In this document: in pieces, positions 1 through 64,000 of the stretch
Layout of the letters: every line of letters begins with the position of its first letter
Position numbering within the stretch: the stretch's first letter is position 1
NCBI GenBank assembly: GCA_026874595.1
Contig: CM049311.1
Location: forward strand, 66,904,453-66,968,452
Length of the DNA stretch: 64,000 bases
Direction of reading: 5' to 3'
Origin: Sipunculus nudus
Lineage: Eukaryota; Annelida; Sipuncula; Golfingiida; Sipunculidae
Made by a program: the position numbers and the translations under genes
Notes under the pieces: generated by a model
Seen by the model: the letters and a program-made list of their open reading frames with translations, nothing else
The model's database searches: none
What the model was told of the DNA's origin: nothing

Positions 1-1880
1 TTTTCCTTCTAGCTTCCATTTTGATATACTGATTTTGCAACATTCTCAGCTTCAGTACAAAAAAAGTCAGTAAATGTTTTATTTATTTTGTGATCTTGCA
101 TTTCTCATATTACCGTAACAGTAATTTCTATATTAATACAGTAGGGTTTCTGAGTAAGTCTTTATATTGACCTCACTCTCTAAATGTAAATTGATATTAC
201 AAGTATTAAAGTGAATAACATATCAAACTGTCAAATTAATGGTAAAGTACCGTCTGTGTTTATATATAATCATTCATACTGGGTATCTTATCTGTCAACA
301 ATTCTTACTTTGTCTCATGCGTACAGTCCTGACGCGCGGAGAACGAGGGTTATAACGAGATCATGCACACCCCCGATATAACATGTCAGAAATAATCCTG
401 TGTTTTCTTTTGTCTATTATCCCCTTGGGCGGCAAAGCCGCGTTTAGCGATAGCAAACAATTATACCGTGTATATATACAAGAGTGTTATTGATTTAAAT
501 ATCACATATCATTTATTATAATGTATATCACTCATTGTTATGTGTATTTAGCTCCACTTAACTGAGAACCTAACCAGCTGTCATTCACAAATCATGCCTT
601 TATAAAACATATTTTGCTGGCTTTAAGGCAAAAGACCTGCTTCCGCTCAGCGAGTCAAGAACGATGCGCAGTAAACGTTTGGAGCCTTCTGAATATTGCT
701 GATTTCACACATACAAGAGTTAGTATAGTAGAGAGCCATCGGTATTTTGGAATCGTGCCCCAATCAAAACCGTTTAAGTGCCTTATTCTGGTCACGAGGT
801 TGCAATTTTATTATATTCTAACAGAAAAAGAACTCTGTAATATATATATACAAATGATACGCCGTATTGTCAGACATGTCTTACTTAATTACGCCCTACG
901 GATAGAGGTTAATTCAATTGTACTGTGCAGAGATCCTAGGGGACGTCGTTTAGCTTAATTTGTCAGTTTTTGCAACATTACCCTAATATAATTTGTGTGA
1001 CCCATAAAACGTAAATATGGATATAGATGCGATGTTTAGGGACGGTATTCACAACATTTATTACCTAACATATTGGTATTAATTTCATATTTTATGCCGT
1101 AATCACACACACGATGCCTCTGAAATGCTTTGTCATGATTCAGACAATCATAATATTGTTTCTTTAATGTCCAAAGCAGAACCTACGGTAAGTAAGTTGG
1201 TTTTTAGTGAACAATCTTTATTCAATTAGAATTTTCCTGCGTAAGTAACGTAGAATATTTAGAAACACCCAAAAAATAAAAAAGTGTCCAATAATTTGGC
1301 AATGCTAATTAAACTTAAATAATACTGTTAAAATGATTTACCAATACAATATTAAAGTAATTAAATTTTCCATTCCCCCATTACATTCATATTTTAAATT
1401 TGTTTAATATAACTTTAGTCTCCATTCTGTGTATGAATTCACTTGAAAATATAGATTCTTAACTTGCAGAGTTTACTGAAGCTTACTTTAAACTGTAAGA
1501 TACAACTGCAAACATTTAGTTACAAAAGCAAATTAATATAATAGGAAAATATAGGTTCTGGACCGTTAACTTTAAAATGTGACGTTTCAAGGAAACTGAA
1601 TAAAATAATTATAGAACCATACATTTAAACGTTAAATACAAGATCCAGGATAAAAACGTACTATATAAAATATAAGTATAATTAAATAGTTAAGGCTAAA
1701 TACGTTTCTAATGTATATAATATGATGATATGAATATGCAGAAAATACTATAACTGCATCTTTATTTTTGCCTAATTCATAATTCACCAGGTAATACATA
1801 TTTTAGAATATCAGTTTGGTGATGATTAACCGGCTCTCTAACACTACAGAAATTATGCACCAATAATATACATTAGATAC
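1..1880. other. AT-rich DNA, no gene recognised
   Basis: No domain, RNA gene or mobile-element terminus was recognised here. The only ORF above 100 codons (614-958, plus) has no recognisable motif and no codon pattern that sets it apart from the AT-rich background. Confidence 0.5.
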
Positions 1881-1889
1881 AGTACCTTC

Positions 1890-2211
1890 GACGTTGTTCC
1901 TCGGCGGGTTTTTCCTGTCACCTCACTTTAGACTGAAGGCGAGAAACAGAAATATACTGAACGGAAGCCAGCGGGACCTGTGGTTGTGATAATGTGAGGG
2001 CGAAAGAATATTCAAGAGAGGAAGAAGACCTTCCTACACAGCTGTTTAGTAAGAATTCTGGGGCGATTTTTACTTAAATATTAATGGAAATCCTGCTTGC
2101 AGATAGAGTAATTTAAGTTAAACCTTGTGTAAGAGTCGGACCCCAAGGCCACGTGACCTCTGCCCTGAAGGCCAGCCGCGTCCGGCAGTGGTCAGCCTGG
2201 ACATGGTAAGC
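1890..2211 (+). other. GC-richer island, possible non-coding first exon or promoter
   Basis: The stretch is more GC-rich than its surroundings, contains a CACGTG E-box-like hexamer near 2150, and ends with an ATG directly followed by a consensus donor (GTAAGC at 2206-2211). This arrangement would fit a first exon whose start codon abuts the splice site. No downstream exon could be tied to it, so it is only a candidate. Confidence 0.15.
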
Positions 2212-2439
2212 ATGTGTGGTACGTGGTTGCGTCAACTGTAAATTGGTAAATCTCATTAAAATGTCACACATTTGTTCTTAAATCTGAAGATCCTTAACCG
2301 GAAAAATAGATGGCTCAATTTATTTTATATATAATTCTTATCAAATATATAGAAGACTCCATTCTAATTCCATAGACTGTGCCACCTACTAGCTGACAAA
2401 AAAAAAATCACTTAATAAGCAATATTCCGTTATTTTCAT

Positions 2440-2645
2440 TCTTGATTTCTATTGTTATTTATATAACGATAAAAATAATTAAATAGTAATAATAACGATA
2501 AAAATTGCAATAATTATAATGACAGTAAAAATAAAAATGATAATAATTATTATTAGTATATTATTAATATTGTTATTATTATTATTATTTTTTAATTATT
2601 AATAATAATGTTATTATTATATTATTATTATTACTAATATAAGCT
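2440..2645. repeat. Low-complexity AAT/ATT-rich tract
   Basis: Mixed AAT, ATT and AATAATT runs on both strands form a degenerate trinucleotide microsatellite. Confidence 0.8.
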
Positions 2646-2999
2646 AAGACGAACACATCTGAATAAATATGTCTACACAACTCACTAATTGTACTGAAAC
2701 AGTGTACATATAACAGTATTGCACGTAACAAATTGCTGTATAAGTTTTCTATTCATTAGTGTTGCAACAAAGCAGCGACAATGTAGAATTAGTAAGAACT
2801 GTTTAAATAGTTTTCTTTTCATTCTGCTGAAAGGGTATTAAGTCATGATTAATTATTGATGTAAAAACTATGGTTACAGTGGTATTAGGAAGCACCTGAG
2901 GATTTTAATGTCAGCTGGATTGGACGTAAAGACGTTTATCAGACGCTTTGACACATTGATTTGCGAAATCAACGCCCTATTTTAATACAGTTTTCCTTC

Positions 3000-3415
3000 C
3001 AACTGTCTGTCCGTTACGTTTTCTCAAAAAACGTTCAAGATATTGCCTTGAAAATGTTACAGAAGATTTTTATCCATATTCAAAATTGAGCTGTTCATGA
3101 TTTTTATGAATGCTGAAAATTTGATGACTATGCATTCATTAAATTGTTTTCAAATTATTGCGTCAACATCATTTAAGCATTATCGCCTCTGTGACCTTGA
3201 AAAATGCGTCAAGGTCATCCATATTCGAACTTGACCAAGCATTCCATGAGTTGCATTAATGGTGTGATTATAGTGACTATATATGAATTTGTTTGAGTCA
3301 TTGCGTTAACATCATATCTCTGACGGACGTACGGACGGAAAGACGGATGGAAGCTCATCATTTCTAAGTCCCCCGCCAATGACGCATTAAGTTCTGCAAG
3401 GGACAAGTATAGCTA
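3000..3415 (-). repeat. Diverged dispersed-repeat fragment
   Basis: Two partial repeats of TTGCGT(C/T)AACATCAT (near 3158 and 3300) and runs of (A/C)GGACGG, read as CCGTCC on the minus strand, resemble the CCGTCC-rich ends of Helentron-like elements elsewhere in the window. No clean boundaries were found. Confidence 0.35.
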
Positions 3416-3789
3416 TTGAATCACTTTCTTACATAGAACTGTTAACCAGAATTCCATTACGAGTGGCATCCCTGAAATCAAAATATTTGAGAAGTAGGGC
3501 CATGAAACAGCTACATGGTGGAACAAAATGTAACGGCGTGAATTTTTGTATATGCGTAATATGTGTAATATATGTGTGACACACGTCGGATATTTCAACA
3601 CATCTGCTTAGTGATGGGCTTAATTACTCTCAATTGTTTACTTATAACCAATATAAGGCTAGTCGAGAAAGTGATTCGACACGTTATGGGAACATTTAAA
3701 GTGTAATCATAAGCTTAATTATACTTGACACATAATTATATTCTACGTTTTAAGGGAACAAAATGAAATTAAAAAAAAAAACATACCGT

Positions 3790-4030
3790 TTATGAATGGA
3801 CAGACGAGTGGCAACACGCTCGGTTCCCCCAGTCTGTGACTCTAGTTCGATTCCCAGCTAGGCTACGAGTGTTATTTGTACTGGCCCCGTCTAAGGTCGG
3901 TGATTGTCTAGGTATCCTCGGGTTTCCCTCGTCTCTTCAGACTACCGAATGCCACCATCTGACCTATGAATAGTACCCGGCATCAGTTATCTTAACTATT
4001 TGTAAAATCCATGTAAAATAAATACATTTT
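3790..4030 (+). mobile_element. tRNA-derived SINE, plus-strand copy
   Basis: The head carries an RNA polymerase III B box (GTTCGATTCCC near 3845-3855), preceded by an A-box-like stretch beginning TGGACAGACGAGTGGC. The body and 3' tail match the SINE at 28947-29188: both share GACTACCGAA(T/C)GCCA and end in TAACTATTTGTA(A/C)AATCCATG followed by an AAATAAATA tail. It is diverged, and no target duplication could be recognised. Confidence 0.65.
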
Positions 4031-5540
4031 AATTTTTTACCGGATAGATTTGACCGTCCGCAGAGTACAGCATCTCACATGGTCACTGATGATGAAGGCT
4101 GGCGATAAGTGAAGTAGAAATACAAATAAATGTATACAAGCATCACGGATATTCTGGAATACCTAGGAATCATTCTTGATACAAAGTGAGGATCAGGACT
4201 AGTTTAATCTTATCTCAGACCTAGAACAAACTTGCCTGGATGGAGACCCTTGACCCACTACTCCCGGCCATCAGAGTCAATATTTTTCTTTCATTTACGA
4301 AATATGGTTTCGGGCTATAGTTGTTCAGTCAAATATACTATAACCCAAATCTTATTTATTTCAAAATTATTATCATACTGATGTCCCTTCCTCTACCAAT
4401 AACTACTCTGTGATATTTAGCAATCCCGTCTCTTAAAATAAAGTCTGCAAGACCCACACTTAATTTTAGAAGACGGCCAATAAAAACCTTGCAGAAGCTT
4501 CTTTATATCTTTATACTTTATATCTTATTTTCTTATATTAGTCCGTGGGCTTGAGGGACCCACCTTGCTTTCCTTGAAACTATCACATCATAATTATTCC
4601 ATTTGCTGATCAAATTATTGCCTGGAATAAATTTGTAACATATATTGAGACTATTCTGGTTCACATATGTCCAAGAATAACTCAAAATAAAAGAACATAA
4701 CAAACAACATTAATGTGGTGCAATGTTAATTTGTTTTAGAAACGCCATGTTAGATGTAGGGCAAATTGAAAAAAAAAATTCTAAGTGTATGTCATAGAAC
4801 AATATTTTTTGTCATGCTACTTGAGCTGATATATAAGATATTCAAGTATTATGTCAGTATTGTGGTCAGCAGGGGGTAAACGGCCATGGAATGTTCGCCT
4901 TGACCAAAATCTATCAAGTAGTGATTGATCAATAGTTTAAAGGATAAAATTACAAGAGAGATTCTGCTGTCCCTAGGACTAAACGACAGTATTTTTTTTT
5001 TTCGATTGCCTTAAGTGTCCTTAAACGCATTTTAAATGCTATGACATGCTAGAGATCCGAAACAGACACGATATCTTTTCTCTGAAGTCCATATATAACA
5101 GGTAATTGTAATAATAAAATTGTTATAGCAAACAGATGCTAGTATCAGGAGGCCTATGACTGATGTTTTTTTCATTTCTTGTTAAGAATTTTACTTACAA
5201 AATTATAAATATAAGTGCCATGATGACGCTTACATGGCGGTAAAGGCACATCCTTTCAGTATATTTAAGTCGTCCCATAAACTATTTATATTGATGCTGC
5301 TTTACTGGACCTTTGTCTGTTCCAGTGTGAATGAGGTCACTCAGGATCATTTTCTGTAAAATTATTGCTGAACAGGTATCAGAGTTAGCATTGTAGTTGA
5401 TTCATGGTTGAACTACTCTATCACCTTACATGAATAACCGAAGATGAATTTTTTTTTCTAATAAGATGGAAAACTAAGGGGTTCGTCATGGCCTTTCATT
5501 ATGACTTAATCAAACGATTTGTTTATCCCCACAGAGCCTT
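4031..5540. other. AT-rich DNA, nothing recognised
   Basis: No conserved protein segment, terminal repeat or RNA gene was seen in this stretch. Confidence 0.45.
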
Positions 5541-6640
5541 TTAACATCTTTTGGATTTTAACAGAATAACAATGTGGCCGCATTATGTAAACATCCAAAA
5601 TGGTAGCCAATGTTCGGCAGAGAATTAACTTCTCTTTCAAGCGCCCTGCATACTATGTTTTTGCTCGTAAAACATTGTTTTAGTAAACAGATGTGGGATT
5701 CAGCAGACTTTTGACTGAAGTTTTTCATTTCAATTAAAAGGACATAATTAAGAGTCCACAATGGCTGTTAATATGGCTACCACAATGATAAAAAAGGCAA
5801 ATATTCATTTAGTCATATGTCTTCACATACTAATGATTTTTTAGATGTTGCTTAACTTGGATGTTGTGTGCACCCCGTAACTAAACGAAACAAAGTTTTT
5901 TTTTCCTAAGAGTGTACTTTATCAAAATTTTTGGATGTTAAAGATTGTAACAGTTTAAAGTTAAAAGGCGAACATAAACATTCGAAATAGCTGCAATATG
6001 GCCACCACAATGGGAAAAGCGATTTCTTTCATTTCATTGAGATTCTACAAGGTCCTTCTGTGATATTTACCGTCAAAATCACGTGATTACATGTAGCTGG
6101 TCCTTAGATTAATATAAATGGCCATTGGATGGGCAAGTGAATTAGCTGCAATGTATAGCCAATAAAACTTTTAGCAGTTACATAGAGAACATTTGGACCG
6201 CCTTGTCTCTCCCCCGAAACTGAGCGAAACCGACTATGCCCTTTCAAAGTTTGCATGTTAACCATATAAAATAAAACATTTGAAGTCTATTGTGGCTTAT
6301 ATGTCCGTCTATTTGACAAAATTGTTAAAATACTTGCATATCAAAGGTTTCTCCTAATCACAAAATGTTTAAACAGCCAGTTTAAACCCATATATAACAT
6401 CTAAGTCAAGTGGAGTAATTTAATATCGCACAGGGCTGTCAGTATGGCCACAGCAATGGCAGTAAAATTTAATATCAGTCGTCACACGTAAATAATTCAT
6501 ATATATTTTAGTCCTTTTACTTTAATCTTGTGTATTTTAAGGTTATAATGCTCAAATTCTGAATATTTTTGCTTAAAGACGGTGTTAATAATATGGCCAA
6601 TTTCTGCCATCTATGAAGGGCTACCTGAAATAGTGTTACT
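5540..6640. repeat. Diverged repeat array with ATGGCCACCACAATGG motif
   Basis: Variants of (A/G)TATGGC(C/T)(A/C)C(C/A)(A/G)CAATG recur near 5775, 5998 and 6444, with weaker relatives near 5575 and 6590. Each is followed by ATTTC or AAAT-rich sequence. This looks like an old tandem or clustered repeat with units of a few hundred bases. Confidence 0.4.
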
Positions 6641-6979
6641 TGTGGTTCCTGTTACCACTTGTTTTGCTTGTGTTATTTCAAAATATTACGTATCCTTACT
6701 CATATAATTACTCTCTTTTAAGGAGACAAATGTGAACTGTACCATTACAATACAAACTGGACCTGTAAAGCAGGGTCTAAAAGAAACTCATTATGTGACG
6801 ACTCAAAATAATGAGAGGACATACCTTTAATGGCAGCTTTTTTATTTGTTAAATAAAGCGTTTTAACAAGGACTTTAAAACATCAGCCATAGGCCTCCGG
6901 ATACCTACACTTGACTGATAAACAACTTTATTATAAACAAGTACCCGTTATATATGTTCCTTTAACCTATTTCTCGAAT

Positions 6980-8150
6980 ACACAGTATTGATTAAACATT
7001 TACTTTCTAGATTTTGCTGTAGGGGAATATTTCAGGTCCTTTTCACCCATGCTGACCCCAATACATACTTAACTTGCATATCATTAGAATGGACTTAGCA
7101 TTACATCTAGAACTGTCTGAATGTATGTTATAAACTGCTTTGGGGACATAATTTGATCATTTAATCTATCTGCATACTCAAGAGAGCATTGAGTAGTCGC
7201 TAGATACTTGATTTTGGCCAAGACTAAAATCTCATGATCATTTGACCCTTGCTAACTTCAGGACTGACTTTTATAAGTTATATATCATATAAATTGACAA
7301 GAGAATGCAACAATTCGATCGATAACTATTGTTCTAGGTTAAAAGCTGTGGCGTTTTTTATTCATTTTAATTTCCAATACCCCTAACATGGTATTTCTTA
7401 CAATTTTTTTTTTAAATATTGCACCAATGTTATTTGTTTAGGTGCTTTTTTTATTTATCCATTGGCATATGTGAACCAAAACTGTCTAAATGTTTGTTAA
7501 AAACCTATTCTAGGCCATAATTTGATCATTTTGATCTCTTTACACCACACAAAATAATTAAGTCGTTAAATTCTATATATTGGCCGACGGTCAAATTCCA
7601 TGTTCTTTTGACCCCTGCTGGCCTCAATACTGAGCTTATTTGTATATTACATATATCATCGAAAAGGGCTTAGAAAAAGCATCAATTTGATGGGTACTAT
7701 ATTGTTCCAGATTAAAAATTAATGTATTTATGGTCATTTTAATTTCCCCTACCCCTAACATGGCGTTTCTCACAAATTCTGTATTATTGAATCAATGTTG
7801 TATGTTCAGATGCTTTTATGGATAATCCTTGAGCATGTGTAAGCCTTAACTTTACATTTGTAATATAAACCCAAATCAGACCATAAATTGCTCCTATGAC
7901 CTATACCCTCTATACAGAGGAAAACTGAGTCGTCAAAATCTAGATATTGGCCAAGGGAATAATCTCATGACCTTTTGACCCCTGCTGACCTCAATACTTA
8001 CCTTATTTGCATATTTTAAATATCATCTGAACGGACTTTATAAATACATCAATTTCAAGTCAATTTTGTTATTTTAGGTTAAAAGTTATAAAGTAATGGT
8101 CATTAAAATTTCCCCCATCCCTTAAATGGGTGACGAAATCTCCAGTTATT
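6980..8150. repeat. Tandem array of ~370-bp units
   Basis: At least three diverged units are visible. The landmark TTTAATTTCC(N)ACCCCTAACATGG occurs near 7365 and 7738, with a decayed version near 8105. The block TTTTGACCCCTGCTG(A/G)CCTCAATACT occurs near 7605 and 7975, with a variant near 7245. Spacing is about 365-373 bp. No coding capacity or clear termini were seen. Confidence 0.6.
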
Positions 8151-8654
8151 AATATGTAAATCAGCCCTGAACTGTCCCAGTTAATACAATGTTGACATCC
8201 TTAAAATCAAAGTATTTGGGCTTAATGATGGGGGGAGGCAAAATGGGTCCCTCCAGCCCGCGGACTATATTTTTTTTTTATGTAGAGTTATATTGTATTT
8301 TTTTAGACAGTGCTTTTTTTGTCCCTTGGATAAAGCAGCCTATGCCATGCAAGCTTGTTTTCACCCCATGGTCAGTATAGTTTCAGACCTGTCAACATAT
8401 GAAATCGTGGGTGGGCTCAGATCCCGTCCCTACGGCCAATGGTGTGGTTCCTAGAGCAACGTTATAAGTAGTGTCATTTGGGCAACGGGCCAAACCATTT
8501 TTTATTGTCATCATAACTTTTGAGTTAAACACATTATGGAACTGTAGAGTTGCTTGTATAACCTTTTTTCTGCATGGAGGGCTTGATAGGTTTTCTCGGC
8601 CTCCCTTCACACCTCAATTGAGCAACTAACTTGTTGAGCAACAATGGGTGTTTA

Positions 8655-8725
8655 ATTTTTTAGCGAACCTTATGCGTGAGCTTATGCGATAGTGTGGCAT
8701 CGTCCGTCGTCCTTACGTTCACCCA
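8655..8725 (+). mobile_element. 5'-end fragment of a Helentron-like element
   Basis: TTTTTTAGCGAAC followed by GTGAGCTTATGC and CGTCCGTCGTCC parallels the 5' end of the element at 29865, which has a hairpin, then GTGAACTTATGCC, then CGTCCACCGTCC. Only the left end is recognisable; no core repeats or 3' hairpin follow. Confidence 0.35.
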
Positions 8726-9800
8726 TACTATCTCAGAAACGGCAGTATATTTTCGTTTAGATCCAGGCAGAATTCCGTTAATCGCTTATACTCTGTGCGT
8801 TTCAGATGCATTCAGACTCGTATATGATCACTTGTAAGAAGTGGCAATTCGCCCTTCTGATATACGAGTCTGCCCAGAGTTCGATATCGTCCCATTTCGA
8901 AAACTGCACTATAAATCTGGATGAGACTGTAAATATTTTCTTTATTTTTGACGACACCGTAAAGGACAATTTCACTTAAAATAATTAAGTCGAATGGTTA
9001 ATATGTTAATTTGCGTACTCTCTCACAACACTGACCACGTGCGGAAAATATCTCGTTAGAACTCGGTATACTGGCAAATATCCGTGTTTATTTGTTGATC
9101 TACTGACCGCATACTAGCAGCTCTCCACGAGTCATGTGTATGTTGGCGGTTACCATAGTGATTGGAATTTACACTTTGGTTTGTGTATAGACATGTATTA
9201 TTTTGTTTTAGTTGTTCACTTGTAACCTAAAGTTTAGTTTGGCGACTCTGTCGATCCTGTATCGTTAAAATAGAATGGATTGGCAGTTAGGATCACGACT
9301 CAAAGTAGGTCTGCTCAGTCCAATATAAATGCTAACTGAATCATTTGTTCATGGCTGATTTGTCGGGTGAGAGAGTTGTGATTTTCTCAACATGCCCCTC
9401 AGCTACTTCGGTTTACTCACAAAGGGACTGGCATGAGAAAGGTGGGTGGTTCCTGTGTTAATATGTCTTCCCGTTGATCAGCTTGAGCACATATTGTTTT
9501 ATCTGTCATTACCGAGCGGATGTAAGAAGCAGGTTTTTAAGGAAGAGGGTGGGGAGACTCGCCAGAAGCAACATAACTGAAAAAAAGGCCATTTATCAGT
9601 TTAAAAGGCACTGTCCACTAGACCATGTTTATCATTTTGCATTTGTTTACTTTATCAATGGAGACATCGTATGCGGAACATGAGACCAAAAGAGTTACTG
9701 AACTGAAACTCAGTGATGACTTTCATATAATAAATAAATGTTACTGCACACAACAAAGTTATATACAGGTTACTGAGAGCTGCTGTTTTAAAATCTCCTT
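8726..9800. other. No gene recognised
   Basis: Mixed-composition DNA without recognisable domains. The small ORFs at 9474-9683 and 9625-9807 have no motifs. Confidence 0.4.
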
Positions 9801-10145
9801 CAGATGACACATGATCAAGACCAGTTCCAGCTGAAGAGATTGGGCTTATCCGTCCCAGACAAACCACTAATTATCCAGCTGCGCTATCGTATATCCGGTT
9901 TTAGATGTTGTACAAGTTGATTTCCATGTCCTCCAAGCTTTCGTAAAATGTTTGAGAGGGACATGTGAGTATATTGTATATGTCTATATTTGTCTATATC
10001 TGTATGTCTATAATGGGTTCTATTTATTCCATATGGGTAGTTTAGTCATTACTGGTATTACGCCCATGATACATCACTCCTGCATTACAAACTGATATCT
10101 TACCAACAGTATTGGTAAACCATGGTACTGTTCTCTAGTCTATAA

Positions 10146-10325
10146 GAATTCATTTTGAAAGTCATTCCGGTAAACATCTCTGATCTGAAAGAGAGGCTGG
10201 AGTATTCAAACTCTATTGAAGCACTTGCTAACTTTGATCCATTCCTCCAGAACAGGAATCAAACTTACATTTATATACCGAACCCAGAATTTCTTCCTCC
10301 CGACCACTTCACAAAGCCATACTGA
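10146..10325 (+). CDS. Exon-like open segment of unknown gene (candidate)
   Basis: About 59 open codons end at a TGA (10323-10325). The translation is soluble-looking and mixed in composition, with the segments VIPVNISDLKERLEYSNS and ANFDPFLQNRNQTYIYIPNP, unlike the Lys/Asn/Ile/Tyr-rich random translations around it. There is no ATG start. Upstream TTCTCTAGTCTATAAG could be a splice acceptor. A second exon-like piece lies upstream (9804-9920, 38 codons from an ATG after TCTCCTTCAG). A third (about 10457-10544) sits between a polypyrimidine-AG and a GTAAAT donor. I do not recognise the protein. It could be a terminal exon, a pseudogene fragment or chance. Confidence 0.22.
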   Translation, partial: EFILKVIPVNISDLKERLEYSNSIEALANFDPFLQNRNQTYIYIPNPEFLPPDHFTKPY

Positions 10326-11016
10326 CCATGTTACCTTAGTCAATGTTCTACACTAACCGTACACTGGTCTACACCGGCAAAGCCTTGATTGGAATGCTTC
10401 CTTCTACTGATAAAAACATCTTCTGTCTATGTCTTTTTTTCTCTTGGTTTAGTACTAACTTTGTTAGGCTTTCGAGTAGCTTGGATCCAACCTTTGGAAA
10501 CAAGGATCGTTCTCCAAGTCGGAGACATTATATCATTTGCTGGAGGTAAATTACAGTCAAGTCTCCATCAAGCTGACAATATTGAATTTTAAAAATCTTT
10601 CAGTTAACTTTTGGTAGGGCGCTATAAGTAAAACTTAAAGGTATTTTAAAAAGCCAAAAACCTGATTTACAAAAATGAAAGACTTGGGACATCATCACGA
10701 CTTGTGACTTGAATAAGAACTAAACCTGAGTTAAAAAACCGTAAATTATTCATTCTAATTTCAAATTTTCTCGGACGCCTTTTTCAGTTTAATCAAGTGA
10801 AGAAAGTGATATAATGTGTATGTCGACAAACTAAAAATATATGTTAAATCATTATTTGAATTTTAATTGGATTCAATGCAGGTTTGAAGGGTATATCTTA
10901 TATTAAGAGACGTCGAAAGGAACCGTCTTAATACTGTAAAACTGTATCAAAATGAATGCAAGAAGGACCGGGCCTGTGAAAAACACCAACTTTAGCAAAA
11001 TTTACATACTACAAAT

Positions 11017-11023
11017 GTATATA

Positions 11024-11074
<51 letters not shown>
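11017..11074. repeat. (TA)n microsatellite
   Basis: A nearly pure TA dinucleotide run. It produces an artefactual Tyr-Ile repeat ORF on both strands. Confidence 0.95.
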
Positions 11075-11076
<2 letters not shown>

Positions 11077-12365
11077 TTCCGAAAGTCAGAACTGTGCATG
11101 GTGCACATCCCTTTGCATGAAGATAAGCACATGTTGTGGCACATGCTTTACAAAATTGCAAACTGTTCCGGTTTTTTATAAAGACAAATTTGGCAGGCCA
11201 GAAGGACATAATTCATGCAATGCAGGTCCATGTAAAACCCGAAATCCTCAAGCTAGACTTATCAATGACAGTTCATTTCGTCGCAGGTTTACCTTCATCA
11301 TTATTCAATGGACAATGTTACTAATGGATCAATTCTTTCAAAAAGAAAATAAAAAGCGCTGCAACAATTAACCCTCCAAGTTTTAGACACCAAATAAAGA
11401 GCGTCAGTTATATAATTTGATTTAATGAAAATACATGCGGTTATCATATTATTATTTCGATTGTCAATTTATGATCAAACCTTGCGTGTATATACATCCA
11501 GAGTTTGAGCTTAAATTGTGAGAGTCATACAAAATAAAGAAAATACCAATATCAGAATTTTTCAGATGGTCATGATGCAGATGCGTTAGATTGAATATAA
11601 CTTTTATAAGATCCACATAAGATCAAAACAAGAATGATTGGTCGTGTACAACAGGTAGGCTGTAATGAAAAGTATAACCAGCTTTAAGAAAATAAAAGTA
11701 ACGTAAAAATATTTTTATTTAATTTTACACTTAAGTGGAATTTATTTTAGACTGTTATGAGCCATTTATACATGTTGAAGGTGTCTGCTTTTGTTGTGCG
11801 CTGTTGTCATTCTATTTGGTGTTAGGTTCAAGCCCTTGGCGTCAATCGCTATCGCGTTTAGAGACACGGCGCTCGGTTTAATCCGTACTGGGTGAACCCT
11901 GGCGTGGAAAGACACAGCGCTCATGTTAATTTTCTGGGCTTATTGCACTCTTTCAGCGCGTCTTGTATTGTTCTTTGGGCGCGTGTGTATTATGTATTGT
12001 TGTGTTCTTTGGATTGGTGGTGAAATAGAAGTTTCTAGGCTTTGGGGTGAGAAGCTATAAATTAGGGGCTGTGTTTTAGAGCCGGGAGGAAGAGAGAAAA
12101 ATTTCAGCGCACACGGAAGAGTGTGAGTCAGTTTTGGACCTATCCGATAATTGTAGTAGTGTCAGGCATTTTACTAACTCTATGCAGATTTAGTGGGACT
12201 GTGTCCAATTTGGCTTCGTGATTATTACAAGAGCTTTACTTTGTACTATTTGAACTGTTTACGTGGATTATTAGTTTTAAAGGACTTATTTAGCTGTGAC
12301 AGTAATGGTATCCAGAAAAGCCTAAGATCCGGACACTCGACCTGGTACTGTACACTTTATTTATT

Positions 12366-13560
12366 AGGAAGTGGCTAAACAGCCGGCAGTGTGCCGGCAG
12401 TTTAGTCCACAGGCTAAACAGCCGGCAGGAAAATTGACCTTGCCGGTAGTCTAGCCTAAAGGCTTGACTGCCGGCAAATTAATGAATGCTCTAATTTCAG
12501 TGTGATACTCAGTAATTTCCATTATTATTTTAACAATGAGCTCAAAATATAGCACTTGCTGAATTACCGAATAAGATATTTTGATGGTTTATATGTAAGA
12601 ATTTAACATGGTTTGGGTACGTCCTGCATCAGCTCACAACAAAATAGCTGAGCTCAACAGCATTAATTGGGTGTGGTGTAAGATTGTATGATTATCTTTG
12701 ATCAAGTAATTATCTGATCCTTTGACCATTCATTTGACATGTTCTGAGTTGTTTGTTTCAACACACCAATTATGTTATTTTTTTCATAAGCAAACTAGTG
12801 TTTAAACAGTCCCCGCACTCATATTCACAATTCTGGTGTATTTTAACACAAAATTTATAAACTACCCTGTAAGTATCACAAAATCCACATAAAATTACAC
12901 TATAAATATCACAAAGTGTGCACTTATATAACTACTTAACATATTTATTCAGGGTTCGAAATTAATTAATTTTGATACTTGCTAAGTTTTGCTGGGGGTA
13001 ATCCTGTTCACCAAAGCAATTTCAAACAATTTATCGACAAAGTATTTTAATTAAAAAAGTGTCCGTATGACAATATCCAGTATCTGAGCAGCTGATAGGC
13101 CTTGTATAGTATTGTAATACATCTGTGGGTTGTTTTGTAAATATCAGAATCACTCTCAGTTGCTCATTCCCTGGCCAAAGTCTACATGGTATGTGTGTCA
13201 GCTATACAGATTAATACAATGTCTGGTTGTGAAGTAATTAGGAACAATTTGCTAATGTCAGAATTTTCTACAAGCAAAACATGAAAAAAACTAAAAAATT
13301 GTTACTTTTGCTAGTAATTCAAACCCTGTTTATTCCATATAGTTCAGCTAATTATCTTATTTGGTAAGTCAGCACTATATTGTCAGCTCATTTTCAAAAT
13401 AATAATGGAACGTATGGAGTATCACATTGAAATGGAGCATACATTGATTTGCTTGCTGTTTAGCGCATAGGACAGACTACCGACAAGGTCAATTTTCCTG
13501 CCGGCTGTTTAGCCTGTGGACTAAACTGCCGGCACCCTGCCGGCTGTTTAGCCACTTCCT
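12366..13560. mobile_element. Non-autonomous DNA transposon with ~95-bp terminal inverted repeats
   Basis: The left arm begins AGGAAGTGGCTAAACAGCC and the right arm ends GGCTGTTTAGCCACTTCCT. The arms match almost perfectly for about 95 bp and each contains two copies of GGCTAAACAGCCGGCAG. Flanking TATTA (12362-12366 and 13560-13564) reads as a 5-bp target duplication if the arms start at GGAAG; ATT is the 3-bp alternative. No transposase ORF is present. It is inserted inside the solo LTR and hosts a smaller MITE. Confidence 0.8.
12950..13328. mobile_element. hAT-like MITE nested in the long-TIR element
   Basis: The termini CAGGGTTCGAAATTA and TAATTCAAACCCTG are imperfect inverted repeats of about 14 bp, flanked by direct TTTATT copies at 12944-12949 and 13329-13334. 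The 379-bp body has no ORF. CAGGG-type ends fit hAT-like MITEs, although hAT duplications are usually 8 bp and only 6 bp match here. Confidence 0.6.
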
Positions 13561-13826
13561 ATTAATTATACTGTGTAATTGTATTGATTTATTGTTATAC
13601 TGTTGTTATACTGTGTAATTGTATTGATTAAGTGTATTGTAATGTTAGGGTTGTTTTAAGAATAAACTATAATAATAATGATTAAGAAAAAAACACTGAC
13701 TTCTTTATTCATTCCCCTAGACATTTCACGCTGCCTAGTGTTAAAGAATCTGATTTTGTTTAATCTCCATAACAAAACTTATGCTCGTCACGACTACGTG
13801 ATCTGTTGTTATTAGGTTCCGTAACA

Positions 13827-15235
13827 TACATCATGACGTTCTTGGCTCTGACGAAAATAAAAAAACCCGACGAATCTTTGTTATCAAGCAAGGACAGCCA
13901 GGATATTCACAAACAGGAAATGAAAACCCACGCAATCAATCATACGCCTACAAAAACAAATTAACCACAATCTGACTTTATTGACTTTAAATGATAAATT
14001 TAGCCTTGTATAATATATAAATGTGTTAAATTACTGGAGTCAAATCGTAATTAATATAGACATCCAGTGCTACATTTTGTATATCTTGGTCGAAACAGAA
14101 ACTTTCATATATAAAAAAGCCCAGTTCCTTGACCTTATGGTGTTCAAGCAATTTAATGCACTTCATAATCAGACACTTAATATATAAGTGAATAATTCAA
14201 AATGCCAATGGGAGTGGACATGGGGATATATATAATAGGTTACTTGTAAATAGTTTGGTACCATCGGTTTTTTTAGGAATGAAAATAATTAACTTTCCAC
14301 AAAATTCTATATTAGGCAAAAAAAGTTATGGTTCTCAGGCGATTTTTTTTCAGAAATCAGTGCGATAAAAATGTCATATGATCAGGGAAAAACATGATAA
14401 TAACAGAGTTTTTTCTTGACCGATAAAAGCACTACACAAGAAAGGAAATCTTATTAAAAATTGTATTATGGTATCTTCTTGAAAGGTGAAAATCAAAATA
14501 AAATTTTTAATGCGGGGGGGGGGGGGGGTTAAAATTCAAGCGGACGGTTCCTGAGAACCATACCTCTTATTTATATTTTTTGGCTTCCTACAATAACATT
14601 TTCCAGTTGTTTATCAACCTTATCAATCTAAAAAAAAACGAAAACACAAAAAGCATGCATATAGGAGTAGGAAATGTATATTTGTTTGAATATGGCTAAT
14701 AAAACAACAATGTACATCGAGTTAGTGCTACACCAAAATGTCGACCGTCTATATTCCAACATTTAAACGTACTGTTTTATATGTCATGTGTTTGGACCCT
14801 TTGGACAAATGCATCAGATGGCGCCACTGTCTATCTTCTGTAATTTAAACAGAAGCCCCAATTTAGTATATTCAATTCGTTACTCCGAGTTTTTAAAAAT
14901 TTAATGAAAAAATCGTCACCGTCAAAGCTATTCCGTTTGATAATGAGTTGGGAAATATAATACACGCTTCTCGAATAAGATCAAAACCTCTCCACCCATC
15001 AAAATTTCTAAATCGATCCCTGTTTTACATGGTCCTTGTCTCAGAGGTAATATACATATATAGCTTGAACTTGAACCTGAACTTAATTGACCAATTTAAG
15101 GCTTAATACAAGTAGAAACATGCTTCAAAACATTCTGATGTTTCACCAACAAATACATATTATGCCATCGATTAAAGGGAGCTCGACCTAAAAAGGTATA
15201 TGCCCCTTTACAGTTATATTTTTATCATCTGCAAA
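13827..15235. other. AT-rich DNA with poly-G run, nothing else recognised
   Basis: It contains a poly-G run near 14513-14529 and otherwise no recognisable gene or repeat. Confidence 0.4.
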
Positions 15236-15239
15236 TAGT

Positions 15240-15990
15240 ATCAGAAACATAGTTAAAATATTAACCATATCATTAACATATAACAAAAAGAGTTAAGGTC
15301 CCAATAGTGAACGTTGAGGGGCACCACAAGTAAGCACCTCAAGTCTCTTAATAATGAACAAAATGAACTCGGTTTTTGTAAATAGCTGAAGAAAAAACAA
15401 TCATATGCCATTCCCCTGTTACCATATTTTCTGAGTTTTGACAAGAAAATATCATGACATACAGAATCAAAAGCCTTTGAAAAATCTAAAAAGACAACTA
15501 ATACATGGTCACCATCATGGAGGTAATTCATTATCGTATCGACTAATGTGATGAGAGCTAGATTTGTACCATGATTTTTTTTCTGAATCCAAATTACTAA
15601 TCATTAAAAATATTATGCTTTTAAATGAACTGCAATGGTCTATTATTCATCAGTTTTTTCCAAGACTTTCGAAAAGACAGGTAATAATGATACAAGTCCG
15701 TGATTAGTGATGGACATACAATTACCTTTTCTAAATAAATTAATCACTTTTTTAATTTTAAATTCGTTTGGGAAGAAAATGTGATTGAAAGGCTGGGTGA
15801 ACAAATGAACGGAAGTTTTCACAATTTGAGCAGTAATATTGTCACAACCTGGACTTGAGTACTTTAAAGAAGTAACAATATAGGTAACTTCCATTATATC
15901 TGTAGGTTTAATGAACAATGAATGTGGATTTTCCTTTTTAATATACGAGGCTTGCTGGATTCTAATCATATATTGCAAACTTCCTACTTG
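15240..15990 (-). pseudogene. LINE reverse transcriptase fragment (degraded)
   Basis: Two minus-strand ORFs carry consecutive parts of a non-LTR reverse transcriptase. The upstream one (15643-15978) has the fingers region: a variant SLFIKPTDIMEV, then TSLKYSSPGCDNI and a C-terminal SLLPVFSKVLEK, the usual VSLLPVFSK motif. The downstream one (15253-15531) has VVFLDFSKAFDSVCHDI with the first catalytic Asp, then a decayed RCG-PQGS region, ending with a YMLMIW-like remnant where Y-ADD-type sequence is expected. Frames are broken between and within the pieces. The motif style fits the CR1/Jockey group. No endonuclease domain was found upstream, so it is dead. Confidence 0.75.
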
Positions 15991-16184
15991 TTAAATCTCT
16001 CTTTGGTTTATTTATTATCTCTTTTATTATTTGCCATGTTTTTGTTAGGTTGTTTTTTTCAAATAAGGTAGCATAATGATTTCGTTCTGCCATTCTTAAC
16101 AGGAAGTGCCATGTGTTTCTATATTTTCTGTATGTATTTACAATATTTGTTTAATTATTTAACTGGATTCCAAGCTGAGCCACA

Positions 16185-16800
16185 CTACTGGAGGGGATTA
16201 CTCTTCCTCCCTTGCTTTTTATGAGCACCGATCCATCACGAGTCCAACAGTCTTGAAACTGATTGTATATTTCCGTTTTTCTGGCCTCCCATAGTAAGCG
16301 TGATCTTTTCTTTGTAAGATCTTCATTTATGTATGTGGCCTGGGATACCCATGAGGAGCATCTTCTTGTGAATCCTTATCTTGATGCAGGTTCCTTCGAG
16401 CTTTATAGACACGCTGTCTAGACCGATATGTAGAAAACTTGACTATAATTTGACGCGGTTTTGTGTTGCTAGGCCCGATCCTTTGAAATCTATCCATTTC
16501 ATCGATTATGATTAGAAGGTTAATTTTTCATTTTGTTTGTTTGTTTACAATATTTAGAATAGTCTCGTTGGGATCTTCAAATCCGTTCTCAGGAACACCA
16601 GCAAAACGCAAAGAATTACGACGCTTATACTGTTCTTGGGAATCATTTGCTACCTCAAGGGCTTCTATTCTTTTCTTAACTTCCTTTTTCAGAGAAGTAA
16701 CGAGACAGTTTAGAGAAGATGCCTCTTGTTTCCGCTCCCCACATATACTACTGGAGAAAGCTTGAAGAACAGTCTAGTCTTACTGTGTCCAGTGACTTGG
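16185..16800 (-). pseudogene. LINE ORF1-like protein remnant (Transposase_22-like)
   Basis: Read on the minus strand, broken frames give a coiled-coil-like stretch with SLKKEVKKRIEALEVA, then EQYKRRNSLRFAGVPENG (the usual EQYSRRN-x-GIPE motif of L1-type ORF1 proteins). Next come IGPSNTKPRQIIVKFSTYRS and INEDLTKKRSRLLWEAR, the conserved RRM/CTD landmarks, and a CWTRDGSVLIK tail. It lies upstream of the RT fragment in the same orientation, as expected for one LINE with ORF1 then ORF2; the endonuclease and most of ORF2 are missing. Several frameshifts are present. Confidence 0.65.
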
Positions 16801-17247
16801 TGAATTCTTCTCGTGGCCCCATGCTTAATGACATTCTCCTTGACCACATAAATTACTTTAATTTTGCTTCATATGGAGGTTTCAAGAAGTGGTGGTTACC
16901 CCAAAAGTTTCAAGTACGAATTATTTTCCACTTTATAAAAAAGGACTATCTGCTCAGGTCAGTGTTTTGTATTCAGGTGTCAGGTCAAGCCCTCCCTTAA
17001 TTGACTCTTTGAAGATATATTCCAGTCCTTCGTGCACCACTGTGCACACTTTCATTCTGCAATGTTTACTGAATTCAGTTTAAATTGTTTATAATGTATG
17101 GAGCATGTGCCCATAGATCCTGCTTTTGCCTCTGACCTCTGATTTGTAAATCATTTCTTAACAATTTCTTCTTGAGCATATATACAGGTAATAATACAGA
17201 TATTTTGGGCAGAAAACAAAGAGGTGCATTAAATTCTTCCAAGACAG

Positions 17248-17248
17248 G

Positions 17249-17330
<82 letters not shown>
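17248..17330. repeat. (TA)n-(GA)n compound microsatellite
   Basis: A TA run is followed directly by a GA run of about 34 bases. Confidence 0.95.
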
Positions 17331-17334
<4 letters not shown>

Positions 17335-17962
17335 CTGCATTATTGAATATCGTGAATTATTTTTATCACAAGCAGGTATGGTTTAAAAAATTACGCATTT
17401 TCCCTTCGTCATTGATGCAGGTTTTGTTTGGCATGTTTTTGGACTTTTTAAAAATATCGGCAAAAATTTACAAGTAGACAGCGATGGTGGAGCGAACTTA
17501 AGTATTGAAACTGTCTATGTCGTTCCAAGGCTTGAGCGTCACTGAGCACAGTGATGCCATACATAACCCTAGTACATTCAAAGTAAAGATAAAAAAATGT
17601 CTTGCATCATTTAAGGAGAAATTAAGATAATAGATTTATTAACTCTGATAATATTTACTCAAATATTATTTTTTTCACATACATTTATAAATAATATGAT
17701 TTGTCATATCTATGGATATGTGTGTTGATGCGTGTGAATCCATGAATTTGTACTCACCGTTTTTTTTTTTTTTCTTCGTGAGCGAATCTAGAGATGTAAA
17801 ATAAATAGTCAGTGTGAAAATATCACCGACTAGTATCAACCATAACACAGGTACTCTATCGATTCTGCAAACATACAAACGTATTACGTATTTACACAAG
17901 GTTAAAAGAAAAGGCTTTAAAGCAACAGACTTAACACGGTCGCAGGCTTCCCAAATTACTTT
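17331..17962. other. AT-rich DNA, nothing recognised
   Basis: No conserved coding segment or terminal repeat was seen between the microsatellite and the Helentron-like element. Confidence 0.4.
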
Positions 17963-19110
17963 TTAGCTCAGCTGACTTAAAGTCATCTGAGCTATAGCGA
18001 ACACGCTTTGTCCGTCTGTCTGTCTGTCCGTCTGTCTGTCTGTCCGTCCGTCTGTCCGTCCGTTAACAGAGCACACTGGACCTAGAATCTTCTAACTTGA
18101 CCACATGATCTAGAATCTTCAAACTGGACATCCAGGGAGGTCCATGCAAAATCTCCTTCGAAAACTAAAATTAAGTTAAGGGGCTCAGAAGTACCCCCAG
18201 AATAATGTGAAATTTGATACAAAAGCTCAAGTATTTGAACAACTAATGCATTGATCACTAGCATTTTTTTCATGGATATTGATCATGGAGTGTTTCATCA
18301 GTTTCTACAGACTGGTGGTGCCACCTGCATATTTTCGATTTTTTACCGCATTTTTCCTCTATATTTTGACCTTTGTTATCTGTTTACAAGGCACAAATCG
18401 TTAACACTGGACCTAGAATCTTTCAATTTGATATCCATGAAAAGTCTCCAAGAAAACCCTAAATTAGGTCTTTGGTACCCATACACCAGAATTATGGTAC
18501 TCCTAAGTACCCCCATTATAATGCAAAATTTAATACAAAAGCTCAAGTATCTGAACCGCTAATGCATCACCAAAATTCTTTGATAGATATTGGTCATTGA
18601 ATGTTTCATCCATTTCTGCAAACTGGTTGCGCCACTAGTATTTTTTCGATTTTTTACGACTTTTTTTCTCTATTTTTGAGACCTTTAAAGATGTGGTCAT
18701 CTGTTAACAGAGACCACATATTAAATGAGTCTACCTAGAATCTTGTTTCTTGACTTGAAGGGAGGCCCATTAAAAAGTCTCCTTTGAAACCCGAATTTAG
18801 GTCTCTATCACCAATATTCTTCAGGATATGCGGCTAATAAATACCCCCCCCCCCCCCCACTGAAATTGGGTCATTGTGACCTATGTTCTCAGATATCTTG
18901 GTGTATGTTTGGGCACCCAAGAAATACACACATATTGCCAGATTCCTCAGGAAAGGCTGGTTGGTTCGTCATCAAATTCGGGTCTTGATGAACTTAAGCT
19001 AATATGCATGAACGAAGATGCCACCTACATTATTTTAATTAGTTGCCTGTGCAAGGACATATTATCAACATGTCAGTCGGCTGAGCGTCATGAACCACGG
19101 GTCACTTGTT
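17963..19110 (+). mobile_element. Non-autonomous Helentron-like element with two core units
   Basis: The 5' end is a near-perfect hairpin (AGCTCAGCTGACTT / AAGTCATCTGAGCT) followed by CTGTCTGTCCG tandem repeats. The core has two units marked by CTGG(T)GG(T)GCCACC at about 18314 and 18626. The 3' end has an inverted copy of the hairpin arm (CAGTCGGCTGAGC), a decayed ACC-x-GGGT hairpin, and GTCACTTGTT. Sub-terminal inverted repeats, a tandem core, a 3' hairpin and T-rich insertion sites fit Helentron-associated elements (HINE/DINE-like, or the bivalve 'pearl' type). No Rep/helicase is encoded. It is the same family as the leader insert of the LTR array. Confidence 0.6.
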
Positions 19111-19500
19111 TAACAGCGTACCTCTTTTTTGTTTGGGATTTCCTGAAAATGAAAAAAATGACGCTAATTACTCTTGTTTTCCACTTTTTTTCAGCAGCAC
19201 TCATTTTGTGTGCAAATGTCCGCATATGTCACAACACGTAAAAATAGCCCTTATCTTTATGCAGGGGGATGTACGCCATGTATGTTTCGGACTTTGGAAC
19301 GAAAAAAAATATGCGTCGATATTCATACACAAATGTGGTATGCGAAGCACATCTTTATTCAATCTGCGATAATAAAAAATGGGGGAATTGACGATAAATT
19401 CACTCTATTTTCACTCTTTATTTCAAAGAATTCTACTCTTTTTTCCGGAACACTTATTTTTTTCCATTGGCAGGCCTTGGTCGTCCTTAATTTCTTTTAG

Positions 19501-19612
19501 GAGCTATTACAGGAGAAACCGTGTCAAAGATCTGAGAGCGTGCGCTGGACGTAATCTGGGCTGTGTCCACGCGGTATGCCCACCATGTCGTACACGCCCG
19601 GCGCCTGCTTAA
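19501..19612 (+). CDS. Cysteine-rich terminal-exon candidate
   Basis: A strong acceptor (CTTAATTTCTTTTAG ending at 19500) is followed by a GC-rich open segment of about 36 codons ending in TAA. It encodes KDLRACAGRNLGCVHAVC then PPCRTRPAPA, with four Cys in a C-x6-C-x4-C-x2-C pattern. The base composition is clearly unlike the AT-rich flanks. The preceding sequence stays open for about 40 more codons but is T-rich and looks like intron. I do not recognise the family. A minus-strand ORF covers the same DNA, so the coding strand is uncertain. Confidence 0.2.
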
Positions 19613-19867
19613 TAACCCCATGAACAGATTATGAGTAATCTGGTGACGTACGTGTCCCAGACTATCATTGCTTCGGGATTCACTCACCAAGATTATTGGC
19701 CACAAACAGTTTCGCCACGAGATGTAAGGAATTCTTGATAATGGAGTGTTTACCACCACAAAGAGAATGATCGATATCAATCTCTTGGCTGCTTTGAATT
19801 CAAGCTATTTAAATATATTTTATATCTTATACTTTATGTGTTTGAATGTAATGTTATAATCAAGCAC

Positions 19868-19917
<50 letters not shown>

Positions 19918-19987
19918 ATACAATAATTATTAACTAATAATTAAATAATAATAAATAATAATAATAATTATTATTATAATAATAATA

Positions 19988-20035
<48 letters not shown>

Positions 20036-20062
20036 GATAATAAATAATAAATAATAATGATA
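19868..20062. repeat. (AAT)n/(ATT)n microsatellite
   Basis: Long AAT and ATT runs in inverted orientation form an imperfect palindromic low-complexity tract. Confidence 0.95.
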
Positions 20063-21130
20063 ATAATATCAATAACAACACTAATTATAATAAAAACAAC
20101 ATATATTAAAGAGTAATGTTTTCATTACAACCTTTTTATAAATATTTGTTAACTAACAAACATTGGGCAAAAACTCAATAAAGCCGGACAAATCTTTTTT
20201 TATCATCTATATATGAGGTCTATATATGGGAATAAAGAAATCAATCGGGCTTTATAAAACAGCTGCGACCTGACTAAATGGTCTCACTTGTTAGAATAAG
20301 CACTTGCAGAAAACACTTTGGCACATTTCTCACTTAAAAAAGAATACCTCGTGTGCTAGGTTACAAAATAAACTAGAAATAAGCTATATATAAAAATAGG
20401 GACTGATATCAGATAGAAGAATTCGTTACCTATAGTAATATATAAACGTAAACGTAAACAAATTTATATGGAACGTGTTCACTCACACGCAGAACCATAA
20501 CAAGGTATTAGTTAGCTGAAGGGGAGGTACTCAGACCGTGTGATTCGATGTTTTTTTTCTGGGAAACTTTTATATAAATGAAAACTGAAATGATAGTGTG
20601 AAAGAATAGGAATAACATTGAACCCGGTCATGTCCCTTTAATTAATTGTTCCTTGGTTATAATCTGACCCCCCACGTCTTAATTAGTTTACTAACAGACA
20701 AGCCAACCACCAAGTAATGAACCAAGTAGAAGATTAAACACCTCGCCTGTTGATGGAGCTATAAAATTATTCCTTTTCCAATTCACCTTAGGAAGGAGGA
20801 TGGTGTATCAATTGTCAAGGCTGCAACATTTATGGTTATTTCAGTCTCCACCAGAGGTCACTGCATTACGTTCAATTGTATCTCCATTCCTTATTATACA
20901 GACTTCCTAGTTCTACAACACACTGAGCAGCTAGAAGATTACATAAAGCAAGCAACGAAATGGATTCTTTAAACGAAGCCTATAAACGTTGTAACATTTA
21001 GTTCCCTCAAAGTAAAACCAAATATTGAATCTCTTCTTAATGATACTTTTATAAACAAGACATTTTCACTCAGAGAACGCCGACCTCGGCCAAATGGCAT
21101 TGTCAGAATTACAGCATTTTTCCTTTAAAA
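20063..21130. other. No gene recognised
   Basis: AT-rich sequence with no recognisable coding or repeat signature. Confidence 0.4.
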
Positions 21131-21340
21131 AGTTATATATCTACATGGTAATCCAGGTATGCCGAAAACTTAATCAATGCCGAAAATGTAATCAATTTTC
21201 CTCGTAACGTTGCCGAGATTTCCAGAAAATTTATCGAAAGCCGTTTACAACATTTTGAGGAAATTGCTAACGGACAAACAAACAAAAAAAAACAGTCAAA
21301 CATAACCTCCTTGGCGGAAGTAAAAATAGGGCCCAATGAT
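21131..21340. repeat. Dispersed-element tail fragment
   Basis: CTAACGGACAAACAAAC followed by CATAACCTCCTTGGCGGA resembles a common invertebrate repeat tail, recognised from the motif only. No second copy was found in this window. Confidence 0.3.
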
Positions 21341-24150
21341 TCCGTTAGTACCACTGGAACTCAAACAGTGCGGAATATGTTTGTAACTTGAATATGTAAC
21401 TTTACAACTTATATAAAATTGCTAATCTTACCAGTATTAAACCAATCTATGTAATAACTAGTCAAATTATGATGTTTTGACCACGCGAAAGATCAGCCGC
21501 TTATAGACTGCAACAAAAGTTAAAACCCCCGAATTTAAATGAAATTTTGATAAAAATTCCCACTTAGCGCTTTCGATACTTAGAATATTATGTAATATAT
21601 TAGTCTACTATTCTAAAACAACAACAAAAAATTTTGATTCGCCGCCAATGTGAAGGTATCCTTTTCCCGTGCGGGGGACATTATATTCCTCTGTTTGTCT
21701 ATCTGTCTATCTATATGTTGACGACACCTAACTTTCAAAGTTTTGGATGAAGAAGGGTTTCTTCTTGTCTGTACATCTTTGTCCAACCGAGCAATTTCTA
21801 TTGACGATTGGTGGAAGAGTTGGTACTCTGTTGGAATGATGACTCTTGAGATAAGGATCGAAGTGACGATTTTATTTTGAAAGATAGAATAACAGCGTAG
21901 AAAGAAGGCACTCTGTTAGTTGTGCGTAATTGGTTTCCGTCGAAACATATCCCTTGCTTTGGTCAATTTAATTTTCACATTCCGTGAAATGTATGTCACC
22001 AAAACAGTGACAGAGTCTGCATTTCCGGTAAACTCTTATACCATAATAAGTCATGAACTATTATATGATAAGAGTAAGCCCTGTGTTGCTACCGTCTGGG
22101 GCGTAAAAAGTGTTCTTGTTGCCTTCTCTAGTAGGGTACGCCTTCCTCCCCGTTCGTGTGTGTATCCGTGTCCGTGATTGTTCACAACAGAACTCACGCA
22201 ATCATGATTGTAATACCATGAATTTTACTTGGGAGTTTCGAGAATAGGCCTAGGAGGAATCGATCAGATGTCTATGTAGATCCGGTGCATGATCCGGATT
22301 CATCAAGTACTATTCACAAATGTACAGTCACTTATGCACGAATGAACCTGGGTAAAGGTAAGTGCAAAAAAAAAAGCCGGGGAGCATCTTACATCGTTGA
22401 TTCTAAAATCTCCATTTTCTAAATTCTGGGAACGAAACACCATCAAGACGGACAGATATATTAGCAAGCCATTCCTTCTGAAAAAAAAAAAACTGCTAGT
22501 GAAATAACAGGTCTGAACAGACATACAAACATACCCCCCCCCCCCCCCACCAAGTTATACCCTCTCTCCGTGCACTGCCGGGGTGCAGGTAAACGGATTC
22601 GATGGAACAGAACTGAAACGAGTAGCCGGGTATGATCTGGTGGACACTTCAGCCCACTTGCTTCAGCGTACGGGGTACAGATAATGTTTATATACACAGA
22701 GATTCAAATTAAGACGATGGTCCAGATAAAGTTCCGTTTTGCCGGCAGATGTCGCCACGATTCCCCGATTAAATATTAAACATTAGATTTAACAATTAAA
22801 TTTCGGCAGCTTGATGCATTATGCATATCATTAAATTGTTGATATAAAATATATACTGAATTATGTTATCATGTTAAAGTGCTCTCAATCTTCGACTGTA
22901 AAAAAATGTAACGGCAGTAACAAGTGGCGACATCTCGTAAGAAATCCAAAAACAAGAGTAGATCCTAATATACTTGTAATTTGAATTGACCTACAACACT
23001 TTTATTAAATTTTTGTACCTTGATTTTCCGTTACATATATATATACATCACTGGGGCTGTAGGGGAATGCCCCCCCCCCCCCCCCCCCCGACTTTGCATG
23101 CAACGCTGCTCATAATATTTCCATCATTTCAGACAGTAAACACCTGATACTGAAAATTACATTATTAACATGATTTTCATATGAAGGTAAAACAGGTGAC
23201 GGTTACATCAATTTTTTTTAATTATTGTATTCTTTTATATGGGGAAAGTTACAGATGGAAATACTCTTCCCGCGAGACATTACGTCATTATAACTAAGAA
23301 CCTAGGTAAATGGATAAATGAGTTCACACAAAAAAATATTTAATTAAATGGTTTCCATGAACTGAAAATTTTTCCATTTATATACTGTAGTCGTGACTTT
23401 TTTTTTTGTTATCGTTCAGTAAGTTGTTCAAAATTCTTCTTATTACTGCATCATGATGCCCCAAAGTCGTGACATCAACGAATTGCAACATTAATGGTTA
23501 TGAAATGTTTTGACACGTACCCGTCAGTTCATGATAATGTCGGTACAACATTACATTTTCCCAATAAAATTAATTGATCGTTTATAAGGGTCCATTTATA
23601 ACGTACGTATTGCTAAATTTTCCTTTGAAATATATTAATTTCCTAAAATTACCGCTAAATCCCCACCTTCTATTACCTTTTCGCCTATCAATGTTAATAG
23701 CTTAAAGGTGGTTCATCACCACATGATTTTTAAGTTAATTTTCTTTTTTGAAATTTCCCTAATAAAGATATCCAAATTCATCTTCTTAGTACCATAATAT
23801 GGAAAATCAAATCCATCATATAGGAAAATAATAATAAATAACTACTTTCCAATGCAAGTATTTTTGGCCAAGTAACCGGAAAACAAGTTTTTTTTCTCCA
23901 TGGAAAGTCTTTATTTTTATAAAATACAAATATTAATCACTGTATACTGGGCTAGTTTCTTTTGTGTGCTACCTTTATTTAAAGTATACAGAATAATCTT
24001 TAGCAGTGGAATGTATTGCAATGAGAAATAAATTTGAAGCAATAAGTACACTTGATTTTATCGATGCAATATGAATAAAAATATGACAATTATTAATTTT
24101 CAAAATCACAGTTGCTCTTATATGAGAAGAACACACATGATTTACAGCAT
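21341..24150. other. AT-rich DNA with homopolymer C runs
   Basis: Poly-C runs occur near 22532-22548 and 23070-23089. No gene, terminal repeat or RNA gene was recognised. Confidence 0.4.
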
Positions 24151-24175
24151 AAACGTTTATTAAAAAATAGAATGA

Positions 24176-24366
24176 CTAGAGGAAAAATGAAGCTATTACG
24201 CCCCTCAGCATGCTTTCAGAACGAGAGGCCCTTTCACTAGCAGAGCGGATAGAACTTATATACTTACTGGAACCCTGTATTGACTTAATGCCTATATTAC
24301 AACAGCTATAGGTGTTCTTGTTTTTCATTGTACTAGGTTTGATGTTTGCTGCTGGGCCGAGGGTTC
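24176..24366 (-). CDS. Terminal-exon candidate with nearby polyadenylation signal
   Basis: On the minus strand, a pyrimidine-rich acceptor (TCTTATTTTCTTATTTAG) leads into an open segment of about 62 codons from 24366. It ends at TAG (24176-24178), and AATAAA follows 15 bases later (24161-24156). The translation contains YSCCNIGIKSIQGSSKYISS and a Ser/Arg-rich SIRSASERASRSESMLRG, with no recognisable domain. Acceptor, open frame, stop and AATAAA in the right order make this one of the better host-gene candidates, but no upstream exon was found and the tail could be chance. Confidence 0.28.
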
Positions 24367-24911
24367 CTAAATAAGAAAATAAGACCAGTAAGAAAATAAG
24401 ACCCGTATAAATTTCATTGAGTGTGCAGAAATTCTTAAATAGCAAATATTACATCTTAGATCTCCGCTAAACAGTGCTTGCAATTGGCAACATTTGCCCT
24501 TTTTTCCATAATGTCTTTAATATAGATGTTTACTCCAACTGTCTGAAACAAAAATATATTACACCACTTTAATTATCACGGAGTAATCAAGTTCTCAATG
24601 ACAGTCATCTTTAAATCTTAATCATTTGTATGAAGTTACTCTTCACAAAATTAATTTGAAATAGAGATTGTAACTCTTGTTTTTCTAACTACTATCTTGC
24701 TTCTGGGACTAGCACGTGTTTATTTTACACGGTCTACAAAAGCCTTGACATAATATTGTCTGTAACCACTACATCAACAAAGGTCTTTAAAGCATTTGCT
24801 GTGAATCATTTTCATACGATTTAAGAGGCAGCACAAATTTTTTTACCAATCAATTATCGGTCATTCTCACCCTAGCCTTAAGATCTTGCCGATACCATGA
24901 CTCATAGTAAT

Positions 24912-25533
24912 TGGGCCGTCCCACTTAGGCGACTCTACAGGCGACTCCAGGCTGTCGCCTCATGGTCGCCGGATGGCCGCCTGTAGTCGCCTGAAGTCGC
25001 CCCAAGACGCGTGACCTCGAAGCTGTCGCCTCTGGATTTTCAACATGTTCAAAATTCTCAGGCGACAGCTTTTTTGTTGCAAGTGAGTGTAGTCTTCTAC
25101 TGGTGTAGGTGGTGCCGTAGGCTGTCGCCAGGTGACGCGGGTTGTCGTGTGTGTTGTCGCGGGCTGTTGTTACTTGAAACAAGCCCCATCCTTGTGTCCG
25201 GCTCCTCACATAGCACATAGAAGAAAATCGTCGAAGCTTGTCGTGGGTGGACGTAGCAAGAATTCTGGTGTCGTAGGTTGTCGCCAGTGTGGTTGTAGGT
25301 TGTCGTAGATGTGGTCGTAGGTTGTCGTAGGTGATTGTTCGCCGTGTTCGACTGTGTCGCCGGTGTTCGGCACATTGTCGTAGCTTGTCGTCAGACATTT
25401 GCAAGCCATTTGTAGCTTGTCGTAGACTATTGTCGTTACGGAGGTCCTGTTGCCTGTTTTTTTTTTTTTTTTTTTTTTTGGCGACAGCCTGGTCGCCTGT
25501 AGCTTGTAGAGTCGCCTAAGTGAGACAGACCCA
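24912..25533. mobile_element. 622-bp TIR element with internal GTCGTAG repeats
   Basis: The left end TGGGCCGTCCCACTTAGGCG and the right end, read inverted as TGGGTCTGTCTCACTTAGGC, form inverted repeats continuing into GACTCTACA, AGGCGAC and CAGGCTGTCGCC. The core has repeated GTCGTAGGTTGTCGTAG-type units (25230-25440) and a T23 run (25457-25479). The ORFs read across it, such as the 159-codon minus-strand ORF, are products of the repeats. No transposase is present. Both arms also carry TCGCC/GGCGA repeats that could fold back. Confidence 0.7.
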
Positions 25534-26109
25534 TAAGTTATGAGACTTCTAGAATTTAGTGAAGGATGCATATCTTTACCTCTATTGTTCCGATATTCTA
25601 TTTTTTTCCCTCTAGAATGGCCAAGCCCGGGATGAAGTAGGGATTCCTGGTATAAGTGGCATCGGTAAAGCGATCAAACGATACTTCTGATAACAGCTGT
25701 GGTCCTTCCTACCCCTTTCAATGGCCGCCTGATGATAGAGCGCCTTTCATTAGTGTCTACTCTACTTGTTACCTTAAAACAACAGGTATTGACATCAAAT
25801 TACGGCAGTAAAGCTAACGGGGCACTATGACTAGTATAGTGTAAATTGCATGTAATCGGTAGACAATTTCAGCTCAAACTTGAGTATGCCAGTCACATGA
25901 CTATTCGGTGATACTTAACTTGGTTTCAGTGAATTTCTTGATACAGCAAGGGTATTTTATGTGTGTATGCGCATGCCTGTATGTTCGTGTGAGTTTGTGA
26001 TTTAAAAGTCCCCATGGTATAACGGTCTTATTGTTTCTTCTTTTTGTTTCTATAGGTAAAATGTGTGTAAAAACATGACGTAATAGACATAAAACCATGC
26101 TGTGTTTTA

Positions 26110-26330
26110 GTTGAGCCCACACTATCCAAGTCCGAGTGCAGTTCCCAGTCCAGCCACTCGAGTCCAGTCCACGTTCTTCGAGTCTGAGTCTTTTGGGACC
26201 AAAGTCGAACTCAGAGTCCGAGGCCAAAACGTCTCTATCAAAAGCACCTTAAAATCAAATTTTGAAATCATAAATTGTATTTAAGTACGTTTAAACATGT
26301 TTTTTTTATTTTAATATGGAATTGCATTTT
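26110..26330 (-). repeat. GAGTCC-rich dispersed repeat, copy 1
   Basis: It contains many GAGTCC/CGAGTC words, then AACGTCTCT(A/G)TCAAAAGC and CCTTAAAAT(C/T)AAATTTTG, shared with the copy at 27225-27480. The similarity continues through an AT-rich tail to TTTTAATAT(G/T)GAATTGCATT. Strand is arbitrary and no coding role was seen. Confidence 0.6.
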
Positions 26331-26410
26331 ATTCCGAATGTGTACAAATATTGCAATTTTCATATTTCCGCATAAATCCTGAGCCGTATGACATTATGTC
26401 GCGAGGGGTC

Positions 26411-26715
26411 TATCGGAGCGCCATCAATAAGAAACAGGCCAATGAACTCGGACCATGTTAACATAATGCAGAATGTACTAAAAACAGGGAGTCTTGAAGG
26501 TCTGTTTTATATTTTGTGAACTGTCGAACCACAAGAAACGAATCAAGTTTTCTGGTTAATAAATCGGAAATAGAATAGCTTGGATATATAGAGATCGTCA
26601 ATATATAAATACGATTTTAATACTACAAATCAATGGTAACTACATAAACTGTATACTTAGGTGTATATACAACCTACGAGTGATTTGCAAAGTAGTTTTC
26701 ATAACTTTGTTCACA
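26411..26715 (+). repeat. Dispersed repeat B, copy 1
   Basis: Shares with 31957-32450 the landmarks ATCGGAGCGCC, AACAGGCCAATGAACTCG, CCATGTTAACAT, CAAGTTTTCTGGT, GAGATCGTCAATATATAA and TACAACCTACGAGTGATTTG in the same order. This copy lacks the TA microsatellite and the extra segment found in copy 2. Family unknown. Confidence 0.7.
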
Positions 26716-27224
26716 CTGAAAGTAAATTAACTGAAAAAAATGGGGATGTATATCATCAAGTATCATCAACTTTCATTACAGTTCTGATGAACACCTTATT
26801 TTAATGGTAGCCTCCAAAGAATACCCCATTCGGCCCTTATTCAATAACCATTTATATGATGGACCATTTATCCGATTCCTTTTGTTGTTTTCTGAACTGG
26901 TCGTAAAAGTTAAAGTGTACCTAATGTTTTTGCCCAGGATCACCCATATGTCTGGGAGCAATAAACTGTGAAAAATATGCCCACCGGGTAAAGCTAACCA
27001 GATTTTACGCTGAACGTGACGGTTGACATGTGACGCTTGACGTGTGACGCTTGACGTGCGGGTGATTCCCGCTTAACTGTGATTTGTGCTTAATATGCAA
27101 TGGGGCATTTGTACCTTGACACATTTGCTTTGATACGGTGAATCATTAAAAACTACACTCACACTTATAATATTAAATGGCCTTCCTTAAAACATGCAGG
27201 GAATGCATGATAATTACCAGTGTT

Positions 27225-27480
27225 GTAGTGGAGTCTTCAAAGTCTGAGGAAGAGTACAAGTAAGAGTCCAAAAAACTCGAGTCCAAGGCCATGTCTGAGT
27301 CCTTGAGTTTCGAGTCCATGTCCGCCTTCTTCGAGTCCAAGTCTTTTGGAACCCGAGTCCAAGTCTGAGTCTTAAACGTCTCTGTCAAAAGCACCTTAAA
27401 ATTAAATTTTGAAACCATCAATTGAATTTTAAGTAAGTTTACATGAGGTTTTTATTTTAATATTGAATTGCATTCGAGTT
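27225..27480 (-). repeat. GAGTCC-rich dispersed repeat, copy 2
   Basis: Partner of the 26110-26330 repeat. It has a longer GAGTCC word array (TCGAGTCCAAG, GAGTCCTTGAG, TCGAGTCCATG) and the same right-hand tail. Confidence 0.6.
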
Positions 27481-28470
27481 CCTATGCAGAGATGGAGAAT
27501 GGTGCATAGTCTGAACTTGTTTGTGTAATATTCTGTTAGTAATGTTAGCTGGTAAGTCCTTATAGTTGTATATCTAATCTGAATGTCAGGTCTTACATGA
27601 CAGGGTTAGGCATAGACTTGTCCTCATGACACGTCTCGAATCCTGCCCTCCCAGTCCGAAACCAGCGGAGGGAGCAAGTGCATGGGTCATTATAAGTTAG
27701 AAAGAGCATCCCTATTCCTGGAGTAGAGCTGTGTTCGGTATCCTAGATAATGGCCAATAATTAACTGCACCGTTTGATGCCTTCCGTTTAAGCACATTGT
27801 ATTGCCATCTCTGGAACTGTAGAAATAGTCGTCATTAATTCTGTAGATGGATAAGATGAACAAAGAACCTTTGTACACGAGTAATGATCTAGTCAGCGTG
27901 AACAATACATCCCGTGATCAGATTTCAAATGCCCTCTTCGTGTTAGGAGTCATTTTAATTAACTGCTTTAATATTGTTGTACTTTCGTCATGATCTGTTG
28001 TGTGTTTTTTTTTTTTTTTTGCTTCTGCCTTAACTTCTACCTGTGCTTGTACCTTGTATTCTTCCATAATGTGGGTCATATATCCCAACAAAACACAACC
28101 GTTCTTGTATAGAAAAAGGCCTATCATTATGCTGTCAGCTATCATTCTCGGGTTATCACAGTTAGGTCAATATTTATGTATGTATATTTTTTTCGTTAGG
28201 TTATTTGCATGTTAACATCGGTACACAGTTATGAAGGGAATCTCCTGAAAAATTATCTTGATGCAACTGCGTCACAACTCAGGACGGTCTCAACCAATCC
28301 CTTATGTTCGCTTCACGGACAGTTGTCTTAAGGTTAAAAAGGTAAAAAAAACAAGCACATACTTGAGCGTTCCGGTGCAGTGGCGGATCCAGAAATTCGA
28401 GAACTGGGGGCGCTGTTATACTGGGTAATGGTTAATGGGTATTTAGCATATATTTATGCAATATTATATA
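27481..28470. other. No gene recognised
   Basis: AT-rich sequence. A CAGTGGCGGATCCAG motif near 28378 resembles DNA-transposon ends in invertebrate genomes, but no partner end was found. Confidence 0.35.
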
Positions 28471-28472
28471 AA

Positions 28473-28641
28473 CAGTGAAGCCTCTGTAATCTGGCAACCT
28501 TTGGACATGGTCATACTGCCCACTTTATAGAAGTGTCCACTATACGGAGGTCATGATCGATAGAAAAATAATATGAATGAAAAAAATCCGGACTGTGAAA
28601 AAGTTCCCACTATATAGAGGTGCCCACTAGGAGAAGTTTCA

Positions 28642-28644
<3 letters not shown>
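28473..28644. mobile_element. 172-bp pogo/Tc1-like MITE
   Basis: Ends CAGTGAAGCCTCTG and GGAGAAGTTTCACTG are imperfect inverted repeats (12 of about 15 bases). The body holds repeated CCACT(A/T)TATAGA(A/G)GTG words. The right flank begins TA; the left TA appears mutated to AA. The ends resemble CAGTG-type pogo-like termini. Confidence 0.5.
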
Positions 28645-28698
<54 letters not shown>

Positions 28699-28702
28699 TA
28701 TA
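28645..28702. repeat. (TA)n microsatellite
   Basis: A TA run directly abuts the MITE end. Confidence 0.9.
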
Positions 28703-28946
28703 TTAATTAGCACTATATACGTTATGAATTTTCAGCTTATGAAAAATAAAAATAATTGGTTTCTTTAATATTTTCACCTACATGAAAAAAAGCCATGATC
28801 ATTTCTTCAGGTAATTACAGGTACGCACGGGAGGGTATGGTGGGGGGGGGGGGAGGGTGCATCCACTCTCGGTTTTATGTCCCAGCATAGTGTAATAACG
28901 GAAAGGCTACTTAATCACAGGGTTGTTAATAAATATTCTCAACTTA

Positions 28947-29188
28947 AATATAAACTTATTTATTTTACATGGATTGTACAAATAGTTATTATAACTAATC
29001 GAGGCACTCTCCATGGCTCCCGTGATGGCGTTCGGTAGTCCGCAGTGGTGGAGGAAACCGGAGTACCCGGAGAAAACCACCGGCCTTGGACGGGCAACTA
29101 CAACCCTTTCTCATAGCCACGCCGGGGATCGAACCCGGGTCGCCAGCGGAGAGAGCCAAGCGTTTTACAACTCAGCTGTCCAGGCCCC
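28947..29188 (-). mobile_element. tRNA-derived SINE with 13-bp target-site duplication
   Basis: On the minus strand the element begins GGGGCCTGGACAGCTGAGTT (A-box region) and has the B box GGTTCGATCCC (plus-strand 29125-29135). It then has a GTTTTCTCCGGGTACTCCGG central block and the tail TAACTATTTGTACAATCC followed by AAATAAATA. Direct TATTCTCAACTTA copies flank it at 28934-28946 and 29189-29201, which confirms retroposition by target-primed reverse transcription. It is the same family as the SINE at 3790-4030. The tRNA-like head explains the cloverleaf-like signal, so it is not a functional tRNA gene. Confidence 0.88.
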
Positions 29189-29201
29189 TATTCTCAACTT
29201 A

Positions 29202-29864
29202 TGAAGTATAATGTAATAAACTATGGATACATTGATAATTTATCGATAGGAAATAAAAAAAAAGGATGTCTAAAAAATAAAAATTAATTACGAATAACTG
29301 GGAAAAGACATAAATATAATTAGAGATGTAACAGCTCAACGGAGGTGCGTTGAGCGCCGCGTGCGCCAGGGCATTGGTATAAGATGCGGACCCCTACAAA
29401 CGCAAAACAATTTCAAACCCAGTACAGAAGGTATCTTATAATAATCTTTCATCCTTTTATTTTAACTTGTGAAACCATAATCATTTAAACCATAAACATA
29501 TAGTTTTTATATAGATTTACCTATTATTATACACTTTCTGGTCAGACATGGAACAGAAACACTAAGCACAGTACTCAGTCGGCAGTACATATTTTTTTGT
29601 ATTACAAATTTTTCAGTTTCATTTAAACATCCCTGATATTGTATCTATCTCTCTGTGCTCTATCAAGTTGGTGAACTGCTGATATACATAAGTATTTGTC
29701 TCATGACATTTACCATAGGTATACCAGGATCTATATTCAAATCGTTGGAGAAATCAAACATTCTACGCAACTCCTCTTTGGCCCCCCTTCGCAAATGTCT
29801 GATTTGTTTTTGCCTTGACGTGCCGGGAACGAAGCCGAATGTATCCTATGAGAACCATTTTTAG
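29202..29864. other. No gene recognised
   Basis: AT-rich sequence between the SINE and the Helentron-like element. The 69-codon ORF at 29655-29864 has no motif. Confidence 0.4.
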
Positions 29865-31950
29865 TTCACTCTGTGAACTTATGCCATGGCGCAGCGTCCA
29901 CCGTCCACTGTCCACTGTCAACTGTCCACCGTCCACCGTCTGTTACCAAATATCTCAACAGCCACAGCAGCTACCTTCATGAAACTTTGCAGAATTAATG
30001 ATCATAGGATGGACATGCAAAAATAAGCTTTTGGTGGCGCCACCGATGTTGACCTACTTTGTGCGGGACGAAATGGTCTTTTCCACTTCTTCCAATATAA
30101 GTCATAAAGTATTAATATTCTGGCCTTCATATCATAGTCAACAGTTCCTTAGAAGAAGGGGAATAATTTGTGTGTAAATTCAGTCAGGTCATCTTCAAGA
30201 TGGCGTCTCTATGGAACTTCAAATCGTGTCGATCGCAAAATATGACAACTTGATGTGTTTCCATACAGGATGTATTGTCTGCTACTAAATATCTGAGGAA
30301 TTGCTGCAGCCTTCAGTTTCAAATTTCACAGGAATATTGATCATGTGACTGCTCAATGATTTTGAACTCCAGGTGGCGCCACCTGTGTTGAACTACTTTC
30401 TGCGGGATGAAATGGTCTTTTCCACTTCTTCTGAAATAAAGTCATAAAGTATTAATATTTTGGCCTTCATATCATAGTCAGCAGTTCCTTAGAGTAAGGG
30501 GAATAATTTGAGTATAAATTCAATCATGTCTTTTTCAAGATGGCGTCTCTTCAGAACTTCAAATTCTGTCGATTGCAAAATATGACAACTTGATGTATTT
30601 CTATACATGATGTATTGTCTGTTACCAAATATCTGAGCAACTGCTGCAGCTTTCAGTTTCCAATTTCACAGGAATATTGATCATGTGACTTCTGAATGAT
30701 TTTGACCTGCAGGTGGTGCCACCTGTGTTGACCTACTTTCTACAGGCTGTAATGGTCTTTTCTCTTTTTTCCAAGATATGTCATAAAGTATAAATACTTT
30801 GGCTTTCATATCATAGTCAACAGTTACTAGGAGGAAGGGAAATAATAATTTTAGTATAAATTCAGTTAAGTCATTTTCAAGATGGCATATCTACGGAATT
30901 TCAAATTGTGACAATTGCAAAATTTGACAACTTGATGGTTTCCATACAGGATGTATTGTCTGTTACCAAATATCTTAGGAACTGCTGCAGCCTTCAGTTT
31001 CAAATTTCACAGGAATATTGATCATGTGACTGCTCAATGATTTTGACCTCCAGGTGGCGCCACCTTTGTTGACCTACTTTCTGCGGGACGAAATGGTCTT
31101 TTCCACTTCTTACTAGATTAGTCACAAAGCTTTAATATTTTGGCCTTTATATCATAGTCAACAGTTCCTTAGAGGAAGGGGTATAATTTGAGTAAAAATT
31201 TAGTCAATTCATTCTCAAGATGGCGTCTCTACGGAACTTCAAATTTTGTCGATCGTAAAATTTAACAACTTGATGTGTTTCCATACATGATGTATTGTCT
31301 GTTACCAAATATCTTAGGAACTGCTGCAGCCTTCAGTTTCAAATTTCACAGGAATATTGATCATGTAACTGCTCAATGATTTTGACCTCCAGGTGGCGCC
31401 ACCTTTGTTGACCTACTTTGTGCGGGACGAAATGGTCTTTTCCACTTCTTACTAGATAAGTCACAAAGCATTATTATTTTGGCCTTCATATCATAGTCAA
31501 CAGTTCCTTAGAGGAAGGGGTATAATTTGAGTAAAAATTTAGTCAATTCATTCTCAAGATGGCGTCTCTACGGAACTTCAAATTTTGTCGATCGTAAAAT
31601 TTAACAACTTGATGTGTTTCCACACATGATGTATTGTCTGTTACCAAATATCTTAGGAACTGCTGCAGCCTTCAGTTTCAAATTTCACAGGAATATTGAT
31701 CATGTGACTGCTTAATGATTTTTACCTGCAGGTGGCGCTACCTGTGTTTAGCTACTTTCAGCAGGCTGTAATAGTCTTTTCCACTTTTATCCATAATATG
31801 TCATTAAGTATTTATTTGTTATAATCTCCCAAAACAGAGTCTCCTCTGAGACTCTTGGACTGATCTTTCTGAAACATTTTTTTTTAATCACCTGCCAAAA
31901 TGCACAGTAATTCACAGAGTGAACATTAGACCCCTGGGTCTCTTGTTCAT
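29865..31950 (+). mobile_element. Non-autonomous Helentron-like element with six 340-bp units
   Basis: The 5' end is a perfect small hairpin (AGTTCAC-TCT-GTGAACT) followed by CCACCGTCCACTGTCC repeats. Six tandem units follow, each carrying GGTGG(C/T)GC(C/T)ACC at about 30032, 30372, 30712, 31053, 31392 and 31731, a regular 339-341 bp period. The 3' end has an inverted copy of the hairpin arm (TTCACAGAGTGAAC), a terminal hairpin AGACCC-CT-GGGTCT and CTTGTT. This is the same layout as the 17963 element and the array leader insert, though the unit sequence differs. No Rep/helicase ORF is present, so mobility would have relied on an autonomous partner. Confidence 0.65.
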
Positions 31951-31956
31951 ATTTCC

Positions 31957-32061
31957 AATCGGAGCGCCTTCCATCAGAAAACAGGCCAATGAACTCGCCC
32001 CATGTTAACATGGTACCATAAAATCAGTCGGATCAGCGGAGTGGTAATTATAGTTGGATAG

Positions 32062-32110
<49 letters not shown>

Positions 32111-32450
32111 TTCAATGTATATACATTATATATATATGTATATATATATATGTATATATATATACAATAATTGCAGAATATACTAAAAAAGGGAGCCCTG
32201 ATCCTTCCATATCACTTTTTCTGTGAGCGTCCAGGCTGGTTTTATATTTTGTGAACCGGCAGAACACAAGAACCCAACCAAGTTTTCTGGTAAATAAATC
32301 GGCAATTAAAAACCTGGGGATATAAAGAGATCGTCAATATATAACTACATTTTGAATACTACGAATCAATGGTAACCACATATACTGTATACTTAGGTGT
32401 ATATACAACCTACGAGTGATTTGCAAAGTAATTTTCATAACATTATAAAA
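31957..32450 (+). repeat. Dispersed repeat B, copy 2
   Basis: Second copy of the repeat at 26411-26715, in the same order and orientation. It is enlarged by a TA microsatellite (32066-32165) and an extra segment around 32200-32235. The Helentron-like element ends immediately before it. Confidence 0.7.
32066..32165. repeat. (TA)n microsatellite inside repeat B
   Basis: Long TA run with interruptions, absent from the other copy of repeat B. Confidence 0.9.
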
Positions 32451-32915
32451 ATTAAAAGTATGAATAACTGCAATAATTGGGAATGTATGGGAATGACTAA
32501 TGGATATGATATTATATTTGTTAAATTGCACCAACCGGGAGGAACGTCTCATATAAGACAACGTAATAAAATCGTAAAATATATATTATTTACCAATCGT
32601 TTTGGCGCAGACAATTAAGTCAGAAAGATAAATTGTATAATACATTGACAATCTTACTAGTGGGTTGTGCTGATGTACATACACATAATACAGATGCTCT
32701 ATGAATATTGTCATATACACTTCAATATCTATCAAATGATTATTAGCAACATATAATGGACAGATGAATACTTGAACTGGTGTCTGTTGTGTCAATGTGT
32801 ATATAATGTACAAGTTTCGTCTGTAATGTTTGTACTTTCATGTTTGTCATATTTCGATCTATATACAATTATTCCAGTTTCATATATAAAAGTAACTCTA
32901 AATATAAATATATAT

Positions 32916-33720
32916 TGTTACAGGTGCTCTTTTTATTGTGTGGCACAGGCGTAACTCGTGTGGTGACACCCTCGCCAGGCCGTTTGTTACATTCTATGTT
33001 TAATCCGTACTGGCTGAACTCTCGTTTTCAGGCCGGCCTTGGGTTTTCTCGCCTAGGTCGTGGGCCACGTGATAAGCCTGGTGCGCTGTTTTTCTAGACA
33101 ATATCTGAAACGCGTGTAGACTGTGTTGTGCAAGATCTTATAGACTGTTCGAGAAGTGGAAAATTCCCGGCTGGAGGTGTGAAGGTATATAAAGGGGCGG
33201 TTTTTAGAACTATGGGGGCAGAGAGCATAGAAGATTCCAGCGGACGCAGAAGCGTGTGTCAAATTCTAGGACCTTATCCGAAGAATGCGGCAATTATTCA
33301 TTTTCCAAGACTTTCTCCTAGATTTTATGCATTTGGACATCAGTTTACTTTCTGGGTTGTTGCAAGAACTTTCCACTGCACTGTTTTTCTCCGAGAGTTT
33401 ACATATAAAGGACTTATCGTTGCGATGGTGTTGGTATCCAGGTACTGTGCACATACATTATTTTCTCTGTGATCGTATTGACTTGTTGCTGTACCGCTGT
33501 TTTACAGTATAATTGTTTTGATTTAGTGTATTGTATTGTTAGGGTTGTTTTAAGAATAAATTATAGTTATTTGTTAACAAAAAAAAACACTGACTTCTTT
33601 ATTCATTCCCCTAGACATTTCACGCTGCCTAGTGTAACAGAATCTGATTTTTTTTTGTCTCCGTTGCAGAATTTGTGTTCATCACGCATACGTGATCTGT
33701 TTGTATTAGGTTCCGTTAAA
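32916..33720 (+). repeat. LTR1 (outer 5' LTR, 805 bp)
   Basis: Runs from TGTTACAGGTG to TCCGTTAAA. It is the most diverged LTR. It alone keeps a segment of about 75-80 bp (around 33141-33217) with a TATA box, and it keeps AATAAA at 33555-33560. It lacks a GTGGAGATACACA segment present in LTR2-4. Its 3' terminus is mutated from ACA to AAA. Confidence 0.9.
33186..33193 (+). promoter_or_regulatory. TATA box of LTR1
   Basis: TATATAAA followed by GGGGCGG lies at the position matching CTATAAATTAGGGG in the solo LTR. The surrounding segment is deleted in LTR2, LTR3 and LTR4. Confidence 0.6.
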
Positions 33721-33726
33721 TAAAAT

Positions 33727-33742
33727 TGGGGGCTCTCGTCGG
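33727..33742 (+). promoter_or_regulatory. Primer-binding site, copy 1 (tRNA-Pro-like)
   Basis: TGGGGGCTC lies six bases after the LTR and complements a tRNA 3' end GAGCCCCCA, as in tRNA-Pro. The following TCGTCGG only partly fits the animal tRNA-Pro T-stem. The same site lies at 41310 and 48912 in copies 2 and 3. Confidence 0.55.
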
Positions 33743-33867
33743 AATGCTTAATAGTTTTCAAATTTGTTCGGCCTTGATCTGGACACATTGTTTTATCATA
33801 CATTGTTTACAAGATTATATATTGTTTACAGTACATTGTTTACAGGATTTATCTTAGTGTTTTTTTT

Positions 33868-35757
33868 AGCTCAGCTGACTGTAAGTAATCTGAGCTTTAG
33901 CAATCACTGTTTGTCCGTCGTCCGTCCGTCTGTCTAGCTGTCCGTCTGTCCGTCCGTTCGACTGTCTGTCTATCTGTCTGTCCGTCTGTCCGTGCGTTTA
34001 CCAAGCACAAATCGTAACCGCTGGACCTGGAATCTTCTTACTTAATATCCAGAGAGTTTCATGAAAAAATCTCCTTGGAAACCTGGAATTAGGTCTCTGT
34101 TACCCATATTCTTCAAGCTATGGGGCTCTGAAGTACCCCCCAGAATAATGAAAAATTCGATACAAAAGCTCAAGTATCTGACCAACTAATGCATTGATCA
34201 CTATGATTCTGTCCACAAATGTTGATCATGGAATGTTTCATCAGTTTCTGCAGACTGGAGGCGCCACCTGTATTTTTAAGATTTTTTTACGATTTTTCTT
34301 CTCTATTTTTTAGACCTTAAAATATATGGTCATCTGTTAACAGGGCACAAATCTTAACTTTACATTCAGAGAGGTCAATGAAAATTCTCCATGGAAACCG
34401 GGAATAAGTTCTCTGTTACCCATATTCTTCAAGCTATAGGGCTCCGAAGTAACCCCCCCCCCCCCTGAGAAAAAGGAAAAATATGATACAAAAGCCCAAG
34501 TATCTAAACAACTTATGCATCGATCACCATGATTCTTTGGATGGATATTTGTCATGGAATGTTTCATCAGTTTCTGCAGACTGATGGCGCCACCTGTATT
34601 TTATTTAATTTTTACTATTTTTTCTCTGTTTTTGAGACCTTTAAAGATGTGGTCATCTGTTAACAGGGCACAAGTCGTAACGCTGGACCTGGAATCTTCT
34701 GCCAATACATCCAGAGAGGTCCTAAAAAATCTCCATGGAAACCTGGAATTAGGTCTCTGTTACCCATATTCTTCAAGTTATGGGGCTCCAAAGTAACCCC
34801 CAGAATATTGAAAATTTTATACAAAAGCTCAAGTGTCTGAACAACTAATGCATTGATCACCATGATTCTTTACATGGATATTGATCATGGACTGTTTCAT
34901 CAGATTCTGCAGACTGGTGGCGCCACCAATATTTTATTTATTTTTTACTATTTTTTCTCTGTTTTTTAGAATTTTAAAGATGTGGTCATCTGTTCACAGG
35001 GCACAAATCGTAACCGCTGGACCTGGAATCTTCTAACAATACATATAGAGAGGTCCATAAAAAGTCTCCATGGAAACCTGGAATTAGGTCTCTGTTGCCC
35101 ATATTCTTTAAGCTATGGGGCTCCGAAGTACCCCCCCCCCCCCCCCCAATAATGAAAAATTTGATACAAAAGCTCAAGTATCTTAACAACTAATGCATTG
35201 ACCACCATGATTCTTTTCATGGATATTTGTCATGGAATGTTTCATTAGTTTCTGCAGACTGATGGCGCCACCTGTATTTTTTTTTATTTTTTTACTATTT
35301 TTTTCTCTGTTTTTGAGCCAAAGCAGTGCACAAATCATAACCATTGGACCTGGAATCTTCTTACTTTAAATCCAGGAAGGTCCAAGAGAAGTCTCCATGG
35401 AAACATGAAATTAGGTTACCCATATTTTTTAGCTATGGTGCTTCTAAACACCCCTCAGAATGATTGAAACTTTGATACCAAAGTAGGGAACAAATAATAA
35501 CCATTTGGCCTAGAAATTTCTTACTTGACATCCTGAGAGTTCCTCAAAAGTTCTCCCCAGAAAATGAAATTCGGTCACTGTGCCCTATTTTTTGTGAGTT
35601 TTGGGGTATGTTTTAGCACCCCAGAAATAATGCAAAATACATACAAATTGCCAGATTACTCAGGAAAGGCTGGACATTATCTTAATTAGTTGCCTGTGCA
35701 AGGACATATTGTCAACATGTCAGTCGGCTGAGCGTCATGACCCATGGGTCACTTGTT
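33868..35757 (+). mobile_element. Helentron-like insert in the leader, copy 1
   Basis: Same family as 17963-19110. It starts AGCTCAGCTGACTGTAAG with the matching TCTGAGCT arm, then CTGTCCGTC repeats. Core units are marked by GGCGCCACC at about 34260, 34587, 34919 (CCACCAAT variant) and 35264, a period near 335 bp. It ends with CAGTCGGCTGAGC, the perfect palindrome TGACCCATGGGTCA and CTTGTT. It lies between the primer site and the gag ATG (35780), ending only about 22 bases before that ATG. It was present before the array expanded, because all three copies carry it at the same place. Confidence 0.7.
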
Positions 35758-35779
35758 GTTATTGTTTTGACATCTTAAC

Positions 35780-37560
35780 ATGGCAGATTTCAAACCTGAG
35801 ACATTTGTTGACGATCCCGACCCTGATCAACTTGAACAGTTGTCAAAAGAACAGTTGTTGCGTTTGGGACAAGACTTAGGGTTAAGTGTGAAAAAAAGCT
35901 TTGAGAAAGCCTGATATCATTGCTAAAATCATGCAAGATCTTATTAGCAAAGGTTTTATTGAAGAGACTGAAGTTGAAACATATGACATATAATGACAGC
36001 TTTGCTATGCAATTAGAATTTAAAAAATTGGAAATGCAACAAGAGCTAGCATTAAAGCAGTTAGAATTAGAAAAACAAAGAGAAGAGAGGGAAGAACATG
36101 AAAGGTTAGAAAGACTAGAAAAAGAAATAGAAAGAGACAGACTAGAAAAAGAAAAAGAAATTGAGTTAAAACGACTGGAATCAGAAAGACATAAACTAGA
36201 ACATAGTCTACGTGCTGCCCCAACTCATAGTTTTGATGTTACTAAACACATTAGACTTGTCCTACCTTTTCAGGAAAAAGAGGTTGATAAATATTTTCTT
36301 TGAGAAGGTAGCTGAAAATTTAAAATGGCCTAAGGAAAATTGGACTATGCTGTTACAAAGTATATTGACTGGCAAGGCCAGAGAAATTTATACAGAGCTG
36401 TCAGTAGAAGCTGCTGCTGACTATGACCTGGTAAAACGGTTAATCCTAAAAGGTTATGAGTTAGTTCCAGAGGCTTAATTACCTCCAGAATTATGAGTTA
36501 GTTCCAGAGGCTTAATTACCTCCAGAAATTCAGAAACTAGGAAAGGCGCAAAAATCAGACCTACGTTGAATTTGCTAGGACAAAAGAGCAGTTGTTTGAT
36601 CGCTGGTGTAGTTCTAAAAATGTAATGAAAGATTATGACAATTTGCGCCAGTTGATTTTGCTTGAAGAATTTAAGCGCTGCATTAACGCAGATGTTAAAA
36701 TTTTTCTCGATGAGAAAAGTCCTGAAACACTTGATATGGCTGCTCAATAAGCTGATGATTATTCATTGACACACAAAATGTCCTTTACTAACATCAAACC
36801 AGTCATTCACAAATAAGAATGTAAAACAGTGTGGTCAAAAAAGTTTACAGCGCAGTCATCCAGTACAAGTAGTCCTGAGAGTTTAGCAAAGCCCATAGCT
36901 ACACCTCAGTCCACGTCCACTGTGTCTAAGTCCAACAAAGACTAGTCATTTTCAAAGAAAATCTGTAATTACTGCAAGAAGGAAGGTCATCTAATATCTG
37001 ACTGCTGGAAACTTGCGAATAGACCAAATAGTAAACCTTCTGGTTTTGTTTCAAAATCTATGCATAGCATAGTACAAGAGCCAGGCTCTTTTCATGTAAA
37101 TAAGGGGTACAACTCGTTTGTTGACTCAAATAAAGAGTTTGATGCTACGGAGGCTGAATCCAAAGAAGAATCCGTAGATATCGGGGTGAAAACCTCAGTT
37201 GATTCCTGCGAGGAATTAAATAAGGCTAGGTCCTTTAAAGACTCCTGCGAGGAGTATTCTCTAAAGGAGGCTAAGTCCTTTTATGACTCTTGCGAGAGTA
37301 TTTCAAATGAGGCCGGGTCCTCTTATGACAAAAAAATTTTGTTTCTGCTGAGGAAAATTCCTCTGTTGACTCCCATGAGGAGTTAGATGTTAAAAAGGAT
37401 GTAGATTCCTTAGACGACTCTGAAACAGAGTTTATAACTGATACTGTCAATGTCATTTCTTTGTTTGATAAGGTTGAGGTAGTAGATTCCTCTCTTGACT
37501 CTGAAATGGAGTTATTTGAGCCATTCATACATGATAGTTTTGTATCACTTTTAAATCATT
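35780..37560 (+). pseudogene. gag: gag, copy 1 (frameshifted)
   Basis: It starts at the ATG of MADFKPETFVDDPDPDQL. A frameshift at the A-run of VKK (about 35890) is followed by a charged coiled coil (about 36010-36200, Glu/Lys/Arg-rich LEKE heptads). Then comes the capsid-like part: FDVTKHIRLVLPFQEKEVDK, KWPKENWTMLLQSILTGKAR, and a SCAN-like segment with DYDNLRQLILLEEFKRCI. A CCHC zinc knuckle (C-x2-C-x4-H-x4-C) sits at 36964-37005. Downstream is an acidic linker with DSCEE repeats. Lesions include a 37-bp out-of-frame tandem duplication (36454-36527), a TAA at 36748-36750 shared with copy 2 only, and a TAG just before the knuckle. Gag would form the particle and bind RNA; this copy cannot make it intact. 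Confidence 0.85.
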
Positions 37561-38260
37561 TTTCAGAGTCTACCCCTATATAGAATTTTGAGGGACACTG
37601 GTTCAGGCCAGACTCTCATGTTAGCAAACACTTTGCCATTTTCTAATAGGTGCTTTACTGGTGCACATGCACTTGTTAATGGTGTGTTTTCAGACAGGCA
37701 CACTTCAGTTCCACTTCACAGTATCCATTTAAAGTCAGATTTGATTTCTGGGAATATTATTGTGGGCATAAGAACTACTTTGCGATTTCAGGGAATTCAG
37801 TTGCTGCTAGGTAATGATGTTGCAGGTGATAAAGTACAGCCTGTACCAATGGTGACAGAAAAGCCGTCACTAGATCAGGACACTGATTCGGAATGTCAGG
37901 AAATTCTTGGTCTATGGCCTAGATCTGTGGCAAAAAAAACACACATGAGGATAATGGTCCAGATGATAACACTCTGGGAGTCACTAGTGACTCGTCTACT
38001 GACTCGCCCGTACAGGATACAGCATTCTCAAGGTCAGAACTTATTGCGGAACAGCATAAGGACCCTGATATTTCATGTTTGTTTCCCAGGGCAGTTTCTA
38101 AAGATGAGCTGTCACAGAACCCAGTTTGTTTCTATGTCAAAAATGGAGTGCTTATGCGAAAATGGCGACCTCCTGATTTATGCGCTGATGATGAGTGGGC
38201 CATCAAACATCAAATAGTAATGCCCAAAACCTTTCGCAGTGAAGTTCTAAGCATGGCACA
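37561..38260 (+). pseudogene. pol: Protease and integrase N-terminal extension, copy 1
   Basis: The aspartic protease active site reads LRDTGSGQTLML (D-T-G-S at about 37600), and the second landmark is QLLLGNDVAGD, the usual hydrophobic-hydrophobic-G motif near the C-terminus. A one-base insertion before RILRDTG (CCTATATAGAA instead of CCTATTAGAA in copy 3) puts a stop upstream. After the protease, an A8 run (about 37931) shifts frame into the integrase lead-in, with SKDELSQNPVCFYVKNGVLM and QIVMPKTFRSEVLSMAHEAP. Confidence 0.85.
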
Positions 38261-39373
38261 TGAGGCTCCTTTGGCCATTTAGGTATAAATAAAACTTATC
38301 AAAAAGTTAGTACACACTTCTATTGGCCTAACCTCAGGAAAGATGTTGTACAATATTGTAAATCATGCCATACATGCCAGATGGTAGGCAAGCCCAATCA
38401 GAATCCTCCTAAGGCCCCACTTAGGCCTATTCCTGCTTTCGAGGAACCATTCAGTAGAATTATTGTTGATTGTGTTGGACCACTGCCCAATCAAAATCTG
38501 GACATGAATATTTGCTGACAAATATGTGCGCATCTACCAGGTTCGCTGAGGCAATACCATTGCGCAAAATTAATGCCAAAGGTATTGTCAAAGCTCTGAC
38601 CAATTTTTTTACAACTTTGGGATTACCAAAATCCGTCTAGTCTGACCAAGGGTCTAATTTTATGTCTGGCTTATTCCAACAAGTTATGCCTGAGCTAGGT
38701 ATAAAACAGTACATCTCTTCGCCATACCATCCTGATAGTCAGGGCGCCCTCGAGCGTTTTCACCAGACATTAAAAAACATGATCAGAACATATTGCTATG
38801 ACACACAGAATGACTGGGATTAAGGAATCCACCTATTGCTGTTTGCTTTCAGAGAATCCTTTCAAGAGTCCTTGGGTTTCAGTCCCTTTGAATTAGTTTT
38901 TTGGACATTCCGTTCGAGGTCCATTGAAACTGCCTAAAGAAAAACTCTTGTGTGAAAATCCCGATTCTCTTAGCTTACTGCAGTATGTCTCAGACTTTCG
39001 CACTAAACTACACAATGCTTGTGAGATAACAAAGTCAAATCTAAGATCTGCACAAAGTAAAATGAAAACAAAGTATGACAAACATACTGTAAGAAGAACG
39101 TTTGAGCCTGGTGAAAAGGTCCTTGCCTTACTTCCCATACCTGGCAGACCTCTGCAAGATAGGTATTTTGGCCCTTACATTGTTGACAAGAAAGTCAGTG
39201 ATTTGCATTACATACTGTTGACTCCAGATAGACGAAAGAAGAAACAACTGTGCCATGTTAACATGTTGAAACCATATTATGACAGAAATAGCACATCAGA
39301 TGTTGTACAAAATGTTACTGCTGTTAATTGTGTAAAAATTGACTCTGACCCAGTTAAAGTAGATACTGATTGA
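38261..39373 (+). pseudogene. pol: Integrase, copy 1 (broken)
   Basis: The N-terminal zinc-binding domain shows GHLGINKTY, then CKSCHTCQMVGK (HHCC). The catalytic core has Asp in FSRIIVDCVGPLP (38468-38470), Asp in SDQGSNFMSG (38644-38646) and Glu in GALERFHQTLK (38752-38754); the last two are separated by exactly 35 residues (D-35-E). The C-terminal part includes LPIPGRPLQDRYFGPYIVD and CHVNMLKPYYD. Lesions: frameshifts near 38280 and 38500, TAG at 38638-38640, TAA at 38821-38823, and an extra T in GTTTTTTGG near 38900. The region lies upstream of RT, which is unusual for gypsy-type elements. It would have inserted the cDNA into the genome. Confidence 0.9.
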
Positions 39374-39383
39374 TGTAGACTGA

Positions 39384-40431
39384 TTGATGAAGTGTGATGT
39401 AGACATTCAGTTTGGTACAGTACCATTAAAAAACTCAGACGTGCTTAAAAACCTGGATGCCAAACTGTCACACCTTACCCAACAACAACAACAAGACCTA
39501 AATAACCTGCTGCGGAATTATGAATATTTGTTTAGTGACATTCCAACGCGAACTAACATGTTGTGCCCTAGAGCTGACGTCGATGTTGGCAAGGCAAGCG
39601 CAGTCAAGCAACATCCATATAGACTGAATCCAGAAAAGCAAAAGTATCTACAGGATGAGATTCAATAATTGCTGGACAATGATTTTATTGAACCTAGTAA
39701 CAGTAACTGGAAGTTAACGTATGTGCACAGATTATCGAAAACTGAACTCTGTCACAAAGACTGACACGTTCCCGATTCCGAGGATCGATGATTGTATTGA
39801 TAGAGGTGGTAGCTACAGATATGTCTCCAAGTTTGACTTGCTAAAAGGATTATGGCAGGTTCCGCTGACAGATCGAGCGAAATAAGTGTCCGAATTTGTG
39901 ACGCCGCAAGGACTGTGCCAGTATAAAGTTATGCCGTTTGGCATGAAGAACTCGCCAGCCACGTTCCAGTTGTTGCTGCTGTAGCTGAACCTTTGACTAA
40001 TTTGTTAAAGAAGAAAATTTTTGAAAGCAATTCTGGAAAGTTCACCAGTTTTAGCAGCTCCAGACTTTCCTGTACCTTTTAAGTTAGCTGTAGATGCTAG
40101 TAATACTGCTGCTGGTGCTGTGTTGTTACAAGAAGGCAATGATTGCATAGATTATCCAATTTGTTATTTCTCAAGAAAGTTAAATGCAAACCAGAAAATC
40201 TACTCCACTATTGAAAAAGAATGTTTGGCTTTGATTTTTGCGTTGCAACATTTTGAAGTTTATGTTATGAGATTTAGTGATCACAATCCCCTCACGTTTA
40301 TGAACAAGTTGAAGTGTAAAAATCAAAGATTGTTGAGATGGAGTTTGTTCTTACAGGATTACGATCTTGATATCATACACATTAAAGGGAAAGACAATGT
40401 ACTTGCTGATTGCTTATCGAGATGTTTATGA
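39384..40431 (+). pseudogene. pol: Reverse transcriptase (deleted) and RNase H, copy 1
   Basis: RT begins with SHLTQQQQQDLNNLLRNYEY and KQHPYRLNPEKQKYLQ. After a short deletion following EPSNSNW it continues with CTDYRKLNSVTKTDTFPIP, VSKFDLLKGLWQVPL (first catalytic Asp) and VMPFGMKNSPATFQ. The sequence then jumps directly to VAEPLTNLLKKK, so the Y-x-DD box and the RT thumb are gone, an estimated 0.4 kb. RNase H (40021-40431) retains FKLAVDASNTAAGAVLLQE, YSTIEKECLALIFALQ, SDHNPLTFM and IKGKDNVLADCLSR. Further stops occur at 39666-39668 and after the VPLTDRAK motif. Enzymatically dead. Confidence 0.9.
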
Positions 40432-40503
40432 AATGTTGTGAACAAGATGTTTATGTGATGTTGTAGATAAGATGATTTTTGAAATGTTGTAAAGACTTAG
40501 TGA

Positions 40504-40546
40504 TTGTGATCACAAAAAGAAAGTTTTCCGTGAAAACTTTCTTTTT
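40504..40546 (+). other. Palindrome and 14-15 bp hairpin before the 3' LTR, copy 1
   Basis: A 12-base palindrome TTGTGATCACAA (40504-40515) overlaps a perfect stem AAAAAGAAAGTTTT / AAAACTTTCTTTTT with a five-base loop (40514-40546). It lies just upstream of the purine-rich GGAATGGGAG that precedes LTR2 and could be the polypurine tract. It is conserved in all copies (48118-48150 and 55712-55744). Confidence 0.75.
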
Positions 40547-40563
40547 TCTTACAGGAATGGGAG

Positions 40564-41303
40564 TGTTACAGGTGCTCTTTTTATTGGGTGGCACGGGCGT
40601 AACTCGTGTGGTGACACCCTCGCCGGGCCGTTTGTTACATTCTATGGTTAATCCGTACTGGTTGAACTCTCGTTGTCATGCCGGCCTTTGGGTTTTCTCG
40701 CCTGGTCGTGGGTCACGTGATGAGCCTGGTATGTGGAGATACACAGCGCTGTTTTTCTAGAGAATTCATGGAACGCGTGTAGACTGTGTTGTGCAAGATC
40801 TTAGAGCAGAGAGCATAGAAGTTTCCGGCGGACGCAGAAGCGTGTGTCAGATTCTAGGACCTTATCCGACGAATGCGGCAATTATACATTTTCAAAGACT
40901 TTCTCCTGGATTTTGTGCATTTGGACTTCAGTTTACTTTCTGGGTTGTTGCAAGAACTTTCCACTGGACTGTTAATCTTCGAGAGTTTACATATAAAGGA
41001 CTTATCGTTGTGATGGTGTTGGTAACCAGGTACTGTGCACATACATTATTTTCTCTGTGATTGTATTGACTTGTCGCTATACCGCTGTTTTCTGTATAAT
41101 TGTATTGATTAAGTGTATTGTATTGTAAGGGTTGTTTTAAGAATAGATTATAGTTATTTGTTAACAAAAATCCACTGACTTCTTTATTCATTCCCCTAGA
41201 CATTTCACGCTGCCAACTGTTACAGAATATGATTTTTTTGTCTCCGTTGCAGAATTTGTGTTCATCACGCATACGTGATCTGTTTGTATTAGGTTCCGTT
41301 ACA
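40564..41303 (+). repeat. LTR2 (internal, 740 bp)
   Basis: TGTTACAGG to TCCGTTACA. Nearly identical to LTR3. It lacks the TATA-containing segment of LTR1, and AATAAA is changed to AATAGA (41142-41147). Its body resembles LTR4, while its last bases (TTCCGTTA) resemble LTR1, as expected for a recombinant LTR. Confidence 0.9.
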
Positions 41304-41309
41304 TAAAAT

Positions 41310-41325
41310 TGGGGGCTCTCGTCGG
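41310..41325 (+). promoter_or_regulatory. Primer-binding site, copy 2
   Basis: TGGGGGCTCTCGTCGG at the same offset from LTR2 as in copy 1. Confidence 0.55.
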
Positions 41326-41448
41326 AATGCTTAATAGTTTTCAAATTTGTTAGGCCTTGATCTGGACACATTGTTTTATCATACATTGTTTACAAGATTA
41401 TATATTGTTTACAGTACATTGTTTACAGGATTTATCTTAGTGGTTTTT

Positions 41449-41544
41449 TTAGCTCAGCTGACTGTAAGTAATCTGAGCTTTAGCAATCACTGTTTGTCCG
41501 TCGTCCGTCCGTCTGTCTAGCTGTCCGTCTGTCCGTCCGTTCGA

Positions 41545-41576
<32 letters not shown>

Positions 41577-43361
41577 CCGTGCGTTTACCAAGCACAAATC
41601 GTAACCGCTGGACCTGGAATCTTCTTACTTAATATCCAGAGAGTTTCATGAAAAAATCTCCTTGGAAACCTGGAATTAGGTCTCTGTTACCCATATTCTT
41701 CAAGCTATGGGGCTCTGAAGTACCCCCCAGAATAATGAAAAATTCGATACAAAAGCTCAAGTATCTGACCAACTAATGCATTGATCACTATGATTCTGTC
41801 CACAAATGTTGATCATGGAATGTTTCATCAGTTTCTGCAGACTGGAGGCGCCACCTGTATTTTTAAGATTTTTTTACGATTTTTCTTCTCTATTTTTGAG
41901 ACCTTAAAATATATGGTCATCTGTTAACAGGGCACAAATCTTAACCGCTTGACCTGGAATCTTCTAACTTTACATTCAGAGAGGTCAATGAAAATTCTCC
42001 ATGGAAACCGGGAATAAGTTCTCTGTTACCCATATTCTTCAAGCTATAGGGCTCCGAAGTAACCCCCCCCCCCCTGAGAAAAAGGAAAAATATGATACAA
42101 AAGCTCAAGTATCTAAACAACTTATGCATCGATCACCATGATTCTTTGGATGGATATTTGTCATGGAATGTTTCATCAGTTTCTGCAGACTGATGGCGCC
42201 ACCTGTATTTTATTTAATTTTTACTATTTTTTCTCTGTTTTTGAGACCTTTAAAGATGTGGTCATCTGTTAACAGGGCACAAGTCGTAACGCTGGACCTG
42301 GAATCTTCTGCCAATACATCCAGAGAGGTCCTAAAAAATCTCCATGGAAACCTGGAATTAGGTCTCTGTTACCCATATTCTTCAAGCTATGGGGCTCCAA
42401 AGTAACCCCCAGAATATTGAAAAATTTTATACAAAAGCTCAAGTGTCTGAACAACTAATGCATTGATCACCATGATTCTTTACATGGATATTGATCATGG
42501 ACTGTTTCATCAGATTCTGCAGACTGGTGGCGCCACCAATATTTTATTTATTTTTTACTATTTTTTCTCTGTTTTTTAGAACTTTAAAGATGTGGTCATC
42601 TGTTAACATGGCACAAATCGTAACCGCTGGACCTGGAATCTTCTAACAATACATATGGAGAGTTCCATAAAAAGTCTCCATGGAAACCTGGAATTAGGTC
42701 TCTGTTGCCCATATTCTTTAAGCTACGGGGCTCCGAAGTACCCCCCCCCCCCCCCAATAATGAAAAATTTGATACAAAAGCTCAAGTATCTTAACAACTA
42801 ATGCATTGACCACCATGATTCTTTTCATGGATATTTGTCATGGAATGTTTCATTAGTTTCTGCAGACTGATGGCGCCACCTGTATTTTTTTTTTTTTACT
42901 ATTTTTTTCTCTGTTTTTGAGCCAAAGCAGTGCACAAATCATAACCATTGGACCTGGAATCTTCTTACTTTAAATCCAGGAAGGTCCAAGAGAAGTCTCC
43001 ATGGAAACATGAAATTAGGTTACCCATATTTTTTAGCTATGGTGCTTCTAAACACCCCTCAGAATGATTGAAACTTTGATACCAAAGTAGGGCACAAATA
43101 ATAACCATTTGGCCTAGAAATTTCTTACTTGACATCCTGAGAGTTCCTCAAAAGTTCTCCCCAGAAAATGAAATTCGGTCACTGTGCCCTATTTTTTGTG
43201 AGTTTTGGGGTATGTTTTAGCACCCCAGAAATAATGCAAAATACATACAAGTTGCCAGATTACTCAGGAAAGGCTGGACATTATCTTAATTAGTTGCCTG
43301 TGCAAGGACATATTGTCAACATGTCAGTCGGCTGAGCGTCATGACCCATGGGTCACTTGTT
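41449..43361 (+). mobile_element. Helentron-like insert in the leader, copy 2
   Basis: Same position and layout as the copy 1 insert. Differences are small indels in CTGT repeats, poly-C and poly-T runs, and one segment (41941-41965) that copy 1 has shortened. Confidence 0.7.
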
Positions 43362-43383
43362 GTTATTGTTTTGACATCTTAAC

Positions 43384-45180
43384 ATGGCAGATTTCAAACC
43401 TGAGACATTTGTTGACGATCCCGACCCTGATCAACTTGAACAGTTGTCAAAAGAACAGTTGTTGCGTTTGGGACAAGACTTAGGGCTAAGTGTGAAAAAA
43501 AGCTTTGAGAAAGCCTGATATCATTGCTAAAATCATGCAAGATCTTATTAGCAAAGGTTTTATTGAAGAGACTGAAGTTGAAACATATGACATATAATGA
43601 CAGCTTTGCTATGCAATTAGAATTTAAAAAATTGGAAATGCAACAAGAGCTAGCATTAAAGCAGTTAGAATTAGAAAAACAAAGAGAAGAGAGGGAAGAA
43701 CATGAAAGGTTAGAAAGACTAGAAAAAGAAATAGAAAGAGACAGACTAGAAAAAGAAAAAGAAATTGAGTTAAAACGACTGGAATCAGAAAGACATAAAC
43801 TAGAACATAGTCTACGTGCTGCCCCAACTCATAGTTTTGATGTTACTAAACACATTAGACTTGTCCTACCTTTTCAGGAAAAAGAGGTTGATAAATATTT
43901 TCTTTGAGAAGGTAGCTGAAAATTTAAAATGGCCTAAGGAAAATTGGACTATGCTGTTACAAAGTATATTGACTGGCAAGGCCAGAGAAATTTATACAGA
44001 GCTGTCAGTAGAAGCTGCTGCTGACTATGACCTGGTAAAACGGTTAATCCTAAAAGGTTATGAGTTAGTTCCAGAGGCTTAATTACCTCCAGAATTATGA
44101 GTTAGTTCCAGAGGCTTAATTACCTCCAGAAATTCAGAAACTAGGAAAGGCGCAAAAATCAGACCTACGTTGAATTTGCTAGGACAAAAGAGCAGTTGTT
44201 TGATCGCTGGTGTAGTTCTAAAAATGTAATGAAAGATTATGACAATTTGCGCCAGTTGATTTTGCTTGAAGAATTTAAGCGCTGCATTAACGCAGATGTT
44301 AAAATTTTTCTCGATGAGAAAAGTCCTGAAACACTTGATATGGCTGCTCAATAAGCTGATGATTATTCATTGACACACAAAATGTCCTTTACTAACATCA
44401 AACCAGTCATTCACAAATAAGAATGTAAAACAGTGTGGTCAAAAAAGTTTACAGCGCAGTCATCCAGTACAAGTAGTCCTGAGAGTTTAGCAAAGCCCAT
44501 AGCTACACCTCAGTCCACGTCCACTGTGTCTAAGTCCAACAAAGACTAGTCATTTTCAAAGAAAATCTGTAATTACTGCAAGAAGGAAGGTCATCTAATA
44601 TCTGACTGCTGGAAACTTGCGAATAGACCAAATAATAAACCTTCTGGTTTTGTTTCAAAATCTATGCATAGCATAGTACAAGAGCCAGGCTCTTTTCATG
44701 TAAATAAGGGGTACAACTCGTTTGTTGACTCAAATAAAGAGTTTGATGCTACGGAGGCTGAATCCAAAGAAGAATCCGTAGATATCGGGGTGAAAACCTC
44801 AGTTGATTCCTGCGAGGAATTAAATAAGGCTAGGTCCTTTAAAGACTCCTGCGAGGAGTATTCTCTAAAGGAGGCTAAGTCCTTTTATGACTCTTGCGAG
44901 AGTATTTCAAATGAGGCCGGGTCCTCTTATGACAATAAAATTTTGTTTCTGCTGAGGAAAATTCCTCTGTTGACTCCCATGAGGAGTTAGATGTTAAAAA
45001 GGATGTAGATTCCTTAGACGACTCTGAAACAGAGTTTATAACTGATACTGTCAATGTCATTTCTTTGTTTGATAAGGTTGAGGTAGTAGATTCCTCTCTT
45101 GACTCTGAAATGGAGTTATTTGAGCCATTCATACATGATAGTTTTGTATCACTTTTAAATCATTTTTCAGAGTCTACCCC
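43384..45180 (+). pseudogene. gag: gag, copy 2 (frameshifted)
   Basis: Same architecture as copy 1: MADFKPETF start, coiled coil, capsid/SCAN-like part, CCHC knuckle at 44568-44609 and acidic DSCEE linker. It shares the 37-bp duplication (44058-44131) and the TAA in the AAQ-LADDY region (44352-44354) with copy 1. Only scattered single-base differences separate it from copy 1, such as AATAATAAACC for AATAGTAAACC after the knuckle. Confidence 0.85.
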
Positions 45181-45864
45181 TATATAGAATTTTGAGGGAC
45201 ACTGGTTCAGGCCCGACTCTCATGTTAGCAAACACTTTGCCATTTTCTAATAGGTGCTTTACTGGTGCACATGCACTTGTTAATGGTGTGTTTTCAGACA
45301 GGCACACTTCAGTTCCACTTCACAGTATCCATTTAAAGTCAGATTTGATTTCTGGGAATATTATTGTGGGCATAAGAACTACTTTGCCCTTTCAGGGAAT
45401 TCAGTTGCTGCTAGGTAATGATGTTGCAGGTGATAAAGTACAGCCTGTACCAATGGTGACAGAAAAGCCGTCACTAGATCAGGACACTGATTCGGAATGT
45501 CAGGAAATTCTTGGTCTATGGCCTAGATCTGTGGCAAAAAAAACACACATGAGGATAATGGTCCAGATGATAACACTCTGGGAGTCACTAGTGACTCGTC
45601 TACTGACTCGCCCGTACAGGATACAGCATTCTCAAGGTCAGAACTTATTGCGGAACAGCATAAGGACCCTGATATTTCATGTTTGTTTCCCAGGGCAGTT
45701 TCTAAAGATGAGCTGTCACAGAACCCAGTTTGTTTCTATGTCAAAAATGGAGTGCTTATGCGAAAATGGCGACCTCCTGATTTATGCGCTGATGATGAGT
45801 GGGCCATCAAACATCAAATAGTAATGCCCAAAACCTTTCGCAGTGAAGTTCTAAGCATGGCACA
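45181..45864 (+). pseudogene. pol: Protease and integrase lead-in, copy 2
   Basis: DTGSG active-site motif and LLLGNDVAGD are present. It has the same one-base insertion upstream as copy 1. The Gln after DTGSG is changed to Pro (CAG to CCG), a private difference. The A8 frameshift follows as in the other copies. Confidence 0.85.
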
Positions 45865-46977
45865 TGAGGCTCCTTTGGCCATTTAGGTATAAATAAAACT
45901 TATCAAAAAGTTAGTACACACTTCTATTGGCCTAACCTCAGGAAAGATGTTGTACAATATTGTAAATCATGCCATACATGCCAGATGGTAGGCAAGCCCA
46001 ATCAGAATCCTCCTAAGGCCCCACTTAGGCCTATTCCTGCTTTCGAGGAACCATTCAGTAGAATTATTGTTGATTGTGTTGGACCACTGCCCAATCAAAA
46101 TCTGGACATGAATATTTGCTGACAAATATGTGCGCATCTACCAGGTTCCCTGAGGCAATACCATTGCGCAAAATTAATGCCAAAGGTATTGTCAAAGCTC
46201 TGACCAATTTTTTTACAACTTTGGGATTACCAAAATCCGTCTAGTCTGACCAAGGGTCTAATTTTATGTCTGGCTTATTCCAACAAGTTATGCCTGAGCT
46301 AGGTATAAAACAGTACATCTCTTCGCCATACCATCCTGATAGTCAGGGCGCCCTCGAGCGTTTTCACCAGACATTAAAAAACATGATCAGAACATATTGC
46401 TATGACACACAGAATGACTGGGATTAAGGAATCCACCTATTGCTGTTTGCTTTCAGAGAATCCTTTCAAGAGTCCTTGGGTTTCAGTCCCTTTGAATTAG
46501 TTTTTTGGACATTCCGTTCGAGGTCCATTGAAACTGCCTAAAGAAAAACTCTTGTGTGAAAATCCCGATTCTCTTAGCTTACTGCAGTATGTCTCAGACT
46601 TTCGCACTAAACTACACAATGCTTGTGAGATAACAAAGTCAAATCTAAGATCTGCACAAAGTAAAATGAAAACAAAGTATGACAAACATACTGTAAGAAG
46701 AACGTTTGAGCCTGGTGAAAAGGTCCTTGCCTTACTTCCCATACCTGGCAGACCTCTGCAAGATAGGTATTTTGGCCCTTACATTGTTGACAAGAAAGTC
46801 AGTGATTTGCATTACATACTGTTGACTCCAGATAGACGAAAGAAGAAACAACTGTGCCATGTTAACATGTTGAAACCATATTATGACAGAAATAGCACAT
46901 CAGATGTTGTACAAAATGTTACTGCTGTTAATTGTGTAAAAATTGACTCTGACCCAGTTAAAGTAGATACTGATTGA
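45865..46977 (+). pseudogene. pol: Integrase, copy 2 (broken)
   Basis: HHCC, D-D-35-E and the C-terminal CHVNMLKPYYD segment are all recognisable. It carries the same stops, and the same extra T before the C-terminal domain, as copy 1. Confidence 0.9.
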
Positions 46978-46987
46978 TGTAGACTGA

Positions 46988-48035
46988 TTGATGAAGTGTG
47001 ATGTAGACATTCAGTTTGGTACAGTACCATTAAAAAAATCAGACGTGCTTAAAAACCTGGATGCCAAACTGTCACACCTTACCCAACAACAACAACAAGA
47101 CCTAAATAACCTGCTGCGGAATTATGAATATTTGTTTAGTGACATTCCAACGCGAACTAACATGTTGTGCCCTAGAGCTGACGTCGATGTTGGCAAGGCA
47201 AGCGCAGTCAAGCAACATCCATATAGACTGAATCCAGAAAAGCAAAAGTATCTACAGGATGAGATTCAATAATTGCTGGACAATGATTTTATTGAACCTA
47301 GTAACAGTAACTGGAAGTTAACGTATGTGCACAGATTATCGAAAACTGAACTCTGTCACAAAGACTGACACGTTCCCGATTCCGAGGATCGATGATTGTA
47401 TTGATAGAGGTGGTAGCTACAGATATGTCTCCAAGTTTGACTTGCTAAAAGGATTATGGCAGGTTCCGCTGACAGATCGAGCGAAATAAGTGTCCGAATT
47501 TGTGACGCCGCAAGGACTGTGCCAGTATAAAGTTATGCCGTTTGGCATGAAGAACTCGCCAGCCACGTTCCAGTTGTTGCTGCTGTAGCTGAACCTTTGA
47601 CTAATTTGTTAAAGAAGAAAATTTTTGAAAGCAATTCTGGAAAGTTCACCAGTTTTAGCAGCTCCAGACTTTCCTGTACCTTTTAAGTTAGCTGTAGATG
47701 CTAGTAATACTGCTGCTGGTGCTGTGTTGTTACAAGAAGGCAATGATTGCATAGATTATCCAATTTGTTATTTCTCAAGAAAGTTAAATGCAAACCAGAA
47801 AATCTACTCCACTATTGAAAAAGAATGTTTGGCTTTGATTTTTGCGTTGCAACATTTTGAAGTTTATGTTATGAGATTTAGTGATCACAATCCCCTCACG
47901 TTTATGAACAAGTTGAAGTGTAAAAATCAAAGATTGTTGAGATGGAGTTTGTTCTTACAGGATTACGATCTTGATATCATACACATTAAAGGGAAAGACA
48001 ATGTACTTGCTGATTGCTTATCGAGATGTTTATGA
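46988..48035 (+). pseudogene. pol: Reverse transcriptase (deleted) and RNase H, copy 2
   Basis: Identical layout to copy 1, including both RT deletions (no Y-x-DD box) and an open RNase H segment (47625-48035). One visible change is VPLKKSDV instead of VPLKNSDV near the start. Confidence 0.9.
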
Positions 48036-48117
48036 AATGTTGTGAACAAGATGTTTATGTGATGTTGTAGATAAGATGATTTTTGAAATGTTGTAAAGAC
48101 TTAGTGATTGTGATCAC

Positions 48118-48150
48118 AAAAAGAAAGTTTTCCGTGAAAACTTTCTTTTT
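48118..48150 (+). other. Hairpin before LTR3
   Basis: Same 14-base stem and five-base loop as at 40514-40546, unchanged. Confidence 0.75.
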
Positions 48151-48167
48151 TCTTACAGGAATGGGAG

Positions 48168-48905
48168 TGTTACAGGTGCTCTTTTTATTGGGTGGCACGG
48201 GCGTAACTCGTGTGGTGACACCCTCGCCGGGCCGTTTGTTACATTCTATGGTTAATCCGTACTGGTTGAACTCTCGTTGTCATGCCGGCCTTTGGGTTTT
48301 CTCGCCTGGTCGTGGGTCACGTGATGAGCCTGGTGTGTGGAGATACACAGCGCTGTTTTTCTAGAGAATTCATGGAACGCGTGTAGACTGTGTTGTGCAA
48401 GATCTTAGAGCAGAGAGCATAGAAGTTTCCGGCGGACGCAGAAGCGTGTGTCAGATTCTAGGACCTTATCCGACGAATGCGGCAATTATACATTTTCAAA
48501 GACTTTCTCCTGGATTTTGTGCATTTGGACTTCAGTTTACTTTCTGGGTTGTTGCAAGAACTTTCCACTGGACTGTTAATCTTCGAGTTTACATATAAAG
48601 GACTTATCGTTGTGATGGTGTTGGTAACCAGGTACTGTGCACATACATTATTTTCTCTGTGATTGTATTGACTTGTCGCTATACCGCTGTTTTCTGTATA
48701 ATTGTATTGATTAAGTGTATTGTATTGTAAGGGTTGTTTTAAGAATAGATTATAGTTATTTGTTAACAAAAATCCACTGACTTCTTTATTCATTCCCCTA
48801 GACATTTCACGCTGCCAACTGTTACAGAATATGATTTTTTTGTCTCCGTTGCAGAATTTGTGTTCATCACGCATACGTGATCTGTTTGTATTAGGTTCCG
48901 TTACA
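48168..48905 (+). repeat. LTR3 (internal, 738 bp)
   Basis: TGTTACAGG to TCCGTTACA. It differs from LTR2 by a two-base deletion in CTTCGAGAG (near 48585) and very few substitutions. The TATA segment is absent and AATAGA replaces AATAAA. Confidence 0.9.
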
Positions 48906-48911
48906 TAAAAT

Positions 48912-48927
48912 TGGGGGCTCTCGTCGG
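48912..48927 (+). promoter_or_regulatory. Primer-binding site, copy 3
   Basis: TGGGGGCTCTCGTCGG at the same offset from LTR3. Confidence 0.55.
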
Positions 48928-49050
48928 AATGCTTAATAGTTTTCAAATTTGTTAGGCCTTGATCTGGACACATTGTTTTATCATACATTGTTTACAAGAT
49001 TATATATTGTTTACAGTACATTGTTTACAGGATTTATCTTAGTGGTTTTT

Positions 49051-50956
49051 TTAGCTCAGATGACTGTAAGTAATCTGAGCTTTAGCAATCACTGTTTGTC
49101 CGTCGTCCGTCCGTCTGTCTAGCTGTCCGTCTGTCCGTCCGTTCGACTGTCTGTCTGTCTGTCTGTCCGTCTGTCCGTGCGTTTACCAAGCACAAATCGT
49201 AACCGCTGGACCTGGAATCTTCTTACTTAATATCCAGAGAGTTTCATGAAAAAATCTCCTTGGAAACCTGGAATTAGGTCTCTGTTACCCATATTCTTCA
49301 AGCTATGGGGCTCTGAAGTACCCCCCAGAATAATGAAAAATTCGATACAAAAGCTCAAGTATCTGACCAACTAATGCATTGATCACTATGATTCTGTCCA
49401 CAAATGTTGATCATGGAATGTTTCATCAGTTTCTGCAGACTGGAGGCGCCACCTGTATTTTTAAGATTTTTTTACGATTTTTCTTCTCTATTTTTGAGAC
49501 CTTAAAATATATGGTCATCTGTTAACAGGGCACAAATCTTAACCGCTTGACCTGGAATCTTCTAACTTTACATTCAGAGAGGTCAATGAAAATTCTCCAT
49601 GGAAACCGGGAATAAGTTCTCTGTTACCCATATTCTTCAAGCTATAGGGCTCCGAAGTAACCCCCCCCCCCCTGAGAAAAAGGACAAATATGATACAAAA
49701 GCTCAAGTATCTAAACAACTTATGCATCGATCACCATGATTCTTTGGATGGATATTTGTCATGGAATGTTTCATCAGTTTCTGCAGACTGATGGCGCCAC
49801 CTGTATTTTATTTAATTTTTACTATTTTTTCTCTGTTTTTGAGACCTTTAAAGATGTGGTCATCTGTTAACAGGGCACAAGTCGTAACGCTGGACCTGGA
49901 ATCTTCTGCCAATACATCCAGAGAGGTCCTAAAAAATCTCCATGGAAACCTGGAATTAGGTCTCTGTTACCCATATTCTTCAAGCTATGGGGCTCCAAAG
50001 TAACCCCCAGAATATTGAAAAATTTTATACAAAAGCTCAAGTGTCTGAACAACTAATGCATTGATCACCATGATTCTTTACATGGATATTGATCATGGAC
50101 TGTTTCATCAGATTCTGCAGACTGGTGGCGCCACCAATATTTTATTTATTTTTTACTATTTTTTCTCTGTTTTTTAGAACTTTAAAGATGTGGTCATCTG
50201 TTAACATGGCACAAATCGTAACCGCTGGACCTGGAATCTTCTAACAATACATATGGAGAGGTCCATAAAAATTCTCCATGGAAACCTGGAATTAGGTCTC
50301 TGTTGCCCATATTCTTTAAGCTACGGGGCTCCGAAGTACCCTCCCCCCCAATAATGAAAAATTTGATACAAAAGCTCAAGTATCTTAACAACTAATGCAT
50401 TGACCACCATGATTCTTTTCATGGATATTTGTCATGGAATGTTTCATTAGTTTCTGCAGACTGATGGCGCCACCTGTATTTTTTTTTTTTTTACTATTTT
50501 TTTCTCTGTTTTTGAGCCAAAGCAGTGCACAAATCATAACCATTGGACCTGGAATCTTCTTACTTTAAATCCAGGAAGGTCCAAGAGAAGTCTCCATGGA
50601 AACATGAAATTAGGTTACCCATATTTTTTAGCTATGGTGCTTCTAAACACCCCTCAGAATGATTGAAACTTTGATACCAAAGTAGGGCACAAATAATAAC
50701 CATTTGGCCTAGAAATTTCTTACTTGACATCCTGAGAGTTCCTCAAAAGTTCTCCCCAGAAAATGAAATTCGGTCACTGTGCCCTATTTTTTGTGAGTTT
50801 TGGGGTATGTTTTAGCACCCCAGAAATAATGCAAAATACATACAAATTGCCAGATTACTCAGGAAAGGCTGGACATTATCTTAATTAGTTGCCTGTGCAA
50901 GGACATATTGTCAACATGTCAGTCGGCTGAGCGTCATGACCCATGGGTCACTTGTT
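49051..50956 (+). mobile_element. Helentron-like insert in the leader, copy 3
   Basis: Same insert and position as copies 1 and 2. The 5' hairpin arm reads AGCTCAGATGACTG here, which pairs slightly better with the opposite arm. The long poly-C run near 50340 is shorter and interrupted (CCCTCCCCCC). Confidence 0.7.
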
Positions 50957-50978
50957 GTTATTGTTTTGACATCTTAAC

Positions 50979-52780
50979 ATGGCAGATTTCAAACCTGAGA
51001 CATTTGTTGACGATCCCGACCCTGATCAACTTGAACAGTTGTCAAAAGAACAGTTGTGGCGTTTGGGACAAGACTTAGGGCTAAGTGTGAAAAAAAGCTT
51101 TGAGAAAGCCTGATATCATTGCTAAAATCATGCAAGATCTTATTAGCAAAGGTTTTATTGAAGAGACTGAAGTTGAAACATATGGCATATAATGACAGCT
51201 TTGCTATGCAATTAGAATTTAAAAAATTGGAAATGCAACAAGAGCTAGCATTAAAGCAGTTAGAATTAGAAAAACAAAGAGAAGAGAGGGAAGAACATGA
51301 AAGGTTAGAAAGACTAGAAAAAGAAATAGAAAGAGACAGACTAGAAAAAGAAAAAGAAATTGAGTTAAAACGACTGGAATCAGAAAGACATAAACTAGAA
51401 CATAGTCTACGTGCTGCCCCAACTCATAGTTTTGATGTTACTAAACACATTAGACTTGTCCTACCTTTTCAGGAAAAAGAGGTTGATAAATATTTTCTTT
51501 GAGAAGGTAGCTGAAAATTTAAAATGGCCTAAGGAAAATTGGACTATGCTGTTACAAAGTATATTGACTGGCAAGGCCAGAGAAATTTATACAGAGCTGT
51601 CAGTAGAAGCTGCTGCTGACTATGACCTGGTAAAACGGTTAATCCTAAAAGGTTATGAGTTAGTTCCAGAGGCTTAATTACCTCCAGAATTATGAGTTAG
51701 TTCCAGAGGCTTAATTACCTCCAGAAATTCAGAAACTAGGAAAAGCGCAAAAATCAGACCTACGTTGAATTTGCTAGGACAAAAGAGCAGTTGTTTGATC
51801 GCTGGTGTAGTTCTAAAAATGTAATGAAAGATTATGACAATTTGCGCCAGTTGATTTTGCTTGAAGAATTTAAGCGCTGCATTAACGCAGATGTTAAAAT
51901 TTTTCTCGATGAGAAAAGTCCTGAAACACTTGATATGGCTGCTCAATTAGCTGATGATTATTCATTGACACACAAAATGTCCTTTACTAACATCAAACCA
52001 GTCATTCACAAATAAGAATGTAAAACAGTGTGGTCAAAAAAGTTTACAGCGCAGTCACCCAGTACAAGTAGTCCTGAGAGTTTAGCAAAGCCCATAGCTA
52101 CACCTCAGTCCACGTCCACTGTGTCTAAGTCCAACAAAGACTAGTCATTTTCAAAGAAAATCTGTAATTACTGCAAGAAGGAAGGTCATCTAATATCTGA
52201 CTGCTGGAAACTTGCGAATAGACCAAATAGTAAACCTTCTGGTTTTGTTTCAAAATCTATGCAAAGCATAGTACAAGAGCCAGGCTCTTTTCATGTAAAT
52301 AAGGGGTACAACTCGTTTGTTGACTCAAATAAAGAGTTTGATGCTACGGAGGCTGAATCCAAAGAAGAATCCGTAGATATCGGGGTGAAAACCTCAGTTG
52401 ATTCCTGCGAGGAATTAAATAAGGCTAGGTCCTTTAAAGACTCCTGCGAGGAGTATTCTCTAAAGGAGGCTAAGTCCTTTTATGACTCTTGCGAGAGTAT
52501 TTCAAATGAGGCCGGGTCCTCTTATGACAAAAAAATTTTGTTTCTGCTGAGGAAAATTCCTCTGTTGACTCCCATGAGGAGTTAGATGTTAAAAAGGATG
52601 TAGATTCCTTAGACGACTCTGAAACAGAGTTTATAACTGATACTGTCAATGTCATTTCTTTGTTTGATAAGGTTGAGGTAGTAGATTCCTCTCTTGACTC
52701 TGAAATGGAGTTATTTGAGCCATTCATACATGATAGTTTTGTATCACTTTTAAATCATTTTTCAGAGTCTACCCCTATTA
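50979..52780 (+). pseudogene. gag: gag, copy 3 (fewest stops)
   Basis: Same domains as copies 1 and 2, with the knuckle at 52163-52204 and the 37-bp duplication at 51653-51726. It lacks the TAA found in copies 1 and 2: here AAQLADDYSLTHKM is open (51941-51980), giving an open segment 51791-52015. A private L-to-W change occurs early (SKEQLWRLG). Still frameshifted at the A-run and within the capsid. Confidence 0.85.
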
Positions 52781-53463
52781 GAATTTTGAGGGACACTGGT
52801 TCAGGCCAGACTCTCATGTTAGCAAACACTTTGCCATTTTCTAATAGGTGCTTTACTGGTGCACATGCACTTGTTAATGGTGTGTTTTCAGACAGGCACA
52901 CTTCAGTTCCACTTCACAGTATCCATTTAAAGTCAGATTTGATTTCTGGGAATATTATTGTGGGCATAAGAACTACTTTACCCTTTCAGGGAATTCAGTT
53001 GCTGCTAGGTAATGATGTTGCAGGTGATAAAGTACAGCCTGTACCAATGGTGACAGAAAAGCCGTCACTAGATCAGGACACTGATTCGGAATGTCAGGAA
53101 ATTCTTGGTCTATGGCCTAGATCTGTGGCAAAAAAAACACACATGAGGATAATGGTCCAGATGATAACACTCTGGGAGTCACTAGTGACTCGTCTACTGA
53201 CTCGCCCGTACAGGATACAGCATTCTCAAGGTCAGAACTTATTGCGGAACAGCATAAGGACCCTGATATTTCATGTTTGTTTCCCAGGGCAGTTTCTAAA
53301 GATGAGCTGTCACAGAACCCAGTTTGTTTCTATGTCAAAAATGGAGTGCTTATGCGAAAATGGCGACCTCCTGATTTATGCGCTGATGATGAGTGGGCCA
53401 TCAAACATCAAATAGTAATGCCCAAAACCTTTCGCAGTGAAGTTCTAAGCATGGCACATGAGG
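52660..53463 (+). pseudogene. pol: Protease and integrase lead-in, copy 3 (protease frame open)
   Basis: The protease frame is continuous from the acidic linker (52660) through TPIRILRDTGSGQTLML to LLLGNDVAGD, because the one-base insertion of copies 1 and 2 is absent. The A8 frameshift after the protease is shared by all copies, so the integrase is still out of frame. Confidence 0.85.
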
Positions 53464-54570
53464 CTCCTTTGGCCATTTAGGTATAAATAAAACTTATCAA
53501 AAAGTTAGTACACACTTCTATTGGCCTAACCTCAGGAAAGATGTTGTACAATATTGTAAATCATGCCATACATGCCAGATGGTAGGCAAGCCCAATCAGA
53601 ATCCTCCTAAGGCCCCACTTAGGCCTATTCCTGCTTTCGAGGAACCATTCAGTAGAATTATTGTTGATTGTGTTGGACCACAGCCCAATCAAAATCTGGA
53701 CATGAATATTTGCTGACAAATATGTGCGCATCTACCAGGTTCCCTGAGGCAATACCATTGCGCAAAATTAATGCCAAAGGTATTGTCAAAGCTCTGACCA
53801 ATTTTTTTACAACTTTGGGATTACCAAAATCCTTCTAGTCTGACCAAGGGTCTAATTTTATGTCTGGCTTATTCCAACAAGTTATGCTTGAGCTAGGTAT
53901 AAAACAGTACATCTCTTCGCCATACCATCCTGATAGTCAGGGCGCCCTCGAGCGTTTTCACCAGACATTAAAAAACATGATCAGAACATATTGCTATGAC
54001 ACACAGAATGACTGGGATTAAGGAATCCACCTATTGCTGTTTGCTTTCAGAGAATCCTTTCAAGAGTCCTTGGGTTTCAGTCCCTTTGAATTAGTTTTTG
54101 GACATTCCGTTCGAGGTCCATTGAAACTGCCTAAAGAAAAACTCTTGTGTGAAAATCCCGATTCTCTTAGCTTACTGCAGTATGTCTCAGACTTTCGCAC
54201 TAAACTACACAATGCTTGTGAGATTACAAAGTCAAATCTAAAATCTGCACAAAGTAAAATGAAAACAAAGTATGACAAACATACTGTAAGAAGAACGTTT
54301 GAGCCTGGTGAAAAGGTCCTTGCCTTACTTCCCATCCCTGGCAGACCTCTGCAAGATAGGTATTTTGGCCCTTACATTGTTGACAAGAACGTCAGTGATT
54401 TGCATTACATACTGTTGACTCCAGATAGACGTAAGAAGAAACAACTGTGCCATGTTAACATGTTGAAACCATATTATGACAGAAATAGCACATCAGATGT
54501 TGTACAAAATGTTACTGCTGTTAATTGTGTAAAAATTGACTCTGACCCAGTTAAAGTAGATACTGATTGA
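53464..54570 (+). pseudogene. pol: Integrase, copy 3 (C-terminal half open)
   Basis: HHCC and D-D-35-E are recognisable with the shared TAG before SDQGSNF and TAA after NDWD. The extra T is absent, so one frame runs from FRESFQESLGFSPFELVFGH through the C-terminal domain to the stop (54034-54570). Private changes include VMLELGI for VMPELGI. Confidence 0.9.
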
Positions 54571-54580
54571 TGTAGACTGA

Positions 54581-55629
54581 TTGATGAAGTGTGATGTAGA
54601 CATTCAGTTTGGTACAGTACCATTAAAAAACTCAGACGTGCTTAAAAACCTGGATGCCAAACTGTCACACCTTACCCAACAACAACAACAAGACCTAAAT
54701 AACCTGCTGCGGAATTATGAATATTTGTTTAGTGACATTCCAACGCGAACTAACATGTTGTGCCCTAGAGCTGACGTCGATGTTGGCAAGGCAAGCGCAG
54801 TCAAGCAACATCCATATAGACTGAATCCAGAAAAGCAAAAGTATCTACAGGATGAGATTCAATAATTGCTGGACAATGATTTTATTGAACCTAGTAACAG
54901 TAACTGGAAGTTAACGTATGTGCACAGATTATCGAAAACTGAACTCTGTCACAAAGACTGACACGTTCCCGATTCCGAGGATCGATGATTGTATTGATAG
55001 AGGTGGTAGCTACAGATATGTCTCCAAGTTTGACTTGCTAAAAGGATTATGGCAGGTTCCGCTGACAGATCGAGCGAAATAAGTGTCCGCATTTGTGACG
55101 CCACAAGGACTGTGCCAGTATAAAGTTATGCCGTTTGGCATGAAGAACTCGCCAGCCACGTTCCAGTTGTTGCTGCTGTAGCTGAACCTTTGACTAATTT
55201 GTTAAAGAAGAAAATTTTTGAAAGCAATTCTGGAAAGTTCACCAGTTTTAGCAGCTCCAGACTTTCCTGTACCTTTTAAGTTAGCTGTAGATGCTAGTAA
55301 TACTGCTGCTGGTGCTGTGTTGTTACAAGAAGTGCAATGATTGCATAGATTATCCAATTTGTTATTTCTCAAGAAAGTTAAATGCAAACCAGAAAATCTA
55401 CTCCACTATTGAAAAAGAATGTTTGGCTTTGATTTTTGCGTTGCAACATTTTGAAGTTTATGTTATGAGGTTTAGTGATCACAATCCCCTCACGTTTATG
55501 AACAAGTTGAAGTGTAAAAATCAAAGATTGTTGAGATGGAGTTTGTTCTTACAGGATTACGATCTTGATATCATACACATTAAAGGGAAAGACAATGTAC
55601 TTGCTGATTGCTTATCGAGATGTTTATGA
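54581..55629 (+). pseudogene. pol: Reverse transcriptase (deleted) and RNase H, copy 3
   Basis: Same RT deletions as copies 1 and 2. RNase H has a private one-base insertion near 55333 (AAGAAGTGCAATG for AAGAAGGCAATG) that splits it after AGAVLLQE. The rest, with IEKECLALIFALQ and IKGKDNVLADCLSR, is intact. Confidence 0.9.
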
Positions 55630-55711
55630 AATGTTGTGAACAAGATGTTTATGTGATGTTGTGGATAAGATGATTTTTGAAATGTTGTAAGGACTTAGTG
55701 ATTGTGATCAC

Positions 55712-55744
55712 AAAAAGAAAGTTTTCCGTGAAAACTTTCTTTTT
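55712..55744 (+). other. Hairpin before LTR4
   Basis: Same stem-loop as in copies 1 and 2, unchanged. Confidence 0.75.
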
Positions 55745-55761
55745 TCTTACAGGAATGGGAG

Positions 55762-56500
55762 TGTTACAGGTGCTCTTTTTATTGCGTGGCACGGGCGTAA
55801 CTCGTGTGGTGACACCCTCGCCGGGCCGTTTGTTACATTCTATGTTTAATCCGTACTGGTTGAACTCTCGTTGTCATGCCGGCCTTGGGTTTTCTCGCCT
55901 GGTCGTGGGTCACGTGATGAGCCTGGTGTGTGGAGATACACAGCGCTGTTTTTCTAGAGAATTCATGGAACGCGTGTAGACTGTGTTGTGCAAGATCTTA
56001 GAGCAGAGAGCATAGAAGTTTCCGGCGGACGCAGAAGCGTGTGTCAGATTCTAGGACCTTATCCGACGAATGCGGCAATTATACATTTTCAAAGACTTTC
56101 TCCTGGATTTTGTGCATTTGGACTTCAGTTTACTTTCTGGGTTGTTGCAAGAACTTTCCACTGGACTGTTAATCTTCGAGAGTTTACATATAAAGGACTT
56201 ATCGTTGTGATGGTGTTGGTAACCAGGTACTGTGCACATACATTATTTTCTCTGTGATTGTATTGACTTGTCGCTATACCGCTGTTTTCTGTATAATTGT
56301 ATTGATTAAGTGTATTGTATTGTTAGGGTTGTTTTAAGAATAGATTATAGTTATTTGTTAACAAAAATCCACTGACTTCTTTATTCATTCCCCTAGACAT
56401 TTCACGCTGCCAACTGTTACAGAATATGATTTTTTTGTCTCCGTTGCAGAATTTGTGTTCATCACGCATACGTGATCTGTTTGTATTAGGTCCCGTAACA
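55762..56500 (+). repeat. LTR4 (outer 3' LTR, 739 bp)
   Basis: Runs from TGTTACAGG to CCCGTAACA, keeping perfect TGTTAC/GTAACA ends. It shares some bases with LTR1 against LTR2 and LTR3 (TATGTTTAATCCG, CCTTGGGTTTTC). It lacks the TATA segment, and AATAGA replaces AATAAA. The flank after it begins ATATATATAAAAGG. Confidence 0.9.
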
Positions 56501-56504
56501 ATAT

Positions 56505-57220
56505 ATATAAAAGGCGTCACTCTTTTCCTTTTCCTGTTTATATATAAATATATATGGATGTGCATGTGTCAAGGAGAGGTATTATATAAGCCGAAAGGCT
56601 TTGTAATCCTTTTTTGAATAAATTTATTGAAAAAATGACAATCCGTCGTTAAGTTCTGTATGGACTGGTTTCCTAGAGAAAACCATCCATCACTTCATGG
56701 AATGTAAAGTATCCATGGGACATGAAGTTGATTGTTGACGTGATGTTCTGCAGACTTTATTAAGCGCAGCAAACAGCCACCTGCGACCCTTATAATAAAC
56801 ATGAACACCGATAGGAGCTCTCCAGTAATCAAATCTAAAATGTCACATAGGTAATGCACATCAGAGTGACTTGTTCCTTCTTCAAAGTTTGACACTAGGT
56901 TTTTTGGGGAATTTTGTTTGAGCTATGATATTTGTCAGGATCACATAAGTTGTCCTGAATCCAGCATATATTAACTGAGATAGCTGGAACTTCCCTTGAG
57001 ACTATGCTGGTTTTCTCATTGCGCCTTAAATGGAGTCGTATTAGTTGCTGAAAAATGTAATTTAAGCCAAACTGATAACAAAAAAATTTATATTTTTGTT
57101 AATACGTGATTACATTCCTGTACATTCAAATATGAAAATAAAGGCGATTTTTTTATCTTAAAATGTTATAATAATAAAAATCTATACTACCAACCCATAT
57201 AAAAATCGAGACATATCCAT
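56505..57220. other. Flank of the array, nothing recognised
   Basis: AT-rich host DNA without a recognisable gene. The minus-strand ORF at 56695-56895 has no motif. Confidence 0.4.
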
Positions 57221-57224
57221 GTTA

Positions 57225-57315
57225 TAGCATACCATACCAAACAATACCGTACCATACCATACCATGTTATATCATAATTATACCATGCCATATCATACCA
57301 TATCAAACGATACCA
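57225..57315. repeat. ACCAT pentamer repeat
   Basis: Degenerate CATAC/ACCAT pentamers, with interspersed variants such as TACCATGCCATATCATACCA. Confidence 0.85.
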
Positions 57316-59509
57316 GAAAAGACTCTCTTACAGTTTTTATACCTGCTTATCAATGAAGTTCTACATAAATATTTGTGAAACCTTTTTTTTTATTATTAAA
57401 AGGGCGCGGATTTTCTTTTTTTTTACCTTTTAGTAAAGGTGGTCCATAAAAAAGATTTAAAGGGATAACATGATAATATCAGAAATGGTAAAGCACAATA
57501 CAGCAAAGATTAATTTTATGGAAAGAACGACATGGTGAATTTCCACTAAAAATAAAAAAATTAGTAATAAGGCGGGTGTTTAAAATTGACACGCATGGTG
57601 CCTCAGAAATCAACTCTTTTTTAATGCCTAAGGCCTGAAAAATATTGCATAAGCACACACCAAAACTGAAAACTGACTCCAAACAAAAAGATAAAATATT
57701 AATATCGTGTCCAGGACTCATAGGTATACATAGGATACACAGGACGTGTTATACGTCAGTATCAAATATTTACGTGTAGTAGTACAGTACCCAGGTGCTG
57801 ACCAGGATATACAAGGATATACAAGGCACCACATATATGTTTGTATAATTTCCATTCTACAGTTATATTTTACTGGTAAGATTATAAAAATATACATCGT
57901 GTCTAATAACTGATCGAAAGTAAAGGAAAGTCAATCACAGATTAATTAACCTCCTGACGGGTTAAAAAGTCCTTTTACAGTCCCCCACCAACCCCTGCAG
58001 GGAGGATATGATTAAACCATTGTTTATTGCATGTTTGTCTGTGTATTTAGAACCAGGAAGTTATGTGAGGTTACGTTACTGTATTCAACTAGTACAAACC
58101 TAGGATTAGTTTCAGAAAGAGATTAAGAACAGAATGAGAGATTTTCAATCGGCAGGTATCATTTTCGATAAAAAAAGTCATGAAATTATATTTTTTCCTG
58201 AATATTTATAAATTACGGCTTACTGTTATACCCACCGTGTCACAAATACACTTTGCTGACAATATGTCATTAAGAAAAAAAAACTAATTTAACTGACCTG
58301 CTAGTAGCGTGAACACATACATATGTATATCCAAATTTCTCATTAGTCAGGTTGAACGGGTATGACCTATGGTATAACAGTTATTTTTCAGCTGAAATAT
58401 TTTATGCCTTTGTTGATTGTTGACACTACGTATTGGCTCATATAAGAGCAAGCGAGAGTAGCCCGGAAAATATCCAAAGGAAGGATATGATATCATATAG
58501 ATTTGAAGCCAACTTGAAGCTAGGTGATTAGACTAGGCCCGTGTATAGAAACCTTAAATCAATGAGGTTTAATTATTACATATCCTTCTTATCAAAGAGC
58601 CACCTTCGATCAACCTCAGTTGATTGAGAGTATCACCTACAAACTGTGGAATGAACATTTAGATATCTCTTTAACCGTTGTTAAAAACCACGAATCGACG
58701 AGTGCGCGTGGAGCAAGTATTATCAGGGGAGGCTAGAGAATCCTGTTGTAGTGCTGCCGATGTTTAAATACTTCAGAGGAAGATATTCTGTCATATCTGT
58801 CATTCTGTCAATGTTTATCATATGTAATAAACACCTACTCAGGATATATACATTACAATGAATTTATCCAAAACAGATGTAATCCTTTTGGTTGGAGACA
58901 CGACTCCTCCTACGAATCCTGTGTTTAAATGAGCATGAAAATGTTGAATTTGAATGTCACAACTCAAGAAGGACTATGTGCACATTGTTTGTTTTATAAT
59001 TACAGGAAATACATATATACATGTATATTACTTGGTTTATGTTGTAAACAGGAATTGATCGTATTTAATTACACAAAACATTTCTTTACTATTTTTGTGT
59101 TTCAGGATTATTCAAACCTTACTCTTTTCCTTTTAAAGCTGTGCTCAACATGAAGTTTTATTTAATTTTCCATTGAACATTGTGTGAAATGTATAATTAA
59201 ATGTAAAAGACTGTCTTCAACTTTGGTGAATATGAACCTACCTGAACTGGGTTTATGTTGTACTGGTCGTGAATTTTACCTGGAAATAATCCTGAACATA
59301 GCCAAATTGTGCGCATCATTTGCTGGAGAAACCTCATTTATACTAAAGGGTATAAATCTAGTTTATTTAATTTTTTTAATTCAGGACAAAAGTTACAAGA
59401 ATAACAACAAAATAAGATGAACAAGTTAAAGTTTCACCTACAGGGAAAAGTCGTTGGACATGGTAGAGGGCAAAATCACCATATGCTGAAAAATATCACT
59501 ATTTGAAAG
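57316..59509. other. AT-rich DNA, no gene recognised
   Basis: ORFs at 57479-57721 (minus), 58929-59153 and 59184-59420 (plus) show no motif and have the composition of random AT-rich translation. Confidence 0.4.
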
Positions 59510-59640
59510 TAAAGTAAGAATAATAGTAATAGAAGCCAAATAAAAGTAGTAGTAATAGTATTAAGTGAAAAATTGTTGAATAGTAATAGTAATAGAAAGA
59601 ACCAGAAAAAAATAATAATTGTATCAGTAATAGAACCACT
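59510..59640. repeat. TAATAG-rich low-complexity tract
   Basis: Repeated AATAGTAATAG and GTAGTAGTAATAG words. Confidence 0.7.
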
Positions 59641-60689
59641 GTGATAGGACCCAACCCTGTTTAAAACCCTGTCAAACCAGTTCGAAGTTTAAAATGTAAT
59701 AAAAAACAAAAACAACCACGAATATAATGAATTTGTATAAGGACTTTTCTCCTGATTCCCGCGGACATTGTGTGGTGTTTTGGTGCTAGATTTAACAGAT
59801 TCAATTTGGCGAAGAACAGAGATTGCATACTAATACATGAAAAGAAATCATCTTAAAACTGATTATCGGATTTATGTTGATCCCAAGTGACACCTTACTG
59901 ACACATGATAACGCATAGTAAGCAGGCCTTTAGTTCTCTCCAACAAACTTGTAATAAGGACATATGGCTCGTTAATTGTTTTTAAGTAAATATAATCAGT
60001 GATTTTTCTTCTACCTCAATTTTATATAGTAAATTATATGGCCTTTATTAAGAAAACCGATAAAGTTTTCCAACCTAAAACTGGTCCAAGACTAAATTAG
60101 GCCTTGTCTTGTGTGAAATTAATACCATGCCTTCTTGTAATTCGATAATAACATATTTTGTCAATAGAATGGCACACTGAAAGACCATATATGTTTCAAC
60201 CACAAGCGAGGGGGGAAAACCCATTGCCAGCCAACAAAATAAACGATTCGAGATCAGGTGCTTGTCGCTTCGAGATCAGGTGCTTTTTTTACATTTTCAA
60301 CAATCTAAATGCAGCCCACGACCATTTACTGGTTCTGAGAGTTTACGAAAATGTCGAAATTCACTATATTTTTTTCGATGATAAGCAGAAATTGTGTCTT
60401 GTAAAGACAGATAGATATACAAAGACGACGCTAGCATGCCGGTGTAGTAATTTCATATTACCCTCGTTTAAGATTACCAAAGGGCCCACATCAGATAACT
60501 CAAGGTAAAACTTCAAATAGATTTCAGTTTATCCCCGGGGGTAACTTTAGATCACACTCTAAAACATATGTACCTTATTTAATTAACAATGTTATACTAT
60601 GTTTCTTTTTGATTTCTCAAATTAGGTTGAATCTTTGTATATCTTTTTTTTTGCATGTAAAGTGTCAAGCGCTTTGGTGAAGTGTGTGA
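59641..60689. other. No gene recognised
   Basis: A 116-codon ORF (60158-60508) has no recognisable domain. A 17-base direct repeat TTCGAGATCAGGTGCTT occurs twice (near 60246 and 60269) inside it. Confidence 0.35.
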
Positions 60690-62460
60690 ATCAAATAAAC
60701 AAGACGACCAGAGGTCACGCGCTTACCGGAAACACTCTGACCCAGATTGGAAGACCGATAACCAGAGCATGTCATCAAGCAGACAAAGAGGAAGAAAATG
60801 AGCCACGGTATGTTAATATTGGACCAATATTGACAGCGTTTCCATGGAAATAATAATTGTATGTGTTTTCATGACTTTGACCCTGAACTTTTACCTATTC
60901 AAAAATACACATACAGCTTCAAGAAATCGTTTCAGTATTTGGTAGGTGAAAGTTGCAAAGTGATTCCTGGCAAACTGTCGCCTGTAGAATGCTATTATAA
61001 AAGAGATGCTATTATAACTGACAAACAGACAGAAATATTGTCAAAGTGACACAAAGCTGATACCAGTCAACTTGACTTAGTTATGCAGAAGATGAAGATG
61101 AAATGAAAATGGGCAAAAATTTGTGAAGATAGGCCAAGAATTGAAAAAGGTATGAGTAAAAATAACATTTTGAAGTATTTTGAAGTGACCGACATACTGA
61201 CAAAATGACACAAAGTTGGAACCAGATGACTTGACTAAGCTATGAAGACGACCGAGAGGACTAAAATAAGCTTCAGTTTATGTAATTAAGGTTTATAGCT
61301 TCCAAGATAGGGCTAAACAGTTATATGTATCGTAAACAGTATTATTTCGAGTGCAGCTCCCCCTAGGGGTTATTTTTCAAAAATGAAGAATAACTTTGAG
61401 ATATAAGTGTATGACATAGGATGTATCATGTTCATAAAGATTCCCGCAAAAATGTGGCCTGTGGAGTGCTCTATGTTAGACACAAGCACCAGCAGAAAGC
61501 AAATTTGAGGTCAACTGACAGACAGAGAGACATACTGACAAAGTGACAAAAAATTGTGAAAAGAAGACACGGCATTGATATGAAGAAGATGCAGAGGAAG
61601 AAAATGAGCCTAAGTTTGTCAAGATAGGACCAATATTGACTAAGTTATGATTAAAACAAAACTTTTTTTTATGACCGTGACCTTGACCTTTGATCTATGC
61701 CGACCAAAACCAATCGGCTTCCAGGACTTTTGACTTTCAATAAACTCTGAAAGTTTTAGATCGATTGCTACAACATTGTGGCCAGGAGAGTACTGACAAA
61801 CAAACTAGAAAACCTGAGGTTGAACGCCTGCCGGAAAGCAAAATGAAGAAATGAATAGGTTAAACGGATAAAGTCATATGTCCTTATGGAAAACAAGAGG
61901 TCCAGGTAAGGAAAAGACGAACAAACTGAGGTAATAAAAAGGTTCATACGACCATTTTTGACAAAGTTATGAGGAAAAGAACGTTTCAAGGTTTTTCGAT
62001 GGCCTTGACCTTGACTATTGACCTATTTTGACCAAAAACAATAGGGCACCTAGAATTTTAGTTGTCCATCTTCTCTTAAAGTTTCAAGGAGATTGTGGCA
62101 AAAATGTGGCCTGTAGTGTGTTAAATGTCAGACAGAATAAGGCTGTTGACAAAATTGACAACAAAAGATGAACAGACAGACATACTGACAATGTGACACA
62201 AGGTCAGCAAAGGTTCATATACCAGGATATTGGAAATGGAAAGACGGTCAAACTGAGGTAATATTGAAGTTCATACGACCATTTTTACCAACTAACATTT
62301 CAAAGATTTTCGATTACCTTGATCTTGACTTTTGACCTATATTGACCAAAACCAACAGGCAACCTAGAATCTTGGTTTTTCATCATCTCTGTAGGTTTCG
62401 AGGTGATTGCTGCAAAATTGTGGCCTGTAGTGTACAGATTTCCGGCAAGCAATAAAATGA
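60690..62460 (+). repeat. Diverged ~320-bp tandem repeat array
   Basis: Landmarks recur in order: GAGGAAGAAAATGAGCC plus GGACCAATATTGAC (near 60790 and 61595), CATACTGACAAAGTGACA variants (near 61190, 61530, 62175), TTCATACGACCATTTTT (near 61945 and 62270), TTGACCTAT(A/T)TTGACCAAAA (61690 variant, 62020, 62333) and GTGGCCTGTAG (near 61460, 62108, 62422). Spacing of the last units is about 314-330 bp. Apparent ORFs such as 60635-60853 are made from these units. Confidence 0.6.
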
Positions 62461-63670
62461 ACAATATATTTAACACCACTTTTCGACAATTTTAACTGTA
62501 TGGGTTGAATCAAGCGTTTAAATGTCGTGTATGCTACGATGTTAATTGAATAATATATTATAACATTTGATAATAGGCATGAGAATTTACATTTTAATTA
62601 AATCAACGAGGGGTATATGTAAAAGTGCGGAGTAAACCTAAAACAGACTACCCCGTGGCTAAAGTTATATCGATTATAGAATACCTTGAGGTTAATATCC
62701 GAATTAGAGAGTAACCTGCAGTCCTCACAGGGGTAGGAGTTATACTGACCTTTTATCAAAACCTATGCAAAATAATGTGAAGGAATTATGGAGTAAATTT
62801 ATTAGTAAAACTATTTGGGGATATTATCAATTTTGATAAAGATATGAGGTGTACCTTCCAGAATGATTGAAGCAAAAATGTGACCTGCAGAGCGCGAATA
62901 GATCTAAGTTTATATAATAATTACTGTACAGATATTTATTGACTGAAACACGTAAGTATGGTCTGTAAAATTCAATCACCTCAGACGCTGCCTAAAATTT
63001 GATTAATTAACCAACGAACTACACCGCTGTATGAGTATAGTCTATGGATCATGATATACACGGGGAAAATGTTCTCTGTACATCATATGTCGATCATTCA
63101 CTGTCGTCTCATGTCCCTCTAGATTTATGAAACAGCTTGCAAACCTAGGCCAAAAACAATGATGCAAGAACAAAGGGAAATTGGCAAAATAAAAAAAAAA
63201 CAGGTTTGGGTGTGACTTATATATCATCATGTGCCGTCGTATAGTGTTCCGCAGCAAATACAAGATGATGATGTGACTGGCTTCTTCGCAAGATAGTTTA
63301 AGTGCCGAATACATTTTTCTTTTGTTATCTCAAATAACATAACGGTAGTTAAAGACCAATAAATGCAATGGTTATATTAAGTTCTTTCGAATAATTTGGC
63401 TGCAGTGGGTGACAGAACATTACGGAAGACAACATATATGCAAGAGAAACAATTTCAGTAGAACGATTCGGCTGCACCTGGTAACAGAGATTGTCTGAAG
63501 ACAACATTTATGCAAAAGAAAGTGAAAAAAAAACACAATTAATCACGAACATGATGTTTAAAATGCTTTTCACAAAATATATATTGGCTGATTAAGAAGT
63601 GCACCTTTAATGTTCCATCAGTCGTCTCACTTAAATGTTGATATAAAGGAAATACAATACGTTCTTTTTC
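62461..63670. other. AT-rich DNA, no gene recognised
   Basis: No recognisable coding or repeat signature apart from a direct repeat of ACAACAT(A/T)TATGCAA(G/A)AGAAA near 63430 and 63502. Confidence 0.4.
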
Positions 63671-63678
63671 TTTTACAG

Positions 63679-63728
63679 GAAATGTTCAAGCCGGTACTGG
63701 CGGATACGGAAGTAGTTCAACTACATGA
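63679..63728 (+). CDS. Short terminal-exon candidate
   Basis: A textbook acceptor (GTTCTTTTTCTTTTACAG ending at 63678) precedes 15 open codons, NVQAGTGGYGSSSTT, then TGA. The Gly/Ser/Thr-rich tail could end a host protein, but the segment is very short. No upstream exon or AATAAA was seen. Confidence 0.12.
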
Positions 63729-64000
63729 TAGCGCACGTTTAAGTATCATTTAATGTGGATGTATAAGTTTGGACGCATCGATGCTATACTGTGTCCTAAA
63801 TATAAATTGAACAAACCACTAGCCTTTGCAGGTCATTAGTTATTATTTTTACCAACATTAAGTGTAAATTAAACGTTATCAATGCCCGGATGGATGTCAA
63901 TTACATGAACTTCTTAAACTGCTTATACCAGCGGTCTGTCCAATGAACTTGGTGAATTTTCTTATATTTGCATATAAGTACATCCCCTAGCCTTAGAAAA

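Follow-up and report, generated by a model that had tools for sequence, protein, structure and literature searches.

Does an integrase (IN) that lies ahead of the reverse transcriptase (RT) in a gypsy-type retrotransposon reflect an accident at one locus, or the regular build of a family? This question is raised by three element copies that stand in tandem in a stretch of 64,000 nucleotides of the Sipunculus nudus genome (contig CM049311.1, positions 66,904,453 to 66,968,452 of the forward strand), hereafter called the window. The evidence set out below makes it very probable that the element is a decayed Gmr1-like LTR retrotransposon, with Ty3/gypsy-type enzymes in the order protease (PR), IN, RT, and RNase H (RH) behind a SCAN-type gag, that probably once formed a single gag-pol frame, was inserted once and later tandemly duplicated, and has a domain order that is ancestral for its family.

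Domain order of the element

The sequence-only reading had placed PR, IN, RT, and RNase H in this order in all three copies. In copy 1, motifs and alignment locate the order on the forward strand from the PR motif DTGS at 37594 to the end of RNase H at 40422, with a SCAN-type capsid upstream of PR and enzymes that are all gypsy-type downstream. The features of copy 1 are as follows.

35780 to 37005, + strand: remains of gag, with its start MADFKPETF at 35780, a SCAN-type capsid part at 36541-36747, and a CCHC knuckle at 36964-37005 (Pfam, motifs, alignment)
37407 to 37920, + strand: protease region with DTGSG (alignment to P0122, motif)
37594 to 37608, + strand: DTGSG, the PR motif (motif search)
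37983 to 39370, + strand: integrase with linker, HHCC, D-D35-E, and a C-terminal part with CHVNMLKPYY (Pfam, motifs, alignment)
38273 to 38380, + strand: HHCC, the zinc-binding motif of IN (motif search)
38465 to 38488, + strand: first D of IN, within VDCVGPLP (motif search)
38644 and 38752, + strand: codons of the second D and of the E of IN (motif search)
39251 to 39280, + strand: CHVNMLKPYY in the C-terminal part of IN (motif search)
39399 to 39969, + strand: N-terminal part of RT; the YxDD part expected next is deleted (Pfam, motifs, alignment)
within 39718 to 39747, + strand: DYRKLN of RT (motif search)
39832 to 39867, + strand: FDLLKGLWQVPL of RT (motif search)
40009 to 40431, + strand: RNase H, the C-terminal end of pol, given as 40018-40422 in the motif listing (Pfam, alignment)

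Searching for 22 motifs recovered 21 in all three copies, and VDCVGPLP matched exactly in copies 1 and 2 only; 35 residues separate the second D and the E of IN. Pfam matches in the window comprised Integrase_H2C2 (1.1e-18), Integrase_p58_C (9.6e-09), and RT_RNaseH (1.3e-28), as well as rve in one frame-broken fragment (2.9e-04) and RVT_1 in two (3.1e-04 and 6.8e-06), the fragment matches all falling below the curated cut-offs. The weak scores for the IN core and RT arise because each fragment is cut by frame breaks; in P0122, an intact relative of 1606 aa with which the window stretch is collinear, RT and rve are above the Pfam cut-offs. PR had no Pfam match in the window and was called from its DTGS motif and one block of 46% identity to P0122. 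When four relatives were used as tblastn queries, their blocks followed the same order along each window copy.

Motifs, Pfam matches, and collinearity with P0122 thus confirm that the PR-IN-RT-RH order in the window is real. All three copies show it as had been claimed, but they derive from a single duplicated insertion and amount to one observation. The claim of an RT was borne out for the N-terminal part, which is present with its motifs, but not for a stretch of about 110 residues including YxDD, which is missing.

The earlier description of Ty3/gypsy-like domains in Ty1/copia order holds for the domains, the order, the relatives, and the trees alike. The PR-IN-RT-RH order is the one trait that would fit a true Ty1/copia element, a reading that carries next to no probability here: its RT, RNase H, and IN belong to the gypsy type and not to that of copia; in Pfam, P0122 and the window pieces hit RVT_1, Integrase_H2C2, rve, and RT_RNaseH, with copia-type RT models absent from the matches; and P0122 and Ty3 share 36% identity in RT-RH. 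Nor does the element show the RT-RH-IN order of a conventional Ty3/gypsy element. Yeast Ty3 (PDB 7q5b) has homologous RT-RH and IN blocks, but its RT-RH precedes IN, and P0122 aligns with it in two blocks of swapped order.

Decay and tandem duplication

The window element is a dead, decayed copy. Its reading frames are interrupted by shifts and stops, and the equivalent of P0122 residues 1325-1435 (~110 residues, including YxDD at P0122 position 1340) is absent from all three copies, the deletion lying between the end of the RT block at 39969 and RNase H. A search of the RT-RH stretch of every window copy in all three forward frames yielded no [YF]xDD; YxDD occurs somewhere in 115 of 120 long relatives among the matches listed. 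The distance between the starts of the second RT match and the RNase H match is 123-244 nt in the window copies versus 424-652 nt in 21 of 25 dispersed copies of the same genome (the 21 in which both matches were found), which indicates that the deletion belongs to the window insertion. Two frame breaks that copies 1 and 2 share, one in PR and one in IN, do not occur in copy 3, which has a private break in RNase H.

The array is laid out as LTR1-internal-LTR2-internal-LTR3-internal-LTR4, and its parts outside the coding region of copy 1 are listed here; the LTR comparison took LTR1-3 one base shorter than the ends given.

32916 to 33720, + strand: LTR1, the divergent left LTR, TGTTACAGG...TTAAA (6.2% from LTR2-4)
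33727 to 33745, + strand: putative primer binding site, TGGGGGCTC... (sequence)
33913 to 35483, + strand: long leader before gag, a TGTC-rich simple repeat followed by an array of ~333-bp units (sequence comparison)
40553 to 40563, + strand: purine-rich AGGAATGGGAG directly before LTR2, a putative polypurine tract (sequence)
40564 to 41303, + strand: LTR2, common to copies 1 and 2 (LTR comparison)
41304 to 48167, + strand: internal region of copy 2, order and deletion as in copy 1 (motifs, alignment)
48168 to 48905, + strand: LTR3, common to copies 2 and 3 (LTR comparison)
48906 to 55761, + strand: internal region of copy 3, order and deletion as in copy 1, fewer PR and IN frame breaks and one of its own in RNase H
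55762 to 56500, + strand: LTR4, which closes the array on the right, ...GTAACA with ATATAT after it (LTR comparison)

The primer binding site at 33727 to 33745 is presumably tRNA-Pro-like. At 33869-35483, the leader repeats a pattern of TTAGCTCAGCTGAC...TGTCCGTC before the ~333-bp units, and I take it to resemble a repeat that is common in mollusc genomes. Repeats of the leader family also occur outside the array, at window positions 17960-18960, and at 13571-13828 lies a further LTR fragment that matches the element's LTR at its 3' end with 83% identity.

LTR1 differs by 6.2% from LTR2-4, while LTR2-4 differ from each other by 0.1-0.8% and the internal regions by 0.3-0.6%; each pair of internal units is separated by 22-40 substitutions and 6-8 indels. 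The divergence of LTR1, together with the near-identical internal regions and the common deletion, points to one decayed insertion that was tandemly duplicated, and the simplest history for the three copies would be one insertion, decay, and then two tandem duplications. A single insertion would first have lost the YxDD part of RT and acquired frame breaks, and the unit of internal region plus right LTR would later have been duplicated twice, most likely through unequal exchange between LTRs. LTR2 and LTR3 match LTR4 at nearly all sites at which LTR1 and LTR4 differ, but agree with LTR1 at two positions close to the 3' end; this mosaic may hint at a trace of such an exchange, or the two sites may be private changes of LTR4. 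ATATAT stands on both outer sides of the array (before LTR1 and after LTR4) in an AT-rich flank, and might be a target duplication, though not a proven one.

Near-identical units of 7.6 kb are hard to assemble, and the array is known from the assembly alone, so that the threefold structure might be an assembly artefact with no real tandem duplication behind it. This appears unlikely given the substitutions and indels by which each pair of internal units differs, and given more tandem or partly duplicated stretches of the same family elsewhere in the assembly. Such duplicated copies were seen at C15:45.89-45.92 Mb (L029, L030), C14:11.72 Mb (L031), and C16:27.42 Mb (L032), and their presence at these loci suggests that tandem growth recurs.

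An intact element would be expected to behave as an ordinary LTR retrotransposon, with tRNA-primed reverse transcription in a capsid and subsequent integration by IN. Cleavage by PR would presumably free IN and RT-RH regardless of their order.

Domain order in the same genome and in database relatives

Three co-located copies that share one order could, taken alone, stem from one local event, in which the IN of a conventional gypsy element was moved ahead of RT at this place only. The 1.43-Gb genome was searched with the C-terminal piece of IN, which gave 4026 candidate places, the best 150 of which were scored. The loci examined were the three window copies, the five next best, and 20 drawn every seventh place along the 150 scored. 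IN preceded RT and the blocks were collinear at all 28 loci examined (3 in the window and 25 dispersed), and none of them had the PR-RT-RH-IN order that the sequence-only reading had proposed to look for; the dispersed copies, drawn from the best 150 of 4026 places, represent the nearer kin. As a control, a search with the RT-RH part of Ty3 returned same-genome loci of which the best 30 of 94 scored were all RT-RH-IN, many of these 30 being near-identical (8 distinct RNase H rows). In the same genome, other gypsy elements have homologous blocks, but carry RT-RH ahead of IN.

Among long database relatives (120 listed of 1089), 113 had IN, RT, and RH in this order, no IN was found in four and no RT in three, and the reverse order occurred in none. 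A search led by IN (120 listed of 418) yielded 49 relatives with RT or RH downstream, 71 in which neither was found, the longest having 584 residues beyond its last match, and none with RT or RH upstream. Short relatives of 77-245 aa (120 listed of 1461) contained the RNase H end motif in 104 cases, and 98 of these 104 end within five residues of the motif. IN also lies before RT or RNase H in proteins named as Paramuricea (P0156, P0157, P0175), Glandiceps (P0188), and Holothuria (P0299, P0312, P0314), so that a cnidarian (P0156), a hemichordate (P0188), and an echinoderm (P0314), as named, are IN-first; the RNase H of proteins under these three group names is 59-67% identical to that of the window.

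Within the loci and proteins examined, inside and outside this genome, the IN-first order is shared across the family and ancestral to it. With IN first in 25 of 25 sampled dispersed copies and, within single predicted proteins, in 113 of the 120 listed long relatives, a purely local rearrangement can be dismissed for practical purposes.

No relatives were found in a viral contig collection queried with RH, the IN HHCC piece, an RH alignment, and a Ty3-led alignment, or in a genome contig collection scanned with the RH alignment. Several relatives (P0028, P0174, P0202, P0229, P0237, P0261) come from records of Campylobacter, of symbiont MAGs, and of a ciliate; most likely these are animal DNA in microbial assemblies.

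Phylogenetic placement

Trees were built from RNase H and IN pieces. The first two trees, with 59 rows each chosen from 129 (RH) and 157 (IN C-terminal piece) matches, both paired the window with P0121 (SH-aLRT 97 for RH and 99 for IN). A second RH tree of 40 rows added conventional elements and same-genome copies, 11 of the 25 dispersed copies having a long enough RNase H match. Here, IN-first and IN-last rows were split by a branch with 100/99 support that was present in 200 of 200 bootstrap trees, although the bootstrap was not fully settled. The conventional outgroups came from one genome plus Ty3, gave 8 distinct RH rows, and entered the tree without clade names.

The IN tree that included Ty3 (76 columns) showed no clean split and needed two changes of order: Ty3 sat on a branch of 2.09 among the IN-first rows, and P0239 fell beside the IN-last rows (61/87). 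Without Ty3, and with a slightly shorter minimum match and 9 rather than 8 conventional rows, the IN tree separated IN-first from IN-last at 100/99; P0174 was in neither of these two IN trees. The phylogeny suggested at the outset supports the placement through the RH and IN pieces of the window, which fall with IN-first relatives and apart from conventional elements, but the IN tree with Ty3 is not clean.

Gag and the Gmr1-like elements

Gmr1-like elements were first described in deuterostomes. The window element bears their distinguishing traits, namely an IN that precedes RT, three enzymes (RT, RNase H, IN) of gypsy type, a SCAN-like C-terminal part of the capsid, and RH and IN pieces that group with IN-first relatives. 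The SCAN-type gag that had been mentioned at the outset was substantiated by a PF02023 match in the window (29.5 bits, 6.3e-07) above the cut-off of 27 bits, and by PF02023 in the precomputed Pfam annotation of all 37 relatives of at least 1500 aa among the matches listed; the CCHC knuckle remained below the Pfam cut-off (0.0039). Among listed relatives with animal names, SCAN is annotated in the Holothuria proteins. It is not annotated in the named Paramuricea and Glandiceps relatives, which are proteins without most of gag; P0147, whose neighbour in the RH tree is a named cnidarian protein, does carry SCAN.

SCAN has been described as homologous to or derived from Gmr1-like gag (PMC3424704, PMC4592553), it occurs in more than half of frog Gmr elements (PMC4131045), and a zebrafish study reports elements in which SCAN takes the position of gag, though not under the name Gmr1 (PMC8672886). 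The Gmr1 clade is known to have IN upstream of RT (PMC6238403). Gmr1 of Atlantic cod and the Gmr elements of fish and frogs hence resemble the window element in domain order, gypsy-type domains, and SCAN-type gag. Fish Gmr gag-pol proteins of 1506-1634 aa (PMC11117352) are similar in size to the 37 listed relatives of at least 1500 aa, the longest of which has 1703 aa. The window element differs from Gmr in LTRs of 738-805 bp versus 337-518 bp in fish (PMC11117352), a repeat-filled leader of ~2 kb, its broken frames, and its lophotrochozoan host. Troyka (PMC12440569) was rejected as a match because its domains follow the gypsy order and its ends are CG..CG.

The deuterostome origin of the description is right as history, but a restriction to deuterostomes is outdated. 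Four crustacean elements related to Gmr1 (GyRex4 and others) were called the first in protostomes (PMC3587641) and the annelid family LGF3 was placed within Gmr1 (PMC8220671), both by the authors' own trees and likened to the window element by description; their publication makes the extension of the group smaller than the sequence-only reading had implied. Another study lists Gmr1 among clades found in several phyla, but its own annelid analysis recovered no Gmr1 (PMC8556966). A mollusc survey distinguishes 21 gypsy clades with no row for Gmr1 (PMC6238403), and the clade may thus have been missed or otherwise named there. No description of Gmr1-like elements in molluscs under that name was found in the mostly open-access literature searched.

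IN before RT is the normal order of the Gmr1-like family, and the element joins an already known group. This membership is supported by order, SCAN-type gag, and the literature, with Gmr1 itself compared by description and the trees built from IN-first relatives and conventional elements. The alternative would be a gypsy lineage outside the Gmr1 clade that came by its IN-first order independently. I regard such a lineage as very improbable, since named cnidarian, hemichordate, and echinoderm proteins with IN before RT or RH are 59-67% identical in RNase H, the IN-first rows form one side of the 100/99 branch, and published work ties both the order (PMC6238403) and the SCAN-type gag (PMC3424704, PMC4131045) to Gmr1-like elements.

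Gmr1-like membership adds a lophotrochozoan set (4026 candidate places, best 150 scored) to a clade first seen as a deuterostome oddity; with a tree of broad sampling, the domain swap could be dated, as could the gag from which vertebrates obtained the SCAN domain. Tentatively, and at slightly below even confidence, the IN-first order and the SCAN-type gag might have had a single origin before cnidarians and bilaterians diverged, and have remained linked ever since. The gag ancestor of the SCAN domain would then belong to an animal-wide lineage that is still abundant in lophotrochozoans and, in Sipunculus nudus, has also grown by tandem LTR-mediated duplication of dead copies. The probability of this single-origin reading is lowered by the cnidarian and hemichordate proteins with names, in which SCAN was not seen.

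Other features of the window and genome

Pfam revealed no host genes in eight other frames of the window, and tRNA and Rfam scans of the window gave no matches. On the reverse strand, positions 15253-15990 hold decayed open frames with one weak RVT_1 match (0.0045) that resemble a non-LTR retrotransposon. For the affinity of the host, three of four exons taken from a muscle-myosin locus of the genome were aligned with PDB sequences. The squid and scallop entries (3i5f, 1dfk, 1b7t, 1kk7, 1qvi, 2ec6, 2os8) came first or close to the top and scored above the insect entries. Their margin over vertebrate-type myosin was 194.1 versus 193.0 bits in one exon, 83.0 versus 76.8 in another, in which the scallop entries at 76.2-76.4 were not in the lead, and 86.3 versus 75.9 in the last. 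As no annelid or brachiopod entry was recognised among the best 60 rows per exon, the comparison suggests a mollusc or some other lophotrochozoan. The mollusc haemocyanin domain PF14830 was found neither in this genome nor in the control genomes, which makes its absence uninformative. Muscle myosin genes with alternative exons occur in fly and scallop. Elsewhere in the same genome, C2:44849337-44852248 contains four short matches to myosin exons of one head part, which fit a muscle myosin gene with alternative exons, as expected.
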